This document shows positions 1 to 64,000 of a stretch of 64,000 nucleotides of DNA, piece after piece; position 1 is the stretch's first letter, and each line of letters opens with the position of its first letter. Under the pieces are notes generated by a model. That model had not been told where the DNA came from and made no database searches. It saw only the letters and a list, made by a program, of their open reading frames with translations. Position numbers and translations under genes: made by a program. The stretch comes from Zingiber officinale (taxonomy: Eukaryota > Streptophyta > Magnoliopsida > Zingiberales > Zingiberaceae), in contig NC_056000.1 of the NCBI RefSeq assembly GCF_018446385.1, forward strand, positions 31,016,011 to 31,080,010. The letters run 5' to 3'.

Positions 1-308
1 AGGCAAATGATGAGGTAATATCTACGTTAATTGATATTTTACCTAATGACATGATGAGTCGTGTAGGTAAATACGAGAATGCCTACAATTTGTGGAGCAA
101 AGTGAATTAGATGGTTCTAGGGGAAGAACCTAAACCTACAGAAGAAGAAGAAGAACCCAAGGAGATGGGTTTAATTGCTCAAGTTGAGGTGAAGCAAACG
201 GAAGTTGAGTCATGCTCAACATCCTAGGAGGAGAAGGAAGATGAGGCATCATCTACATCCTCAAGAATTGAAGAAAATTACAAGGCAAGTGAAGAAGAAG
301 AAGAGGTC

Positions 309-1385
309 TTGGAAGTGGTCAATCTAGCAAGCACCTCCATCGAAGTGAAGTCAAAGGACCACATAATTTGCTTCGGGTGTAATGAGAAGGGACATTACAA
401 GAGTAGGTGTCCAATGGGTAAGAAGAAGGTAAATCCTAAACTCGTTCAAGTTAATTTAAACACTAACAAGGGTTGTAGGAATGAAGAAGCCCAAAGAAGG
501 AGAATGTGCATCGTATGCTTCACATATGGGGAGAAGGGACACTACCACACAAAATGTCCAAAGAAGAGGGAGATCAAGAAGCTTGTGCATTTAAAGAAGT
601 GTGAGAAGAAGAAGAGGAGCTTAAATCAAGGGGGAGCTTCAAGGGTAAGGGAAGTATATCCTAACTTGAAGTTTAATTCAAATTTAAACTCCTCCATTCA
701 TGTTAGAAATAATTCTTATTATTTGCCCATGCATAACTTCGGTTTTAGATATCATGATAGAAGTAGAGTTAAGGTAGATCAAAACCCTAAGGCACTCATT
801 CATGATAAATCTAGAAACATTAGACCTAAGGAGACCCAAGGCATAAATCCCAAGAATGGGAGACATATGCCTAGAAAAATGGGTAGATCTAGGAATATCC
901 ATGGTGGACATGTTGACTCTAGGTTTATGAACCTAGAAAGGGGACATCAAGCTTGGAAGGCAAAGCTTGATCGTTTGGAGAAAACCCTAGAAAGATTTAA
1001 TGTTGGATCTAAGGGTTTAGGTATGGTGTTGCGTAGCCAAAAACCCAACAATGATAGATCGAGTTTGGGATACCGATCTAGTGTCTCAAAGGATAAGGGA
1101 AAGTCGTATGCTAGGGTTGCATATGATTATAGCAAGGAGAAGTCAATAAATGGCAAGAGAAAGTCATTTAATGGTAAAGAGAAATTAACCAAGGACAAGG
1201 TGTCCAAGGTTAAGAAAGTTAGGTTTGTAGGCCAAGTGTCACCGGAGGTGCACCAATGTGACCTAGCTATTGTGGATGAGTCACCTAGGGAGGTGGCTAA
1301 GGCTAAGGGCTCTAGGGAGAGCTCTAAGAATCAATTTGGGGCCCATGGCCAATGGATCTCAAGTGGATTTTACTTGGGAGTCTAG
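309..1385 (+). CDS. gag region of element A, zinc-knuckle protein
   Basis: This open stretch of 358 codons is the C-terminal part of a retrotransposon Gag; the frame opens at a TTG, so its left limit is not a real start. It has a zinc knuckle of the standard CX2CX4HX4C form (CFGCNEKGHYKSRC, residues 21-34) and a second spaced CX2CX6HX4C (CIVCFTYGEKGHYHTKC, residues 67-83). The rest is very Lys/Arg-rich and fits RNA packaging. Its wording matches the gag regions of elements B and C, including the knuckle followed by a basic linker and an RLDKLEKTL-like coiled segment. No pol domain follows. It is a fossil or near-fossil part of a mobile element, not a host gene. Confidence 0.75.
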   Translation: MEVVNLASTSIEVKSKDHIICFGCNEKGHYKSRCPMGKKKVNPKLVQVNLNTNKGCRNEEAQRRRMCIVCFTYGEKGHYHTKCPKKREIKKLVHLKKCEKKKRSLNQGGASRVREVYPNLKFNSNLNSSIHVRNNSYYLPMHNFGFRYHDRSRVKVDQNPKALIHDKSRNIRPKETQGINPKNGRHMPRKMGRSRNIHGGHVDSRFMNLERGHQAWKAKLDRLEKTLERFNVGSKGLGMVLRSQKPNNDRSSLGYRSSVSKDKGKSYARVAYDYSKEKSINGKRKSFNGKEKLTKDKVSKVKKVRFVGQVSPEVHQCDLAIVDESPREVAKAKGSRESSKNQFGAHGQWISSGFYLGV

Positions 1386-2424
1386 GCTAGGTCATGGAAT
1401 GTGCCAAGTGGTTTGGAGACGGACTTGAGTCTCAAACCTAGGGAATTGGCACACATGGGTTGTGTTTCATGCTTGGAAATATGACATTGGGGTCATATAG
1501 CATAATAATTGGTTTTGGATGTATAGATGTCATATAAACCAATGCTAGGGACGCATTGTGGTTTAGTATGGGCAAATACATCAAGAGGAAGCCAAAACTA
1601 GGACTTTAGGTCAAAGTTCAATTGAACTTTTTAGCTAGTTTTATGTTTTGTATCAATCTTAGGATTTGTGATAAATATATTTTTATATATATTTTTTCCC
1701 AAGTAGAGATTGATAAAATTACCTCTCCATAAAATTTGAGAATATTTGGAGGTCTGTGGAATTTCTGGCGCATTTTTGAAGTTGGTCAGAAAAGATTCAT
1801 TTTTACATGAATAGTGTACCAGTCGACTGATATAGTTAGCAGTCGACTGGTAACAGTATTTTTGAGCACAGAATGGTTCTGTAAGCTCGTTTTAGTTAGA
1901 GCAGTCGACTGGTACTTGTTGTAGTCGACTGATACAAGTCTGAAACTGTTTTCAGCACTAGATTTTGACCGTGTCAGCTCGCGTAGGTGTATGAGATCCA
2001 TGGAGGGATGAATACATGAGCTTAGGGTCAATTTTGATGATAAGTTTTCAACAATTGAGATATTGTTAGAGAACTTTTTGGATGTTAGGCAAAGGGAGAG
2101 AAGTAAGGTTTAGTTGGGAAAACTTGAAAGTGCCTTTACGTAGGGGGAGCCTTGCGATAGGTTCTTAAAAAACCCTGTGGTAAAATCCTATCTCATTGGA
2201 GAGCATAGGTGTAGGGGGAGCCTTGGGATAGGTTCCGATGCATGTTGCATTTTGTTTCGGCCATGTAAGTCCAAGTGTATAGCTTTGGCAACATAAGTCC
2301 ATTCGGAGGTGTAAGTCCAAGTGTGTAACCTTAGCCACGTAAGTCCATTTGTTATTTAGCATGTTTATTTGCTATTTGTTTTCCCTAACTTAAACGTATT
2401 GCCAAACATCAAAAAGGGGGATAT
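1386..2424 (+). other. 3' internal non-coding region of A with CAGTCGACTG palindromes
   Basis: About 1 kb between gag and the polypurine tract has no credible coding frame. Four copies of a GTCGAC-centred palindrome (CAGTCGACTG or a one-base variant) lie at about 1,812-1,935, the same palindrome that fills the U3 of this element's LTR. Two near-identical phrases (TAGGGGGAGCCTTG...GATAGGTTC) occur at about 2,139 and 2,212. Confidence 0.6.
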
Positions 2425-3511
2425 TGTTGGAGCAATCCCAATGGTCCGTGAGACCATGTGTTTTGGTGTTTGGGCAAAGGGTTTAAGTTAGGTTCACCCT
2501 TGTTATTTGATATATGTACTTGAGTTGTGTAGGATTGCAGGATACACATGTGACTCAGGTTGACGGCTTCGAGTCCGGTGAAGGATGGAGCATCCGAGGA
2601 ATCGTGGACAAGGCAGCGAGGACAAGGGTCGAGGGAAGCGACTTCGAGGCATACGCGAAGGATGACATTGGGGACGAGCCACGGGCTTGAATGCATCCGA
2701 GGGACGAGAGCCAAAGGAAGTAGGTTTGAAGGCAAGAGGTCAAGGTTGTAAAGAAGCGTCAAGTGAGTAGGGTGAGGGTCCGAGTGCTGAGAGATTGTAC
2801 TCGGAGTAAAATTCTTAAATATATGGTTTTACTGTAGCAATCACTATAGCAGTATTATAGCAATCACTGTAGCAATACTGTAGCAATCGACTGCATGTTT
2901 TAGCAGTCGACTGGTGTAGTCGACCGTGCAGTCGACTGGGAGCTAACAGAATACTTCTTTTCATTCGGTCAGTGTGGAGCAGCCGACTGCTAGTTTTAGT
3001 AGTCGACTGGTATCGAGACGTTGAGATGTAACGGTCGAATTTCCACAGAGGGCAGTCGACTGGTAGGCGGGGTTTTCAAGTCGCGACCTATATAACCAAG
3101 TCTTGAAAGCTTAGTTATCTCTGACGAAATTGGACTTGGTTAAAGTCTAATTAGTAGTCTTTTGTGCCCAAGTGATCTTTGTGTGCCAAGAGGTTTTGGT
3201 TGGAGTTGTGGTGAGGTTTCTCCACCCACAAGGAGGTTGAGCTAGCCGGAGTTTGCCGGGAACTAATCCACCGACGAATTAAGTGATCGTCCACCTTAGG
3301 GGCACGCCGTGGAGTAGGAGAAAGTTATCTCTGAACCACGTAAACGAACGTGTTAGCGGTTTGCATCTCTTCCTTTGTATTTAGCTTTCATATTTGTATT
3401 CGTGGTTGTATTCTTTGTTTTTCGCTGTGCACTAACGAATATGTAGGAAGCGAGTATTTGGGGGTGACGTCTATCCAACCCCCCTTCAAGACGGCCACCG
3501 ATCCCCCTACA
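2425..3511 (+). repeat. 3' LTR of element A
   Basis: The LTR of about 1,087 bp begins TGTTGG directly after the polypurine tract and ends CTACA. It holds GTCGAC-centred palindromes (about 2,880-3,065), then a TATA box (TATATAA, 3,089-3,095), then a presumed R-U5. TATA sits between 7-base inverted arms, TTTCAAG (3,074-3,080) and CTTGAAA (3,102-3,108). The end is set by the resumption of copia RT-like sequence right after 3,511. Confidence 0.75.
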
Positions 3512-4632
3512 TTCTTGACATCCATCTAAGATATTCTCTATCGACGAATAGAAGCAAAAGCAATCAGAGTACGAACAGTCATCATTTTTGCAACAGGAGC
3601 AAATATTTTCTCATAATTCATGTCATACTCCTGAAAATAACCTTTGGTAATAAGAAGAACGTTGTATCGCTCGATAGATTCATCAGATTTAGTTTTGATC
3701 TTATATATCCAACGATAACTAATAGTGTATTTTCCTAGTGGCAACGGAACCAAATCTCATGTATGAGTTTGATGCAAAGCAGTTAGTTCCTCAACCATAG
3801 TACTTTGTCAAAGTGGATTACAAATAGCTTTTCTATAGGATACAGGCTCAGAAAGACAATGAATAAATGCAACAAATGAAGCAAAAGAATGAGAATAAAA
3901 AAATCTGGCAGTTTAATAGACTTACGAATACGAGTGGATCGACGACGGTGGAGAGAAGGATCATCCGTAACCTCAGGAGATGATTGGGTAGTGGCAGAAG
4001 GAGGAGCATGTGGAACGGATATCTCAGGAACCAAAGTACCAGATTCAATTGACCTACCAGTAGGAGCTGTGGGTAAAACTTCCTCAGTGTTAGTATTAAA
4101 AGGATCAATACAAAGTAAATCTGACTTTGTCATATTATGCAAACTAACTGAAATAGAAAAGAATGGAATATGCTCAAGAAACACAACATGATGAGAGACA
4201 TACAATTTTGACTAACGGGATCAAAGCAACGATATCCTTTTTAAGTAACAACATAACCCAAAAAGACACAGAGAGCAGACTGAGAGGCTAATTTATTACG
4301 CTCGACATATGGACAAAGGACAAAGTAACTACAACCAAAAATACACAAAGAGGAATAGAGAGGAGCATGCCCATACAATTTTTCAAAAGGTGACAAACCT
4401 AAATTGTGTGAAGTTGGAATTCTATTAATCACGTGAAAAGCGGTAAGGATTACTTCCCCCCAAAAGGTACTAGGAACACTAGCAGACAATAAAAATGAAA
4501 GGGATGTTTCAACAAGATGCTTATGTTTTCGTTCAGCCACACCATTCTGTTCAGGAGTATCTGTACAAGAGGTTTGATGAATAGTACCATCAAAAGCAAG
4601 TAATTGTGAAAAATGATTCGAAGTGCATTCAC
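3512..4632 (-). mobile_element. old copia element 1, integrase C-terminal to RT part
   Basis: Minus-strand Ty1/copia pol remains: the integrase end (about 4,540-4,240, with the phrase SPFEKLYGHAPL), a linker, and the start of RT (about 3,750-3,515, phrases KIKTKSDESIERY and FAPVAKM). It is continuous in order with the fragment at 15,944-16,900; element B lies between them. It is cut at 3,512 by element A. The copy is badly broken with many lesions and is clearly older than A and B. Confidence 0.85.
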
Positions 4633-6403
4633 TGTTGGGACCGAAATGTAGCTAGAGGGGGGGTGAATAGCTCGTCGCGTGCTAGGTGCTCGTCGTTGCT
4701 TGTTTCTTTGATGGTGTGCAACGAAAATACAAGAAACAAAAACATACAATGCTAACACTAAAGGATTTACTTGGTATCCACCTCACAAGAGGTGACTAAT
4801 CCAAGGATTCACACACGCACGCACCCTCCACTAATAAAACACTCCTTTACGGTAACTACCGAAGGAGGAGAAGCCCTACAAGACTCTCAATACAAGAAGA
4901 AAGAAAAAGGGCAGTAAAGAACAAGCAAAAGCTTACAAGAAGTGCAATAAAAACCCTAACCCTAACTTCTCTTCTTCGCCTCTTGACTTGGACAAAACTT
5001 CCAAGAATCTTCAAGATCTGGCGTGGAGAGCTCTGTGGAGAAGCTGTGGAGTCGCCTGTGAAGATCGGAGCTGTATACGTGAAGTTCTGAGATGAATCGG
5101 TGAAGCGCTACAGAAGGAATCGAACGTCCGCAGCTAAATATGACACCAACGGTAGGATCTCGATCGATTGGAACGCTCCCAATCGATCGGGGAGGCTTTG
5201 GATCGATTGACCGATCGATCCAGAGCGCCTCTGTGCTCTCTAGAATAGCCTAGATCGATCGATCGATCGATCCAGGGCTTATTGCACGAAATCGCGCCTC
5301 TCAATCGATCGACTGATCGATTGGGAGCTCTGGATCGATCGCCCGATCGATCCAAAGGGGCTCTGTTCGTGCGACACTTCTCCCCAATCCACTGATCGAT
5401 TGGGATAATGCCTGTCGCGGGGACTCACCCGATCGATCGGTCGATCGATTGGGCATGATCCAATCGATCGGCTAATCGATCCAGATCTTAGTTTTTGCCC
5501 AAAACCAAGTCCAAAGCCCCCTAAACCAACATCCAGTCAACCATGACTTGTTAGTAATATAAAACCTAGCATTTGATCACCCTTGACCAGCTAGGACTCT
5601 CTCACCAAGTGTCTGGTCAATCCCTTTGACCCACTTGGACTTTTCTCCTCTTGCCAAGTATCCGGTCAATCCCTTTGACCCACTTGGACTTTTCTCCTCT
5701 TGCCAAGTATCCGGTCAATCCCTTTGACCTACTTGGACTTTTCTTCCTCGTGCCAAGTATCCGGTCAATCCCTTTGACCTACTTGGACTTTCACCATATG
5801 TCTGGTCAACCTTGACCCATCTGGATTTCCCCGTGCCTGGCTTCACTCACCAAGACTTCCCTTCTGCCTAGTTTCACTCACTAGGACTTCTCTTCTGCCT
5901 GACTTCACTCACCAGGTCTTTCACCTAGCTTCACTTACTAGGATTTTCACCTGGCTTCACTCACCAGGTCTTTCACCTAGCTTCACTCACTAGGATTTTC
6001 ACCTGGCTTCACTCACCAGGATTTTCACCTGGCTTCACTCACCAGGATTTTCCTCTACCTGGCTTCACTCACCAGGACCTTCCTCTGCCTGGTTTCACTC
6101 ACCAGGACTTCCTTTGCCTACCCTCCAAGTTAGGACTTTCACCTGGCTTCACTCACCAGGATTTTCCAGTCAAGTATCCGGTCAACCTTGACCTACTTGA
6201 CTCTCCATCACAATCTCCACACATGAACAATTGCACCTGCAATCTCCATGTGTTGTCTACATGTATTGTCAAACATGTATTGTCAACATGTATTGTCAAA
6301 CCATCAAAACATAAACATTAAGACTCGAGCTTGACCCAATTCAAGCTCAGTCAAACTAGGTCAACCTTGACCTAGGGAATATTGCACCAACAATCTCCCA
6401 ACA
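4633..6403 (-). repeat. 3' LTR of element B
   Basis: The LTR of 1,771 bp reads TGTTGG...CCAACA on the plus strand. Read on the element's own strand it contains, in order, 12 CCTGG-type hairpin units (about 6,170-5,825), nested GGTCAA/TTGACC hairpins (about 5,815-5,590), an ATCGAT palindrome array (about 5,490-5,150), and a weak TATTTA at about 5,140 that may be the TATA box. It is about 100 bp longer than its partner LTR because it carries more repeat units. Confidence 0.85.
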
Positions 6404-7885
6404 ATCTCCCCCTTTTTGATATTTGACAATACCTTCTTTAAGTTAGGCTAATCCCATAGCCTAAACCTCCTTCATGCCACTAGGTAATGAAGGCATAAGT
6501 TAAACTCTTCATTCTCCTCCTAAGAGGGCAAACTCCCTCTTAGATAATGAAGTCCTAACTTAAATCCTACATTTCTCCCCTTATTGGCACACATCAAAAC
6601 AAACTCTCCTCCTAAAGAGTTACTCAATGTTATTCACAACTTCACTCGTTGTGATCAACCCAATAATGAAAGTCTCATACCTTTCATTTTCCCTTAACCC
6701 TACATTCTTCCTCAATGTAGACAAATGCCCATCCTTGAGCATTTTAACTTAAACAATGAAGATATCCACTCTCCATTGTAAACAAATGCTCAACCTTGAG
6801 CATTTTTACTAAAGAAGGTTAATCACCTTCCAAGGTGTATGAAAAATAATTTTCATGTTCTTAAAGAGTAACTCTCCCTAAAGACATGGTCGTGAACTTC
6901 TATCATTGCACCAACAATGACTTGGAATCCCTAAACCTTTAGGAAACCCAAATTTAGAAGTTTGAGGTTCAAAAATTCAATATTGAAACCAAACCTCAAC
7001 TTAAACTTCAATTTAGTCTTCCTCAACCAATCCATCCTTGTTTTCAACATGAAAACACCCTTTTTATGTATACAAATGTATTTTGAGGGGTTAGGAATGG
7101 TTACCTAGACTATACTTGGTTTGGAATGCTGAAATCAGGCTTTCCCAGCCAAAATCAGTTTCCTCAATCGATTGGAGTTGGGTCCCAATCGATTGAACCA
7201 GCTTGAATCGATCCACTGATCAATTCAGGAGGGCTGGATCGATCCGTGGATCGATCCAGGAAGCTTCTGTTAGCGAGAAGCTTGCTCTCAATCGATCACC
7301 CGATCGATTGAGACCCTTCAATTGATCGGGTGATCGATTGAATGCCTGATAGTTCTGAAATTCACTTGCGGTGAATTTCAGAAACTCCCCAAAAATTCCC
7401 TAAAGTTCTAAAAATCATGAAAATTTGTGTAGACACTATTTAGGGTATATAGTATCATGGAAAAATAGTTTTCTAAGAAAATATTTTATATTTTCAAAGA
7501 TTGACACAAACTTGAAAACTTGTAAAAACTTTAGTGTTTTCTTCAAGTTTGTATTCAACTATTCAATGATGATTACTATCAAAAGATAGCCTTCACCAAG
7601 GTTTTTCAAAAACATTTTAAAATAATTTTCAAAACCAATATCCAACCATGTTCCTTGGGTTCAATGCACATGACTTGTACATTAGCTTTCCCAATGATTG
7701 GAAAACACATAACTATGTGTTTTGATGAACTTAAAACTCAAAAGAATGCACTAAATCAACATCTTGAATTTTGTTCATCATCATAACATCTCACTTGTAT
7801 TTAATGTGCACTAAAACACATACAAGTCACCTTATGGGTCTTTGTGAGATGTAAAGTTTGGTTTTGTCCTAATCTAGGAATCATG
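6404..7885 (-). other. 3' internal non-coding region of element B
   Basis: This is non-coding internal DNA between the polypurine tract and the insertion site of D. ATCGAT-type palindromes, the same motif as in B's own LTR, cluster at about 7,160-7,345. No pol-like frame is visible. Confidence 0.6.
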
Positions 7886-8935
7886 TGTAGGACCGTTGGG
7901 CCGGCTAGAGGGGTTGGTAAATAACCTGTCAATTAAAAACAAACAACCCTTCCTCGAACGATTAAGCTAACACTTGTAAAATGAATTAAGCAGATAAATA
8001 AGAGCATAAAATAAAAGACGAGGCACCAGATGTTTACTTGGTTACAACCGATGTGGTTGTTAATCCAAGGAAAATTAAGCTCAAAAACTCCTTCAGGCGG
8101 AGAAGCCTCTTACAGCGTTTAGGCACAGAAAACAGAAGCTTAACTACAACTAAAGCATACAAGTGTTTGGAAATAGAATGATCGTGATTATTGAAAAGCT
8201 TCTGGACCAAGGCTATATTTATAGCCTTGGTCGGGGCGCCTGGATGGGTTCCGGGCGCCCTCGGGGGGATAAAATTTATCCCCCAACGGTTGGATCGAGT
8301 CAAAGCTCGATCCTGTGAAAAAGTCCCTTCCGGGCGCCCCGGATGGTTCCGGGCGCCCCGGACAGCTCCGGGCGCCCCGGATAGTTCCGGGCGCCCTGGA
8401 GCCAAAAGTCAACCCAGTTGACTTTTGGTCCGTGCTCTCTTCTTTGGTTCAGCTCGCCTCTGGTCCGGGTCTTTCTGCTCCGGCTCCGCTTACTTGGGTG
8501 ATCTCTGCCATCCGGAATAGGGCTTATCCGAACCCATCTTCCGGTCTTCTCGAGCGTGCTTCCCTCCGGCTTCTCGTCCCTCGGAATTACCGCGTGTCCC
8601 TTCTCGTCCACCAGCGTACTCATCCGCAGACTTCGTCCCTCGGTCGCACCCCGTGCCGACCTTCCTGCTAGCTGCGTCTCTTGCTTCCCGAGCAATCTTC
8701 CGCTCCGGCTTTCGTACCTCGGAACCACCGCGCACACTTCCTTCTCGTCCGCCGGTGTACTCTTCCGCAGCACCTCGTCCCTCGGACGCACTGCGTGTCG
8801 TCCTTCTCGCTAGCTGCGTCTTCCGCTCGAGTACCTGTGCTCCTAAGCTCCTGCACACTTAGACACAAGGTTAAATACAACGCAGGACCTAACTTAACTT
8901 GTTGATCACACCAAAACAACCTTGGGGTTCCAACA
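7886..8935 (-). repeat. 3' LTR of element D
   Basis: The LTR of 1,050 bp carries a cluster of CCGGGCGCCCCGGA-type palindromes (about 8,235-8,400) next to the presumed TATA box. The TATA box lies at the centre of a perfect 28-bp inverted repeat at 8,205-8,232 (arms GACCAAGGCTATA and TATAGCCTTGGTC). A second inverted repeat with 12-bp arms (CCAAAAGTCAAC and GTTGACTTTTGG, 3-base loop) is at 8,402-8,428. Confidence 0.88.
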
Positions 8936-9379
8936 ATCTCCCCCTTTTTGGTGTGATCAACCTGTGTTAAGCTAGGGTCGACACAGATATAAAATAAAAT
9001 TAAGTCAATTAACTTAATTTGCAATTTAAGTGCACAAGGGTAGAAAATTAGATTTCAAAAAAAAATTTAATTTTCAATATTTCTACCTCCCCCTAGACTT
9101 ATACTTTCTCTTCTCCCCCTTTGATCACAATAAAAAATGGGGTTTAAAAAAAAGCAATCTAAGGGTTAAAGATTTAGAAAAAAATATCTCTAAATCAAAT
9201 CAAAAAAAAAATTCTAAGTCATTAAGAGCAATTTCGAGAATCTTTGAAAATTTTACAATAATTTTCACAAAAAAAAAATCATTCTAAGCCCAAATATTTA
9301 TGCAAGAAAATTTATCAGAATTGATAACGTAAAAAAAATTTTCTTTGCATTTATTTAATTGTTGTTCTAATGCTCTTTA

Positions 9380-10492
9380 TCAACAGGATTTAAATTTCCA
9401 TTTTAATTTATCAAAACTTCTTAAATCACACTGTTTCAAATTTAAAGCCACAAATATTAAACATGTAACAATTTGTATCATGTTAATTTCTATTATTTTT
9501 TGAATTTCAACTTCACAAAAATATTCAAATAGCATAAATTCTAACTTGATAAAATTCCTCAATAATATAAAAAAATCTTTCGGCAATGTGCAAAATTCGT
9601 TTGAAAGAATTTTTTCTAATTTGCCAGAATTTTTTAATAATAGATTTCTTAATCCGAAAATATTTTTCGATGAATCAATTTCTAATTCATAAAACTTTTT
9701 CAATAAAGTAACTTGTAATTCCAAATTTTTAGGACCAGAAAAAGTCTTCGATAATATTTCTAAGTTGCATAATTCTTTCGAAAAACTTCCTTGTGATTCA
9801 CAAAAGTTTTTTAGCAAAGTTTCCAACTTGCAAAATTCTTTTGTTAAGATATTTTGAAATTCGAAGAACTCTTTCGATAATATTTCAAATTTGCAGGATA
9901 AGTTTGACAATTGATTTTCTAATATAAAAAACTCTTTCGATGATTCGCAAAAATTTTCAGGCAATTCTTCGATTGAATCATTCAATTGATCAGAGGTTCG
10001 AGTCCATACCTGACTTACCTTGTCAGTAATTGATTCTCCCCCTATCGAGTTGCTTTCTTCCGAAGATTCTCCCCCTTCATCGATCTCGGGATGTACTTCG
10101 GCTGTTGTAGTACTTACCTCGATTTCGGACTCTTCTGTCGGTGGCTCGGTGTCTATTGAGGTGTCAGCTTCTGAAGGTTCTTCGTAGAGCTGCAAGAACT
10201 TTTCCCAAAGTTCTTTTGCGCTTTCATAATCTGCGACTTTTTTGAAATCTTCCTTTGGTATTACATTCAGAAGATAATATTTTGCCCGCCCATTTGCCAT
10301 AGACTCCTCACGTTGCTTTTCGTTCCAGAGGCGTAGATCGAGTCCTTCTCCGTTCGTGTTCTTTGGTTTTTCATAACCAAATTTCATTATTAAAGAAATA
10401 CCAGAATCTGAGTTAAGGTATACCTCCATGTTTTGTTTCCAGATGGAAAACTCCCCCTCGAATGCAGGTGGGTAGTCGCTAGCTCCGGCCAT
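9380..10492 (-). CDS. Gag-like protein of element D
   Basis: An open frame of 370 codons starts at an ATG (MAGASDYPPAF...) about 60 bases inside the PBS. Residues 1-110 resemble the N-terminal Gag domain of plant copia elements (the DUF4219/UBN2 type): the FSIWKQNMEVYL segment and the YESAKELWEKFLQLYE segment are the usual landmarks. Residues 110-160 are acidic and Ser/Glu-rich. The remaining about 200 residues are a run of imperfect repeats rich in Phe, Glu, Leu and Cys (SKEFFEFQNILTKEFCKLET style), probably coiled coil. No zinc knuckle is present. It is the only coding capacity of D, so mobility would depend on another element's enzymes. Confidence 0.75.
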   Translation of the reverse strand: MAGASDYPPAFEGEFSIWKQNMEVYLNSDSGISLIMKFGYEKPKNTNGEGLDLRLWNEKQREESMANGRAKYYLLNVIPKEDFKKVADYESAKELWEKFLQLYEEPSEADTSIDTEPPTEESEIEVSTTTAEVHPEIDEGGESSEESNSIGGESITDKVSQVWTRTSDQLNDSIEELPENFCESSKEFFILENQLSNLSCKFEILSKEFFEFQNILTKEFCKLETLLKNFCESQGSFSKELCNLEILSKTFSGPKNLELQVTLLKKFYELEIDSSKNIFGLRNLLLKNSGKLEKILSNEFCTLPKDFFILLRNFIKLEFMLFEYFCEVEIQKIIEINMIQIVTCLIFVALNLKQCDLRSFDKLKWKFKSC

Positions 10493-10553
10493 CGTTTTTG
10501 TTGCGTCAGACGGCGGTTAGTCCTTCTGAGGCGTACTCGGCTCTGATACCACT

Positions 10554-11593
10554 TGTAGGACCGTTGGGCCGGCTAGAGGGGTTGGTAAATAACCTGTCAA
10601 TTAAAAACAAACAACCCTTCCTCGAACGATTAAGCTAACACTTGTAAAATGAATTAAGCAGATAAATAAGAGCATAAAAGAAAAGACGAGGCACCAGATG
10701 TTTACTTGGTTACAACCGATGTGGTTGTTAATCCAAGGAAAATTAAGCTCAAAAACTCCTTCAGGCGGAGAAGCGTTTAGGCACAGAAAACAGAAGCTTA
10801 ACTACAACTAAAGCATACAAGTGTTTGGAAATAGAATGATCGTGATTATTGAAAAGCTTCTGGACCAAGGCTATATTTATAGCCTTGGTCGGGGCGCCTG
10901 GATGGGTTCCGGGCGCCCTCGGGGGGATAAAATTTATCCCCCAACGGTTGGATCGAGTCAAAGCTCGATCCTGTGAAAAAGTCCCTTCCGGGCGCCCCGG
11001 ATGGTTCCGGGCGCCCCGGACAGCTCCGGGTGCCCCGGATAGTTCCGGGCGCCCTGGAGCCAAAAGTCAACCCAGTTGACTTTTGGTCCGTGCTCTCTTC
11101 TCTGGTTCAGCTCGCCTCTGGTCCGGGTCTTTCTGCTCCGGCTCCGCTTGCTTGGGTGATCTCTGCCATCTGGAATAGGGCTCACCCGAACCCATCTTCC
11201 GGTCTTCTCGAGCGTGCTTCCCTCCGGCTTCTCGTCCCTCGGAATTACCGCGTGTCCCTTCTCGTCCACCAGCGTACTCATCCGCAGACTTCGTCCCTCG
11301 GTCACACCCCGTGCCGACCTTCGCGCTAGCTGCGTCTCTTGCTCCCCGAGCAATCTTCCGCTCCTGCTTTCGTACCTCGGAACCACCGCGCGCACTTCCT
11401 TCTCGTCCGCCGGTGTACTCTTCCGCAGCACCTCATCCCTCGGACGCACCGCGTGCCGTCCTTCTCGCTAGCTGCGTCTTCCGCTCGAGTACCTGTGCTC
11501 CTAAGCTCCTGCACACTTAGACACAAGGTTAAATACAACGCAGGACCTAACTTAACTTGTTGATCACAGCAAAACAACCTTGGGGTTCCAACA
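10554..11593 (-). repeat. 5' LTR of element D
   Basis: The LTR of 1,040 bp is the near-identical partner of 7,886-8,935, including the TATA-centred 28-bp inverted repeat (10,863-10,890) and the GGGCGCC palindrome cluster (about 10,893-11,060). Confidence 0.9.
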
Positions 11594-11598
11594 TCATG

Positions 11599-12354
11599 CA
11601 TATCTATCTAAACATTTTTGAATTATAGACATCCACCAAGGATGTTACTTGTTAATTAATGTCATTAGTCCTTAATAAACAAGGAATTAAAATGATGTAT
11701 GATGATGTTATGGCATACATCAAAAGGAATAATTTTCAAAAGAAAATTTCCTATAACTATATGATGTATGGATGACATGACATGATATTTTTGTGTTTTT
11801 CATAATAAGGCATGAGTGCAAACACAAATACATAAATATGATGTCATGGCATTTGATGAGCAAGCAAAGCATGGCAAGTTAGCATAGATAAAATACCTAG
11901 ATTACCTACCTAAGTATCCTTAACCCTTAGCTAACTTAAAATTTTAAACCATCGATTGTCCACTATTTCACAAGAAAATGTCAAAAACTAAATTTGACAT
12001 TTCTTTTGCTTTTCCTAATTTGTGTCAATTTAAATTAAGCATATCCCTCAAATTTTGGCACAATTTACTCTTTTAAAGAGTAATCAATTGAGTTAAGGCT
12101 TAAATTTGCCTTTAACTTCCTAAGAACATACCAAAATCCCAACTTGATAGTTCTTATGATTTTCTCAAATTGTGTCATTTAAAATTTCATCCAATTTCTC
12201 AAAATATGACACATTTTACTCTTTCCAAGAGTAAACGCTTTATCCTTTTCATTTTCAAAGGTTAATAATAACCTTGAAAATGCTCCTTGAGTGTCAACTT
12301 CATCATAATTGAGTTAACTACCCTTCCACTTAGAGTTGACACTCTCTAACCCAT
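11599..12354 (-). other. Internal region of B between gag and D
   Basis: Non-coding internal DNA of element B downstream of gag. It resembles the stretch after gag of element C (63,429-64,000) when reversed, for example the shared phrases about four pentamers after the gag end and the repeated 'light' A/T-rich phrasing. No coding frame is supported. Confidence 0.5.
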
Positions 12355-14144
12355 CTATGGGGTAGAGAAGATGCTCCTAGGAACCCAAAACATATTGGTG
12401 CTCCTTGGATGCTCTAGGTACTCACTAGGGATAACTTCCCTAGATACCTTCCTACTGACCTTGTTTGGCTTCTTAGAAGCCTTGGTCACATTTTCTAGGT
12501 CAACCCTAGGGATTGCTTCCCTTGTGACCTTCTTTGTGACTTTCTTGGACTTCTTAGAAGTCTTAGTCACATTTGTTGCAAAAATACTCTTAGGAATAAC
12601 CTCCCTAGTATTCTTGACTTGACCACTAGATCTAGGGTTTGTTCCATAACTATATGGAACTCTATGGTAAGTAGGTACATCCTTTTTGGTTTTAGGTTTG
12701 TATCCCAAACCTCTATGGCCCTTGGATGACCCTTGTTGTCCTAAACATAGATTTTGCTCATTTTGCCCTTTAAGGATATTTTCCATCCTTTTTAGGGTCT
12801 TTTCTAGTTTGTCAAGTCTTGACCTCAAGACTTAATTTTCCATCACTAAGTCCTTAGTTTTTGGTTTTCCATTAAGTCCATGAGCATTTTTGTTTCTAGG
12901 CTTGTAGCTAAAATCCTTAGAGTTCTTGCCTAAAATTCCATCTACCTTCCTAACCCTAGGTGTGATAGTTTTAGCATGGAGAGCCATGTGTTTTTCCTTA
13001 ATGCTATCATGCTCTCTATTCTTATGGTAAATAACATTAAAATGATAAAGACTTGACTTAGCATGCTTTTTACCATTGTTCAAAGGAGTAGGCTCAATAA
13101 ATGATACATTTCTTTTTACCTTGGAGACTCCCCCTTGAAGTGTGCTTCCTCCTTGAGCCTTGACCGCCTTCTTCCCCTTGGGACATTGACTCCGGTAATG
13201 TCCCTTTTGATTGCACAAAAAACACACAATGTGCTCCTTGCTCCTTATCCGGGAGCGGTCTCCTTGGGCTTCTCTTTGCCCTTTGGTGCCACTTGGCCCT
13301 TCTTCTTGGCCAATTTGGGGCACTTGCTCTTGTAGTGCCCTTTCCCCCTACATTCAAAACATATGATATGATTTTTATTAATAATTGACACAATTATACC
13401 TTTAGATGTAGGGGTGGCTTCTTCTCCTTTGGATATGGATGTGGAGGCTTCCTCTTGATCCGATGATGATTCTCCTCCAATAGATTTGACTCGATTTGTG
13501 GAGGTGGAAACTTCTTCATCCTCTTCTCTTCTTGACCCGGATGTGGAGACTTCTCCTTCTTCTTGATCCGGTGTCACCAAAAATTGCTCCCCCTCAATCC
13601 TAGAGGTGGAGGCTTCTTCATCTTCATCTTGTACATGGAACAAGGAGTATGCCCTCTCCTTGCCCTCTTCATTGCATTCCTTTGAAGATGAGGCTTCTTG
13701 GACTTCTTCTTCTTCGGAAGTTGAGCATCTCTCAACTTCGGAGTCCTCTTGATTTTGATCCATCGAGTCACCCTCTTTGGATTCTTCGTGATTTGGTACA
13801 GTGGAGGGGATCTCATGAATCTTTGCTAACTTGCTCCATAGCTCTTTGGCATCCTTGAATTCCCCAACTTTCTCCAATATGTTGCTCAGCAATAGATTGA
13901 CCAAAAGCTTGATCACTTTGTCATTGACCTCACATCTTTGGATTTGTTCTTGGCTCCATTTGTTTTTCTCGAGAGGCTTGCCCTTGGAGTTTGTTGGAGC
14001 TTCAAATCCTTCCATGAGAGCAAACCATTGCTCTATCTCCATCATCAAGAAATTCTCGATCTTTGATTTCCAAAGATCGAAGCTTGTTGAAATAAATGAT
14101 GGAGGCACCCTTGTATCGAATCCAAGCCTGTCTTGGAATTCCAT
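12355..14144 (-). mobile_element. gag region of element B
   Basis: This minus-strand gag region starts at MEFQDRLGFDTRVPP and is closely related to the gag of element C. An N-terminal domain (FDLWKSKIENFLMMEIEQWFALMEGF; DAKELWSKLAKIHE) is followed by a long acidic Ser/Glu-rich tract, two zinc knuckles (CFECRGKGHYKSKC and CFLCNQKGHYRSQC) and a basic tail with a coiled segment. The region is broken in about two places and is treated as a fossil. Confidence 0.8.
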
Positions 14145-14252
14145 TTGAAGTTGAGCTTCTTGTGATGAAGTCTTAGACTTGTAGAATTACTCCAACTTTT
14201 TCACCCTCTAGCTTTGCCCCTTCCGGCGATGATTCCGGTGAAGAGCGGCCTA

Positions 14253-14264
14253 GCTCTTATACCA
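14253..14264 (-). other. Primer binding site of element B
   Basis: On the minus strand this reads TGGTATAAGAGC, one base from the usual plant copia PBS complementary to the initiator tRNA-Met 3' end, placed two bases inside the 5' LTR. Confidence 0.8.
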
Positions 14265-14266
14265 CT

Positions 14267-15938
14267 TGTTGGAACCGAAATGTAGCTAGAGGGAGGGTGA
14301 ATAGCTCGTCGCGTGCTAGGTGCTCGTCGTTGCTTGTTTCTTTGATGGCGTGCAGCATAAATACAAGAAACAAAAACATACAACGCTAACACTTAAGGAT
14401 TTACTTGGTATCCACCTCACAAGAGGTGACTAATCCAAGGATCCACACACACGCACCCTCCACTAATAAAGCACTCCTTTACGGTAACTACCAAAGGCGG
14501 AGAAACCCTACAAGACTCTCAATACAAGAAGAAAGAAAAAGGGCAGTAAAGAACAAGCAAAAGCTTACAAGAAGTGTAATAAAAACCCTAACCCTAACTT
14601 CTCTTCTTCGCCTCTTGACTTGGACAAAACTTCCAAGAATCTTCAAGATCTGGCGTGGAGAGCTCTGTGGAGAAGCTGTGGAGTTGCCTGTGAAGATCGA
14701 AGCTGTATGCGTGAAGTTCTGAGATGAATCGGTGAAGCGCTACCGAAGGAATCGAACGCCTGCAGCTAAATACGACGTTAACGGTCGAATCTCGATCGAT
14801 TGGAACGCTCCCAATCGATCAGGGAGGCTTTGGATCGATTGACCGATCGATCCAGAGCGCCTCTGTGCTCTCTGGAATAGCCTGGATCGATCGATCGATC
14901 GATCCAGGGCTTATTGCGCGAAATCGCGCCTCCCAATCGATCGACTGATCGATTGGGAGCTCTGGATCGATCGCACGATCGATCCAAAGGGGCTCTGTTC
15001 GCGCGACACTTCTCCCCAATCGATCCACTGATCGATTGGGATAATGCCTGTCGCGGGGACTCACCCGATCGATCGACCGATCGATTGGGCATGATCCAAT
15101 CGATTGGCTGATCGATCCAGATCTTGATTTTTGCCCAAAACTAAGTCCAAAGCCCCCTAAACCAACATCCAGTCAACCATGACTTGTTGGTAACATAAAA
15201 CCTAGCATCTGATCACCCTTGACCAGCTAGGACTCTCTCACCAAGTGTCTGGTCAATCCCTTTGACCCACTTGGACTTTTCTCCTCTTGTCAAGTATCCG
15301 GTCAATCCCTTTGACCTACTTGAACTTTTCTTCCTCGTGCCAAGTATCCGGTCAATCCCTTTAACCTACTTGGACTTTCACCATATGTCTGGTCAACCTT
15401 GACCCATCTGGATTTCCCCGTGCCTGGCTTCACTCACCAGGACTTCCCTTCTGCCTAGCTTCACTAACTAGGACTTCTCTTCTGCCTGGCTTCACTCACC
15501 AGGTCTTTCACCTAGCTTCACTCACTAGGATTTTCACCTGGCTTCACTCACCAGAATTTTCACCTGGCTTCACACACCAGGATTTTCCTCTACCTGGCTT
15601 CACTCACCAGGACTTTCCTCTGCCTGGCTTCACTCACCAGGACTTCCTTTGCCTACCCTCCAAGTTAGGAATTTCACCTGGCTTCACTCACCAGGATTTT
15701 CCAGTCAAGTATCAAGTCAACCTTGACCTACTTGACTCTCCATCACAATCTCCACACATGAACAATTGCACCTGCAATCTCTATGTGTTGTCTACATGTA
15801 TTGTCAAACATGTATTGTCAACATGTATTGTCAAACCATCAAAACATAAACATTAAGACTCGAGCTTGACCCAATTCAAGCTCAGTCAAACTAGGTCAAC
15901 CTTGACCTGAGGAATATTGCACCAACAATCTCCCAACA
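14267..15938 (-). repeat. 5' LTR of element B
   Basis: The LTR of 1,672 bp is the partner of 4,633-6,403 at about 96% identity by eye. It has 10 CCTGG-type hairpin units against 12 in the partner, and three against four of the CCAAGT...GGTCAA nested units. The ATCGAT palindrome array lies at about 14,790-15,120. Confidence 0.87.
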
Positions 15939-15943
15939 TTCAC

Positions 15944-16900
15944 CCTCCAAATCACAATGAAAATACTTTATGACACTAGAATGTTGGGTTTTCACAAGAA
16001 CTCTGAAGTTGTTGAAAATGGTTAGATAATCAGACCCGTGTTTCATAAAATAGACTCAAGTGTAATGAGTGTAATCATCAATAAACAAAACATAATACCT
16101 TGACCCCCTTTTATAGAATAGGAGAGGATCCGCACATTTCAGAATGGATAAGATCAAATGGAGCAGAAAAAAATAAAGACTTTTAGAAAATGATAAGGCA
16201 GAAAATTTGGCCAGTTTATAACCACTACAATCAGAAATATCAGAACTTTTTAAATATCCTAATATTCCTGTAAAAGTTAAAAACTGCAAATGAGATGCTG
16301 AAAAATGACCTAAATGAGAGTGCCACAAATAAAAATAAAAAAATGAATTATTCAAATGAAAAGATGATAAATCTACACTCAAAGCTACAACTTATGGTAC
16401 TTTGAGTCGATCTAAAATATAGAGTCCTCCTTGCCTATGACCTGTCCTAATCAGCCTCTGAGATTATTGGTCCTGAACATAACAATTGGATGAAGAAAAA
16501 GATATTAGGTATCCAGACTCACATAATTGACTAACAGAAATAAGATTTAAAGCAAGACTCGGAATATAATAAACATCAGTAAGAGATAAACAAGATGTAA
16601 CAATTGAACCGATACCTACTAATGCCATTGGAGTATCATCAGCAGTCACAATAGATATAGATGAACGGAAAGAAAAAAAATAAAAGATGATAAATTAGAT
16701 GACATATGATGGGAGGCACCAAAGTCCAAAATCCATAAGGATGAAGATATGCCTGAAATAACCAGATGATGATAAACCTATATGAGAGGAAACTGACATG
16801 GCAGAGGGTGTGAAGCAAGGAACTGTTGAAATTACTCCAATATATACGAATCAGATTTTCATGAAGCATCTGCACGATCAGACATGATGACAGAACGAAT
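15944..16900 (-). mobile_element. old copia element 1, protease to integrase part
   Basis: Minus-strand copia remains in the order protease/linker (about 16,650-16,460, phrase LTDVYYIPSLALNLISVSQL), the GAG-pre-integrase segment (LWHSHLGHFSASHLQFL, about 16,330) and early integrase core (YYVLFIDDYTHYT, about 16,060). The sequence continues at 4,632 on the far side of element B. It is strongly decayed with many breaks. The 5' limit is uncertain; nothing recognisable as its LTR was found to the right. Confidence 0.8.
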
Positions 16901-16989
16901 AATGCTCAGAATAACCAAACTGTAAGGATACACATCTATACGATCCATAAAAACTGGTGTCAGGATGACCCGTGGTCTCACAGAGAATT

Positions 16990-17290
16990 TGAGGCAGAAA
17001 AGGATGTCAAACGTAGAAATCGGCAGCACAGGACGTCGGTGTCGAAATCAATAGAAAAGGACGTCAATACCAAAATTGATAACACAGGGTGTCGGCACCG
17101 AAATCGACAAAAAGAGCGTCGACATTGAAATTAGTAACATAGTACGTCTGCTCAAAATTGGCAGAAAAGAGCATCGACACTGAAATCTATAAAAAAGAGC
17201 GTCAGCTCCGAAATCGACAGGGTGGGTCGTCAGTGTCGAAATCGATAGGACAAGGCATCGACGCCTAAATTAGCAACAACGGGAGGAGAC
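16990..17290. repeat. Degenerate minisatellite, unit about 30 bp
   Basis: Ten or so imperfect repeats of a phrase like AAATCGACAGAAAAGGACGTC or GTCGGCACCGAAATCGACA run head to tail. The repeats are diverged and irregular in spacing. They lie just upstream (on the minus strand) of the old copia protease region and might belong to its 5' end. Confidence 0.55.
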
Positions 17291-19740
17291 AACAGCGGCA
17301 ACAATAAATAATAACAGGGGACGGCATAACCCCTAAACCCAAATCTGAATCCAACCAACTAGAACCCGACCCTAATAACCGGATTCAAAATAACTTTTTT
17401 AAAATTATTTTTTCTATAATTTTTTAGTTTTTATCTCAATACTCTATCATTATTATACTGACATTGATATATCTTAATTTTTAAAATAAAATTTAATTTA
17501 ACCACAAACCCTATTAAATCTTAAATTTGGGTTAACCCGGGTCAACCTGAATTCGACACCGAAACTTTGAAGTATATTCATTTCGCATTTTTTTAAAAAA
17601 TATTTTAATATTGTTATTTCACTTAATTTATTATTAACATAATATTTTAAAAACATAGTTACCTAATTTAATTCAAAAGTAAATAACAAACAAAAAATGA
17701 TAGCAAACAAATAACTAGGAAACAAAAGTATAAATATATATAAAAAATTAACACTATATTTTTTAATACTTAAATCATCAAAATAGATCGTACAATTAAA
17801 AAGATATTTGTTGTAGAGCATAGATAAAGTGATGATGGTGACACTGACAATAATAGTGTGTTGCAACAATGATGTGCGGTAGACATGCGGCAAAGGATTT
17901 AAAGGGTAAATTAGGGTTAGGAAAAAAATAAGAAAGGGATTAAATGAGGAACAAGAAATAAGGTGAAATAGAAAAAAGAAAATATATGAGAAAAGAAAAA
18001 TAAAACAAATAAAACGGAAGAAGAGAGAAAAAACATGTGAGAGAGAAAAAATCAAAATAATTTTCAAAGCATATTATTATTATTTTTTTAAGGAGGTAGG
18101 GGAGGTCGCAACTCCTTTGACATACTTAGCTACGCCCTGATGTTATCCACGCTGCATGGTAAATTGTTCCTTCTATTCCGAACTTGCTATTTCTTGGAAA
18201 TTTGTTGGGAAAGTGTACATATTTCTAGAGAAAAAAAAAACAAGATAAAAGGGAGAACAAACTTCATGACCTATTGAATCGACTAACATACAAAATTGAA
18301 AGACTACGTATAAATATTAAATTTCAATTGTTATCCAAACAAACTTAACTGTCCTTGGAAGGCAGTTTCTTTTCCAGCATTGCGGTTGTCAAAACGAAGA
18401 GTCAAAATATTTATTTATTTATTTGTGATAATTCAACCAAAATTTCATCCAATGAATCACAGTGATATATATGACCTTTCTAATGACGGATCCAGACAAA
18501 AAAAAAATGCTCAAAGATGAAAATTGAAGTTTGTTTTCTTTTTTGTTGCCCCTCGGACTATAGTATACTGGTGGAATTTTCCAAAAATAAGGGGTACTCA
18601 AGTACACCCCTACTCTCCCCTAGATCTGCCACTGGACCTTTCCATCTAGTTTATTTATCAGATAAATTTAAATTGCAATTTATACCTAACTAAAGATCCA
18701 TCGGATAATCGTCTTTATTAGAATTCGAATTTGATCCTTTATTTGTTCTCTTGAATTACTTTATCATTATATCCTTATGTAGGGAAGAGACAATATATTA
18801 ACTTGACCATAAAATATGTAAAATACATCAACCTAATCTACGATATATTTATGGGTTGGAAATACGATTACTATATTGGAAAGATATGTTAAAAATAATA
18901 GGTTTAAAAAGATTAAAAATATTTTAATTAGTATAAGGTTTTTTTTAAGGTAGAACTCATATGGTGTGGTTTTGAATAAAGTTACAGAAGGTAAGTAGAT
19001 TAAGAGCCATCGGATGTTTGCAGTAATATCTAGAGCAGTTCAAGAATGATTGGATACTTGCAGAAATATCTGAAGCAGATAAAAGTGATCAGATATTTAT
19101 GAAGAAGCCCAAACCATGATATTTACAAGGAGACTCAGACCACGAGAATAATTATGATATCATTCGTTTGAGGGAATTTGTTGAGAATATAATCAAAATC
19201 CTATACTAAAAAGAAATAGAAAAGATTATGAATTTAAAAAGATAAAAATATTTTATTGGTATAAGATCTTTTGAGTAAAACTCAAAATAAAATCATAAAA
19301 ATTTAAGTCCAAAATAAATAATATCAAGAGTGACAATTCAGATAGATTGGATGGATTTGAGTCGAATTGAAGTGATCATGAGGATTTTATTAAAAAAATC
19401 TCAATGCAAACTCAACTCGAACATGAATAATTTGATTAAAAATATTTTTTTTATTTTTTATTTTTATTTTAATATTTTTTTATTATCATACTAATATTAA
19501 TATTAATATATATTTTTTAAAATAAAATAAAATTTAATTTTAAAAATTTATTAAATTTTAAATTTAAGTCAATCAGATCCATCTGATTTTTTTAACATAA
19601 CTTTAATACTAACTCATCCCAATTCCATCCGAATCTGAAAACTCTCGATTTAAATTTGATATTTTTCTAATAGATATGGATGGTGGAATATATTCGAGGC
19701 GCCACCAGTGAATAGTGATACCCCACTTGCGAATGGACCA
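17291..19740. other. AT-rich intergenic DNA
   Basis: No gene is supported here. Stretches at about 17,395-17,560 and 19,440-19,600 resemble each other loosely (TTTTTAAAATAAAATTTAATTT core, then an ATTAAAT..TTAAATTT phrase), like two old copies of one dispersed repeat. A small element candidate lies at 18,483-18,632. Confidence 0.5.
18483..18632. mobile_element. Possible small inverted-repeat element (MITE-like)
   Basis: About 150 bp is bounded by imperfect inverted ends (ATGACGGATCCAG at the left, CTAGATCTGCCAC at the right). The right phrase is typical of plant DNA-element ends reading GTGGCGGATCCAG. No clear target duplication was found. Confidence 0.3.
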
Positions 19741-19754
19741 CACGGGTACCTCCA

Positions 19755-19807
19755 TTGACTTGCTGCAATGTGGTCAAAAACTATAGTTGTGGAAGCGGAT
19801 GACGTCA
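19755..19807 (+). promoter_or_regulatory. W-boxes and TGACGTCA site upstream of the NIMIN-like gene
   Basis: Within 53 bp are a W-box TTGACT (19,755-19,760), an inverted W-box GGTCAA (19,772-19,777) and a palindromic bZIP/TGA site TGACGTCA (19,800-19,807). They end about 160 bp before the chosen ATG. WRKY and TGA factors are the known regulators of salicylate-responsive genes such as NIMINs, so the cluster fits the product. A possible TATA box is TGTATAAG at 19,903-19,910. Confidence 0.55.
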
Positions 19808-19966
19808 CTGTAATTTCATCATCATACCTCGGGGATCTCGTCGCAAATGCTCAGACCGCATAAAGTTTTCTATGCATCGAACGTCCTCTTGTTAGTTGTT
19901 ATTGTATAAGTCATGATTCTCCCAGAAGCGCTTTACTTTTCCCCGTCTCCCACCACCGCTTCGATT

Positions 19967-20416
19967 ATGGAGATCGCCGCGGCGGAGAGGAGGAGGAGAA
20001 AGCGTGAACCGGGCGACGCAGTGGGCGCGGTTCGGCCGGCAGCTCGGCGACGCTCGGCGACGACGGAGGACGTCACGGACGACGAGGTCGAGGAGTTCTT
20101 CGCCATCCTCAGCCGGATGCGCGAGGCGACCCGGTTACTTGCCCCGAGCGCCGCCGCGGGCAGGGAGGCGGCGAAGGCGGAGTCCGCTCCGCGGTGGCGG
20201 CCGGCGTTCGAGCGCGAGGACTTCGAGGAGGCAGGCGCAGCAGAGTCCGCCTCGCGGCGGAGGGACCGGAGGAGCGTGGCGAGCGAGGGGTGGGAGAGAT
20301 CGAGGAAGGCGGCGGCGGAGAGGGAGGACGACTGCGACGAGGAGGAAAGGGTGGCGGAGAACGGAACGGCAGGGCGCTCCCTCGATCTGAACGAGGAGCC
20401 AGCTGGCGATGAGTGA
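19967..20416 (+). CDS. NIMIN/NRR-like NPR1-interacting protein
   Basis: A single-exon gene of 149 codons, small and highly charged. Residues 38-48 (DDEVEEFFAIL) match the NPR1-binding motif of NIMIN2/NRR-type proteins, residues 77-88 (WRPAFEREDFEE) match the second conserved family motif, and residues 139-145 (LDLNEEP) form a C-terminal EAR repression motif. A basic run (RRRRKR, residues 8-13) could be a nuclear signal. The family binds NPR1 in the nucleus and damps salicylic-acid-dependent defence gene expression. I chose the ATG at 19,967 because MEIAAAERR begins the family-like part and a likely TATA box is close to an upstream in-frame ATG at 19,913, which would add 18 unremarkable residues. 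GC content is far above the flanks, as is common for monocot single-exon genes. Confidence 0.82.
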   Translation: MEIAAAERRRRKREPGDAVGAVRPAARRRSATTEDVTDDEVEEFFAILSRMREATRLLAPSAAAGREAAKAESAPRWRPAFEREDFEEAGAAESASRRRDRRSVASEGWERSRKAAAEREDDCDEEERVAENGTAGRSLDLNEEPAGDE

Positions 20417-21480
20417 CGTGACTGATTGCATCGGTGAGTCTGCTTTCCGGTGACTGCATCGCTCGAATGCATTTCGAACTTATGGAGTAATTTTTCGTCA
20501 TGTAATTTGTTTAAATCCCGCGCAATATGTAAAAATAAAAAATCTATGCAAAATTGTCATAATTATAATCTCTTCTCGGTGTTTTGTTTTTGTGCTTGAA
20601 CGGCTCATGATGCTGAGCTGTCCATTAAAATTTATCTGTATTTTTTGAATTTATTCTTATAGTCAGGAAAATTTTTATGGGATGGAATTGGTCATTTTCA
20701 AAATTAGGTGAATCGCAAGAGTTAAGTTGTTAGATTACATTAAAAAAAACCCTTATTTTTCATTGATATGCTCGTGTAAGAAAATGTAATCGAAAAACTT
20801 AATTCATTTTTTAAAAAAGACGGGAGCATCTGCTGTGATAACTTGCACTAGAACTACTAAAACTAAGAATTGTAATTCTATTAATACTAATATTTATAAT
20901 TTTTAAAATTAATTTAATATGTTCAAATAGAAATTTAATTGGTTATAATATTTGTAAAAATTATATTAAAAAAAAAATATTAATCGAAAAACATCGTGTA
21001 GGTATTGTATTAATGGCCCAAACAAATGATCTCGCAGTCAAATTTAAGTTTCCAATATTTACGTACTACTGATTAACAAGTCAAGTATAACTGATCAAGT
21101 TTAAGCGAAGGCTTAACCACGCGAAGTCACGGTGCTGCTGGAGCGGAAACTTCCACGAGGTTGCAGCAGAGCAGACAGAGGGTTTTCCCATCTTCATGAA
21201 GTGGTTGCGACTTTGGACTTTTCCTTTGTGTTTTTTTCTTTTTGGGTTTCAAATTTCAATAATGTGGCTTTAATTATTAGACTGGCCCTGAACGTTTTGC
21301 AATTTAGAAATAGAACGACCTTGACCTATGGAACAACGAAGGCAAGTCTTTTTTAAATGTATGGCCGACGAAAGCGACACCGCACCATACATCGATCTCT
21401 TGCATATTTGATTAATCATCCATTATCCAAATTATGCGATCCAATTAATTTTGTAACTTTGCTGAAATTTTTGTGTAGAA
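20417..21480. other. Intergenic region after the NIMIN-like gene
   Basis: Probable 3' UTR with A-rich polyadenylation-type signals (AATAAAA near 20,532), then AT-rich DNA. I see no further gene. Confidence 0.5.
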
Positions 21481-21506
21481 GAAGAAAAATATAGCGTGCA
21501 CGGCTA

Positions 21507-21530
21507 CCGTGCCGTGCCGTGCCGTGCCGT
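21507..21530. repeat. (CCGTG)n microsatellite
   Basis: Nearly five perfect tandem copies of CCGTG lie about 95 bp past the stop codon of the NAC gene. Confidence 0.85.
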
Positions 21531-21624
21531 TCCTTCGGAAACAGGCACGTTGATTGATTTGCACTCGCCGAGCACAGCTAGCAATCACTGATGGCCCAAG
21601 CAATCGGTCGACGATCTTCGTTTC

Positions 21625-22663
21625 TTAGTAATCTCTCCAAAGTATTTCCTGCGTAGAAACGCCGTCCAAATTGTTGTCGCCCTGAGCCACGCACGAGCCC
21701 AAGCTGGCGACGTCCGACATTGCAGCCGCTTGCATTGCTTCAGCTTGTGCCTGATGAGGTTGGACAATATTATGGATCGCCGGCAACGAAGCCTTCATCA
21801 TTTCTGGGACGATTCCAGCGCCCAACAGGCCTTGGATCCACTCACCGTTGTAATTTGGTAGCTGCAAAGGCTTCTGCGAGCCAATTGTTGAGCTGGCGCT
21901 CACGAAATCGTTTAAATTGGACGCATTGAGCGAGGTGAAATTGTTGCACGAGGAATAATAATCCAGTGACGCTTGTAGAGGGCTTGGTTGTGGCTTAATA
22001 ATCTTCCCGCTGCAACTCTTTTTGAAGACCCTGCACACCACCCATTCTTCCTGTACATGTAGCAACAACAACAACAATGATAGTAATAATAATAAATCTT
22101 TATGGATCAAGATTTCAAGTCTATGATCAACAAAACTGTTCTACTACCTTTGTAATTGCACTGTAGGGAAGCTTAGTGTGGATTAGTTTGTACTCGTGCA
22201 TCACCCAGTTGGTCTTCTCGCCCGTGGGGGCTCTGCCCTTGTAGAACACCAAGGTTTTCTTCATCCCGACCAAGACTCGACGATGAAAGATCTCTTTGTC
22301 CTTGCCGGTGGTCTTCCAATAACCCGATTCTGTGGCTCGATTGATACGAAGTCCCGTCGGATATTTTCGATCCTTTATGCTAAAGAAGTACCACTCTTTC
22401 TCCCCCATACTCGCCTTCCCTACAAAGTTCATTGGTATTGTAATTCAATGAACATACACTGAGACAAATTAGATAGCTTGGTTGACGAGAAGGCAGCGAT
22501 ATATACCCGGGAGATCCCAAGGATCGCACTTGTTGAGATCAACATCTGCAATAGCTTCGGTGACAAATCCAATCTCGGTGACCTTTCCAGTCAAATAGTA
22601 GGTGATGAGCTCCTCATCGGTGGGATGAAACCTAAACCCAGGAGGAAGCAGCTTCTCCTCCAT
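21625..22663 (-). CDS. NAC domain transcription factor (NAM/CUC-like, NAC100/NAC87 type)
   Basis: Three exons on the minus strand, 22,663-22,507, 22,419-22,148 and 22,050-21,625, with GT-AG introns of 87 and 97 bp, encode 284 residues. The NAC domain runs from about residue 6 ([19 protein letters not shown], subdomain A) through [20 protein letters not shown] (B-C) and [12 protein letters not shown] (DNA-contacting D region) to [11 protein letters not shown] at 144-154. Exon boundaries fall where NAC genes usually have them. The C-terminal 130 residues are a low-complexity activation-type tail with [12 protein letters not shown] at 243-254 and a terminal ILWRDY, like the aromatic ends of the ORE1/NAC100 clade. 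It should act in the nucleus as a DNA-binding regulator. I saw no miR164-complementary site in exon 3, unlike many close relatives, and the tail is shorter than usual. Confidence 0.9.
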
Positions 22664-22720
22664 TGGAATTATGTCTTTCTAAGCTAAGCCTGCTGGGAAA
22701 TCTAAATGTAGCCAATAGAC

Positions 22721-22730
22721 ATATATATAC
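22721..22730 (-). promoter_or_regulatory. Probable TATA box of the NAC gene
   Basis: An ATATATATAC tract lies about 60 bp upstream of the NAC start codon on the minus strand, at a fitting distance for a TATA box with a short 5' UTR. Confidence 0.4.
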
Positions 22731-22859
22731 AAATTCAAACGAGAGTACTGAAACTAGCTCCTACTTTCTTCTTGTGGAGTTTCTCCTTATCTCACCCAAC
22801 TCCTCGATCGGAAAAGAAATGCTATATATCATATCGACTAATTTGCAGATCTTCTAGAA

Positions 22860-24680
22860 TTAAGTCAAGCTCGATCACTTAATTAATTGATTTTCCTGAA
22901 CTTTGAGGAAAATTTTCCTACCTACTCCAACTGATGCAGATCACCACACTCTACAGCATCTTGAGATTCACAAAGTCTCTCCCTCACGGATCCAGCCAAG
23001 TCCATGGAACAAAATTAAATAATCTTGCCGGATGCAGTTTTGATCAACCAGTATTCGATCGCCTGCAAATTATTCAATGTGAGTATCGAGACTAGAGGGT
23101 TTGATTGTAGTTTACATGTCCATCTAACAAGGAGACGTATAACTTTAGTTTTGGGTTGGAATTTGGAAACAGTAGCTTGGACTTGTGCATACGCGCACTC
23201 CGTGGCCATGCAAGCGCACACAACATTCTCTCCTAATTCTCAGTTGCTAGGAGTTCTAAAGTCATCATTTAGTTTCACACGTTCATAATTTAAAATTTCT
23301 CTAGTGGTATTTGGAATTTTTTACTGGTTTGTTATATGATTGTTCTCTTGAAAGTTATGAGCAGCCGTGTTCACTATTCTGGTAAGACATTAATGAGTTG
23401 ATATCCAATTTTGAAGTCTATTGTTTCCTCCATTCATCGTGATGATTATCAATCTCTTGCCACTTGAAGATGTGCCTCATCTGGCTTATTTCTTGAGCTC
23501 CACATAAAGCTAGTGCTCCCCCCATGATCGCATTGATGGTGTTGTCCAAGTCGTATGGCATTCATGGTGTACTGCTTGCTGTATTTTAATGGAGCTGATG
23601 TATCAGTTCACTCTGTATAATTTTACTTTTTTTTTTAAAGAAAAAAAAAGCTGGTAAGGATGACGACCCTACTCTATGTCAACATGCTATGCCTATGTGA
23701 TCACCTCACACTGATCTCCCAGCTCGTCAGCTCCTTGATGCTCGGAATCTCGGCAAATAAACACCAATCACTACAACCTGATCACAGTTCAGCTCTTACC
23801 TCATAATTCATCAGTTCAGCTCTTCATCATAGCTAAGTTTAGTTATTTCTTCAAAACTCAACTTTTGCTAAGGGTTTGGTGTAAAGTACTTAGGATAATA
23901 AATAAGAGAATTAAAATTTGAATTCTAGTAGGAACATATATTCTAAAAGTCGGATTCTTAGTAGGTATAGGTTGTGCTCCGAATTTATTTGGTAGGTGAA
24001 TCAAAGGTAAAGTTGTCTATCTCTAAAATTAATCGGGTGAAGCTTAGACACCAGAATTATTAAAATAATAATAATAAAAATTGAAAGCTCAACTCTTCCT
24101 GGAGCTTTCAATTATCCCCATTACAAAACCGAACCATTAATATGGAGATAGTTATCCGTCAAATGTAGACAGGGGTTAATGATCTCCATACATGATTCAT
24201 GACCCCCACACCCTCCACTATAAACATTAATAATTGAGACATTATGCCAACTAAAAAGATAATAATAATAAATAATAATAATAATTACGTAACGGTTGAT
24301 ATTAAGAAAGGTGACTAAACTACTGACAATTAATAGTTTAATCTCTATTGTTTTCAAAAAAAAAAAAATATGTCCGAATTCTATAGATTTCTCTCTCTTT
24401 TTCTATAGATACATGTGTGAAAGTTGGACTATGCTACCTCAGCCTCCAGCTCCATTGGATTTCCACGCATCGTATGAAAATGCTGAAAATTAATGCTAAG
24501 ATGTGAATTTGCATTGAGAAAGTTTCAGATCAGAGTTATTTCTTACCTTCCTACCTTGTTCTTATTTCGAAGTTACTTCAATCCTGACTACTAGATAAAT
24601 GCCCTTTATTTAGACTGCCGGTTCCAATTGGTCAGTGAACTATTCGTAAGGAAATTTTATGGGAAAGAGCCGAATCGAGT
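22860..24680. other. Intergenic region upstream of the NAC gene
   Basis: No coding region is supported. It contains AT-rich DNA, a poly-A/poly-T patch near 23,630-23,650 and short ATA/ATT microsatellites at about 24,063-24,080 and 24,260-24,290. Confidence 0.5.
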
Positions 24681-24684
24681 TCCT

Positions 24685-24960
24685 ATGTTGTTTGTTAAGC
24701 TTGTGAATTTATACTATTAAGATAACCAAACTCATTATGTGACCTAACTAATGTTTATTGATTGTTTAAGTTATTGAATGTATGATCGCATGCGTCGAAT
24801 TTATTAATTTAATGGCACTATGTGAAAATGATGAATAGACTTAGTATATAATGTTTGTTAAGCAAGATCGCATGCGTAGAATTTATTAATTTTATGACAC
24901 TATGTGAAAATGATAAATTGACTTAGTATATCCAACGAAGTAATAAATATACAATTACTA
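24685..24960 (+). repeat. Fragment of a copia LTR (first half)
   Basis: This aligns by eye with the first half of the copia-2 3' LTR (35,085-35,240): shared phrases include TTGTTTGTTAAGC, AAGATAACCAAA and CCTAACTAATGTTTAT. It ends in a direct duplication of about 83 bp, units at 24,784 and 24,867, each starting GATCGCATGCGT. The second half of a related LTR is found at 28,895-29,228, so the two may be one LTR split by an insertion. Confidence 0.55.
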
Positions 24961-25513
24961 AAATATTGGAACATGATGTAGAAAGGTCAATTTATTACTT
25001 CAAAAATACTGAAATCTTCATCACAAAAATACCAAAGTCTTTGCTCAGTCCGAAACCAATTCAAAATTAGATCGATTTTGAAGTAAAAGACTTTATTACT
25101 TGATCGATTTTATAAAAATACCAAAATAATTGAACATAACATTGAACAACAAAGTAAGTTATTTATAAGACTTCACAATTTTTGTTTTGATGTGAAGTAA
25201 ATATTTTTTTTAACTACGTCATTATTTAAATTTATATTTTGTATTGTATTATTTTACTATTTATTTATAATGTAAAAAAATAATTATATTTTACTACAAT
25301 ACAATTTTAATTAAAAAAATATTAATAAAATGAAACAAATATACCACAAATATCTATAAATACAACTCAAAATTCTATTCACAAAAGACATATTTCATCA
25401 ATTTCACTCAAAATTGTATTTACAAAACTTTAAATATAATCCAAAAAACTATATCACAATGTATCCTTAAGCACTTACATAGGAGTTGACAAATTCACTC
25501 AATTTACTTCTCA

Positions 25514-25629
25514 CTTCATCACACTGAGATTGATTACAATACTAATTATTGATTGATACTGCAAATTTAATCTTACTTCATCAACTGAGATTGATTGCAA
25601 TACTAGTTATTGATTGATACTGCAAATTT
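25514..25629. repeat. 62-bp tandem duplication
   Basis: Two head-to-tail copies begin CTTCATCA (25,514 and 25,576) and share ACTGAGATTGATT...ATTGATTGATACTGCAA with few differences. Confidence 0.75.
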
Positions 25630-27189
25630 AAACATTAACAAAAGTTTGAGACTCAATATAAAATGACTCAATATTTTATTAAAAAAATCATTAAAAAAAA
25701 CTAACCTTCTTCTCTAACTATGGATCTTCATCCCAAACTATCTCTTATCTCTTTTATGTATTGCATCACACAATATTCACATTAATAGATTACCTAATGA
25801 AATTGAAGGTAATGCAATTAGTCACAATCTAAATAATAAAAATTATCAATTGATGCTTAAATACAAAGCCACAAAATTTACAAATAACTAACAAGTGCAA
25901 TAAACATTTGGATGGATGCCAACAACAGAAATCATAAGCAAGCAGTTAGAAGAAGGTAAGCTCTGTTTTTAATTAGAAGTCGATGGAATTGTTTGCCTGC
26001 AAATAAACATAGTGACAACTTAAAATATCCAAATCTAAATCTGACAAGAATGATAAGTTGACGAACATCCTATAATTGTTATTGTTTGCCTGCATGACCA
26101 ATTTTTAATTAGAAGTCGATGGAATTGTTATTGTTTGCCTTCAGATGAACATCCTAAATACCTTACCTAGCAAGTCTAGAAAATATGGATACAAGTTGCT
26201 ATAATTACGAAATCATAAAATATATTTTCATGTCAGATCATTGTTTAAGCCAGAAGAACTAAAACCGATTGAATACAAGTCAAAGATAAAAACAAATCTA
26301 TACTCGAAGAAACAGACTAGTTTGAGAACATTGTCGTGTAACCTTTCATTTGAGCCCAACATTTATACTCATTTAGCGGCAATAGATAAAAATAAAACCC
26401 CTTAACCTAGCATGAGGAATGTGCTCTTTTAAATTGCAAGAAACATATTTACCCAAAATAATTATTCACTCAGTAAAATTCAGATGTGTTACTTTATCGC
26501 ATTTCTAAAACCTACATAACAAGAACAAAATTCTCAAGTTGATACTAGAAACTCACAACAAATAACAAGATAATTGATTCCAACATGCCACAGAATCAGT
26601 TAGAAGAGAACAAGACAGTAGAAAACACAACTTGTGAAGCGTCAATCAAGATAAAAGTAGTGTCAGTTCATGACAAGTCAACCAGCACAGCACACATATA
26701 AGATTATAAATGGGTCCTAACAATTGGTCATGCACACATATGCCTAGATTTTAGAATTTTTTTGGAAGGAAAAGCAATGACACAATAAATTAGCTACATA
26801 AAAACTTTTTGTATGCCAATGTAATACCATATTACCAATAGCTTTGCTAGGAAAAAAAATTGAAAGAAACTTAATCATGAATAAAGATAAATAAATCAAA
26901 GTCAATACAACAGTAAAATTGAACCACGCCTGCTAAAGAAAAAAAAAATAAAACACATCATTGTCAACCATGGTTATAAACTACACATGGTTGAAAAGGA
27001 AACTAGACCAACTAAAAAGTGGATTCTAATTCTAATTGAGTCTGTATAAGATATTATAACGTAAAGTTTCTTATATTTGGAAGAAGAATTACCTGAGGAT
27101 ATGTAATTCATGTTCTGTGCAAGAGAATTTTGTTGATGAACCTAGTTACACTGTATCCAAAAAGAATGATGACAATTAAAAATTGATCC

Positions 27190-27331
27190 TGTTAACAAGC
27201 AGAGTAGAAGACTCGTTGAACATGGTACATGGTAGTGGTAGTTGCGGTCTGGGTCACTCAATGTGAGGTGCTCCTCGCTTATCTTCTCAATGACGGAATG
27301 GATGGAGCGGTGGTCCAGGAGCTGACCGCTG
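27190..27331 (-). other. Possible exon, unrecognised
   Basis: On the minus strand a pyrimidine-rich tract ending TTTTGACACCAG, which looks like a splice acceptor, is followed by GC-richer sequence that stays open (GQLLDHRSIHSVIEKISEE... then HLTLSDPDRNYHYHVP). I do not recognise the protein. It lies about 0.95 kb downstream of the NF-YB-like fragment on the same strand and could be another captured exon or chance. Confidence 0.2.
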
Positions 27332-28276
27332 GTGTCAAAATGAAGAAAAAGAAGTGCATAAACTTGGGTTACAAAATGAAGAAAAAAATATTGTAGATAA
27401 TAAGAGATTAAGGCAAAATAAAGTAATAGGATCAACAACAATAAAGGCAAAAAATAATGAGAAAAAAACATCCATAGAAATCTAGCCCTATTAAGACTGT
27501 GTGGTGCAACAAAGACTTTTAAAACTAGTTTCAAACAGTAGCCAATTAACTCATTGAAGAGTGTCAAGTCACCCCACTAGACAACAATCAGGAGTGGCGT
27601 GACAACAATCAGGGTCCAAGCGATTGGTACTAAAATAATATCAAAACTAATATTTATGTAACAAAGTGTATAAATCAATGAAAACAAGTATACAATCACA
27701 AGTAAACAAATGATAATTGATAAGGAAACACATACAAACAACAAAACACGTCATATTTCATAGTGATGACAAAACACAACAAACATATGAATACATAACA
27801 CATATTGGCACATGCAAGAAAAATTACGTAGTAATAACATTCTTATCCTAAAATTTCAAAATTTCTGCTTTCTTTTCTTTTATATGCTGGTTTCTAGAAT
27901 GATTTTAGATGATATAAGTGTTTGTTAGCTCCATGTATCCAGTAAATTAGACAGTCCATCTTCATACCACTTTGTTCTTTTATGTACTCTTACGTGAACA
28001 AAAATGTGCATTATAAAGAAACAGAAACTCATTAGCTAAATTTTCATCCAGCAAACAGACGAAGTTACTATTCCATAACAATGTGTCTTAATTTGTGAAG
28101 AAAATAGATAATAATCATGGGGAAAAAAATACTGAAGGTGAGCAATGGGGAAATACACCTCGTTGTAGCCATAAAGATCCAAGGTACACTTTTTGCAAGG
28201 CGGTGAGAGTGCACAAAAGAATGCATGAAAACGGCAACAAATCGAGGAGGAACAGAAATATAAGGAAAGAATTCAA

Positions 28277-28525
28277 TCAAGCAGTTGCAAGGTTAGGACT
28301 TTGCTCACTGCCTTGGAAATCTTCGAGGAAACCCATCTGGGAGAACGATCGGGAAGCTGGAGCTCTCATCTCGCCGGAATCGCCACTCTTCCGATTTTCG
28401 AACGGAACAACGATTCTGGCGATGGGGTGGAAGAGATCCTGCTCCCGCACGCTGTCACCGCTTTCGTGGCTTCCGGCTCCATCTACTGTGCCGAACGAAG
28501 AAGCCTCCGCCACCGCCACCGCCAC
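28277..28525 (-). pseudogene. NF-YB first-exon fragment
   Basis: On the minus strand the frame from about 28,525 reads an Ala-rich start, then GSHESGDSVREQDLFHPIAR. This matches the N-terminus of plant NF-YB (CCAAT-binding subunit B), whose usual phrase is VREQDRFLPIANI. Family resemblance stops after PIARI, where a GT follows that could be an old splice donor. No in-frame ATG precedes it (the frame opens with GTG codons in a GCG/GTG run), and I found no later NF-YB exons such as the ISRIMKKALP or KTINGDDLLWAM segments nearby. The 5' side (about 28,560-28,620) looks like a plant 5' UTR (CTAGGGTTCGCC). It is best read as a gene fragment, perhaps moved here with the surrounding insert. Confidence 0.6.
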
Positions 28526-29257
28526 CGCCCCGCTGCAGGAACCCTGGAAACATTGCGAAGATCACTAAAGGCGAACCCTAGATCGCGAGGGAAGAATGAT
28601 GGAGAGAGTGGAAACTTTTATCCGGTTTAACTTATTAAAAAATATTATAAAGGGTTGAAACTTATTATTTCAATATTTAAAAATTATATATTTTGTTTTA
28701 TAATTTATTACGTTATCGAATAAATATTATAAAATAAAACATCATTTAAAATTAGAAGTAAAATCTATAATTTTTAACATATGAGGTCTAAGATCCTATT
28801 CCCTTAGGAGGTTGATTATTATATATTACTTAGTAATTAATAATCATCAAAACAATCATTCAAAGTATATTAATAAAATTCTAATAATGTGAGCTAATGA
28901 TTGATTGAGTATTATATATAGGACATGGGCTCGATAGGGTTAGGTATTTTGTCAGATTTCTCGCTTCTCATTAGAGAGAGTTTACAGTGTCATCATCCTA
29001 ACTCCTACGGAAGACCATCTCCAGTTCTGCTTTCTCTCTCGTAAGATTTCCATATTTATACATATTTATAGACGACGCATAGAGACAATAGCTACTCCGC
29101 TACATTCAAGTTTATTTTCTCAATTTTAATTATTTAATTTTTATTATGTCATATCTTTGATATTATCGGATCTTGCATGCTTTCTTGTTCATAGAATTCA
29201 TACAGTTAGGAAAATAGTAAACTTATCATATGATATCAAAGCCAAGGTTGTTTCATT

Positions 29258-29775
29258 GATTTTACAACATTAAAGTTTAGAGTTTTCATCAAGGTTTTGT
29301 TTTTCTGCTAGCTTTTGCCCCACTCGCGTAAAACAATCCTTGTTCATCAAAAATTTATACAAGAAACTTATGGGATATACGTCTTTATCAAGTTTTTCAC
29401 TTTTTCGCGATAGGAGTGGAGAACCGTGGTAATTGCCTCTGGTCTTTAGACAACCATCATGTTTGATCCAGAATAAGTCAAACCATGTTCAAATTGATTG
29501 TTGTTCTCCAGCAGTCGATTTTACAACATTAAGGTTTGAGTTTTCGTCAAGGTTTTGTTTTTCTGCTAGCTTTTGGCCCACTCGCGTAAAACAATCCTTG
29601 TTCATCAAAAATTTACACAAGAACCTTATGGGATAGACATCTTTATCAAGTTTTTCACCTTTTTCACGATAGGAGTGGAGAACCGTGGTAATTGCCTCTG
29701 GTCTTTTGACAACAATCATCGTGGTTGATCCGGAATAAGTCAAACCATGTTCAAATTGATTGTTGTTCTCCAACA
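29258..29775 (+). repeat. 259-bp tandem duplication inside copia 2
   Basis: Two head-to-tail copies begin GATTTTACAACATTAA (29,258 and 29,517), are about 95% alike, and run through TGTTGTTCTCCA. They lie directly after the PBS. Confidence 0.85.
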
Positions 29776-30424
29776 GTCAATGGGCACCCCTAAAATTGTG
29801 AAAAGAAGGTCTACAATCAATTGTCAACTGAAACTTTCAATTCTCGAGTGCCCCGTGATGAATCTCAAGCACTCTCTGCAACCCACTCGGGTTCGACTGA
29901 TACCTTTTGAGCACCTTGAGAAGTCCTCGACAAATCTTGAGCACTCGGTGCTCAATGGACTGCAATCCACTCGGGTTTAGCCATATAGTCTGATTCAGAT
30001 CTCAGACTATTCCGCTCAGGCTCGGGTGACCCAAACTAATTTGGCACTTAGGAGCACTATCAGTCGGATAGAGTGGCGCTAAGCTTCCCATTTAAACTCA
30101 AGAAAGCATTTGAGTCACTCGACTTTCCATTCGAGAAGCGCACAAAATCACTTGGGAAGTGATCAATTTCCCACTCAAACTTGGGAACCACTACATCCCA
30201 TTCAGGAAGCACTCAATGCTCGACTCTCGACTATCATTTGGACTCATGTCATTTGGACTCAGCAATCACACTCTGGCTAGGACAGCACAACCCACTTAAC
30301 TCTCGAACTGTCACTTGAGCACTCAGTCATTCAAAAGAGTCACCGCTCAAACCTTACAGCTCTCTACTTCGTATTCGGATTGCCATGAAATTCACGGTGC
30401 TCAGTTATCCACTCAGGAAGTGCA

Positions 30425-30615
30425 CAGTGTTGGACAACACTACAATGTCGCGTGTCATTCTGCCTTGACTGAATATGATAGTGTTGGATAATATGACAAT
30501 GTTGTGTCTGCCCTGGCTGAACATGACAGTGCTGGATAACACAAGAATGTCATGTGACATTCTACCTTAGCCGAACATGGCCATGTTGGATAACACGGTA
30601 AGGCCATGTAGGGTC
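30425..30615 (+). repeat. Short tandem repeat, about 58 bp x 3
   Basis: Three to four imperfect units carry GTGTTGGATAA, a variant of ACAATGT and CATTCTGCCTTG followed by TGAA(C/T)ATG. The units are diverged in both length and sequence. Confidence 0.6.
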
Positions 30616-30817
30616 AATTTCTTGATTATTTTTATTTGATTAAGGTTTCCTAGAGCTTTGTTTAAGTCTATCTATACACATGTTACTAAATTGAATTATT
30701 GTGTCAGTCCAAAGGAAGACATCTTAAGTAGGTTTAGTATATTTTATGTCAATAGATGTATATCATGCTAAAAATAATTGGTTCAAATAAAAATTACCTA
30801 TAGACCATAGACCATAT

Positions 30818-30834
30818 ATATATATATATATAAG
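30818..30834. repeat. (AT)n microsatellite
   Basis: A run of about nine AT dinucleotides. Confidence 0.8.
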
Positions 30835-33800
30835 AGTAGTTCAAAATTAAGGAATAATTTTTTTTTTCAAATCATGCGTATAATCTGTCGATCCAAAAGA
30901 AGACATATTACGTGACTGATTAAAATTATTGTGAGCTATGTACTCACATAGCTCATATAAAATATCAATTATGCACATAATGTGTTAGTCCAAAGGAACA
31001 CACATTATGTGGTTGACTAAGGTTTGACCTATAATAGAGAGTGGTGTTAATAAGTTGCATTTTACTCCAAAGATTAAAATGTATTGTTGTATTTGACATC
31101 TCATCAAAAACTCATTCATATGCACATTTTATTGCATAATCATTTCAACTATCTATCTATGTTCTTGGTTTAATCATGAGCTTACTATATATTTTTTTCT
31201 CTCTTGTAATCTAGTGCAATCAGTAACGACAAATATTAATTACATCCTAGTGTTTTTATACACTAAACTTATTACATGTAAAAGGACCAATGATATATAT
31301 AAGGCAGTAAAATTGTAGTGTCCAAAAGTAAACTTCTTAACCTTGTTAGTTCGGAAGTCAAACTAACCATTGTACATATTAACACTTGATTGTTAGATAC
31401 CGATGCTACTATTCATATAAGTGTTATTATGCAGGGTTGTCTTAGAAACCGACTTCTGTTTGATGGTGAAAGATATATTTATACGGGGAATGACAAGAAG
31501 ACAAAAGTATAGTAGATAAATATATTTAGGCTTTATTTAGGAACTAATATTTTTCTGAAATTCGAAAATATATTTATTGTATCGTCTTTTAAATAAAATT
31601 TAATTTCTATTTCTTATTTAGACAAATCAAATTATTCTTGTTCATTTTGGAAATGAAAGTTTTAGTATTTCTGTAAATTCTATGTTAGTTGATAATGATT
31701 CCTTGGTTGACAAGCTATATAAATTAAAGACTTTAACTTTTATTCTTGACAATGAAATAATACATATCATAGGTACGAAACACAATTTGACTGACAAGAA
31801 TTTTTCCATGTTGTGACATAAGTGTTTATGGCATATATCCAAACAACGCCTATAAAGGCTAATGTCATGTGAGATTTTCGATTCTCTTGACATGTATTTA
31901 GACTTTGATGTTTGCATAGAGTGTGTTAAGAGGAAAATGATTAACAAAAAAAATAAAATGACAAGCCAATGTAGTTATGTTTTAGAGTTAATACACATGA
32001 ATATTTAAAGACTATTCCCTAAGGCATCTTGGAACATACAAACATATTTTATTAGTTTCATAGATGACTATTCATTATTTGACTATTTTTAATTTAATTA
32101 TAAGAAGTTGCAATCCTTAGACATGTTCAAAATTTTCAAAGTTGAAATTGAAAATTAACTAGGTAATAAAATTAAGGTCGTTATATCTGATTGTGGTGGT
32201 GAATACTAAAGTTGATACGATGGATCAGATGAACATCTTGAATCTTTTGTAAATAACCTTACAAAGTGTGGGATCGTACCTCAGTATATCATGTCTAATA
32301 TCCCTAGTCATAATGGTGTAGTTGAATAATGTAATCGTACTCTAAATACATCATGAGAAGTATGATAGTTTTTTCTTCTCTATTAAAGTTTTTGTAAATT
32401 AAGGCATTCAAGACTACAGTTTACGTACTTAATAGAATACTCAGTAAGGCAACAACTGAAACCCTATAGTGGACGAATAATATGCCTAGCATTAGACATT
32501 TACACGTCTGAATTGTCCAACTGAGGTTAATTTTATAAGTCTAATGAAAAGAAACTGGATTCAAATATTGTTAGCTGTAATTTTATAAGTTACTCTAAAA
32601 GGTCCAGAAGATATAAATTTTATGACCCCTCCAATATATATTATTTCAAAATATGAAATATTAAATTTATTGAGGACAATGAGAGCAATAAGGTTAGTAA
32701 CATTCCTTTTAAGGAAAGCATTAGTGATTCTCCTATAGTCACTACTAATGCAATTAATAGTGGTATAGTTGTCATACCATACATATGGAAATTGCATATC
32801 TAGTGGGAGTATTAAACCAAGATATTCTCTTGAAATCTCTAATGTAATTAAAGGAACCTTTCTCTGAGATTGGGGTATTGTCTCATATGGATGAACAATT
32901 ACCCCAAGCACTTCAACCATAAGTGCATTTAAGGCAGTCCACTAGGGATAGGAGACCCACAATTTCTCATGATTATGTATATCTCTAAGAGCATGAGTTT
33001 GACAAAGAGTTGGAAAGTGATATCTTTCCAATAGGCCAAACAATGCTTTAATACCGAAATATGGATTAAGATCATACAAGAAGAGTTGAAGTCTATGGAA
33101 GACAATGATATTTGGAAGCTTATCAAATTCCCTGAAGGTACGAAACTCGTTGGTTGTAAATGGATATTAAAAACTAAACGGGATTCAAGAGGCATGTCAA
33201 GAAGTATAAGGCTCACTCAAAATGAGGACATTGATTATAAGGAGACTTTCTCATCTATGTCGACAAAAGACTTCCGTAGGGCAATCATAACACTTGTAGC
33301 TCATTTTAATTTAGAGTTAAGTCAAATGAACATTAAAATAGCATTCCTCAATTAAGGAGACTATATACATGGTGCATGCAATCAGAGAACTTTGAGTCTG
33401 GTGATTTAATGCACCTAGTATGTATATTAAAGAATTTCATTTATAATTTAAAATAGGTGTCTCGTCAATAGTACTGTAAATTTAATCAAGTTGTTACTTC
33501 ATTTGATTTTAAGGAGAACTCTATTGATCAATTGATATATGTCAAGTTCAGTGGAAACAAATTTATATATTTATTTTGTATATGAATGATATATTATTGG
33601 CAAACAATAATAAAGGTTTGTTGTAAAAAATCAAGTCATTTCTATCAGATAATTTTGATATATAGTGATCATTCAAAAGGTATTTTTGGGCATTCACAAA
33701 ATATCTATATTTACAAAATTATGCACCTGGTGACATACTTGTATCTAAAGGTGACAGATTCAATTTGTAGCAGTGCCCACAACTTAAAATAGAGAAATGC

Positions 33801-35052
33801 AACAATTCTCTTATACGTCAGTTGTAGAAAGTTTCATGCATGCACAAGTTTATACGCGTTTGGATATAACATACATAGTGGGGATGTTAGACATATATTT
33901 AAATAACTTAATACTGGCTCATTAGAAAGTGGTAAAGAGAGTGATGCAGTATTTATAGAAAAAAGGACACATGTTCATGTATAGGAGGTTTGATTACTTT
34001 AAGGTTATTAGATGTTTAGACTCCAATTTTATTGGTTGCTTGGATAGTAGATGGTTCACTTCAGGTTATATTTTCATATTTGTTAGAGGGGTTGTATCGT
34101 GAAAAGCGTCAAGCAGAAGCTAATAACCACCTCTACTATAGAGGTAAAGTTGATAGCATGTTATAAAACATCCAATCATGGGATTTGACTATAGAACTTC
34201 ATCATAGCGTTGCAAATCATTGATGGCATTGACTAGTCTTTGAGGATTAACTATGATAATAAAGTCACATAACTTTATGCTAAGAATAATCACAGTTCGC
34301 GAAGTCGAAGCACATCGACATCAAGTTTCTATGAGTTAAAAAAAAGAGTTCAGAGTTATCAGATAATAATAGAGTACATCAACACAGATTCCATATTGAC
34401 GGATCTACTCACCAAAGGCTTGGTACTTAAGGTATTTCATATGCATGTTATGGATACGAAGGTCTTTATAGAAAAAGTGCTTGTTTAGTGAGAATATGTA
34501 TTTATTATGATGCTCTATATTTATCTATGAACACATGCACTTTATTTTTTTTATCATGCATATTTAAGTTTAAAATATTTTTATGTATTTTATTTTGACA
34601 CAAATAAAGTTATCATGACTTACTAATGATGATTAATATATGGTGCTTGCAAATATGAAATGAATTCCTTATGGAATCATGAAGTTAAGATCATGATTTG
34701 TTGCTGAAGTTTAGCATAAGTGTTTGCAAATATGATAATGATTATTTTAGATCATTAAGAGGATTAATTGGAAAATGACATGTACATATCACATTTCATG
34801 TAATTTCTATGTTACACATCCACATCTTAATCTATGTCATTAATGACATTAGTATTGTGATTACTGTTAGAGTTTGTTACATACAATCATATTATAGTAA
34901 TTATGACCTTTTTAATTCTATACCAATTAAGTTAATGGATCAAATTATTTTACAAGAGTATTCTTTACTCATAAAGTTTGGCATTATTGTTGATGTCAAC
35001 TAAAGTTTACTTTTGTATTGTATACAGATCATATATAGTCTAATTGAGATAT

Positions 35053-35572
35053 TGTTAGATTTTATCTTTATTTGATCAGCTTACACATTGTTTGTAAGCA
35101 TACGGATTTATGTCATTAAGAGAACCAAATACATTATATGATCTAACTAATGTTTATCAAGGGTTTGAGTTATTGGATGTGGGGTTCATATGTGTAGAAC
35201 TCATTAACTTGCACCGTTATTATTTATGTTTGATAACAAATTGAGTATTATATATAGGACACGGTTTCTATATGCTTTGATATTCTGACAAATCCCTTGC
35301 TCCTCATTAACGAAAGATTTTAGCGTCATCATCCTAACTCCTACGGAAGACCTACCTCTAGCTCTTCTTCCTTTCTAGTAGGATTTCTATGTTGGTGGAC
35401 GACAGATAGAGATGATGGCTACTCCGCTGCATTCATGTTCATCATCTCAATTTTAGTTATTTAATTTATGTTGTGTCGCACATTCGATGTTATTAGATCT
35501 TGTATGATTTCCTGTTTTTGAGTTCATATGGGTATATAATTCATGTGGTTAGGAAAACAGTAAACTCTATCA
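35053..35572 (+). repeat. 3' LTR of copia element 2
   Basis: A 520-bp sequence beginning TGTTAG, parallel over its second half to 28,895-29,228. Shared phrases are TTGAGTATTATATATAGGACA, shortened here, and CATCATCCTAACTCC. The TATATATAGGAC phrase may be the LTR TATA box. Confidence 0.7.
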
Positions 35573-36146
35573 TTAAGTGCCCAAATCAATTTTGAACCCA
35601 AACAGTATTACTTCATAAAGGGAATCAATTAAGTGGAGGATGGGCAACAAATAAGTTAATTGTATTAAGTTTTAGATTTTACCTAACTAACTTAAAATGC
35701 TTCTCTTAGGAGTTCTACGTGCAGACCTTTCCTATGAATTGGTAAATCATTTTAATTCAAACACTTACATATAATGTAGAATTATATTATGAATTAATTA
35801 ACTAAAAGTACTAGTGAAAATTATAAACTAAATGATCTTCCCTTTTTTGTTTTCTCTAAACCATCATTTAAACGGATGTCCCACAGCATGAAGGTCAAAA
35901 TCCCTCTTCCAACTAACACACCGCACTGTTGCGAGGTGTTCTACTGTCTGTTACACCCCTCCACCTTCCCCTGCTGCAATCACTGTCCTGGAGCTGATTA
36001 AACTTGACGATCATCAAAGTTGGGGAAGGTGTATCCATGAGTTGCGGATAGAACTTGTAAAGATAGAGAGGAGGAGGCGGGCCCACGGCCACGACGCACC
36101 GAAGCAGCACTTCTCTCGTTCAAATTCCAGAACAAACATTAGCAGA
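35573..36146. other. Upstream region of the bHLH gene
   Basis: No coding region is supported. This is the likely promoter region of the bHLH gene at 36,214. Confidence 0.45.
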
Positions 36147-36154
36147 TTATATAG
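36147..36154 (+). promoter_or_regulatory. Probable TATA box of the bHLH gene
   Basis: TTATATAG lies 60 bp before the ATG at 36,214. This placing argues against any upstream start codon being used. Confidence 0.5.
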
Positions 36155-36213
36155 TGACCCACTTCCCCTTCAATTCAGTCATTGTCCTCTTTCATCTCTT
36201 CCAATCCAAATTA

Positions 36214-37792
36214 ATGGGGGAGTTCTTGGACACATTCGAGTGTCTCAACCCCTGCCTTTACCCATTCTTCGAAATGGAAGCAAACTCGGAGATCATGAGT
36301 CAACTTGCAGGGCTCAATGACCCTGTTTTGGGGAGCTCCATGGATTTTTGCATGCCCGAGTTATCCGCGCCTCTCTTTGATGGATTGGACGACGAATTGC
36401 CATTGGAGTTCCAGAATCTGGCTCCGTTAGCGGGCTCTGCTGCGGAGCCGAGTGGTGGAGGGAAGAGGAAGTGGGTGGCACAGGAGACAAGTTCACAGAA
36501 TTGTTCTGAGCCTTGCGTGGTCACTGGGTCAGCAGAAAGTAAGACTACGAGGAAAAACGTATGTATCTTATAGTTCATTCTTTATGCTGAAGAATGTTAA
36601 CATAATAGAAGCTGGGGTTCAAGTAATCTTGTTCATGTCACGATTGGAATGCAGGGAGTAAGTCAAGGTGGAAAGAGAAGCAGAAGCAATGGCAAAGAAT
36701 TGGAGAAGCAAAAGGAGGTGGTTCATGTGAGGGCAAGAAGAGGCCAAGCCACAGACAACCACAGTTTAGCTGAGAGGGTAAGGAAATGACTAAGACCATT
36801 TCATAGAATCTTTGGCTGACAATTAATTTTCAGGTTAGAAGAAAGAAGATCAATGAAAAAATGAGATGTTTACAAGACCTTGTACCTGGATGCTACAAGG
36901 TAATTAATTGCCAAAACCAATAATTTTCATCCATAAAAATGATTTATTGCTTCCTTTCTCAGTCAAATTACATCAATGTAATTGCAGACAATGGGAATGG
37001 CAGGGGCTTTAGATGAGATAATAAACTACGTTCAGTCGCTGCAGAACCAAGTTGAAGTAAGCTCTTTTTACTGTTTAATATCTAAAACAAATATTCTAAT
37101 GTCTAAATATTATATTCCTTGTTTAAATCTCCCAGTTTCTTTCAATGAAGCTCTCGACCGCGAGCTCATCATTTTATGACTGCAACTTGGGTGTCGAAAG
37201 TATTGCAACCCATCAGGTGAACATACATGATATATATATATATAAAAGATCGTTTGAATTTATTATCACATGCAGATCCATGTGTACATGTGAGATGTTG
37301 TTATAGGGCAGAGGCAGAGAAGCATGGACCACAGCTTGTTCTCTTGCTGACTAAAATAAGAAAAGCATGGTCAATACTGTTCCAGTTGAGGAAATCTGCC
37401 ATAAATGCAATTCATCTAGTTTGGGACAAGATTCTAACAGTCCTGTCGTCGATCCTCATATATTAATATCAGAAGAATCCTATGTCCATGAAGAATATTA
37501 ATTAGTAACTATTCAATTGTTAATCGTAGATATACAAACTGATCATTAGGTGCCTTTCCTTATTGTTCATCTAAATATGATGTATCAAGCAGGGCAAGAT
37601 TAAAGTCGTGTGTAGCTTTATATCCACTGTTGCACTGTCATCATCTTACACCTTCCTTGATGAAATGATTGAGTACGCATGAATAATGAGAGGGATGCAT
37701 ATGATGCATCAATCATGTGATCGAATATTTTTGTGATTTTGCAGGTAGATAAAGCGAAGGAAGAGGAGGAGGAGGAGAGGCAAAGAGAGTGA
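36214..37792 (+). CDS. BEE-type bHLH transcription factor
   Basis: Six exons: 36,214-36,558, 36,655-36,777, 36,834-36,899, 36,988-37,056, 37,136-37,216 and 37,745-37,792, all introns GT-AG and all junctions in phase 0, giving 243 residues. The family is BEE1/BEE3-like (brassinosteroid-enhanced bHLH, growth regulators in the nucleus). The bHLH spans about 139-208: HVRARRGQATDNHSLAER, then VRRKKINEKMRCLQDLVPGC and LDEIINYVQSLQNQVEFL. The H151-E155-R159 set predicts E-box/G-box binding. The acidic N-terminal 115 residues are not conserved. Residues 202-215 (FLSMKLSTASSFYD) are a BEE hallmark. The last exon (VDKAKEEEEEERQRE) is a choice: acceptor 37,744 is strong, but acceptors near 37,306-37,313 would give other short tails. 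Intron 2 is only 56 bp. Confidence 0.87.
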
Positions 37793-39189
37793 GCTATCGC
37801 CTTCTAGTCAATTGACTCGCCATTACCTACACTATTGAGTTACAAGCGTGCATGCATATGCACGGTCAAGTTCTGACCGGATTCAACGTTTCCACTTCGA
37901 TCACCAGTGTGTTTCCCTGAGCCCATCCACGGCGCACGTGCATATACGCCAACCGAAGGCTCATTAAGATGTAGGCCTGCTCCTTGTCATCTTCTCATGT
38001 TATCATTAATTCAATCTTTTTGTCGGTTCTGTATTGTCGTCGTCCTATAAATATATAGATTATTGGAATACTGAATAGTTCATTTTGCTTATTTGGACTT
38101 GTCTTTTTCTCTGTTTAAGATGAGCGATCGATGATATTTGACATAATCATTTCGTTCAAGAAAAAGTTCCTGATATAACTAATTAGCTGGCTCCTTCCAT
38201 ATATTGTTCACCAGGAAGATTTCTAAGTCGGTGAAACTGTGCAATTATCCTTGTGGCACTAATTAAGTCGTGCTCCATGGTTCAGTGTCAATCACAAAAA
38301 CTTTGTAATTCTACTTTTTCGAGTCAAACTCAAACCGGCACTTATGTATGTATGGTGTCATATCGTACAAACGATGTTCAGAGTTTGAACGCACTGCGAG
38401 CCAGTTCAAAGTTAGCTGCAACGCACCTTTCGACGTCCTAAAAAGCCAAAATGCCATCATGACTGAAGTAGAACTAAATAAAAAAACATATATTCATCTG
38501 AAGCGGTAACTATAGTCCCATGTTCTTCTGATCACGATTTAATTCCCACACTTAGGATGGGTTGATTGCCTGGGACTCTTCTCCAACTCGCCAAGCAAAA
38601 CGATGCAAACTTACCAAAAATGAATTGCTTATTTTCAGATCTCAACCCCAACTGTTACATCGTAAAAGAGATCGAGAGTTGCTTGAGCGCAACGAATTTC
38701 TTTTGCATCAATCTGCAAATTAAACCTTGTAGTGTGTGCGTTGTGGGTATGTGCATGAACGAGCCAGAGATGCATGGTCCACTTGATCGTGATCTTATCG
38801 AGCAGAATCTGATTTATTAGAGATTTAATTGGAGGTCGGCAATTAAACAAGTCACGAGGAATGCACACAGCCAATATGTGAATGATATATTCAGTGGATT
38901 ATGATATTGCAAGCGGGGCTGTCGTGGACAGTAGTATCGATTCAAACCCCAATCAAGTGGATGCATGCATTTGCACGCAACAAGTCAAGTGTAATTTGAC
39001 AGTTTATTCCCAAGAGACATCTCGGAATGATTTGTCAGATAGGAGATCGGCGACGAGGTGAACAGAGAGATCTTAGCTAAAGGAAATTCATTTGCTTAAA
39101 AAAAAAAATCAAAAGAGACTACTTTTTGAAAAGTAGTTAAAGAGGCGTCTTTAAAAATTTACATAATACATGATACGCTCGGATAGTAC
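37793..39189. other. Intergenic region
   Basis: Probable bHLH 3' UTR, then DNA without a supported gene. A CACGTG G-box core is at 37,935-37,940, past the stop codon. Confidence 0.45.
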
Positions 39190-39660
39190 GTACATCGGCG
39201 AGACTCTGCTCCCCGTTAACACTTTATGTAAATAAGTCCAATACAAGTGACACTATTCTAGTTCTCAACTTGGCTTGAACGCCCAAGTGCTCGGCGAGAC
39301 TCTGCATATATGTCTGTTGCTCAACATCCCGATCGAGTACTTGAGCGTCTCAATTCAACATCCTGAGTGTTTTGGCAATTAATCCGAGCACCATAGTTCG
39401 ACAATTCGAGTGTTCGACTACTCCTCGAGCTGTCGAGCACCTTGACATGGCATCCCAAGTGCTTTGTAATTCGAGCACCCTAGCTCGACATTTCAAGTGC
39501 TCGATCGATAGCTTGAGGGCACACCACCTCGAGTTCTCAAAGCACTTTGCTCAAGGGCTCAACCAAGCTTTGTATGCAAGACGTCATTTCAAGCTCCAAA
39601 CTCACCTCGCCTCTCGAAGCATCTCAATTTTTCTCATGCCCATCGTGATGAGTCCAGTCT
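39190..39660. repeat. Degenerate repeat rich in CGAGCACC / CGAGTGCTCG
   Basis: Irregular repetition of phrases such as TCGAGCACCTTGA, AAGTGCTCG and GGCGAGACTCTGC. Similar phrasing fills 29,830-30,420 inside copia 2, so both may derive from one unknown repeat. The open frame across it (100 codons) looks like a by-product of the repeat. Confidence 0.4.
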
Positions 39661-40984
39661 CTTTGGGCTAGGGTATTCCTAGGCGTGACTCTACCAGGGA
39701 TGGAATCATGATTGATTATGCAGCAAAAATAAAATAGTCATCTTATTTGCCTTTAAATAGGGCATTTACTTTAAGAAATCATAATTGATTAGAGTAAAAA
39801 TCGAAGCCGTCCATCATCTTAACAGCCCCTTTAGAATGGTCCATACTAATTAAAAGCGGATAAATTATGGAGAAATTTATTTTAGTATAGCAACCTTTTT
39901 TATTAAAAAACTTAAACATCTAACGAGACATTTTGTACTCATAAAAAATTAATCTTGAAATTTATTAGAACAACTACTCATGTAAATATCAACTATGCCC
40001 ATCAGTGAGGGTAATTATGATTGATTATTGTATCACGAGTACATGCTCTCAAGAAAAAATTTCTCCTACTTCCTAATCACTATAAGCTAATTCCATAATT
40101 TACTTCTTTTATATAATCTAGAACGGATTGTGAAAAATATTTAGAGTTAGTATAATTATCTTTTGCTATAAGCGATTGATTATTATAGTAAAAAATAATT
40201 ACACTTATCCTCAATAATGTATTCACAGTTTATTTCCTAAAAATATAAAATCCTATGGCAAAAAGATAATTCACCGTCCAGCTCTCCCATCAATTCGTCT
40301 CTAAATAAACACAGAAAAAATTATAGATGACTATTAATATTAGTGTAAATGATCAAAATTAAAAAAAAACATATTTAAATATACTAATTAAACCTTAAAA
40401 TTTCATATGGTAATATTTCTTACCTCAATTATCATAGCGTTCCGAGAAGACCTGAAAATATAAAATCATGCGCATTTGGAAATGGGGTGTGAAAGGACAT
40501 AGTCCGGACAGACCTATACAGTTTCCTCATACCACATGATGTGATAGCCTATATTTCAATAAATTAATGACCCTACAAATCAAAGGTCAGGTCATATAAA
40601 AGAGTTAAAACTAACTAAATCTGATAGAATATGTATTCCAATTTTATTAATGAATTTATAATTATATATGGATGAAAAAAGTGTTGAAATTTTTTGTAGA
40701 ATCAGGTGGGAAAATAAGAATATAGGAGAAACTTTATAATAAAAGTATAAGGATAGAAGAAAGATTCTAAAAAAAATATTTACTATATATATTTGTTCAT
40801 AATATAAAGTCCTTATTTATACACTTATATTTATGCTTCTCTATTTTTTTTATAATTACATCACATCATTAAACATAATACAATTCAATTTTATTTTATT
40901 TTGTATTAATGACTCCTGCCATAAAGAGTTTCATTGAACTTAGTAGAATAATTGAACTTTGCTTAATTGATGAAATGTCGCATG
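39661..40984. other. AT-rich intergenic DNA
   Basis: I see no gene or recognisable element. Confidence 0.45.
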
Positions 40985-41968
40985 AATTCAAATTCATTTT
41001 GACAACTTCCTTATATGATTGATGAAGTCAAGTTGTTTTTAATATTGTTCCGAGGGCAGATCGACAGGAATATAGAGGTATATGTCGATGATATTCTGGT
41101 AAAATTCCTCCGAGTCATTAATCTCTATGCAGATATTGAGGAGACTTATCGAATTCTGAGAATGTACGGAATCAAGCTCGATCCAAGTAAGTGCCTATTC
41201 AGAGCAAGGAGTGGACGCTTCCTCGGTTACATAGTGACCGAGCGGGGAATGGAAGTGAATCTAAGTAAAGTAAAAGCACTCCAAGACATATCACTCTATG
41301 CAACCTGAAGGAAGCTCAGCGGATGACTAGGTGAATCACGGCATTATCCAGGTTCATCTCCAAGTCTTTCAACCGAAGACATGCCACTCCAGTTTGGAGC
41401 CACCCGTTCTTCAAGGTTCTGTGTCGGGCTACAAAATTCTAATGGGACACCGAGTGCGATAAGGCACTAGAAGAGCTCAAGAATTATCTAACTTCTTTAC
41501 TTGTATTAGAGAAGTCCATCGTTGGCGAGCCACTCTGGATGTACCTATCATCCATAGAACGGGTGGGTGGCTAAGCGTTGGTGCTGCAGAATGACATTGA
41601 ACAACAACTAGTGTATTTTCTAAGTCATATATTGAAAGATGTTAAGTGCCGCTACACCTATCTCGAGAAGCTGGCGTACGGGCTGGTCCTCGCAACTCAA
41701 AGGTTATGCTTATACTTTCTATCACATCCAATAATTGTGTTGACTAACAACACTCTAGGGTGAGTCCTCCTTAACCCTAAAGTGTTCAGCCGACTAATCA
41801 AGTGGGCCATGGAGTTAAGCAAATTCGGCATCCAATACTAACCCCGATTGGCCATTAAGGCGCAAGCCTTAGCTGATTTTGTGACAGAAGTACAGAATGT
41901 CGAGCCAAAAGTAACTTGGAAGATCTATGTGGATGGATCATCCACTCGGCAAGGAAGCGATGTGGGCA

Positions 41969-44567
41969 TGTTAGAGTGTATACTAAAAGCCTAGCTTTTG
42001 TAACATTTATTTTGAAATAAAGAATCACATTGGTCAAATATCTGCATTTATATGCTAAGTGTAGTTGTTCAATGAATTTATATTGAAGATAACATGATGT
42101 GTGGTGTCACACACAGAAAATCATGTTATCAATTCCTTATAAATTATAAACAGTAGCTCACGACTAAGATGGAAATGAACAAACCATTGGAATAGTCGAA
42201 GTGTAATTTGGTATTAGTTTATCTTAACTATAAAATTACACTAGTACACTCTAAGTATATTGAGCAAGACCATTTAAGGTAAATTCTTTTTATACTGACT
42301 AAATAAAAGAACAAGACCTTTGTTATTATGGAAGTGTGTGCTCTTAATCCTGATATAATAACAAGCACATATATCTAGTATTTATTTTTTTGAATTATCA
42401 ATGGGTGAGATTTAATTCAATAAATCAAGAGGCCCGATAAGTTGAGAAATGATATTATTTATAGTGTGTGTTGTTGATTATAGAAAGAAACTGTGTCCTA
42501 GTAATCTAGGTTGATAATGCCCCCAAGATGAATTCATAAGGATTGTCATGTAAACCCTGCAGGTGGACTTAGTTCGACATGACGATAAGGTTGAGTGGTA
42601 CTACTCTTGGAGCTAGATATTAATTAAGTGAGTTGTCAGCAACTCATTTAATTAGTGGACATTCGATATCTTAAACACAGGGAGATTAACTTACTCATGA
42701 TAAAGAGGAGCCCATATAGTAATATGAGATTGGTGCGGTAGTTCAATAATAATTCTTTAGTAGAATGAGATATTATTGATGTACTCGAGTTGGGTGTTCG
42801 GGGCGAACACGGGAAGCTCAAGTTCATCGGGAGACCAAAACCAATTCCTCCTCTCGGTCCCTGTCATAGCCTCTTATTTATAAATTGTTATACCCATTTA
42901 TACCCACCTTAAGGTGACCGACCAAGCCTAGCTTGGAGCCCAAGCTAGGGCCGGTCAAACCAAGGTGAGATGGTTTAAGAGGTGGCCGACCCTAACTTGA
43001 ACCCAAGCTTGGTGTGGTCGGCCACAATAAATTAAAAGGATTTTATTTTTTAAAATCTTTCTTATGTGGAAGCCATGCTTTTAAAAGAGAGTTTAAAATT
43101 TAAATCTTTCCTTTTATAGTTTTCTACAAAAGATTAAAAGAAAAGTTTGATATCTTTCCTTATTTGTGGATAAAAGGAAGATTTTAATTTTTGATAAAAC
43201 TTTCCTTTTTTAACCATCCTCTTGATTATAAAAGAGAGTTTTAAAATTTAAATATTCCCTTTTATAGTTTATACAAAAGATTAAGAAAAGATTTGATATC
43301 TTTCCTTATTTGTAGATTGAAAGGAAGATTTTAATTTTAGAGAAAACTTTCCTTTTTGTAAATCATCCACATGTTTTAATAGAAAGATTTTAATTTGTAA
43401 AAGTTTCCTTTTATGACCAACCATGAAGGGAATTTTTAAAAGATAAATTTTTATTTAAAAATATCCGGAAACAAATTAGGAAGTTTTAATTTTATGTTTA
43501 AAACTTTTCTTCCTTGGAGGATTAGATATGGTCGGCCATATTAATAAAGAAAAGGATTTTTAATTAGTTAAATTTTCCTTTTCAATGGCAAGGAAAATAA
43601 GGAAGTTTTTATTAAAACTTTCCTTATTTATCAAGACCAAGAAATATAAACAAGAGGGTAGAGGTGCCTCACCTCACAACAATACTTCTATTATTCCTCT
43701 CCTCCTTAGTGGTGGCCGGCCCTCATCTTTCTTCATCTCCTTTTCTTCTTCTTTGGTGGCCGACGACATCAACTCTTGGGGAGTCCTTGGTGGCCGGATT
43801 TTGCTTGGAGAAGAAGTAGAGAAAGGAAGATTTGTTTCTAGCATCCCTTAGAGCTTGGTGGTGGTGGGCGAACCTCATCTTCTCTTGGAGTTCTTGTGGT
43901 GGCCGAAACTTGCTTGGAGAAGAAGAAAGCTTGGGTGGATTCTCGTCTCGGTAGATCGTCGCCCACACGACGTTCGAGATTAGAAGAGGAATATGACAGA
44001 AGATCGTGAGGTCTATAAGCTATAAAATGTTTAACTGGTTATTAGTTTCCACATCATAACTAGTTCATCCTTTTATTTAAATCTTGAAATACCAAACACA
44101 AGAGGCTAATGAATCTAGGTAATCGAAATTATGTTTTCGATTTTGTGTTTCTTTTGTTTTTTGAATTTGTGATTCGATTATTCTTTTTGGTTAAACCTAG
44201 GGTTACTATAAGGAAATTAAATATTAAATTTCGTTGAAAGGCTTTGTTTAGGAAGTGGTGGATGCTCCCATACCCAAGAAGGCTTAGTGCCTCACCCTGT
44301 TTAACCTGGAAGCCAATCTCTGAAATTAATATTTAATTGAATTTGTAACATAGGTGGATTTGGGTCAATAATGTTAAGCATCATTTGCGATCCAAGTCTA
44401 AACTACTAAGAACAGATAAGTTGAATTTGGAATCAATAATGTTAAGTTCTGTTTGCGATTCCAAATTTAATTTCTAAAGAACATAATAGGTTGTTAAGAA
44501 TGGTTCAGGACTTGTACAAAATTTTTATACAAGGGAATCAGTACGATATTCCCAGTAGCAACCAACA
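41969..44567. mobile_element. Solo LTR, 2.6 kb, with target duplication
   Basis: A 2,599-bp sequence begins TGTTAGAGTGTATAC and ends AGCAACCAACA, flanked by the direct repeat GGGCA (41,964-41,968 and 44,568-44,572). It interrupts the RNase H region of Tat element 1, whose coding sense resumes on the other side. No PBS, polypurine tract or gag/pol is inside, so it is a solo LTR, probably from recombination between the two LTRs of a copia-type element. Inside, about 137 bp is duplicated in tandem (about 43,083-43,215 and 43,217-43,365). Confidence 0.85.
43083..43365. repeat. 137-bp tandem duplication in the solo LTR
   Basis: Two imperfect copies share AAAAGAGAGTTT, TTCCTTTTATAGTTT, TTTGATATCTTTCCTTATT and GGAAGATTTTAATTTT in the same order. 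A third shortened echo follows to about 43,520. Confidence 0.7.
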
Positions 44568-46270
44568 GGGCATACTTCTGATATCGCCACACAAGGATTG
44601 AATGCAGTTGTTCATTCGGCTAAATTATCGAGCCACAAACAATGAGGTAGAGTACGAGGCACTAATAACAGGTCTACAAGTAGCAAGGTATGTGGGAGCT
44701 ACACGAGTCCTTATCCACTCAGACTCTTAATTGGTGGTGCAACAACTCTTAAGGACTTTTGAAATAAAGGTTATATGCTGAGGCGTTCAAAAAGTTAAAG
44801 GTTGGATTTCAAAAGGTTATTATTTAGAAGATCCCCCAAGCGAAAAATCATAATGCGGATAAACTGGCAAAGCTAGCAAGTTCCTTAACTCCGATGGTGT
44901 TAGATAGGTCAGTCGAGCAAGTGATGTTAATAGCTCACATCGACAAGCCAACCAGAGAAGCATCCCATGACTGGAGAATTCCTCTGATCGAGTTTCTCTG
45001 ATTGGGTAATATGTCGATCGACCGGGAGCAGGCTCGATTACTAAAAAAGAGAGTCAGACGATTCACATTGATCGGGGACCACCTATACAAGAGAGCCTAC
45101 TCAACACCTTTGCTCAAGTGCGTCGGATCAAAGGGCATTCAATACATCTTACAAGAAGTTCACCAAGCCTTCTGCGACAATCATTTGGGCGGCTGATCGT
45201 TGGCTAAAAGAATCCTACTCGCAAGGCATTTTTGGCCTACTCTACAAGCCGACGCTATAAGGACAGTATCAATTTGCCTATCCTGTCAAAAATATCAGAA
45301 CACTCTGCACAGGCCCACGGAAGAGTTGAAGGCATCTGTGGTATCTTGCCCGTTTGATCAATAGGTCATGGCCATTGTAGGGTCATTTCTAATAGCAATC
45401 AGACAAAGAAAATTTCTTCTTGTAGTGATAGACTACTTCTCCAAGTGAGTGAAAGTTGAGCCACTAGCCAAGATAATTGAATAGATGGCTATAAAATTTC
45501 TATGGTAGAATATCATTGGCCAGTTCAACGCCCCTCATAGACTCTTCTTCGACAATGAAAGGCAGTTTTAAGGAAGGAAACTCATAGAATGGTGTGCTAG
45601 CTACGGTATTACGCAGACCTTCACCTCGATGGATTATCCCCAAAGCAATGGCTAGGCGGAGGTCACCAATAAAGAAATCCTCCGAGGACTCAAGACTCGG
45701 GTCGACCATGTCAGTGGGAGCTGGGTGGATGAATTGCTGAGCGTGCTATGGGCCTACCATGCCACACCCCGAGAAGCCACCGACATCACCCCATTTCACT
45801 TAGCATACGGAGGAGAAGCTATGATGACGGTCAAGATGGGAGTTGAGTCCGATCGGATACAACTCTACAATGAGAATAGCCTTGAATGACGTCGCATGAA
45901 GCTAGATTTAATAGATGAAATTAGGGATAAGGCAGCCACATGAATGATGGCGTACCGGCAAAGGATGAAGCAGAACTATAACAGATGAGTGATTCCTAGA
46001 TCATTCCAGGTTAACAACTTTATTTGGAAAAGGATCAAGTCGGTCGCCGACGTGAGCAAACTAGAGGTCCCGTGGGGAGGACCCTACAAAATGATCCAGA
46101 AGCTCAGCTTAGGTTCTTATTATCTATAAGACGAAAATAGAAGGAAGCTCTATCGGTCGTAGAGCACAAACCACCTGCAACCCTATCATGCAAGATAGTA
46201 AGCTCATAGTAGAACTGATGTAAATTATAACACCATTTGTTCTATAAATGTAAGAAAGTTTAAACAAAGA

Positions 46271-46747
46271 TTCGCCAAGTGTCAAAGACTCATATGTCGA
46301 GCAGCCGTGTTATAAGTGAGCTTAGCCCTCATGCTAAATGTCAAAGACTCACGTGCTGAGCGGTCGTGTTATAAGTGAGCTTAGCCCTTACGCCAAGTGT
46401 CAAAGACTCACGTGCCGAGCAACTGTGTTATAAGTGAGCTTAGCTCTCATGCCAAGTGTCAAAGACTTATGTGCTGAGAGGCAGTGTTATAAGTGAGTTT
46501 AGCCCTTACGCCAAATATCAAAGACTCACATACCGAGTGGCCTTGTTGTAAGTGATAGTAGCCCTCGCGCCAAGTGTCAAAGACTCACGTGTCGAGTGGT
46601 CGTGCTACAAGTGAGGGTAGCCCTCATGCCAAGTGTCAAATACTCACGTGTTGAGCAACCATGTTATAAGCAAGTTTAGCCCTCACACCAAGTGTCAAAG
46701 ACTCTCGGCCCAATTGGATGAGTTATAAGTGAGCGTTGCTCTTGTGC
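46271..46747 (+). repeat. 59-bp tandem array in Tat element 1
   Basis: Eight head-to-tail units of about 59 bp have the core CGCCAAGTGTCAAAGACTCA followed by CGTG..GAG and TTATAAGTGAGCTTAGCCCT. Unit starts are regular (46,275, 46,334 and so on). Two longer diverged units follow to about 46,930. Tandem arrays between pol and the 3' LTR are typical of Tat elements. Confidence 0.88.
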
Positions 46748-47249
46748 CTGAAGATAATTAGCAACGGGGTCCAGATCGGGCGTGTAAGAGACGCTCGACC
46801 CATCGGTCGAGTTATAAGCAAGTGTTGCCCTCGTGCCTAAAGCTAATCAGCCACGAGGTCTAGACCGGGGTGGAAAAGACACACGAGCCAATCGACCTTG
46901 TGATTAGCGAGCAAGTCCCTCGCGCAAGTGTTAGAGACTGTTGACCTGAGCGATGAGTTAAGCAGACCTCCGTAGCCAAAAAACTTTATAGCACCGAACG
47001 AGAGCACGGGGATTCATACTTAGAAGATTTTTACAAACTACACTAATGAGGGGCCACAAGATTATAGAATGGTAAACCGGATAGCCATAAAGCGTCGAGC
47101 GGAGACGCATCAAATTATACTTAGAATATTAAACAAGGCACTACATCGAAAGAACTTTAAAAGCGCTGAATGGGCGCATATTTATTCATACTTAGATATT
47201 TTTACAAAGTGCTAGGGGGGAGTACAGAAAGCTAAGAAAACACTTAAAG

Positions 47250-48154
47250 AGGAAACTACGCTAAGTAATCAAGGACCTCATCTGGAAGCGACTCGGTGAT
47301 CTTATCCCTGTTTATAATTCTGCTCATCAAATCTAGTGAGAGATAGACGTCTTCCTTGAGTTGTTGGAGGGTCCCATTGATGCCATAATAAAAGAGGTGG
47401 ATAGTCCAATCGGTAAACATGTCGTTAAAGGCATTAGAGCGAAGGTAGTCTACTCTGAATGATTCCAACTGGTTGGGTTCCTCCGCTTTATACTTATCGA
47501 AGGCTAACTTAGATGCCTCCAACTCAGCTTTAAGGGCAGCTAGCTCAGTATCTTTTGCTTCAAGCTAGACCTAACTCTCCACTTGCTCAACCTTTTGGTT
47601 GACCTACTCGATTGCTAGAGTAGCTTCCGCCTCCTTAAGATTCTGTCCTAAGACCTGAGGCTCTTTGTTTTTTTATGTCAATGTCTTTGATGGCTCGGAA
47701 CTTGGCGTTAGTAGAATTTATCTTTGACTCAAAGTTATGAGCCTGCTTGGTCAGCCGATCGAGTTGCAGGGTCAGCTCGTGACTCTTATTCTTCTCCATG
47801 GTGAACACCCACTCGAAGCCCAACAGCTACTCGGAGTTCCACTCGAAGTCCTTCTTCGGTTGGGCAACCTCCGTTGTGAGCTACTCAACCTGTGCCCCTG
47901 TGGTGTGGGCTTGGCCAGACGGGCCCACAACTACTGGTTCTCCTGCTCCAGAAACATTAGCCATTGGCAGAGTGCAAAGCTCTCCACCCAGAACTGCAAA
48001 CCCAAAGAAGGATTAGTGCCGATCAAGAAATGCAAAGGGAATACTTAGTAAAAATTTACCCACATGGATTTCTGAGTGAAGCCGTCAACCGTCTCCCTGG
48101 GCGGAAAGGTCGCTGCCCTAGCCCGGACATCTACCCATGTTTGGGCAATAGCGT
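47250..48154 (-). mobile_element. Antisense ORF remnant of Tat element 1
   Basis: Minus-strand fragments (about 47,820-47,640, MEKNKSHELTLQLDRLTKQ; about 47,520-47,256, MEASKLAFDKYKAEEPN, LMSRIINRD) match in style the coiled-coil C-terminal part of the protein at 59,120-59,790. They lie opposite to pol, as in Grande-like Tat elements. It is broken and cut by the copia element at 48,155. Confidence 0.6.
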
Positions 48155-50020
48155 TGTGATATGTCCAATGTGGTATGTGTTAAAACATGTTTCGTAAACA
48201 TGCACAGTGGAAAATAAAATAATAATAATTCTTAAATGATTACATCACACGCATCACATGCATATAAGGATACAATATGCCAAACATGATCACATAATTA
48301 ATTTTTTTTACGGAAAGTAAATTTACGCCAAGTATACCTTACGGATAACCTATAACGAGAAGAGCATCAACCATAGCGGTGTTGTTAAATCTCACCTCTA
48401 TTCGTATCCGCGCCGAGCTCCTCAAGATAACTCCTTGAGTACAAGCCTCTCCTTCGGAAGGTACTAGTCACGAGCGAAGAAGAGGGATTAAGAGGAAGAG
48501 GAAGAGAAGCACACAAGGAAGAGATTTCTTCCTTGTGGTGGTCATGGCAACAAGGGGAAGGGCTTCCCCTTGTTAGCGGCGGCAAAGAGAGAGGGGAGAG
48601 GGAGAGGAAAAGAGAAATTGGGTTAAGGTTTTCCAAAAACCTTACAAGTCAATTAATGATTTCATGTGTATAATTTTCTCTTAACCATATCAACATATAG
48701 CCCTGATTAATAAGTTAAATTAGAAAGCCCAAATCCAACCTATTATCCTTTAACAAAAAATTAGCTCATTGATCCTTTAGTTTGGTTCACAACTAAACCA
48801 AGTTGGTTCATGACTAATTCATGATTAAACCAAGTTGGTTCATGACAAATATAGTCCAACTCTTCCATAAGAGATGTGGTTCATCCACACTTCCATTGCG
48901 ACAAATATTTTTATATTTGTCCTATATATGGTCCAACCAAACATTATCTCTTGATCTAAGAATCTTATTCTTTAACTTGTTTTACATCTTTTAAAGACTC
49001 GTTAGTGTGTGTGACCCGATAGGTTCTCGATTTATCTTGGTCGTCCATAATTAACTACTTAATTATAGAACGATCATGAGTGGGCACCTAGTAGTACATC
49101 ATCCTCAATTAGTTAGAAAATCATAGTTGATATTAGAATTAATTCTAAACCCTTCAGTAGCTACACCGAGTCGTGTCTTGTTCCTTTCACTCATCTTATA
49201 CCCACTTGGTTCAGGACATAGTCTATGTGTCTTGTCCCCACTAGGCTGACTATGTCACACATAGTCCAAGTAATACTTGCTCGTTTTGCGGATTCAAATT
49301 ACTCGTACATGTGTACAAGAGTCTCACTCTTAACATGTAATGCTTTGACCAAAGACTTTGATTAATAATCCTAACGAGTGGCTATAGGGTATACGTCTCC
49401 TTGCAAGGAGTAGTGAATCCTCTGTGGGTTATCCAAACACCTTCGGACACTTCAATTTATACCTAATCATCCCAGATTCATACCTCAATGAGATGCTTGC
49501 TTAAGATGCCAAAGTATTCATAACCAAGATGACTTGTATATCTCAAGTAGAAGGAAACTTGCATTCGTACTGCAGTAAAAACTTTACAGACATATCTATA
49601 TATATGTAGAGAATCATATGAAGTCTTACAGCGAATTACTCCAATGAACTAGTTACCATAACCAACATCCACGTTTGGCTCTCGACATTCCAATGTCTCC
49701 AGCAAGTGAGAAAACAGCTGCTTGGCCAAACCAAGGAGTATAATTCGTGCTAGTCTTACAAAATTGATGATGTCCGAATGTATTAATTCGACGATTAGGG
49801 AAATTTTAATATATTCATAATTACACATGTAGAGATAATCACTAGTTACAATCCAATCACAAATTCTCTCATGTTATGAATTATATTACGGACTTTCAGT
49901 AAATGAATTTAAGATAATCAAACATATAATATGAACTCAAATAGTGAATCTATACTTATCAAATAAATATAAAAAAAAATCGTTAGGCGGTTGTCTTAGG
50001 ACATCCCTTAAATTCTAACA
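48155..50020 (-). repeat. 3' LTR of copia element 3
   Basis: About 1,866 bp. The right end (TTCTAACA on plus, 50,020) is clear because RNase H and a purine-rich tract adjoin it. The left end at 48,155 is set by the change from Tat-type GC-richer DNA and is less certain. Confidence 0.6.
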
Positions 50021-51769
50021 CTCTCACTTGGCCTAAAGTCAATCGCCATAATGTTCTAAACCGTAAACACAGACGTGACTCTCAAACATGTTTTGTGGTA
50101 AAGCCTTTGTCAAAAGATTCGCTAGATTCCTTTCAGTGGGAATTTTCTTGAGTTGTATTTCTTTCCTACTAACAATCTCCCTGATTAGATGATAACGACG
50201 AAGCACATGTTTTGATCGTTGATAAGATCTCAATTCCTTTGCTTGTACAATGGCTCCAGTGTTGTCACAGTAAATAGGTAATGCTTCAATAATAGATGGA
50301 ACCACTCCAAGTTCAGTAATGAACTTTTTGATCCAAATCGCTTCCTTTATTGCTTTCGAAGCTGTAATGTATTCCGCCTCACAGGTAGAATCTGCAATAG
50401 TATCTTGCTTGGAACTTTTCAACTAACTGCACCTCTATTTAATATGAATATGAATCCAGACTGGGACTTGGAGTTATCTTTGTCCGTCTGGAAACTAGCA
50501 TCTGCATATCCGCGTATGATCATATCACCATCTCCATAAACTAAGAACATATCCTTAGTTCTCCTTAAGTACTTAAGGATCATCTTGACAGCCACCCAAT
50601 AATCCATTCCTGAATTAGACTGGTATCTGCTCGTAACACTCAGAGCATATGATACATCGAGTCTTGTATATAACATAGCATACATGATAGATCCTATTGC
50701 AGATGCATAAGATATCTTATCCATGCAAATCCTCTCGTCTTTTGTGCATGAACACATAGACTTCGAAAGTTGAATTCCATGCCTCATAGGTATGAAACCT
50801 TTCTTGGATTTAGACATGCTAAACTATTTTAGCACTCTGTCTATATACGTCAACTATGAAAGACCAAACAAGCTTTTCGATCTATCTCTATAGATTTTCA
50901 TCCCGAAGATGTAAGTTGCTTCTCCCATGTCTTTCATGGAGAACGTATTGGACAACCAAACTTTAACTGATTGTAGAATTAACACATCGTTTCCTATAAG
51001 CAATATGTCATCAACATATAATATTAAGAATGCGACTACACTCCCATTAACCTTTTGATACACACAAGGTTCGTCTAGATTTAGTGAGAAATCAAACTAT
51101 TTGATCGCATCATCAAAACAGATATTCCAACTCCTGGATGCTTGCTTTAGTCCATAAATAGATCGTTGAAGCTTGTATATTTTATTTTTGTTGATAGATG
51201 TAAAGCCTTCAGGTTATGTCATATACACATCCTCGAGCAGATTTCCATTAAGAAAGTTGTTTTCACATACATCTGTCATATCTCATAATCATGATGAGCT
51301 GATATGGCTAGGAGTATTCGAATGGATTTAAACATGACCATAGGTGAGACAGTTTCGTCATAGTCAATGCCTTGTCTTTGACGATAACCTTTCTCCACCA
51401 ACCTTGTCTTGTAGGTAATAATATTACCATCCATGTCAGTATTCTTTTTGAAAACTCATTTGCACCCTATAGGCGTAATGTTTTTAGGTGGGTCCACCAA
51501 GTTTCAAACTTAGTTTTCGTACTTCATGGTTGTAAATCACTTATCTTTTTCTGGACTATTCGGAGTCTCTTCATAATCAGTAGGTTTCTCATTCTCAATA
51601 AGTAATATATCATTCGATTCTCTTACAAGAAATCCATATCTCTCAGGAATATTGCATGTCCTACCTGATCTACGAGGAGGTTGTGTATAATCAGTTGTGG
51701 TTTTTGACTAGGCATCTCATTAGTGTTTATTAATGCCCCTTGAATTTCATCAAGTTCAACCATACTTCC

Positions 51770-52695
51770 ACTTGATTAGTGGTTGATCGGGCATGTATTT
51801 CCCAATCGACAAAGGGCCGGTCCAAGTGAAGCGCCCATTTAGCTAAGATCATCAGACGACCATGACAAAGCAGAGGAGCATGCGTTTGACCGGAGCATTA
51901 GTTTGGTCAGGTGGAAACAAATTATTGAGACTTGTCACCACGCGGAGGAGCAGCCGAGTCTGGCCAAGCGGAGGAATACTCAACCGAGCAGCTATCACGC
52001 TCGGTCGAGCAGATGGATCACTAACATATCCTTCGAGGAGATAGCGCCACTAACACAAGACTTGGTCAACGGACGTATCGTACTGTCTTGTTAGGGATAT
52101 GCAAACCCTGTTAAGGTATAATGTCAAAGACACTTTCCTGACACGTCCTTTTATATGAAAAATTGGAGAACGTGTCCATGATCAATTGGAGAATGTGGCC
52201 ACGTCGCGAGAGAAGTGCGCACGTCGCACACTAGGGCACTATATAAAAGGGGTTCATACACTAGTAGAGGTGTCGAAACCAAATTTAAAATTCGGATTTC
52301 GTGTTTCTACACTCATATGCATAGCAGAAATTTAAAATTTTATTTATGATTTAACAATTAAATCAAAAGAGTGCTCGTATGATTTTAAAATAGACATAAG
52401 CATGATCTTTATCTAAGCATGTATTACAATATAACCGTATAAGTAAGATCTTTAAAAGCATAACAAAGATAAATTATCATGTGATTGATTCATATAATGC
52501 TAATTTAATCATTTTATTTAGACATGCTAAACTATTTAAAATAAACATATTAGATCATTTAAGTAAAACCTACATAAAACTATATATGAATCAATGTAAA
52601 AGTATAAACATACCTTCCAAACAGCCTATGTTTAGGAATGACTCCAACTATTCCGATTGTAGCGAAATAACTCCTCGTTGTTGTCACGAGCTCGT
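51770..52695. mobile_element. Insert within copia element 3
   Basis: Sequence foreign to pol. A GC-rich part (about 51,777-52,268) ends in CTATATAAAAGGGGTTCA, like a gypsy LTR core promoter. It is followed by an AT-rich part (about 52,269-52,695) that resembles LTR end sequence. It is probably two LTR pieces. Ends and target duplications were not resolved. Confidence 0.4.
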
Positions 52696-55600
52696 ACTTC
52701 CTTCATTGTATCGAGTCGATATCAGATATCGCTTCCTTAAAGGATCTAGGATCACATTCATGATTAAAGTCATTTTGATTTCCTTCAAGGAGTAGACCAT
52801 ACCTTACAGGTAGTCTTGAGACCCTATCTGATCTCCTTAAAGTGTGTACTTGTTCTACTGTCTGTTGGAGTGTGAGCTCTATTATATTAGTTGTGGAATC
52901 ATCTCGAACCTCTTCGAGTTTTATCATCCCGCATTTTCTATCTAATAGAAACTCCTTCTCTAAGAAGGTGGCATTTCTTGAAATAAATATTTCTATTTTC
53001 TTGGGATTATAAAAAATAATATCCAACAGAGTTCTTTGGATATCCCACAAAATAATACAAAGTGGATTTACTATCCAATTTGTCTCCCACTGCTTGCTTC
53101 ACATAAGTAGGACATCCCCATATTTTAAAGTATGGATACTTGGGTTTCTCATCCATATTTCATATGGTGTCTTTTCTACTGCTTTTGTATGGACTTTATT
53201 CAACAACATTGCCGTAGTTTAGAGCGCATAGTCCCAAAACGATGGCGATAAATTAGTGAATCCCATCATAGATCGAACCATGTCCATTAGCATTCGATTA
53301 CGACGTTCTGCTATACCATTAAGCTGTGGTGTTGCAGGAGGAGTCCACTGTGAGAGAATCTCATTCTCTTTTAGATAGTTCTTAACTTTGTACTCAAGTA
53401 TTCTCCACCTTGATCTGATCGAAGCTTCTTAATACTTTTTCCCAGTTGTTTTTCTACTTCATTTCTAAACTATTTGAACTTTTCAAAAGATTCAGACTTA
53501 TATTTCATCAAATATATGCACCCATACCGTGAATAGTCATCAGTAAAAGTAATGAAATAGTAATGGACATATTTTGTGCTAACACTAAATGGACCACACA
53601 CATCGGTATGAATAAAATCCAACATATCATGCGCACGTTCCACTTGACCTTTAAAAGGTGCCTTAGTCATTTTTCCTTTTAGACAAGATTCACAAGTTGG
53701 TAGGGAATTTATGTATGACGAATCAAGCAATCCTTCACTTATTTAGTCATCCTTCTTTGAGAAATATGACCTAATCTAGCGTGCCATCTGTGTGCTTGAT
53801 TTGTACTATCTTCTTTTCTTTTCTTTGTTGTTGATTGCGCCTGTATATTGTTTATTGGAATATATTTTAATTTTAAGTTATAGAGATCATTTTCTAATTT
53901 ACCAGTCTCAATCAAACATTCATCCTTGTAAATATTACAAACACTTTTGCAAAAAGACAAGAATAACCACATTTATCAAGCATAGAAATAGAAACAATGT
54001 TTTTAACTAAGTCTGGAACAAATAAAACATTTCTTAAATATAACTAAAAATCATTACTCAAGATCAAAGTAATATCTCCTATAGTTCTCGCAGCAACTCT
54101 TGCTCCGTTCCTAAGTCTCAAGAAGGTCTCACCCTCTCTGAGTCTTTTACTTCTTGTCAACATCTGCAAATCATTGCAAAGATGAGATTCACGGCCAGTA
54201 TCTAATGCCTAAGAAGTTGGGTTAATATATACATTAACTTCTATATAGAGCATACCTTTGCCAGAACGCTTCTAATTAAGATACTCCTTACAATTGCGCC
54301 TCCAATGTCCAGGCTTATTGTAGTGGAAACAAACATGTTCTGACTAATTGGGCTTTGTGGGCCTTGGCTTCTTATTAGGCTTAATCTTCTTCATAGGGGC
54401 AGAATGCTTCTTTCCCTTTTTCTTTGGTCCTTTCTTGGATCCAAAAGATGAACCCACAAGGAAAATAAATTTTTTTCTTTTTCATGGTTGTTTCATAATT
54501 TGCAAGCATATTGACTAGCTCTTCAAGGGCAACCTCTAGCTTATTCATATTGAAATTAACCACAAAATTATCAAATGAGGAGGGGAGAGACAACAATATG
54601 ATGTATGTCGATAGCTCGTGTGAAATAACCAAGTCAAGGTTCAATAACTTTTCAATAAGCCCAATCATCTTGACTCCATGCTCATGGACCGAAGCCCCAT
54701 CTCGCATACGAGCCGTCATGAGCTCCTTGACAGTCGCATGCCTGACTGAACGAGTCTGTGCACCATACAACTCTTGTAGGTGTATGTGAATATCTTTAGC
54801 ATCCACAGTCTCCTCAAATCGCCTTTGCAGTTCATTTGACATTGAAGCTAGCATATAACATCTTGCTTGAAGATTATGGTCCGACCATTTTTCAAGTTTT
54901 TCCAACTCATTAGGGGTGGCATTAACAGGAGCCTCTTTTGGAGGTGCCTTATCTAATGTATATGCAATCTTTTTGGATGTCAGAACAATCTTTAAATTTC
55001 TTAACCAGTCAGAATAGTTAGGTCCAGTTAATTTGTTCTAATCAAGTATCACATATAGTGGATTCTGAGATGTCATATCAAAAATATACTGAAATGAAAA
55101 TAGATAATTAATATTACTAATCATTTTAAATAATTCATAAGACAAAATATGTGGACTTTTATATTTTAAATTACCTCACACTATTTTTGACATTTCCATC
55201 ACCCTCTAATGAAAATGAAAACTTATATTCCTTAGTAAGTATATAGATCTCAATTAGCCAATTGTGATCCCTAAATGATATCAACCGATCATAATTCCCA
55301 AAAGGTAGAACTCAATTACATCATATGCAACCTCTATGTAATTTGCCTCACGTTTGATAAGGACCCAATAATATGACGCTGATTATCTTTATGTGTCAAG
55401 CCAACCCATCAATGTTAGATTGTAATAGATAGTCGCCATGCATTCCCACAATGATATGAGCCGAAGTCATGGGAGTTCCACTCAATCCACATCATATATG
55501 TCAGTAGAAGACATAGCTTTCTGGCGTCCGAGCCTCCCCAATGATATGAGCTAGACATTGACCGCGAGTAGCTTTTATCATGCAACCACTGTTGATGGAA

Positions 55601-55992
55601 GGCAATGAAAATATATTCTTTTATTTTTCCCTTTATAACTTAATATAAATTTTGAATAATATTCAAAATGAGGGATTTTAATTTAAATATTTATATCATC
55701 ATTCGGAAGATATAATATGTTTTATGCATGTTTGCTGGATTCAAGCAACTATGTTATAGAATAATATACATACATATATCTAATACTATATATCAAATAT
55801 TTCATATTTTAAGGATGAGGAATCAGTGAGAGCCATTTGATCATCCTTCTTGCATCGTATGCATAATATCAAATATTTTAATATCAATTAATTAATTGAT
55901 CAATTTATGTTTCTTTAAATTTGATCGAAAGATTATCAACTAAATTGATAAATCAATTTATCTATAATAAATTTTGGTAAACTAATTGATCC

Positions 55993-56866
55993 TGTCTAAG
56001 CGCTGAGTCGACGGACGCTGGGGACGTGGCACGCTCCACTGTCTCCGACTGTTGGTATAGGTCTCCGGCGAACCTGCAAAGAAGCCGAGCCGGGAGGGGT
56101 TTCCCGGCGACGGCCCTCCGACGCTCAAGTCAGGCAACGAGAAATGAGAGAGGCAGTGTAACTGTGGCTACAGTAAGGGATCGCGCATACTTTCGTCGAC
56201 GTCTGGGGGTCCTTATATAGGACTCGGGGAAGTGCGGGCACGCTTCTCGATGTGTGCACGCTTCCCCAAACATACCTTAACGAGTCCAAGTCAGAAAAGT
56301 ACCCCTGACGTCATTCCGCAATCGTCCGAGCATATCCCGGATATGACAGTGGAAGCTTCCACCGTATGATCCTGTGTACGGCTCGACTGCCAACCCTGCT
56401 GCCTGTCGGCGGCAAACGTCTCGAGGATGATGTTATCTCCTGTCTCCTTTCGTCCTCTTGCGCCTCCTATCTGTTCCAGGGCCGAGCGGATCGGCCGCTC
56501 GGCAGGCATATCACTTCTGCCCCGGTTGTAGGTATCAGTCCGACTGGGAGGACTCTCGGTCGTATGCTCGGATGAGATTGCTCCTGCCTGTCTTTGTTGC
56601 CTTGTGCCCCGGCCGAACGGGCATCCTGCTTGGCCCTGAAACCTTTTTACCTTGAGCATCGGAAACCCGACCCCTAGTCGGGTTGTCTTTCCTTAGGTTC
56701 GGGGGATTCCCGGTCGGTCGACCTTCTCAATCCGGTCGCTCGGGAGGCCGGTCGACCCTCTCAGTCCGGTCGGTCGGGTCTCAGGGTTGAATCTCTTGAC
56801 CTTTGACCTCCACGTGTCGTTGACCTTCCGCCAACGAGGGTCCCCCGTCCTTACCACCGGATCACA
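55993..56866 (-). repeat. 3' LTR of Tat element 2
   Basis: An 874-bp GC-rich sequence, TGTCTA...TCACA on plus. On the minus strand CTATATAAGGACC (about 56,210) is a well-formed TATA region, agreeing with the element's orientation. Confidence 0.6.
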
Positions 56867-57619
56867 TGCCTCCCCTCTCAAGTCTAGTCGAATGAGGCGC
56901 TAAGTTCGACAGACTGGACTACCGGTCGGCCGGAGTGACACCGCTCTGCCACTTTCTGGAATGTTCCTCCTCACGACCGCTCGGCCTCTTACTGCCGCTG
57001 GCTTTGCTACCGTGTCAATGGTCAATGCTGACGCCCTTCGGATCTTCTCGAGATTCATGCAAATCCTTTCCATTAAGACCGGGCACAAGCGCTGCACGCC
57101 GTAATGGCGCTCATTAAATGCGCCCCTATGGCATGGCGCCACGTGGCGCCTCCGCGGGCGTCATCGTACGGCTCGGCGACGTTTCCGATGAGACATCGGC
57201 GGTTTGAAATGAATGGCCCGATGCGGGCCTCGGTTCTTTTGACCTGCATCCGACGGTCGAGGCCGATCGGGCTCGACCTTATAAATCCTTCACCTTCTTC
57301 CTCCGCCGCACCTTTGCCTTCGCGTGTCCCACATCCTTCTTCTATGCTTCAGCGTTCCGGCGACTCCGATTTTCTGTTTTCCGACAATTCTCCGCCTACT
57401 TCCTTCGATCCCCAGCTTCTTTTTAAGGTTCCTCCGCCTTTCTTCACTGTTTCCCTTGTGTTTTTTTATCAAGTTCTTGTCTTCTGGTCGATGTCCCCTT
57501 TATCATCTTCTTCCTTCTGCCGTGTGTCTTTTTCTTGCCTTTTGCTTTCTTGCCCGGTCGGACAATGGCCAGTTGTTCCCGATCCGCAGATCTCACTTTA
57601 GGCCCCTAGGTATACTACC

Positions 57620-59788
57620 ATGGAGTCTCGCTTCGATCGGCGCGACGCCGAGGCCTTGCTTGATGGTTATGATATTCCGTCCGACTTTGAACTCGTTCCC
57701 TCACCATCCGCTCGGCCTCACAAATCGCCGAGCGGAGCTATCTGTTTTTTCCGTGACCAATTCACAGCCGGTTTGCGGTTTCCTCTCCACCCCTTTTTCG
57801 TCGACGTTTGCAATTTCTTTGGTCTTCCGCTCGCCCAATTAGTTCACAACACTTTTCGTCTTTTGTGTGGAGTGGTGGTATTGTTCAAGATACACCGCAT
57901 TCCTCTCCACCCGGAAACTTTTTATTATTTTTATTATCCCAAGCAGTCTGAGCTGGGTACCTATCTATTCTAGGCTCAGCCCGGCCAAGTCTTCTTTGAT
58001 AAACTTCCCTCCTCCAATAAACACTAGAAGGAGTATTACGTCTATCTTTGTCTCCCTCAGCGGGCTCCCTTCCAAACCAAATGGTAGGTCGGGCCGCCTA
58101 CTTCTCCCGAGCTAAAAAGATTTAAGACTCGACCGGACTATCTCCAGGCCGTGAACATGCTTGCCGGTCTGAAGCTCGATATCAACAAGCTTCTGCCTGA
58201 AGGCGTACTGTACATATTCGGCCTGAGTCCCAGCCGAACTCCACTCCCGAGCAGCTTCGGTAAGAATTTCACTTGGGTATGTACTTTGAGTGCTAACTGA
58301 TTTTCTTCTTTTTCCTTTGCAGCGAATATCGTCATGGAGTTCGTGATGCTAGGGATTTTGAAGAGAAAAGCGGAGGCGCTTGAGGCGGCAGCCGCCAAGG
58401 AGATGAAGCAACTGGGCATCACCTCGGTTGGCTCTCACGAGGGTGAGAGCGGGACCAACGCGGAGGAGTCGGCCACTCAGGCCTCCCCCGTGGAGGTGAC
58501 GGGAGGCGCCACGTCAAACAGGGAACCGACCATCCAGGAGGAAGGCTCCGATCGGGAAGCGAGCGCCCGCTCAGACGAAAAAGGCGTCGGACGGAGATGC
58601 CGCAGCGCTCGGCTACTTCTGCTGTTCATGTGTCCGAGCAGACGGGCTCCGATTCTCGTGGGAAAACCCCAATGGTGGAGGCATTATTCTCCGATCGGAC
58701 TCCGTCTCAACTGAACCCGCCTGCCAACCCTATCGAGGCTGTGCCGATTAGCACTCTTCCACCTACCTCCCGCCGGGTCCAATGCTCGGTCATTTTGTCC
58801 AAGTTCTCCGCCCCGGCCTCTGCTCCCTCTGCGTCTGCTCACACGACTCCCGGCTGGAGCCGCACCATCAGGGCCACCCTGCACCTTCCCACCGAGGAGC
58901 TTTTGGCCGAGTCTGATCGACCGACAGTGCCCGAGCATACGATCACCATGAAGGGGCCCCTCGCCGAGATGTGGACCGACGCTCGGGCCCGTGTTTCGAT
59001 GATTCCACTCGGCAAGCTGGTTAATACCACATACAGCAGTCCACAGGGGTAAGCTCTATTTCCTCATCTTTATATAACCTTCCCGATTGGCCTTTTAATC
59101 TTACTGTGTACATCAGGGATGGGTGGAAGAAATTGCTGTCTCCAACCGACTGGCCATGGCGGATGAAGAGATGAAGAGGCTAAAGAGTTTGGGCGGCCCG
59201 TCCTCCCAGGGCCCTCATATGCCGAGCTGCAGAAAGAGCTCAAGAGGACCAAAGATTTGTTGGAGGCCGAGCGAAAGAAGACAGCCGACCAGGCCTATAC
59301 GCTGGCCGAACTCGAAAAACAGGTCAACTCTTGATCGAAAAATAAGCCTGGTCACCGATCGGAAGAAGCAAGCTATCGCCGATCTGGATAAGAAAAACGT
59401 CGAGGCGCGGGCCCTGGAGCAACGAGTTAAGGAGTTGAAGGAGCAGCTGGACGGCGAGAAGGCGGGCCGCTCGGGGGAGGCGACCAAACACAAGGACGAA
59501 CTGAAGACCCTGCAGGAGGCTCTTGAAGCTTCCCAAGCTGTCTTCAAAGAGTATCAAGAGGTCGAGCCAGGCCAAGTCGCAGCCCTGAAACTGCAGCACA
59601 CCCGCTTAAACGAATTTTCTGAGAAAGTCTGCGAGCCGATGTATACTGCCTTTGAGTTGGCCATTGCCGTCACGACGGACTATCTGAAGTCCAAGGGTCA
59701 GCTTCCCGACTCCGCTGCCAACCCGGAAGAAGACTACGTGGCGCTCCTTTCTTCCATCTCGAAGCACGTTTATAATTTCCTTGAATGA
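57620..59788 (+). mobile_element. Antisense ORF of Tat element 2 (putative gypsy-type transposon protein family)
   Basis: The N-terminal part (about 57,620-57,980, MESRFDRRDAEALLDGYDIP, phrases CFFRDQF and FPLHPFF) matches the family annotated as 'transposase (putative), gypsy type' (PF04195-like), common in plant Tat elements in antisense to pol. The middle (about 58,330-59,050) is Ser/Pro/Glu-rich. The C-terminal part (about 59,120-59,790) is a long coiled coil (KKNVEARALEQRVKELKEQL) ending DYVALLSSISKHVYNFLE. A GT/AG-like gap pattern suggests introns, which such ORFs are known to have. The role is unknown. Whole-length traces are present; I judge it partly broken. Confidence 0.6.
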
Positions 59789-60103
59789 AGTGTTTTTTGT
59801 AATCACTCCGACCGGCTCTAATGGCCTGAATTTTAATGAAGATATGCCGTCCTTTTGTTAGATTACTCTTTTTTCGTCAATACCTGTGTCTTCCGATCGG
59901 AGCACGAACTACTGCCGTTCGCGTCCCCCACCGACTCGTTAATCGTCTCTCGTCTTGCCTTCCTTGCTTTCACGAAGTATTTTCTGTAACTGGGCCGCTT
60001 GTCTGAACACATCCATCTCTTTAAATGGAATTCCTGTTGGATGTTCACGAAGTACCTTTTGTAACTTGGCCAATCGGCCGCTCGACTCATAGGTCGACCT
60101 TTT

Positions 60104-61516
60104 TGTTGGTGCAATATCCCTCAGGTCAAGGTTGACCTGGGTAACCAAGCTGAGTCTTGGTTTGGGTTTAGATGTTTGACAATAAGATATTGATTGAAGA
60201 AGAGTCAAGTAGGTCAAGGTTGACTGGATACTTGACTGGGAAGTCCTAACTGGGATGTTAGGCAAAATGAAAGTCCTGGTGAGTGAAGCCAGGCAGAAGG
60301 AAGTCTTAGTAAGTGAAGCTAGGCAGATGGAAATCCTGGTGAGTGAAGCCAGGTGAAAGTCCTAGTGAGTGAAGCTAGGCAGAGTGAAAGTCCTAGTGAG
60401 TGAAGCTAGGCAGATGGAAAACCCTAGTGAGTGAAGCTAGGTGAAAGGCCTGGTGAGTGAAGCCAGGCAAGGGAAAATCCAGATGGATCAAGGATGATCG
60501 GACATCTGGTGCTGGGAAGTCCAAGTAGGTCAAAGGATTGACTGGATACTTGGCATGAAAGAAAAGTCCAAGTAGGTCAAAGGGATTGACCGGATACTTG
60601 GCACAGAGAAAAGTCCAAGTGGGTCAAAGGGATTGACCGGACACTTGGTAAGGGAGTCCTAGCAGGTCAAGGGAGTGACTAGATGCTAGGCATGACATAC
60701 CAACGGGTCAAGGTTGACCGGATGTTGGTTTGGGATATTTGAGACTTGGTTTTGGACAAAAACCAAGTGCTGGATCGATCCGTGGATCGATCCGAGCGTC
60801 CCAGAGCACCGAGGCGCTCTGTACGTAGCAGGTCGGATCGATCCGTGGATCGATCCGAGGTCCAATCGATCGCTGGATCGATTGGGAGGCCGTCGCGAAT
60901 GGCCGGATCGATCCGTGGATCGATCCAGCGCGCTTCAGTGCAGGCGCTCTGGATAAATCCGTGGATCGATCCAAAGCCTCCCGATCGATTGGGAACATTC
61001 GAATCGATCGGGATCCGACCGTTGCGTCGTTAACTGCAGGCGTTCGATGGCTGCACAAGGACTTCACCGATTCACTCCAGCTCTCTCGCAGCACTCACAA
61101 AGCTCAGATCGCCAGTTCTTGAAGGATCTTGGAATCTCTCCAAGTCAAGAGGCGGATCAAAGGCAAGAAGAGAAGCTAGGGTTAGGGTTTTCTGTACTCA
61201 TTGTAAGCTTTGCGCTTGTATTTTGTTTCCCTTTCCTTTCTTCTTGTACTGAGAGTCTTGTAGGGCTTCTCCGCCCTCGGTAGTTACCGAAAAGAAGTGT
61301 TTTCATAGTGGAGGGTGCGTGCGTGGTGTGGATCCTTGGACTAGTCACCTCTTGTGAGGTGGATACCAAGTAAACCAACCGTGTTAGCGTTGTTGCATTT
61401 GTTTCTGTATTTTCCGCTGCATATTCTTGAAGAAACAAGCAACGCCAAGCAACGCCGAGCACCGAGAGAACGCGACGAGCTATTCACCCCCCCTCTAGCT
61501 GCTTTTGGTCCTAACA
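60104..61516 (+). repeat. 5' LTR of element C
   Basis: A 1,413-bp LTR, TGTTGG...CTAACA. In order it has one CAGGTCAAGGTTGACCTG palindrome, eight CCTGG/CCTAG hairpin units (about 60,245-60,475), six nested hairpins with GGTCAA or GATCA inner stems (about 60,478-60,725) and an ATCGAT palindrome array (about 60,772-61,015). R-U5 follows. It is shorter than both LTRs of B because of fewer repeat units. Confidence 0.85.
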
Positions 61517-61518
61517 AG

Positions 61519-61530
61519 TGGTATCAGAGC
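61519..61530 (+). other. Primer binding site of element C
   Basis: TGGTATCAGAGC matches the complement of the initiator tRNA-Met 3' end exactly and sits two bases after the LTR. Confidence 0.9.
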
Positions 61531-61748
61531 AAGGCCGCTCTTCACCGGAATCATCGCCGGAAGGGTCAAGCATAACAACAAAAGCTAGAGGGTGAAGAAG
61601 TTGGAGCAAATTCATCAAAGTCAAAGAATTCAAGAAGCTCAACTTCAAGATGCAATTCCAAGATGGACTTGGATTTGATACAAGGGTGGCTCCACCATAC
61701 ACTTCTACGAGTTTCGATTCTTGGAAATCAAGAATCTAAAATTTTCTT

Positions 61749-63428
61749 ATGATGGAGATAGAGCAATGGTTTGCTCTAATGGAAGGCTTCAAAGCTCCAA
61801 CAAACTCCAAGGGCAAGCTTCTAAAGAAAAGCAGATGGAGCTCAGAGCAAATTCAAAGGGGCGAGGCAAATGACAAAGTGACCAAGCTTCTGGTCAACTT
61901 ATTGCCTAGCCACATCTTGGCTCAAGTTGGAGAATTCGAAGATGCCAAGGAGCTTTGGAGCAAATTGGCCAAGCTTCATGAAGAGATCCCCTCCACTGTA
62001 CAAGATCATGAAGAATCCAAAGAGGGTGACTCTTTGGAGCAAGACCAAAAGGAGGATTCCGAGGTTGATAGATGCTCAACCTCCCAAGAAGAGGAAATCC
62101 AAGAAGCTTCATCCTCAAGGGAATGCAACGAAGGGAACAAGGAGGGAGCATACTCCTTGTTTCGTATTCAAGATGATGAAGCCTCCACCTCTAGGATTGA
62201 GGGGGAGCAATCCTTGGTGACGCCGGATCAAGAGGAAGGAGAAGCTTCTACATCCGGGTCAAGAGACGAAGAGGAGGAAGTAGATTCTACCTCCACAAGT
62301 CAAGAAAAATCAAATGGAGGAGAATCAAGGTCCGATCAAGAGGAAGCTTCTACCTCCGGATCCAAAGAAAAAGATGCCACCCCTACAAGCAAAGGTATAA
62401 ATATTTCAATTAATAATAAAAATCATATAATATGTTTTGAGTGTAGGGAACATGGGCACTATAAGAGCAAGTGTCCCAACTTGGCCAAGAAGAAGGGCCA
62501 AGTGGCACAAAAGGGCAAGGAGAAGCCCAAGGAGACCACCCCCAACACAAAGAAGAGTAAGGAGCATATTATATGCTTCTCTTGCAATCAAAAGGGGCAT
62601 TACCAAACTCAATGCCCCAAGGGGAAGAAGGTGGTCAAGGCTCAAGGAAGCTCTAGTCAAGGGGGAGCCTCTAAAGTAAAGAAGAAGGTAACATTTATTG
62701 AGCCTACTCCTCTACATTATAGTAAAAAGCATGATAGTTCAAATTTATATCATTTTAATGCTATTTACCATGAAAATAGAAAGCATGATAGTGTTAAAGA
62801 AAAACATATAGCTTTTCATGCTAAAACTACTACACCTAAGGCTAGGATTGTAGGTAAAAATCTAGGCGAAAACTCTAAGGATTTTAGATACAAGCCTAGA
62901 AACAAAAATGCTCATGGGTCAAATACTAAGGACTTAGTGAGAGAAAATCAAGTCTTGAGGTCAAGATTTGATAAAATGGAAAAGACCCTAAAAAGGATGG
63001 AAAATATCCTATTAGGGCAAAATGAGCATAACCTAGGTCTAGGAGCACAAAGGTCATCTAATGGCCATAGAGGTTTGGGATACAAACCAAAGGCTAAGAA
63101 GGATGTGCCCTCTTACCATAGAGTTCCATATAGTTATGGAACAAACCCTAGGTCTAGTGGTCAAGCCAAAAATACTAGGGAAGTCATCCCTAAGAGTATT
63201 TTTGCAATAAATATGACTAAGACTTCTAAGAAGTCTAAGAAAGTCACAAACAAGGTCACAAGGGAGGTTATCCCTAGAGTTGACCTAGAAAATGTGACCA
63301 AGGCTTCTAAGAAGCCCAACAAGGTCACTAGGAAGGTATCTAGGGAAGTTATCCCTAGTGAGTACCTAGAGCATCCAAGGAGCACCAATAGGTGTTGGGT
63401 TCCTAGGAGCATCTTCTCTACCCCATAG
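61749..63428 (+). CDS. Gag of element C with two zinc knuckles
   Basis: The frame is open for 559 codons and begins at MMEIEQWFALMEGF, which corresponds to an internal point of the homologous gag of element B. Residues 1-80 form the end of the N-terminal Gag domain (DAKELWSKLAKLHE). Residues 85-215 are acidic and Ser/Thr-rich with repeated EEASTSGS phrases. Zinc knuckles are CFECREHGHYKSKC (about 235-248) and CFSCNQKGHYQTQC (about 277-290). The rest is basic, with a coiled segment (SRFDKMEKTLKRMENIL) and repeated TREVIP phrases near the end. It is the longest open gag in the window. The protein should bind element RNA and form particles; it has no enzyme domain. Confidence 0.78.
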   Translation: MMEIEQWFALMEGFKAPTNSKGKLLKKSRWSSEQIQRGEANDKVTKLLVNLLPSHILAQVGEFEDAKELWSKLAKLHEEIPSTVQDHEESKEGDSLEQDQKEDSEVDRCSTSQEEEIQEASSSRECNEGNKEGAYSLFRIQDDEASTSRIEGEQSLVTPDQEEGEASTSGSRDEEEEVDSTSTSQEKSNGGESRSDQEEASTSGSKEKDATPTSKGINISINNKNHIICFECREHGHYKSKCPNLAKKKGQVAQKGKEKPKETTPNTKKSKEHIICFSCNQKGHYQTQCPKGKKVVKAQGSSSQGGASKVKKKVTFIEPTPLHYSKKHDSSNLYHFNAIYHENRKHDSVKEKHIAFHAKTTTPKARIVGKNLGENSKDFRYKPRNKNAHGSNTKDLVRENQVLRSRFDKMEKTLKRMENILLGQNEHNLGLGAQRSSNGHRGLGYKPKAKKDVPSYHRVPYSYGTNPRSSGQAKNTREVIPKSIFAINMTKTSKKSKKVTNKVTREVIPRVDLENVTKASKKPNKVTRKVSREVIPSEYLEHPRSTNRCWVPRSIFSTP

Positions 63429-64000
63429 ATGGGTTAGAGTGTCAACTCCGATTAGAAGGGTAGTTAACCCAACTTTGAGGAAATTGACACTCAAGGAGCA
63501 TTTTCAGGGTTTTTGTTAACCTTTGAAAATGAAATGGAATTATTGATTACTCCTTGAAAGAGTAAAATGTGCCTAATGGTGGAAGAATTGATTTTAATCT
63601 TAAATGGCACATATTGGAAAATTCATAAGAACTATCAAGTTGGGTTTTTGGTATGTTCTTAGGAAATTTAAGGCAATCCGGGCCTTAAATTTAAAAGTGC
63701 TACTCTTGAGGAAAAATGGAATATGCCAACATTTGAGGACATGTTTATTTTAATTGGCATAAATTAATCAAGGGAATAAGAAATGCAAACTTAGGTTTTG
63801 GCACTCTCTTGAAGCACTTTGGGCAATCTAGGGTTTAAGTTTTAGGATTAGCTAAAATTAATGATACTTAGATAGGTAATCTAGGTATATTTTATTTATG
63901 CTAAATCTTGCCATGATTGTTTGCCCATCATATGCCATGACATCATGTCTATTTTTGCATTCATGTTTTATTATGAAAAATCAAAAAATACCATGTCATG
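63429..64000 (+). other. 3' internal region of element C
   Basis: Non-coding DNA directly after gag. Phrases such as CTTGAAAGAGTAAAATGTG and GAGGAAATTGACACTCAAGG, shortened here, recur in reverse at 11,600-12,350 of element B, confirming the family. Confidence 0.6.

Follow-up and report, generated by a model that had tools for sequence, protein, structure and literature searches.

The closest described counterparts of the sequences treated here are the RM boxes of Sirevirus long terminal repeats (LTRs), published in 2010 by Bousios et al. (PMC2829016). The available portions of that paper list CGGTCGACCG for Vitis, CGGTC/GACCG half-sites for Osr8 and Osr10, and an ATCGAT core for Tnd-1, the one exception to a CGG-CCG core in the set; in them, copies in the linker accompany the ENV gene and are absent in the four ENV-less elements, and the function of the boxes is left open. 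A second counterpart is the palindrome region of maize Sireviruses, described in the accessible parts of PMC10760457 and PMC5311732 as a rapidly evolving hotspot of small-RNA mapping.

The window, by which the whole 64-kb stretch of DNA analysed is meant, contains the elements designated A, B, C, and D. Element A is visible in its 3′ LTR (TGTTGG...TACA, 2425–3511, + strand), which could be aligned with L037 and L039 over almost its full length, and in the part upstream of this LTR, its 5′ end falling outside the window. The C-terminal part of its gag (309–1385, +) shows CCHC-like motifs when read by eye and gave no Pfam match at E 0.01, and no + strand ORF of at least 90 aa was found between this part and the polypurine tract (PPT). 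Element B (4633–15938, −; target duplication TTCAC at 4628–4632 and 15939–15943) is gag-only and is interrupted by element D. Its 3′ LTR (4633–6403, −) and 5′ LTR (14267–15938, −) differ by 59 mismatches in 1,668 aligned positions (3.5%), and its gag (12355–14144, −) lies in several open frames, with zf-CCHC above and Retrotran_gag_2 below the curated cut-off. Element D (7886–11593, −; target duplication TCATG at 7881–7885 and 11594–11598) is likewise gag-only, with LTRs at 7886–8935 and 10554–11593 (−; 17 mismatches in 1,040) and a gag ORF (9380–10492, −) matching Retrotran_gag_2 below the curated cut-off, in which no CCHC zinc knuckle was seen. The gag ORF of element C (559 aa, 61749–63428, +) carries CCHC motifs by eye. 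A, B, and D showed no pol, and in A and B no sense ORF of at least 90 aa lies between gag and the PPT, save those inside the insertion of D. LTRs, PBS, PPT, and gag, with no pol seen between gag and the 3′ LTR, are features in common with TR-GAG or other gag-only non-autonomous LTR elements.

The characters by which Sireviruses are recognised were found as follows. The junction of 5′ LTR and PBS, ACAAGTGGTATCAGAGC, reads TGGTATCAGAGC in D and C and, with one change, TGGTATAAGAGC in B; 5,269 + 5,217 exact matches to ACAAGTGGTATCAGAGCC were counted in the genome. The terminal PPT with its AT/TG attachment site is AGGGGGAG-AT-TGTTGG in B and D and, one change from AGGGGGAG, AGGGGGAT-AT-TGTTGG in A (PPT at 2411–2421, +). 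Additional AGGGGGAG copies number two in A (283 and 212 bp upstream of the LTR) and two in D, none being counted in the B linker; the genome holds 21,803 + 22,062 matches to AAAGGGGGANATTGTTGG. Besides the CCHC gags of A, B, and C, a C-rich signal was read by eye close to the 3′ end of the LTR in A (CCAACCCCCCTTC), B (CACCCCCCCTC), and D (CCAACCCCTC). Palindromes upstream of TATA in at least eight copies per element, the mark of RM boxes, are given by GTCGAC in A (five in the LTR, four in the linker) and by ATCGAT in B (17 + 8); D has five boxes per LTR, fewer than eight in one LTR. D and the CGGTC types possess the CGG-CCG core, which is absent in A (CAGTCGACTG) and, with their ATCGAT, in B and C. 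All this identifies the arrays as RM boxes of Sireviruses and hence as a kind already known, and the link to Sirevirus palindromes drawn in the earlier note was right as judged from the available text of PMC2829016.

Each family has a private array in the promoter-proximal part of its LTR. The A-type unit CAGTCGACTG occurs six times, always in element A (three in the 3′ LTR, three in the linker). Its LTR array (2904–3062, +; LTR positions 480–638) has CAGTCGACTG at 2904, 2929, and 3053 and further GTCGAC copies at 2919 and 3002, followed by the TATA-like motif TATATA at 3089–3094 (+; LTR position 665). ATCGAT occurs 63 times, 46 of these within the 4,787 bp of the B and C LTRs; the remaining 59,213 bp hold 17, eight of which are in the B linker; the arrays lie at 5163–5480 (−, 17 copies) in the 3′ LTR of B, at 14795–15116 (−) in its 5′ LTR, and at 60774–61008 (+) in the 5′ LTR of C. 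GGGCGCC, with both strands and thus each GGGCGCCC box counted twice, was found 20 times in the two LTRs of D and not at all in the rest of the window. The boxes of D stand at 8332, 8351, 8370, and 8389 (19-bp steps) and at 8253 in the 3′ LTR (array 8253–8396, −), and at 10911, 10990, 11009, and 11047 in the 5′ LTR (10911–11054, −); the five boxes of an LTR lie 365–501 bp, and TATAAATA 328 bp, from its end. Private palindromes had been claimed for all three families in the earlier note, and this was borne out. The names given there (GTCGAC, ATCGAT, and GGGCGCC) denote sequences that are present, but the true units are longer (e.g., GATCGATCGggCGATCGATC in B and TCCGGggcgcCCGGA in D), and the wording "next to TATA" fits A and D and is loose for B and C, because scanning downstream of their arrays gave TATTTA or GATAAA only and no canonical TATA. 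The RM boxes of 2010 are described as lying in CpG islands. In the present sequences, CpG observed/expected ratios were 1.16 (A), 1.44 (B), 1.55 (C), and 0.94 (D) in the LTR arrays, 0.87 (A), 0.41 (B), and 1.02 (D) in the LTR outside the array, and 0.74 in the whole window; the D array is not above the remainder of its LTR.

The position of palindromes relative to TATA was surveyed in 50 LTRs, taken in listing order from the initial 13.2 Mb of contig C1 with the PBS junction as sole criterion. TATA was called as the motif nearest to −340 within −620 to −200 of the LTR end, which succeeded in 43 of the 50, and inverted repeats were scored with an arm of at least 6 and a gap of at most 6. Within 300 bp upstream of TATA, 147 inverted repeats were found in the 43 LTRs against 17.6 expected (maximum 30 in 200 block shuffles), related LTRs counting as non-independent samples; the positional enrichment for which the earlier note had asked a survey was present. 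GTCAAC/GTTGAC, GGATAAA/TTTATCC, and CTATAAATATAG also contribute to the 147. The excess reaches 50 bp beyond TATA (14 vs. 3.1) and is at background thereafter. A stricter test on single LTRs, demanding an identical exact 5-bp arm at least three times and in excess of all 50 shuffles, was passed by 12 LTRs and failed by 38. Seven of the passing LTRs have copies within 300 bp upstream of the called TATA (L037, L040, L054, L055, L058, L080, and L095), three are without a called TATA (L038, L053, and L083), the B-like L047 has its copies at least 656 bp upstream of its called TATA, and those of L092 lie outside the slot. With 12/50 passing, this test was dropped as main evidence, and the pooled profile was relied upon because a large share of the copies seem degraded or follow a different design.

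That one layout can hold differing palindromes, as had been claimed, is seen in the alignment of L055 with L058 (84% over 324 bp upstream of the slot, 70% over 256 bp downstream), the slots of which contain TCGGTCGACCGA and TTCCGGGCGCCCGGAA, respectively. The units of L055 and L095 are CGGTCGACCG, L054-type elements have CGGTC/GACCG half-sites, the ATCGAT core is common to B, C, and L071, and the units of L053 are themselves mixed (TTGAAGGCGCCCTCAA).

The best sampled design consists of two 7-bp half-sites, 4 bp apart, around a variable spacer: ATCGATC-N4-GATCGAT in B and C and ATCGGTC-N4-GACCGAT in a sister type. With spacers of 0–10, the genome holds 260,842 and 200,611 sites of the two types (reversed-pattern controls: 799 and 20), and the spacer is 4 nt in 89/100 and 79/100 of the sites listed, all close to one end of contig C1. 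ATCGRTC-N4-GAYCGAT has 412,729 sites (control: 124), which are copies rather than independent events, a minority of them placed relative to LTRs; 6,289 + 6,421 = 12,710 of them (3.1%) have mixed arms. Arrays of at least two units, read directly, gave 187 A..T units (most from B-family copies), 52 G..C, 2 G..T, and 4 A..C. The B/C design and its sister differ on both arms at once. The "swap" in this case comes down to a single transition, found on each of the two arms. A control position within units of this design shows 6,064 one-sided changes (3,099 + 2,965) against 941 two-sided ones, and most of the listed two-sided sites have one spacer in common and so are largely one repeat.

The outer arms, tested in arrays of at least three units, match within units in 16 ATCGAT arrays, ten of them B-family copies (0.720 vs. 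0.583±0.023 permuted, 0/5,000), in ten CGGTC arrays (0.812 vs. 0.754, 5/5,000), and in five arrays picked as less redundant (0.690 vs. 0.555, 1/20,000), yet they vary from unit to unit. The excess is absent in the A type (0.369 vs. 0.377) and the AGGCGCCT type (0.441 vs. 0.429), small in TCCGG (0.444 vs. 0.408, 1,114/5,000) and GGTCGACC (0.704 vs. 0.641, 447/5,000), and not significant in B's own LTR alone (5,490/20,000). By our own count, 9/50 listed TTGARGGCGCCYTCAA sites are mixed, close to the 12.8 expected with independent arms, and 17/50 listed CYRGTCGACYRG sites are asymmetric (genome count 33,963 vs. 15,882 in the control). Arm linkage as a general rule was rejected: it holds for the ATCGRTC design but was not seen in A-type, AGGCGCCT-type, TTGARGGCGCCYTCAA, or CYRGTCGACYRG palindromes.

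Symmetry of this kind might arise unselected, if palindromes were perfected and multiplied by template switching, either in reverse transcription or in repair (quasi-palindrome correction). Outer arms that are symmetric per unit and different between neighbours are what templated correction would give, and the type is largely uniform along an element: among the first 100 listed sites of the ATCGRTC design, neighbouring clusters less than 8 kb apart agree in 8/8 cases and those more than 20 kb apart in 7/13 (7/14 with a lone site at 68.5 kb included). Such an origin leaves unexplained why arrays occupy one slot upstream of TATA and one place in the linker; half-sites at a constant distance around a variable spacer would not obviously result from it, and the control position inside units mostly shows one-sided changes. 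We regard it as unlikely, though deserving of some weight.

Hairpins in the transcript could alternatively feed small RNAs; the turnover of palindromes would then mirror a contest between the element and silencing by its host, an idea put forward for the Sireviruses of maize. The maize region is described, in the accessible parts of PMC10760457 and PMC5311732, as a small-RNA hotspot that evolves rapidly, and the arrays fold better than shuffles, with z of −3.1 for a piece of the B LTR, −4.3 for a piece of the D LTR, −6.1 for the linker of A, and −6.9 for that of B, albeit only −1.5 for the A LTR array. When LTRs were compared with D in four zones, the slot was least conserved in 8/17 (e.g., L033: 52% vs. 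88% upstream of the slot); in another 8/17 a different zone was less conserved (in L053, L055, and L095 the TATA zone was even lower than the slot), L080 was tied, and in L049 the slot was best conserved (93%). A clean "swap" against D was accordingly rejected; what supports a swap is the local alignment of LTRs more closely related to each other. Broken pairs within units are G-U in 82 and A-C in 69 cases (fractions across units: 0.104 and 0.088), that is, without the G-U bias that pairing in RNA would leave, and RNA-level selection was rejected for this reason. A hairpin needs no near-constant 4-nt spacer, and retention of a silencing target is unexplained unless the array has another function. 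The silencing account is improbable.

Array copies also exist outside LTRs, in linkers. Those of A (1820–1929, +; CAGTCGACTG at 1820, 1840, and 1902, GTCGAC also at 1924) and B (7167–7338, −; ATCGAT eight times) had been missed in the earlier note. Among 27 elements read in both LTR and linker, 16 have linker copies and 11, including D and its relatives, have none. The linker type equals the LTR type in 15 of the 16, L075 being scored as neither match nor mismatch; these cases belong to three palindrome groups and so represent few independent events. An array of the LTR's type lies upstream of the PPT in the A-type, the ATCGATC-type, and most ATCGGTC-type elements read; in L068, with an ATCGGTC-type LTR, such copies were absent from the linker stretch read. 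From the 28 B-family loci besides the window's own, five with a typed 3′ LTR were used, and seven with a typed 5′ LTR and 16 untyped ones were left out. The occurrence of linker copies in gag-only elements suggests that the cis role of the array is not tied to the envelope gene. It is conceivable, if rather improbable, that a family is defined by its linker and LTR arrays as a matched pair: a change of type would be needed on both arms, in all units, and in both arrays, the pair could couple the ends of the element, for example through a bridging factor or through self-recognition among copies, and each sister type would form a recognition group of its own, mosaics like that in the LTR of L077 (one and five units) being intermediates. 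The linker array and the U3 array are both close to the 3′ end of the genomic RNA; that they serve packaging or dimerisation with private palindromes favouring same-family pairing fits the agreement of types and the strong folding of both linkers tested, and is nonetheless very improbable given the 11/27 elements without linker copies, the lack of G-U bias, and listed spacers (the would-be loops) that are variable and mostly not self-complementary.

By position, symmetry, and copy number, the RM-box arrays are shown to be clusters of dyad-symmetric putative cis-regulatory sites that immediately precede the promoter of the LTR. Our preferred reading, that they are double-stranded dyad sites acting in cis on the element, is put forward tentatively from sequence, its likelihood as a whole falling a little short of even. 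The object of selection would more probably be a symmetric double-stranded site than an RNA hairpin, because the spacing is fixed, a difference on one arm is matched on the other, and A-C mismatches are as common as G-U pairs or nearly so. Divergence of families may proceed by paired arm differences and by turnover of whole units, with slot and layout retained. In the A-type, ATCGATC-type, and most ATCGGTC-type elements read, one recogniser most likely serves LTR and linker arrays, since these are of one type; together with a putative binding factor, the arrays probably activate transcription of the element or control its chromatin. Against the dyad reading, the sister types could stem from one paired ancestral change followed by amplification, symmetry of the outer arms beyond the usual half-site is less expected of a plain protein site than of hairpins or of repair from a template, and as RNA the arrays show good folding (z −1.5 to −6.9). 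One plant genome here holds one dyad design in more than 400,000 copies, a wealth of natural variants from which it could be read directly whether half-site, spacing, or symmetry is recognised.

In comparison with the RM boxes of 2010, as far as the available text of PMC2829016 extends, the present arrays are alike in being palindromic, multicopy, element-specific, and upstream of TATA, and the Vitis, Osr8/Osr10, and Tnd-1 boxes recur among them. The repertoire therefore looks restricted, and of the "fast-changing specificity" suggested earlier, the difference of palindromes between families stands, whereas the speed is qualified by this recurrence and by a best sampled swap of one transition on both arms. 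The maize Sireviruses (Bousios et al. 2016, via the accessible parts of PMC10760457 and PMC5311732) share with the present elements the place of the array, its palindromic make-up, and a rapidly evolving region; palindrome and host are different, and the small-RNA hotspot is described for maize. Unlike in the portions of PMC2829016 at hand, A, B, and C are without the CGG-CCG core, and the gag-only elements A and B carry their own LTR palindrome in the linker as well, which in the 2010 set occurs only with ENV. The paired-arm divergence of sister families, not met in those portions, is likewise new here.

Three gag-only LTR elements of Sirevirus type (A, B and D) lie within positions 1-15938. 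A is present on the plus strand as its gag end, linker (the stretch before the PPT and 3′ LTR), PPT and 3′ LTR (2425-3511); B occupies 4633-15938 on the minus strand (target duplication TTCAC), and D is nested within it at 7886-11593, also on the minus strand (target duplication TCATG). A further element, C, lies on the plus strand near 60.2-63.7 kb. The LTRs of D differ at 17 of 1,040 aligned positions and those of B at 59 of 1,668, consistent with a younger age for D. A copia pol remnant (SH3_retrovirus match; 4244-4540, minus strand) adjoins B; given this remnant on one flank, B may have been inserted into an older copia element. A tandem array with a 59-bp period was found at 46214-46803 (seven register positions). 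The PPT with its AT/TG junction is present (one change in the terminal PPT copy of A), as is the PBS wherever visible (one change in B). The LTR ends of A, B and D are C-rich. The gag of B contains a zinc knuckle, and such motifs were recognised by eye in A and C. In the genome, the PBS junction pattern has 10,486 exact matches and the PPT/LTR junction pattern 43,865 matches.

Each window family carries a private palindrome array in a slot ahead of the promoter region, as the earlier note had claimed. The location close to TATA was confirmed for A and D and for sampled LTRs with a called TATA, but is loose for B and C, in which only degenerate TATA-like motifs occur. Fifty LTRs were sampled in the order listed along the first 13.2 Mb of contig C1, with the PBS junction as criterion, and 43 of them had a called TATA motif. 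The proposed enrichment was recovered: the 300 bp before TATA contained 147 inverted repeats in these 43 LTRs (17.6 expected; maximum of 30 in 200 shuffles). Their density in the 200 bp before TATA was 11-18 per kb, versus 2.7 per kb at window positions 16001-59800; the excess extended up to 50 bp past TATA (14 vs. 3.1), with background values further downstream. Six distinct repeated palindromes passed a strict test at a distance of no more than 300 bp upstream of a called TATA motif: CAGTCGACTG (L037; L numbers denote LTR loci sampled elsewhere in the genome), ATCGGTC/GACCGAT (L054), TCGGTCGACCGA (L055, L095), TCCGGgcgcCCGGA (L058), AAGGCGCCTT inside TTGAAGGCGCCTTCAA (L040), and GAGGCGCCTC (L080). 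In a seventh type, ATCGATC/GATCGAT (B, C, L047), no canonical TATA is nearby. Many of the D-type LTRs read (L031, L036, L040, L053 and others; window 8258-8285 and 10920-10945) have a second inverted repeat, GGATAA/TTATCC, near TATA, including those with a different private palindrome. GGTCAA/TTGACC inverted repeats recur distally in B-type LTRs (window 5580-5830 and 15200-15420) and resemble W-boxes, the binding motif of WRKY factors.

Exchange of palindromes within a conserved layout, as also claimed, was seen in two LTR pairs. L055 matches L058 at 84% across 324 bp upstream of the slot and at 70% across 256 bp downstream, but has TCGGTCGACCGA where L058 has TTCCGGGCGCCCGGAA; for L032 and L040 the match is 84% across 336 bp, with slots holding TCCGGggcgcCCGGA and TTGAAGGCGCCTTCAA, respectively. 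The claim did not hold throughout: when 17 LTRs were compared with D in four zones, the slot was least conserved in only eight (L033: 52%, adjoining zones 88% and 81%; L097: 57%, adjoining zones 83% and 80%), tied in one, and exceeded another zone in eight (in L049 it was the best-conserved zone, at 93%).

The two arms of a unit differ in concert in one design comprising two sister types, ATCGATC-N4-GATCGAT (B, C, L047, L071, L073, L074) and ATCGGTC-N4-GACCGAT (main type in L054, L068, L076, L077). Arrays of at least two units, read directly, contained 187 A..T, 52 G..C, 2 G..T and 4 A..C units, with a 4-nt spacer almost throughout (exceptions: L038 and a few others). L072 has a few ATCGGTC/GACCGAT units, with spacers of 4 and 5 nt. 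The joint pattern ATCGRTC-N4-GAYCGAT fits 412,729 genomic sites (control: 124), of which 12,710 (3.1%) have mixed arms. At the control position ATC[G/A]GTC of the ATCGGTC-type unit, 6,064 one-sided and 941 two-sided changes were counted genome-wide; most of the two-sided sites among the matches listed share one spacer and so probably represent one repeat. Other designs gave 9 mixed sites of 50 among the matches listed (TTGARGGCGCCYTCAA, near the independent-arm expectation) and 17 asymmetric sites of 50 among the matches listed (CYRGTCGACYRG; genome count 33,963, control 15,882). The LTRs of L072, L075, L076 and L077 combine ATCGAT, CCGATCGG and CGGTC units and are possible intermediates between the sister types.

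In ATCGAT arrays, the outer flanks of one unit also matched each other better than flanks taken from different units of that array (0.720 vs. 0.583; 0/5,000 permutations; 16 arrays, 10 of them B-family copies), as they did in a less redundant set (0.690 vs. 0.555; 1/20,000) and for CGGTC (0.812 vs. 0.754; 5/5,000). The excess was weak for GGTCGACC (447/5,000), not found in the A, AGGCGCCT and TCCGG types, and not significant in the B LTR on its own.

The genome counts of the ATCGRTC design are counts of copies, and so could stem from a single paired change that arose in an ancestor and was then amplified. Selection on RNA hairpins predicts more G-U than A-C among broken pairs on the sense strand; the 82 G-U and 69 A-C pairs within units have the same ratio as the across-unit fractions (0.104 and 0.088), and the type-defining position shows no G-U excess (2 vs. 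4). When folded as RNA, the five array pieces reached z values of -1.5 to -6.9, as expected of palindromes. We therefore favour a double-stranded dyad site over an RNA hairpin as the feature more likely to be under selection.

Palindrome copies also occur in the linker. Both compartments were read in 27 elements (12 PPT junctions among the matches listed, window A, B and D, seven PBS loci and five B-family copies); linker copies were present in 16 and absent from 11. Linker and LTR types agreed in 15 of the 16, with no call either way for L075. The LTR of L079 holds a single exact copy, and those of L076 and L077 include some units of other types. L068 has an ATCGGTC-type LTR, but no copies of that type were found in its linker stretch read. 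The 16 cases fall into three palindrome groups, so they represent few independent events. A separate group of LTRs (L069, L070 and L078) contains 4, 3 and 6 GTCGAC copies, respectively, arranged as tandem repeats in L078; private palindromes were absent from the linker stretches read.

The arrays are real and largely of a known kind. Among the titles and abstract beginnings listed in a literature search, with subscription journals mostly outside it, there was no report of these arrays in Zingiber officinale or of paired-arm divergence; what is new is the linker copies in gag-only elements and the paired-arm difference in one very abundant design. Small-RNA mapping and rapid evolution of the palindrome region have been published for maize (available portions of PMC10760457 and PMC5311732), and element-specific palindromic RM boxes upstream of TATA are described in the available portion of Bousios et al. 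2010 (PMC2829016). Vitis, Osr8/Osr10 and Tnd-1 boxes from its table reappear here whole, as half-sites or as cores. In that portion linker copies are confined to ENV-bearing elements, whereas A and B carry linker arrays with no sense ORF of at least 90 aa found in their linkers (D insertion excluded), so the ENV-only rule fails here.
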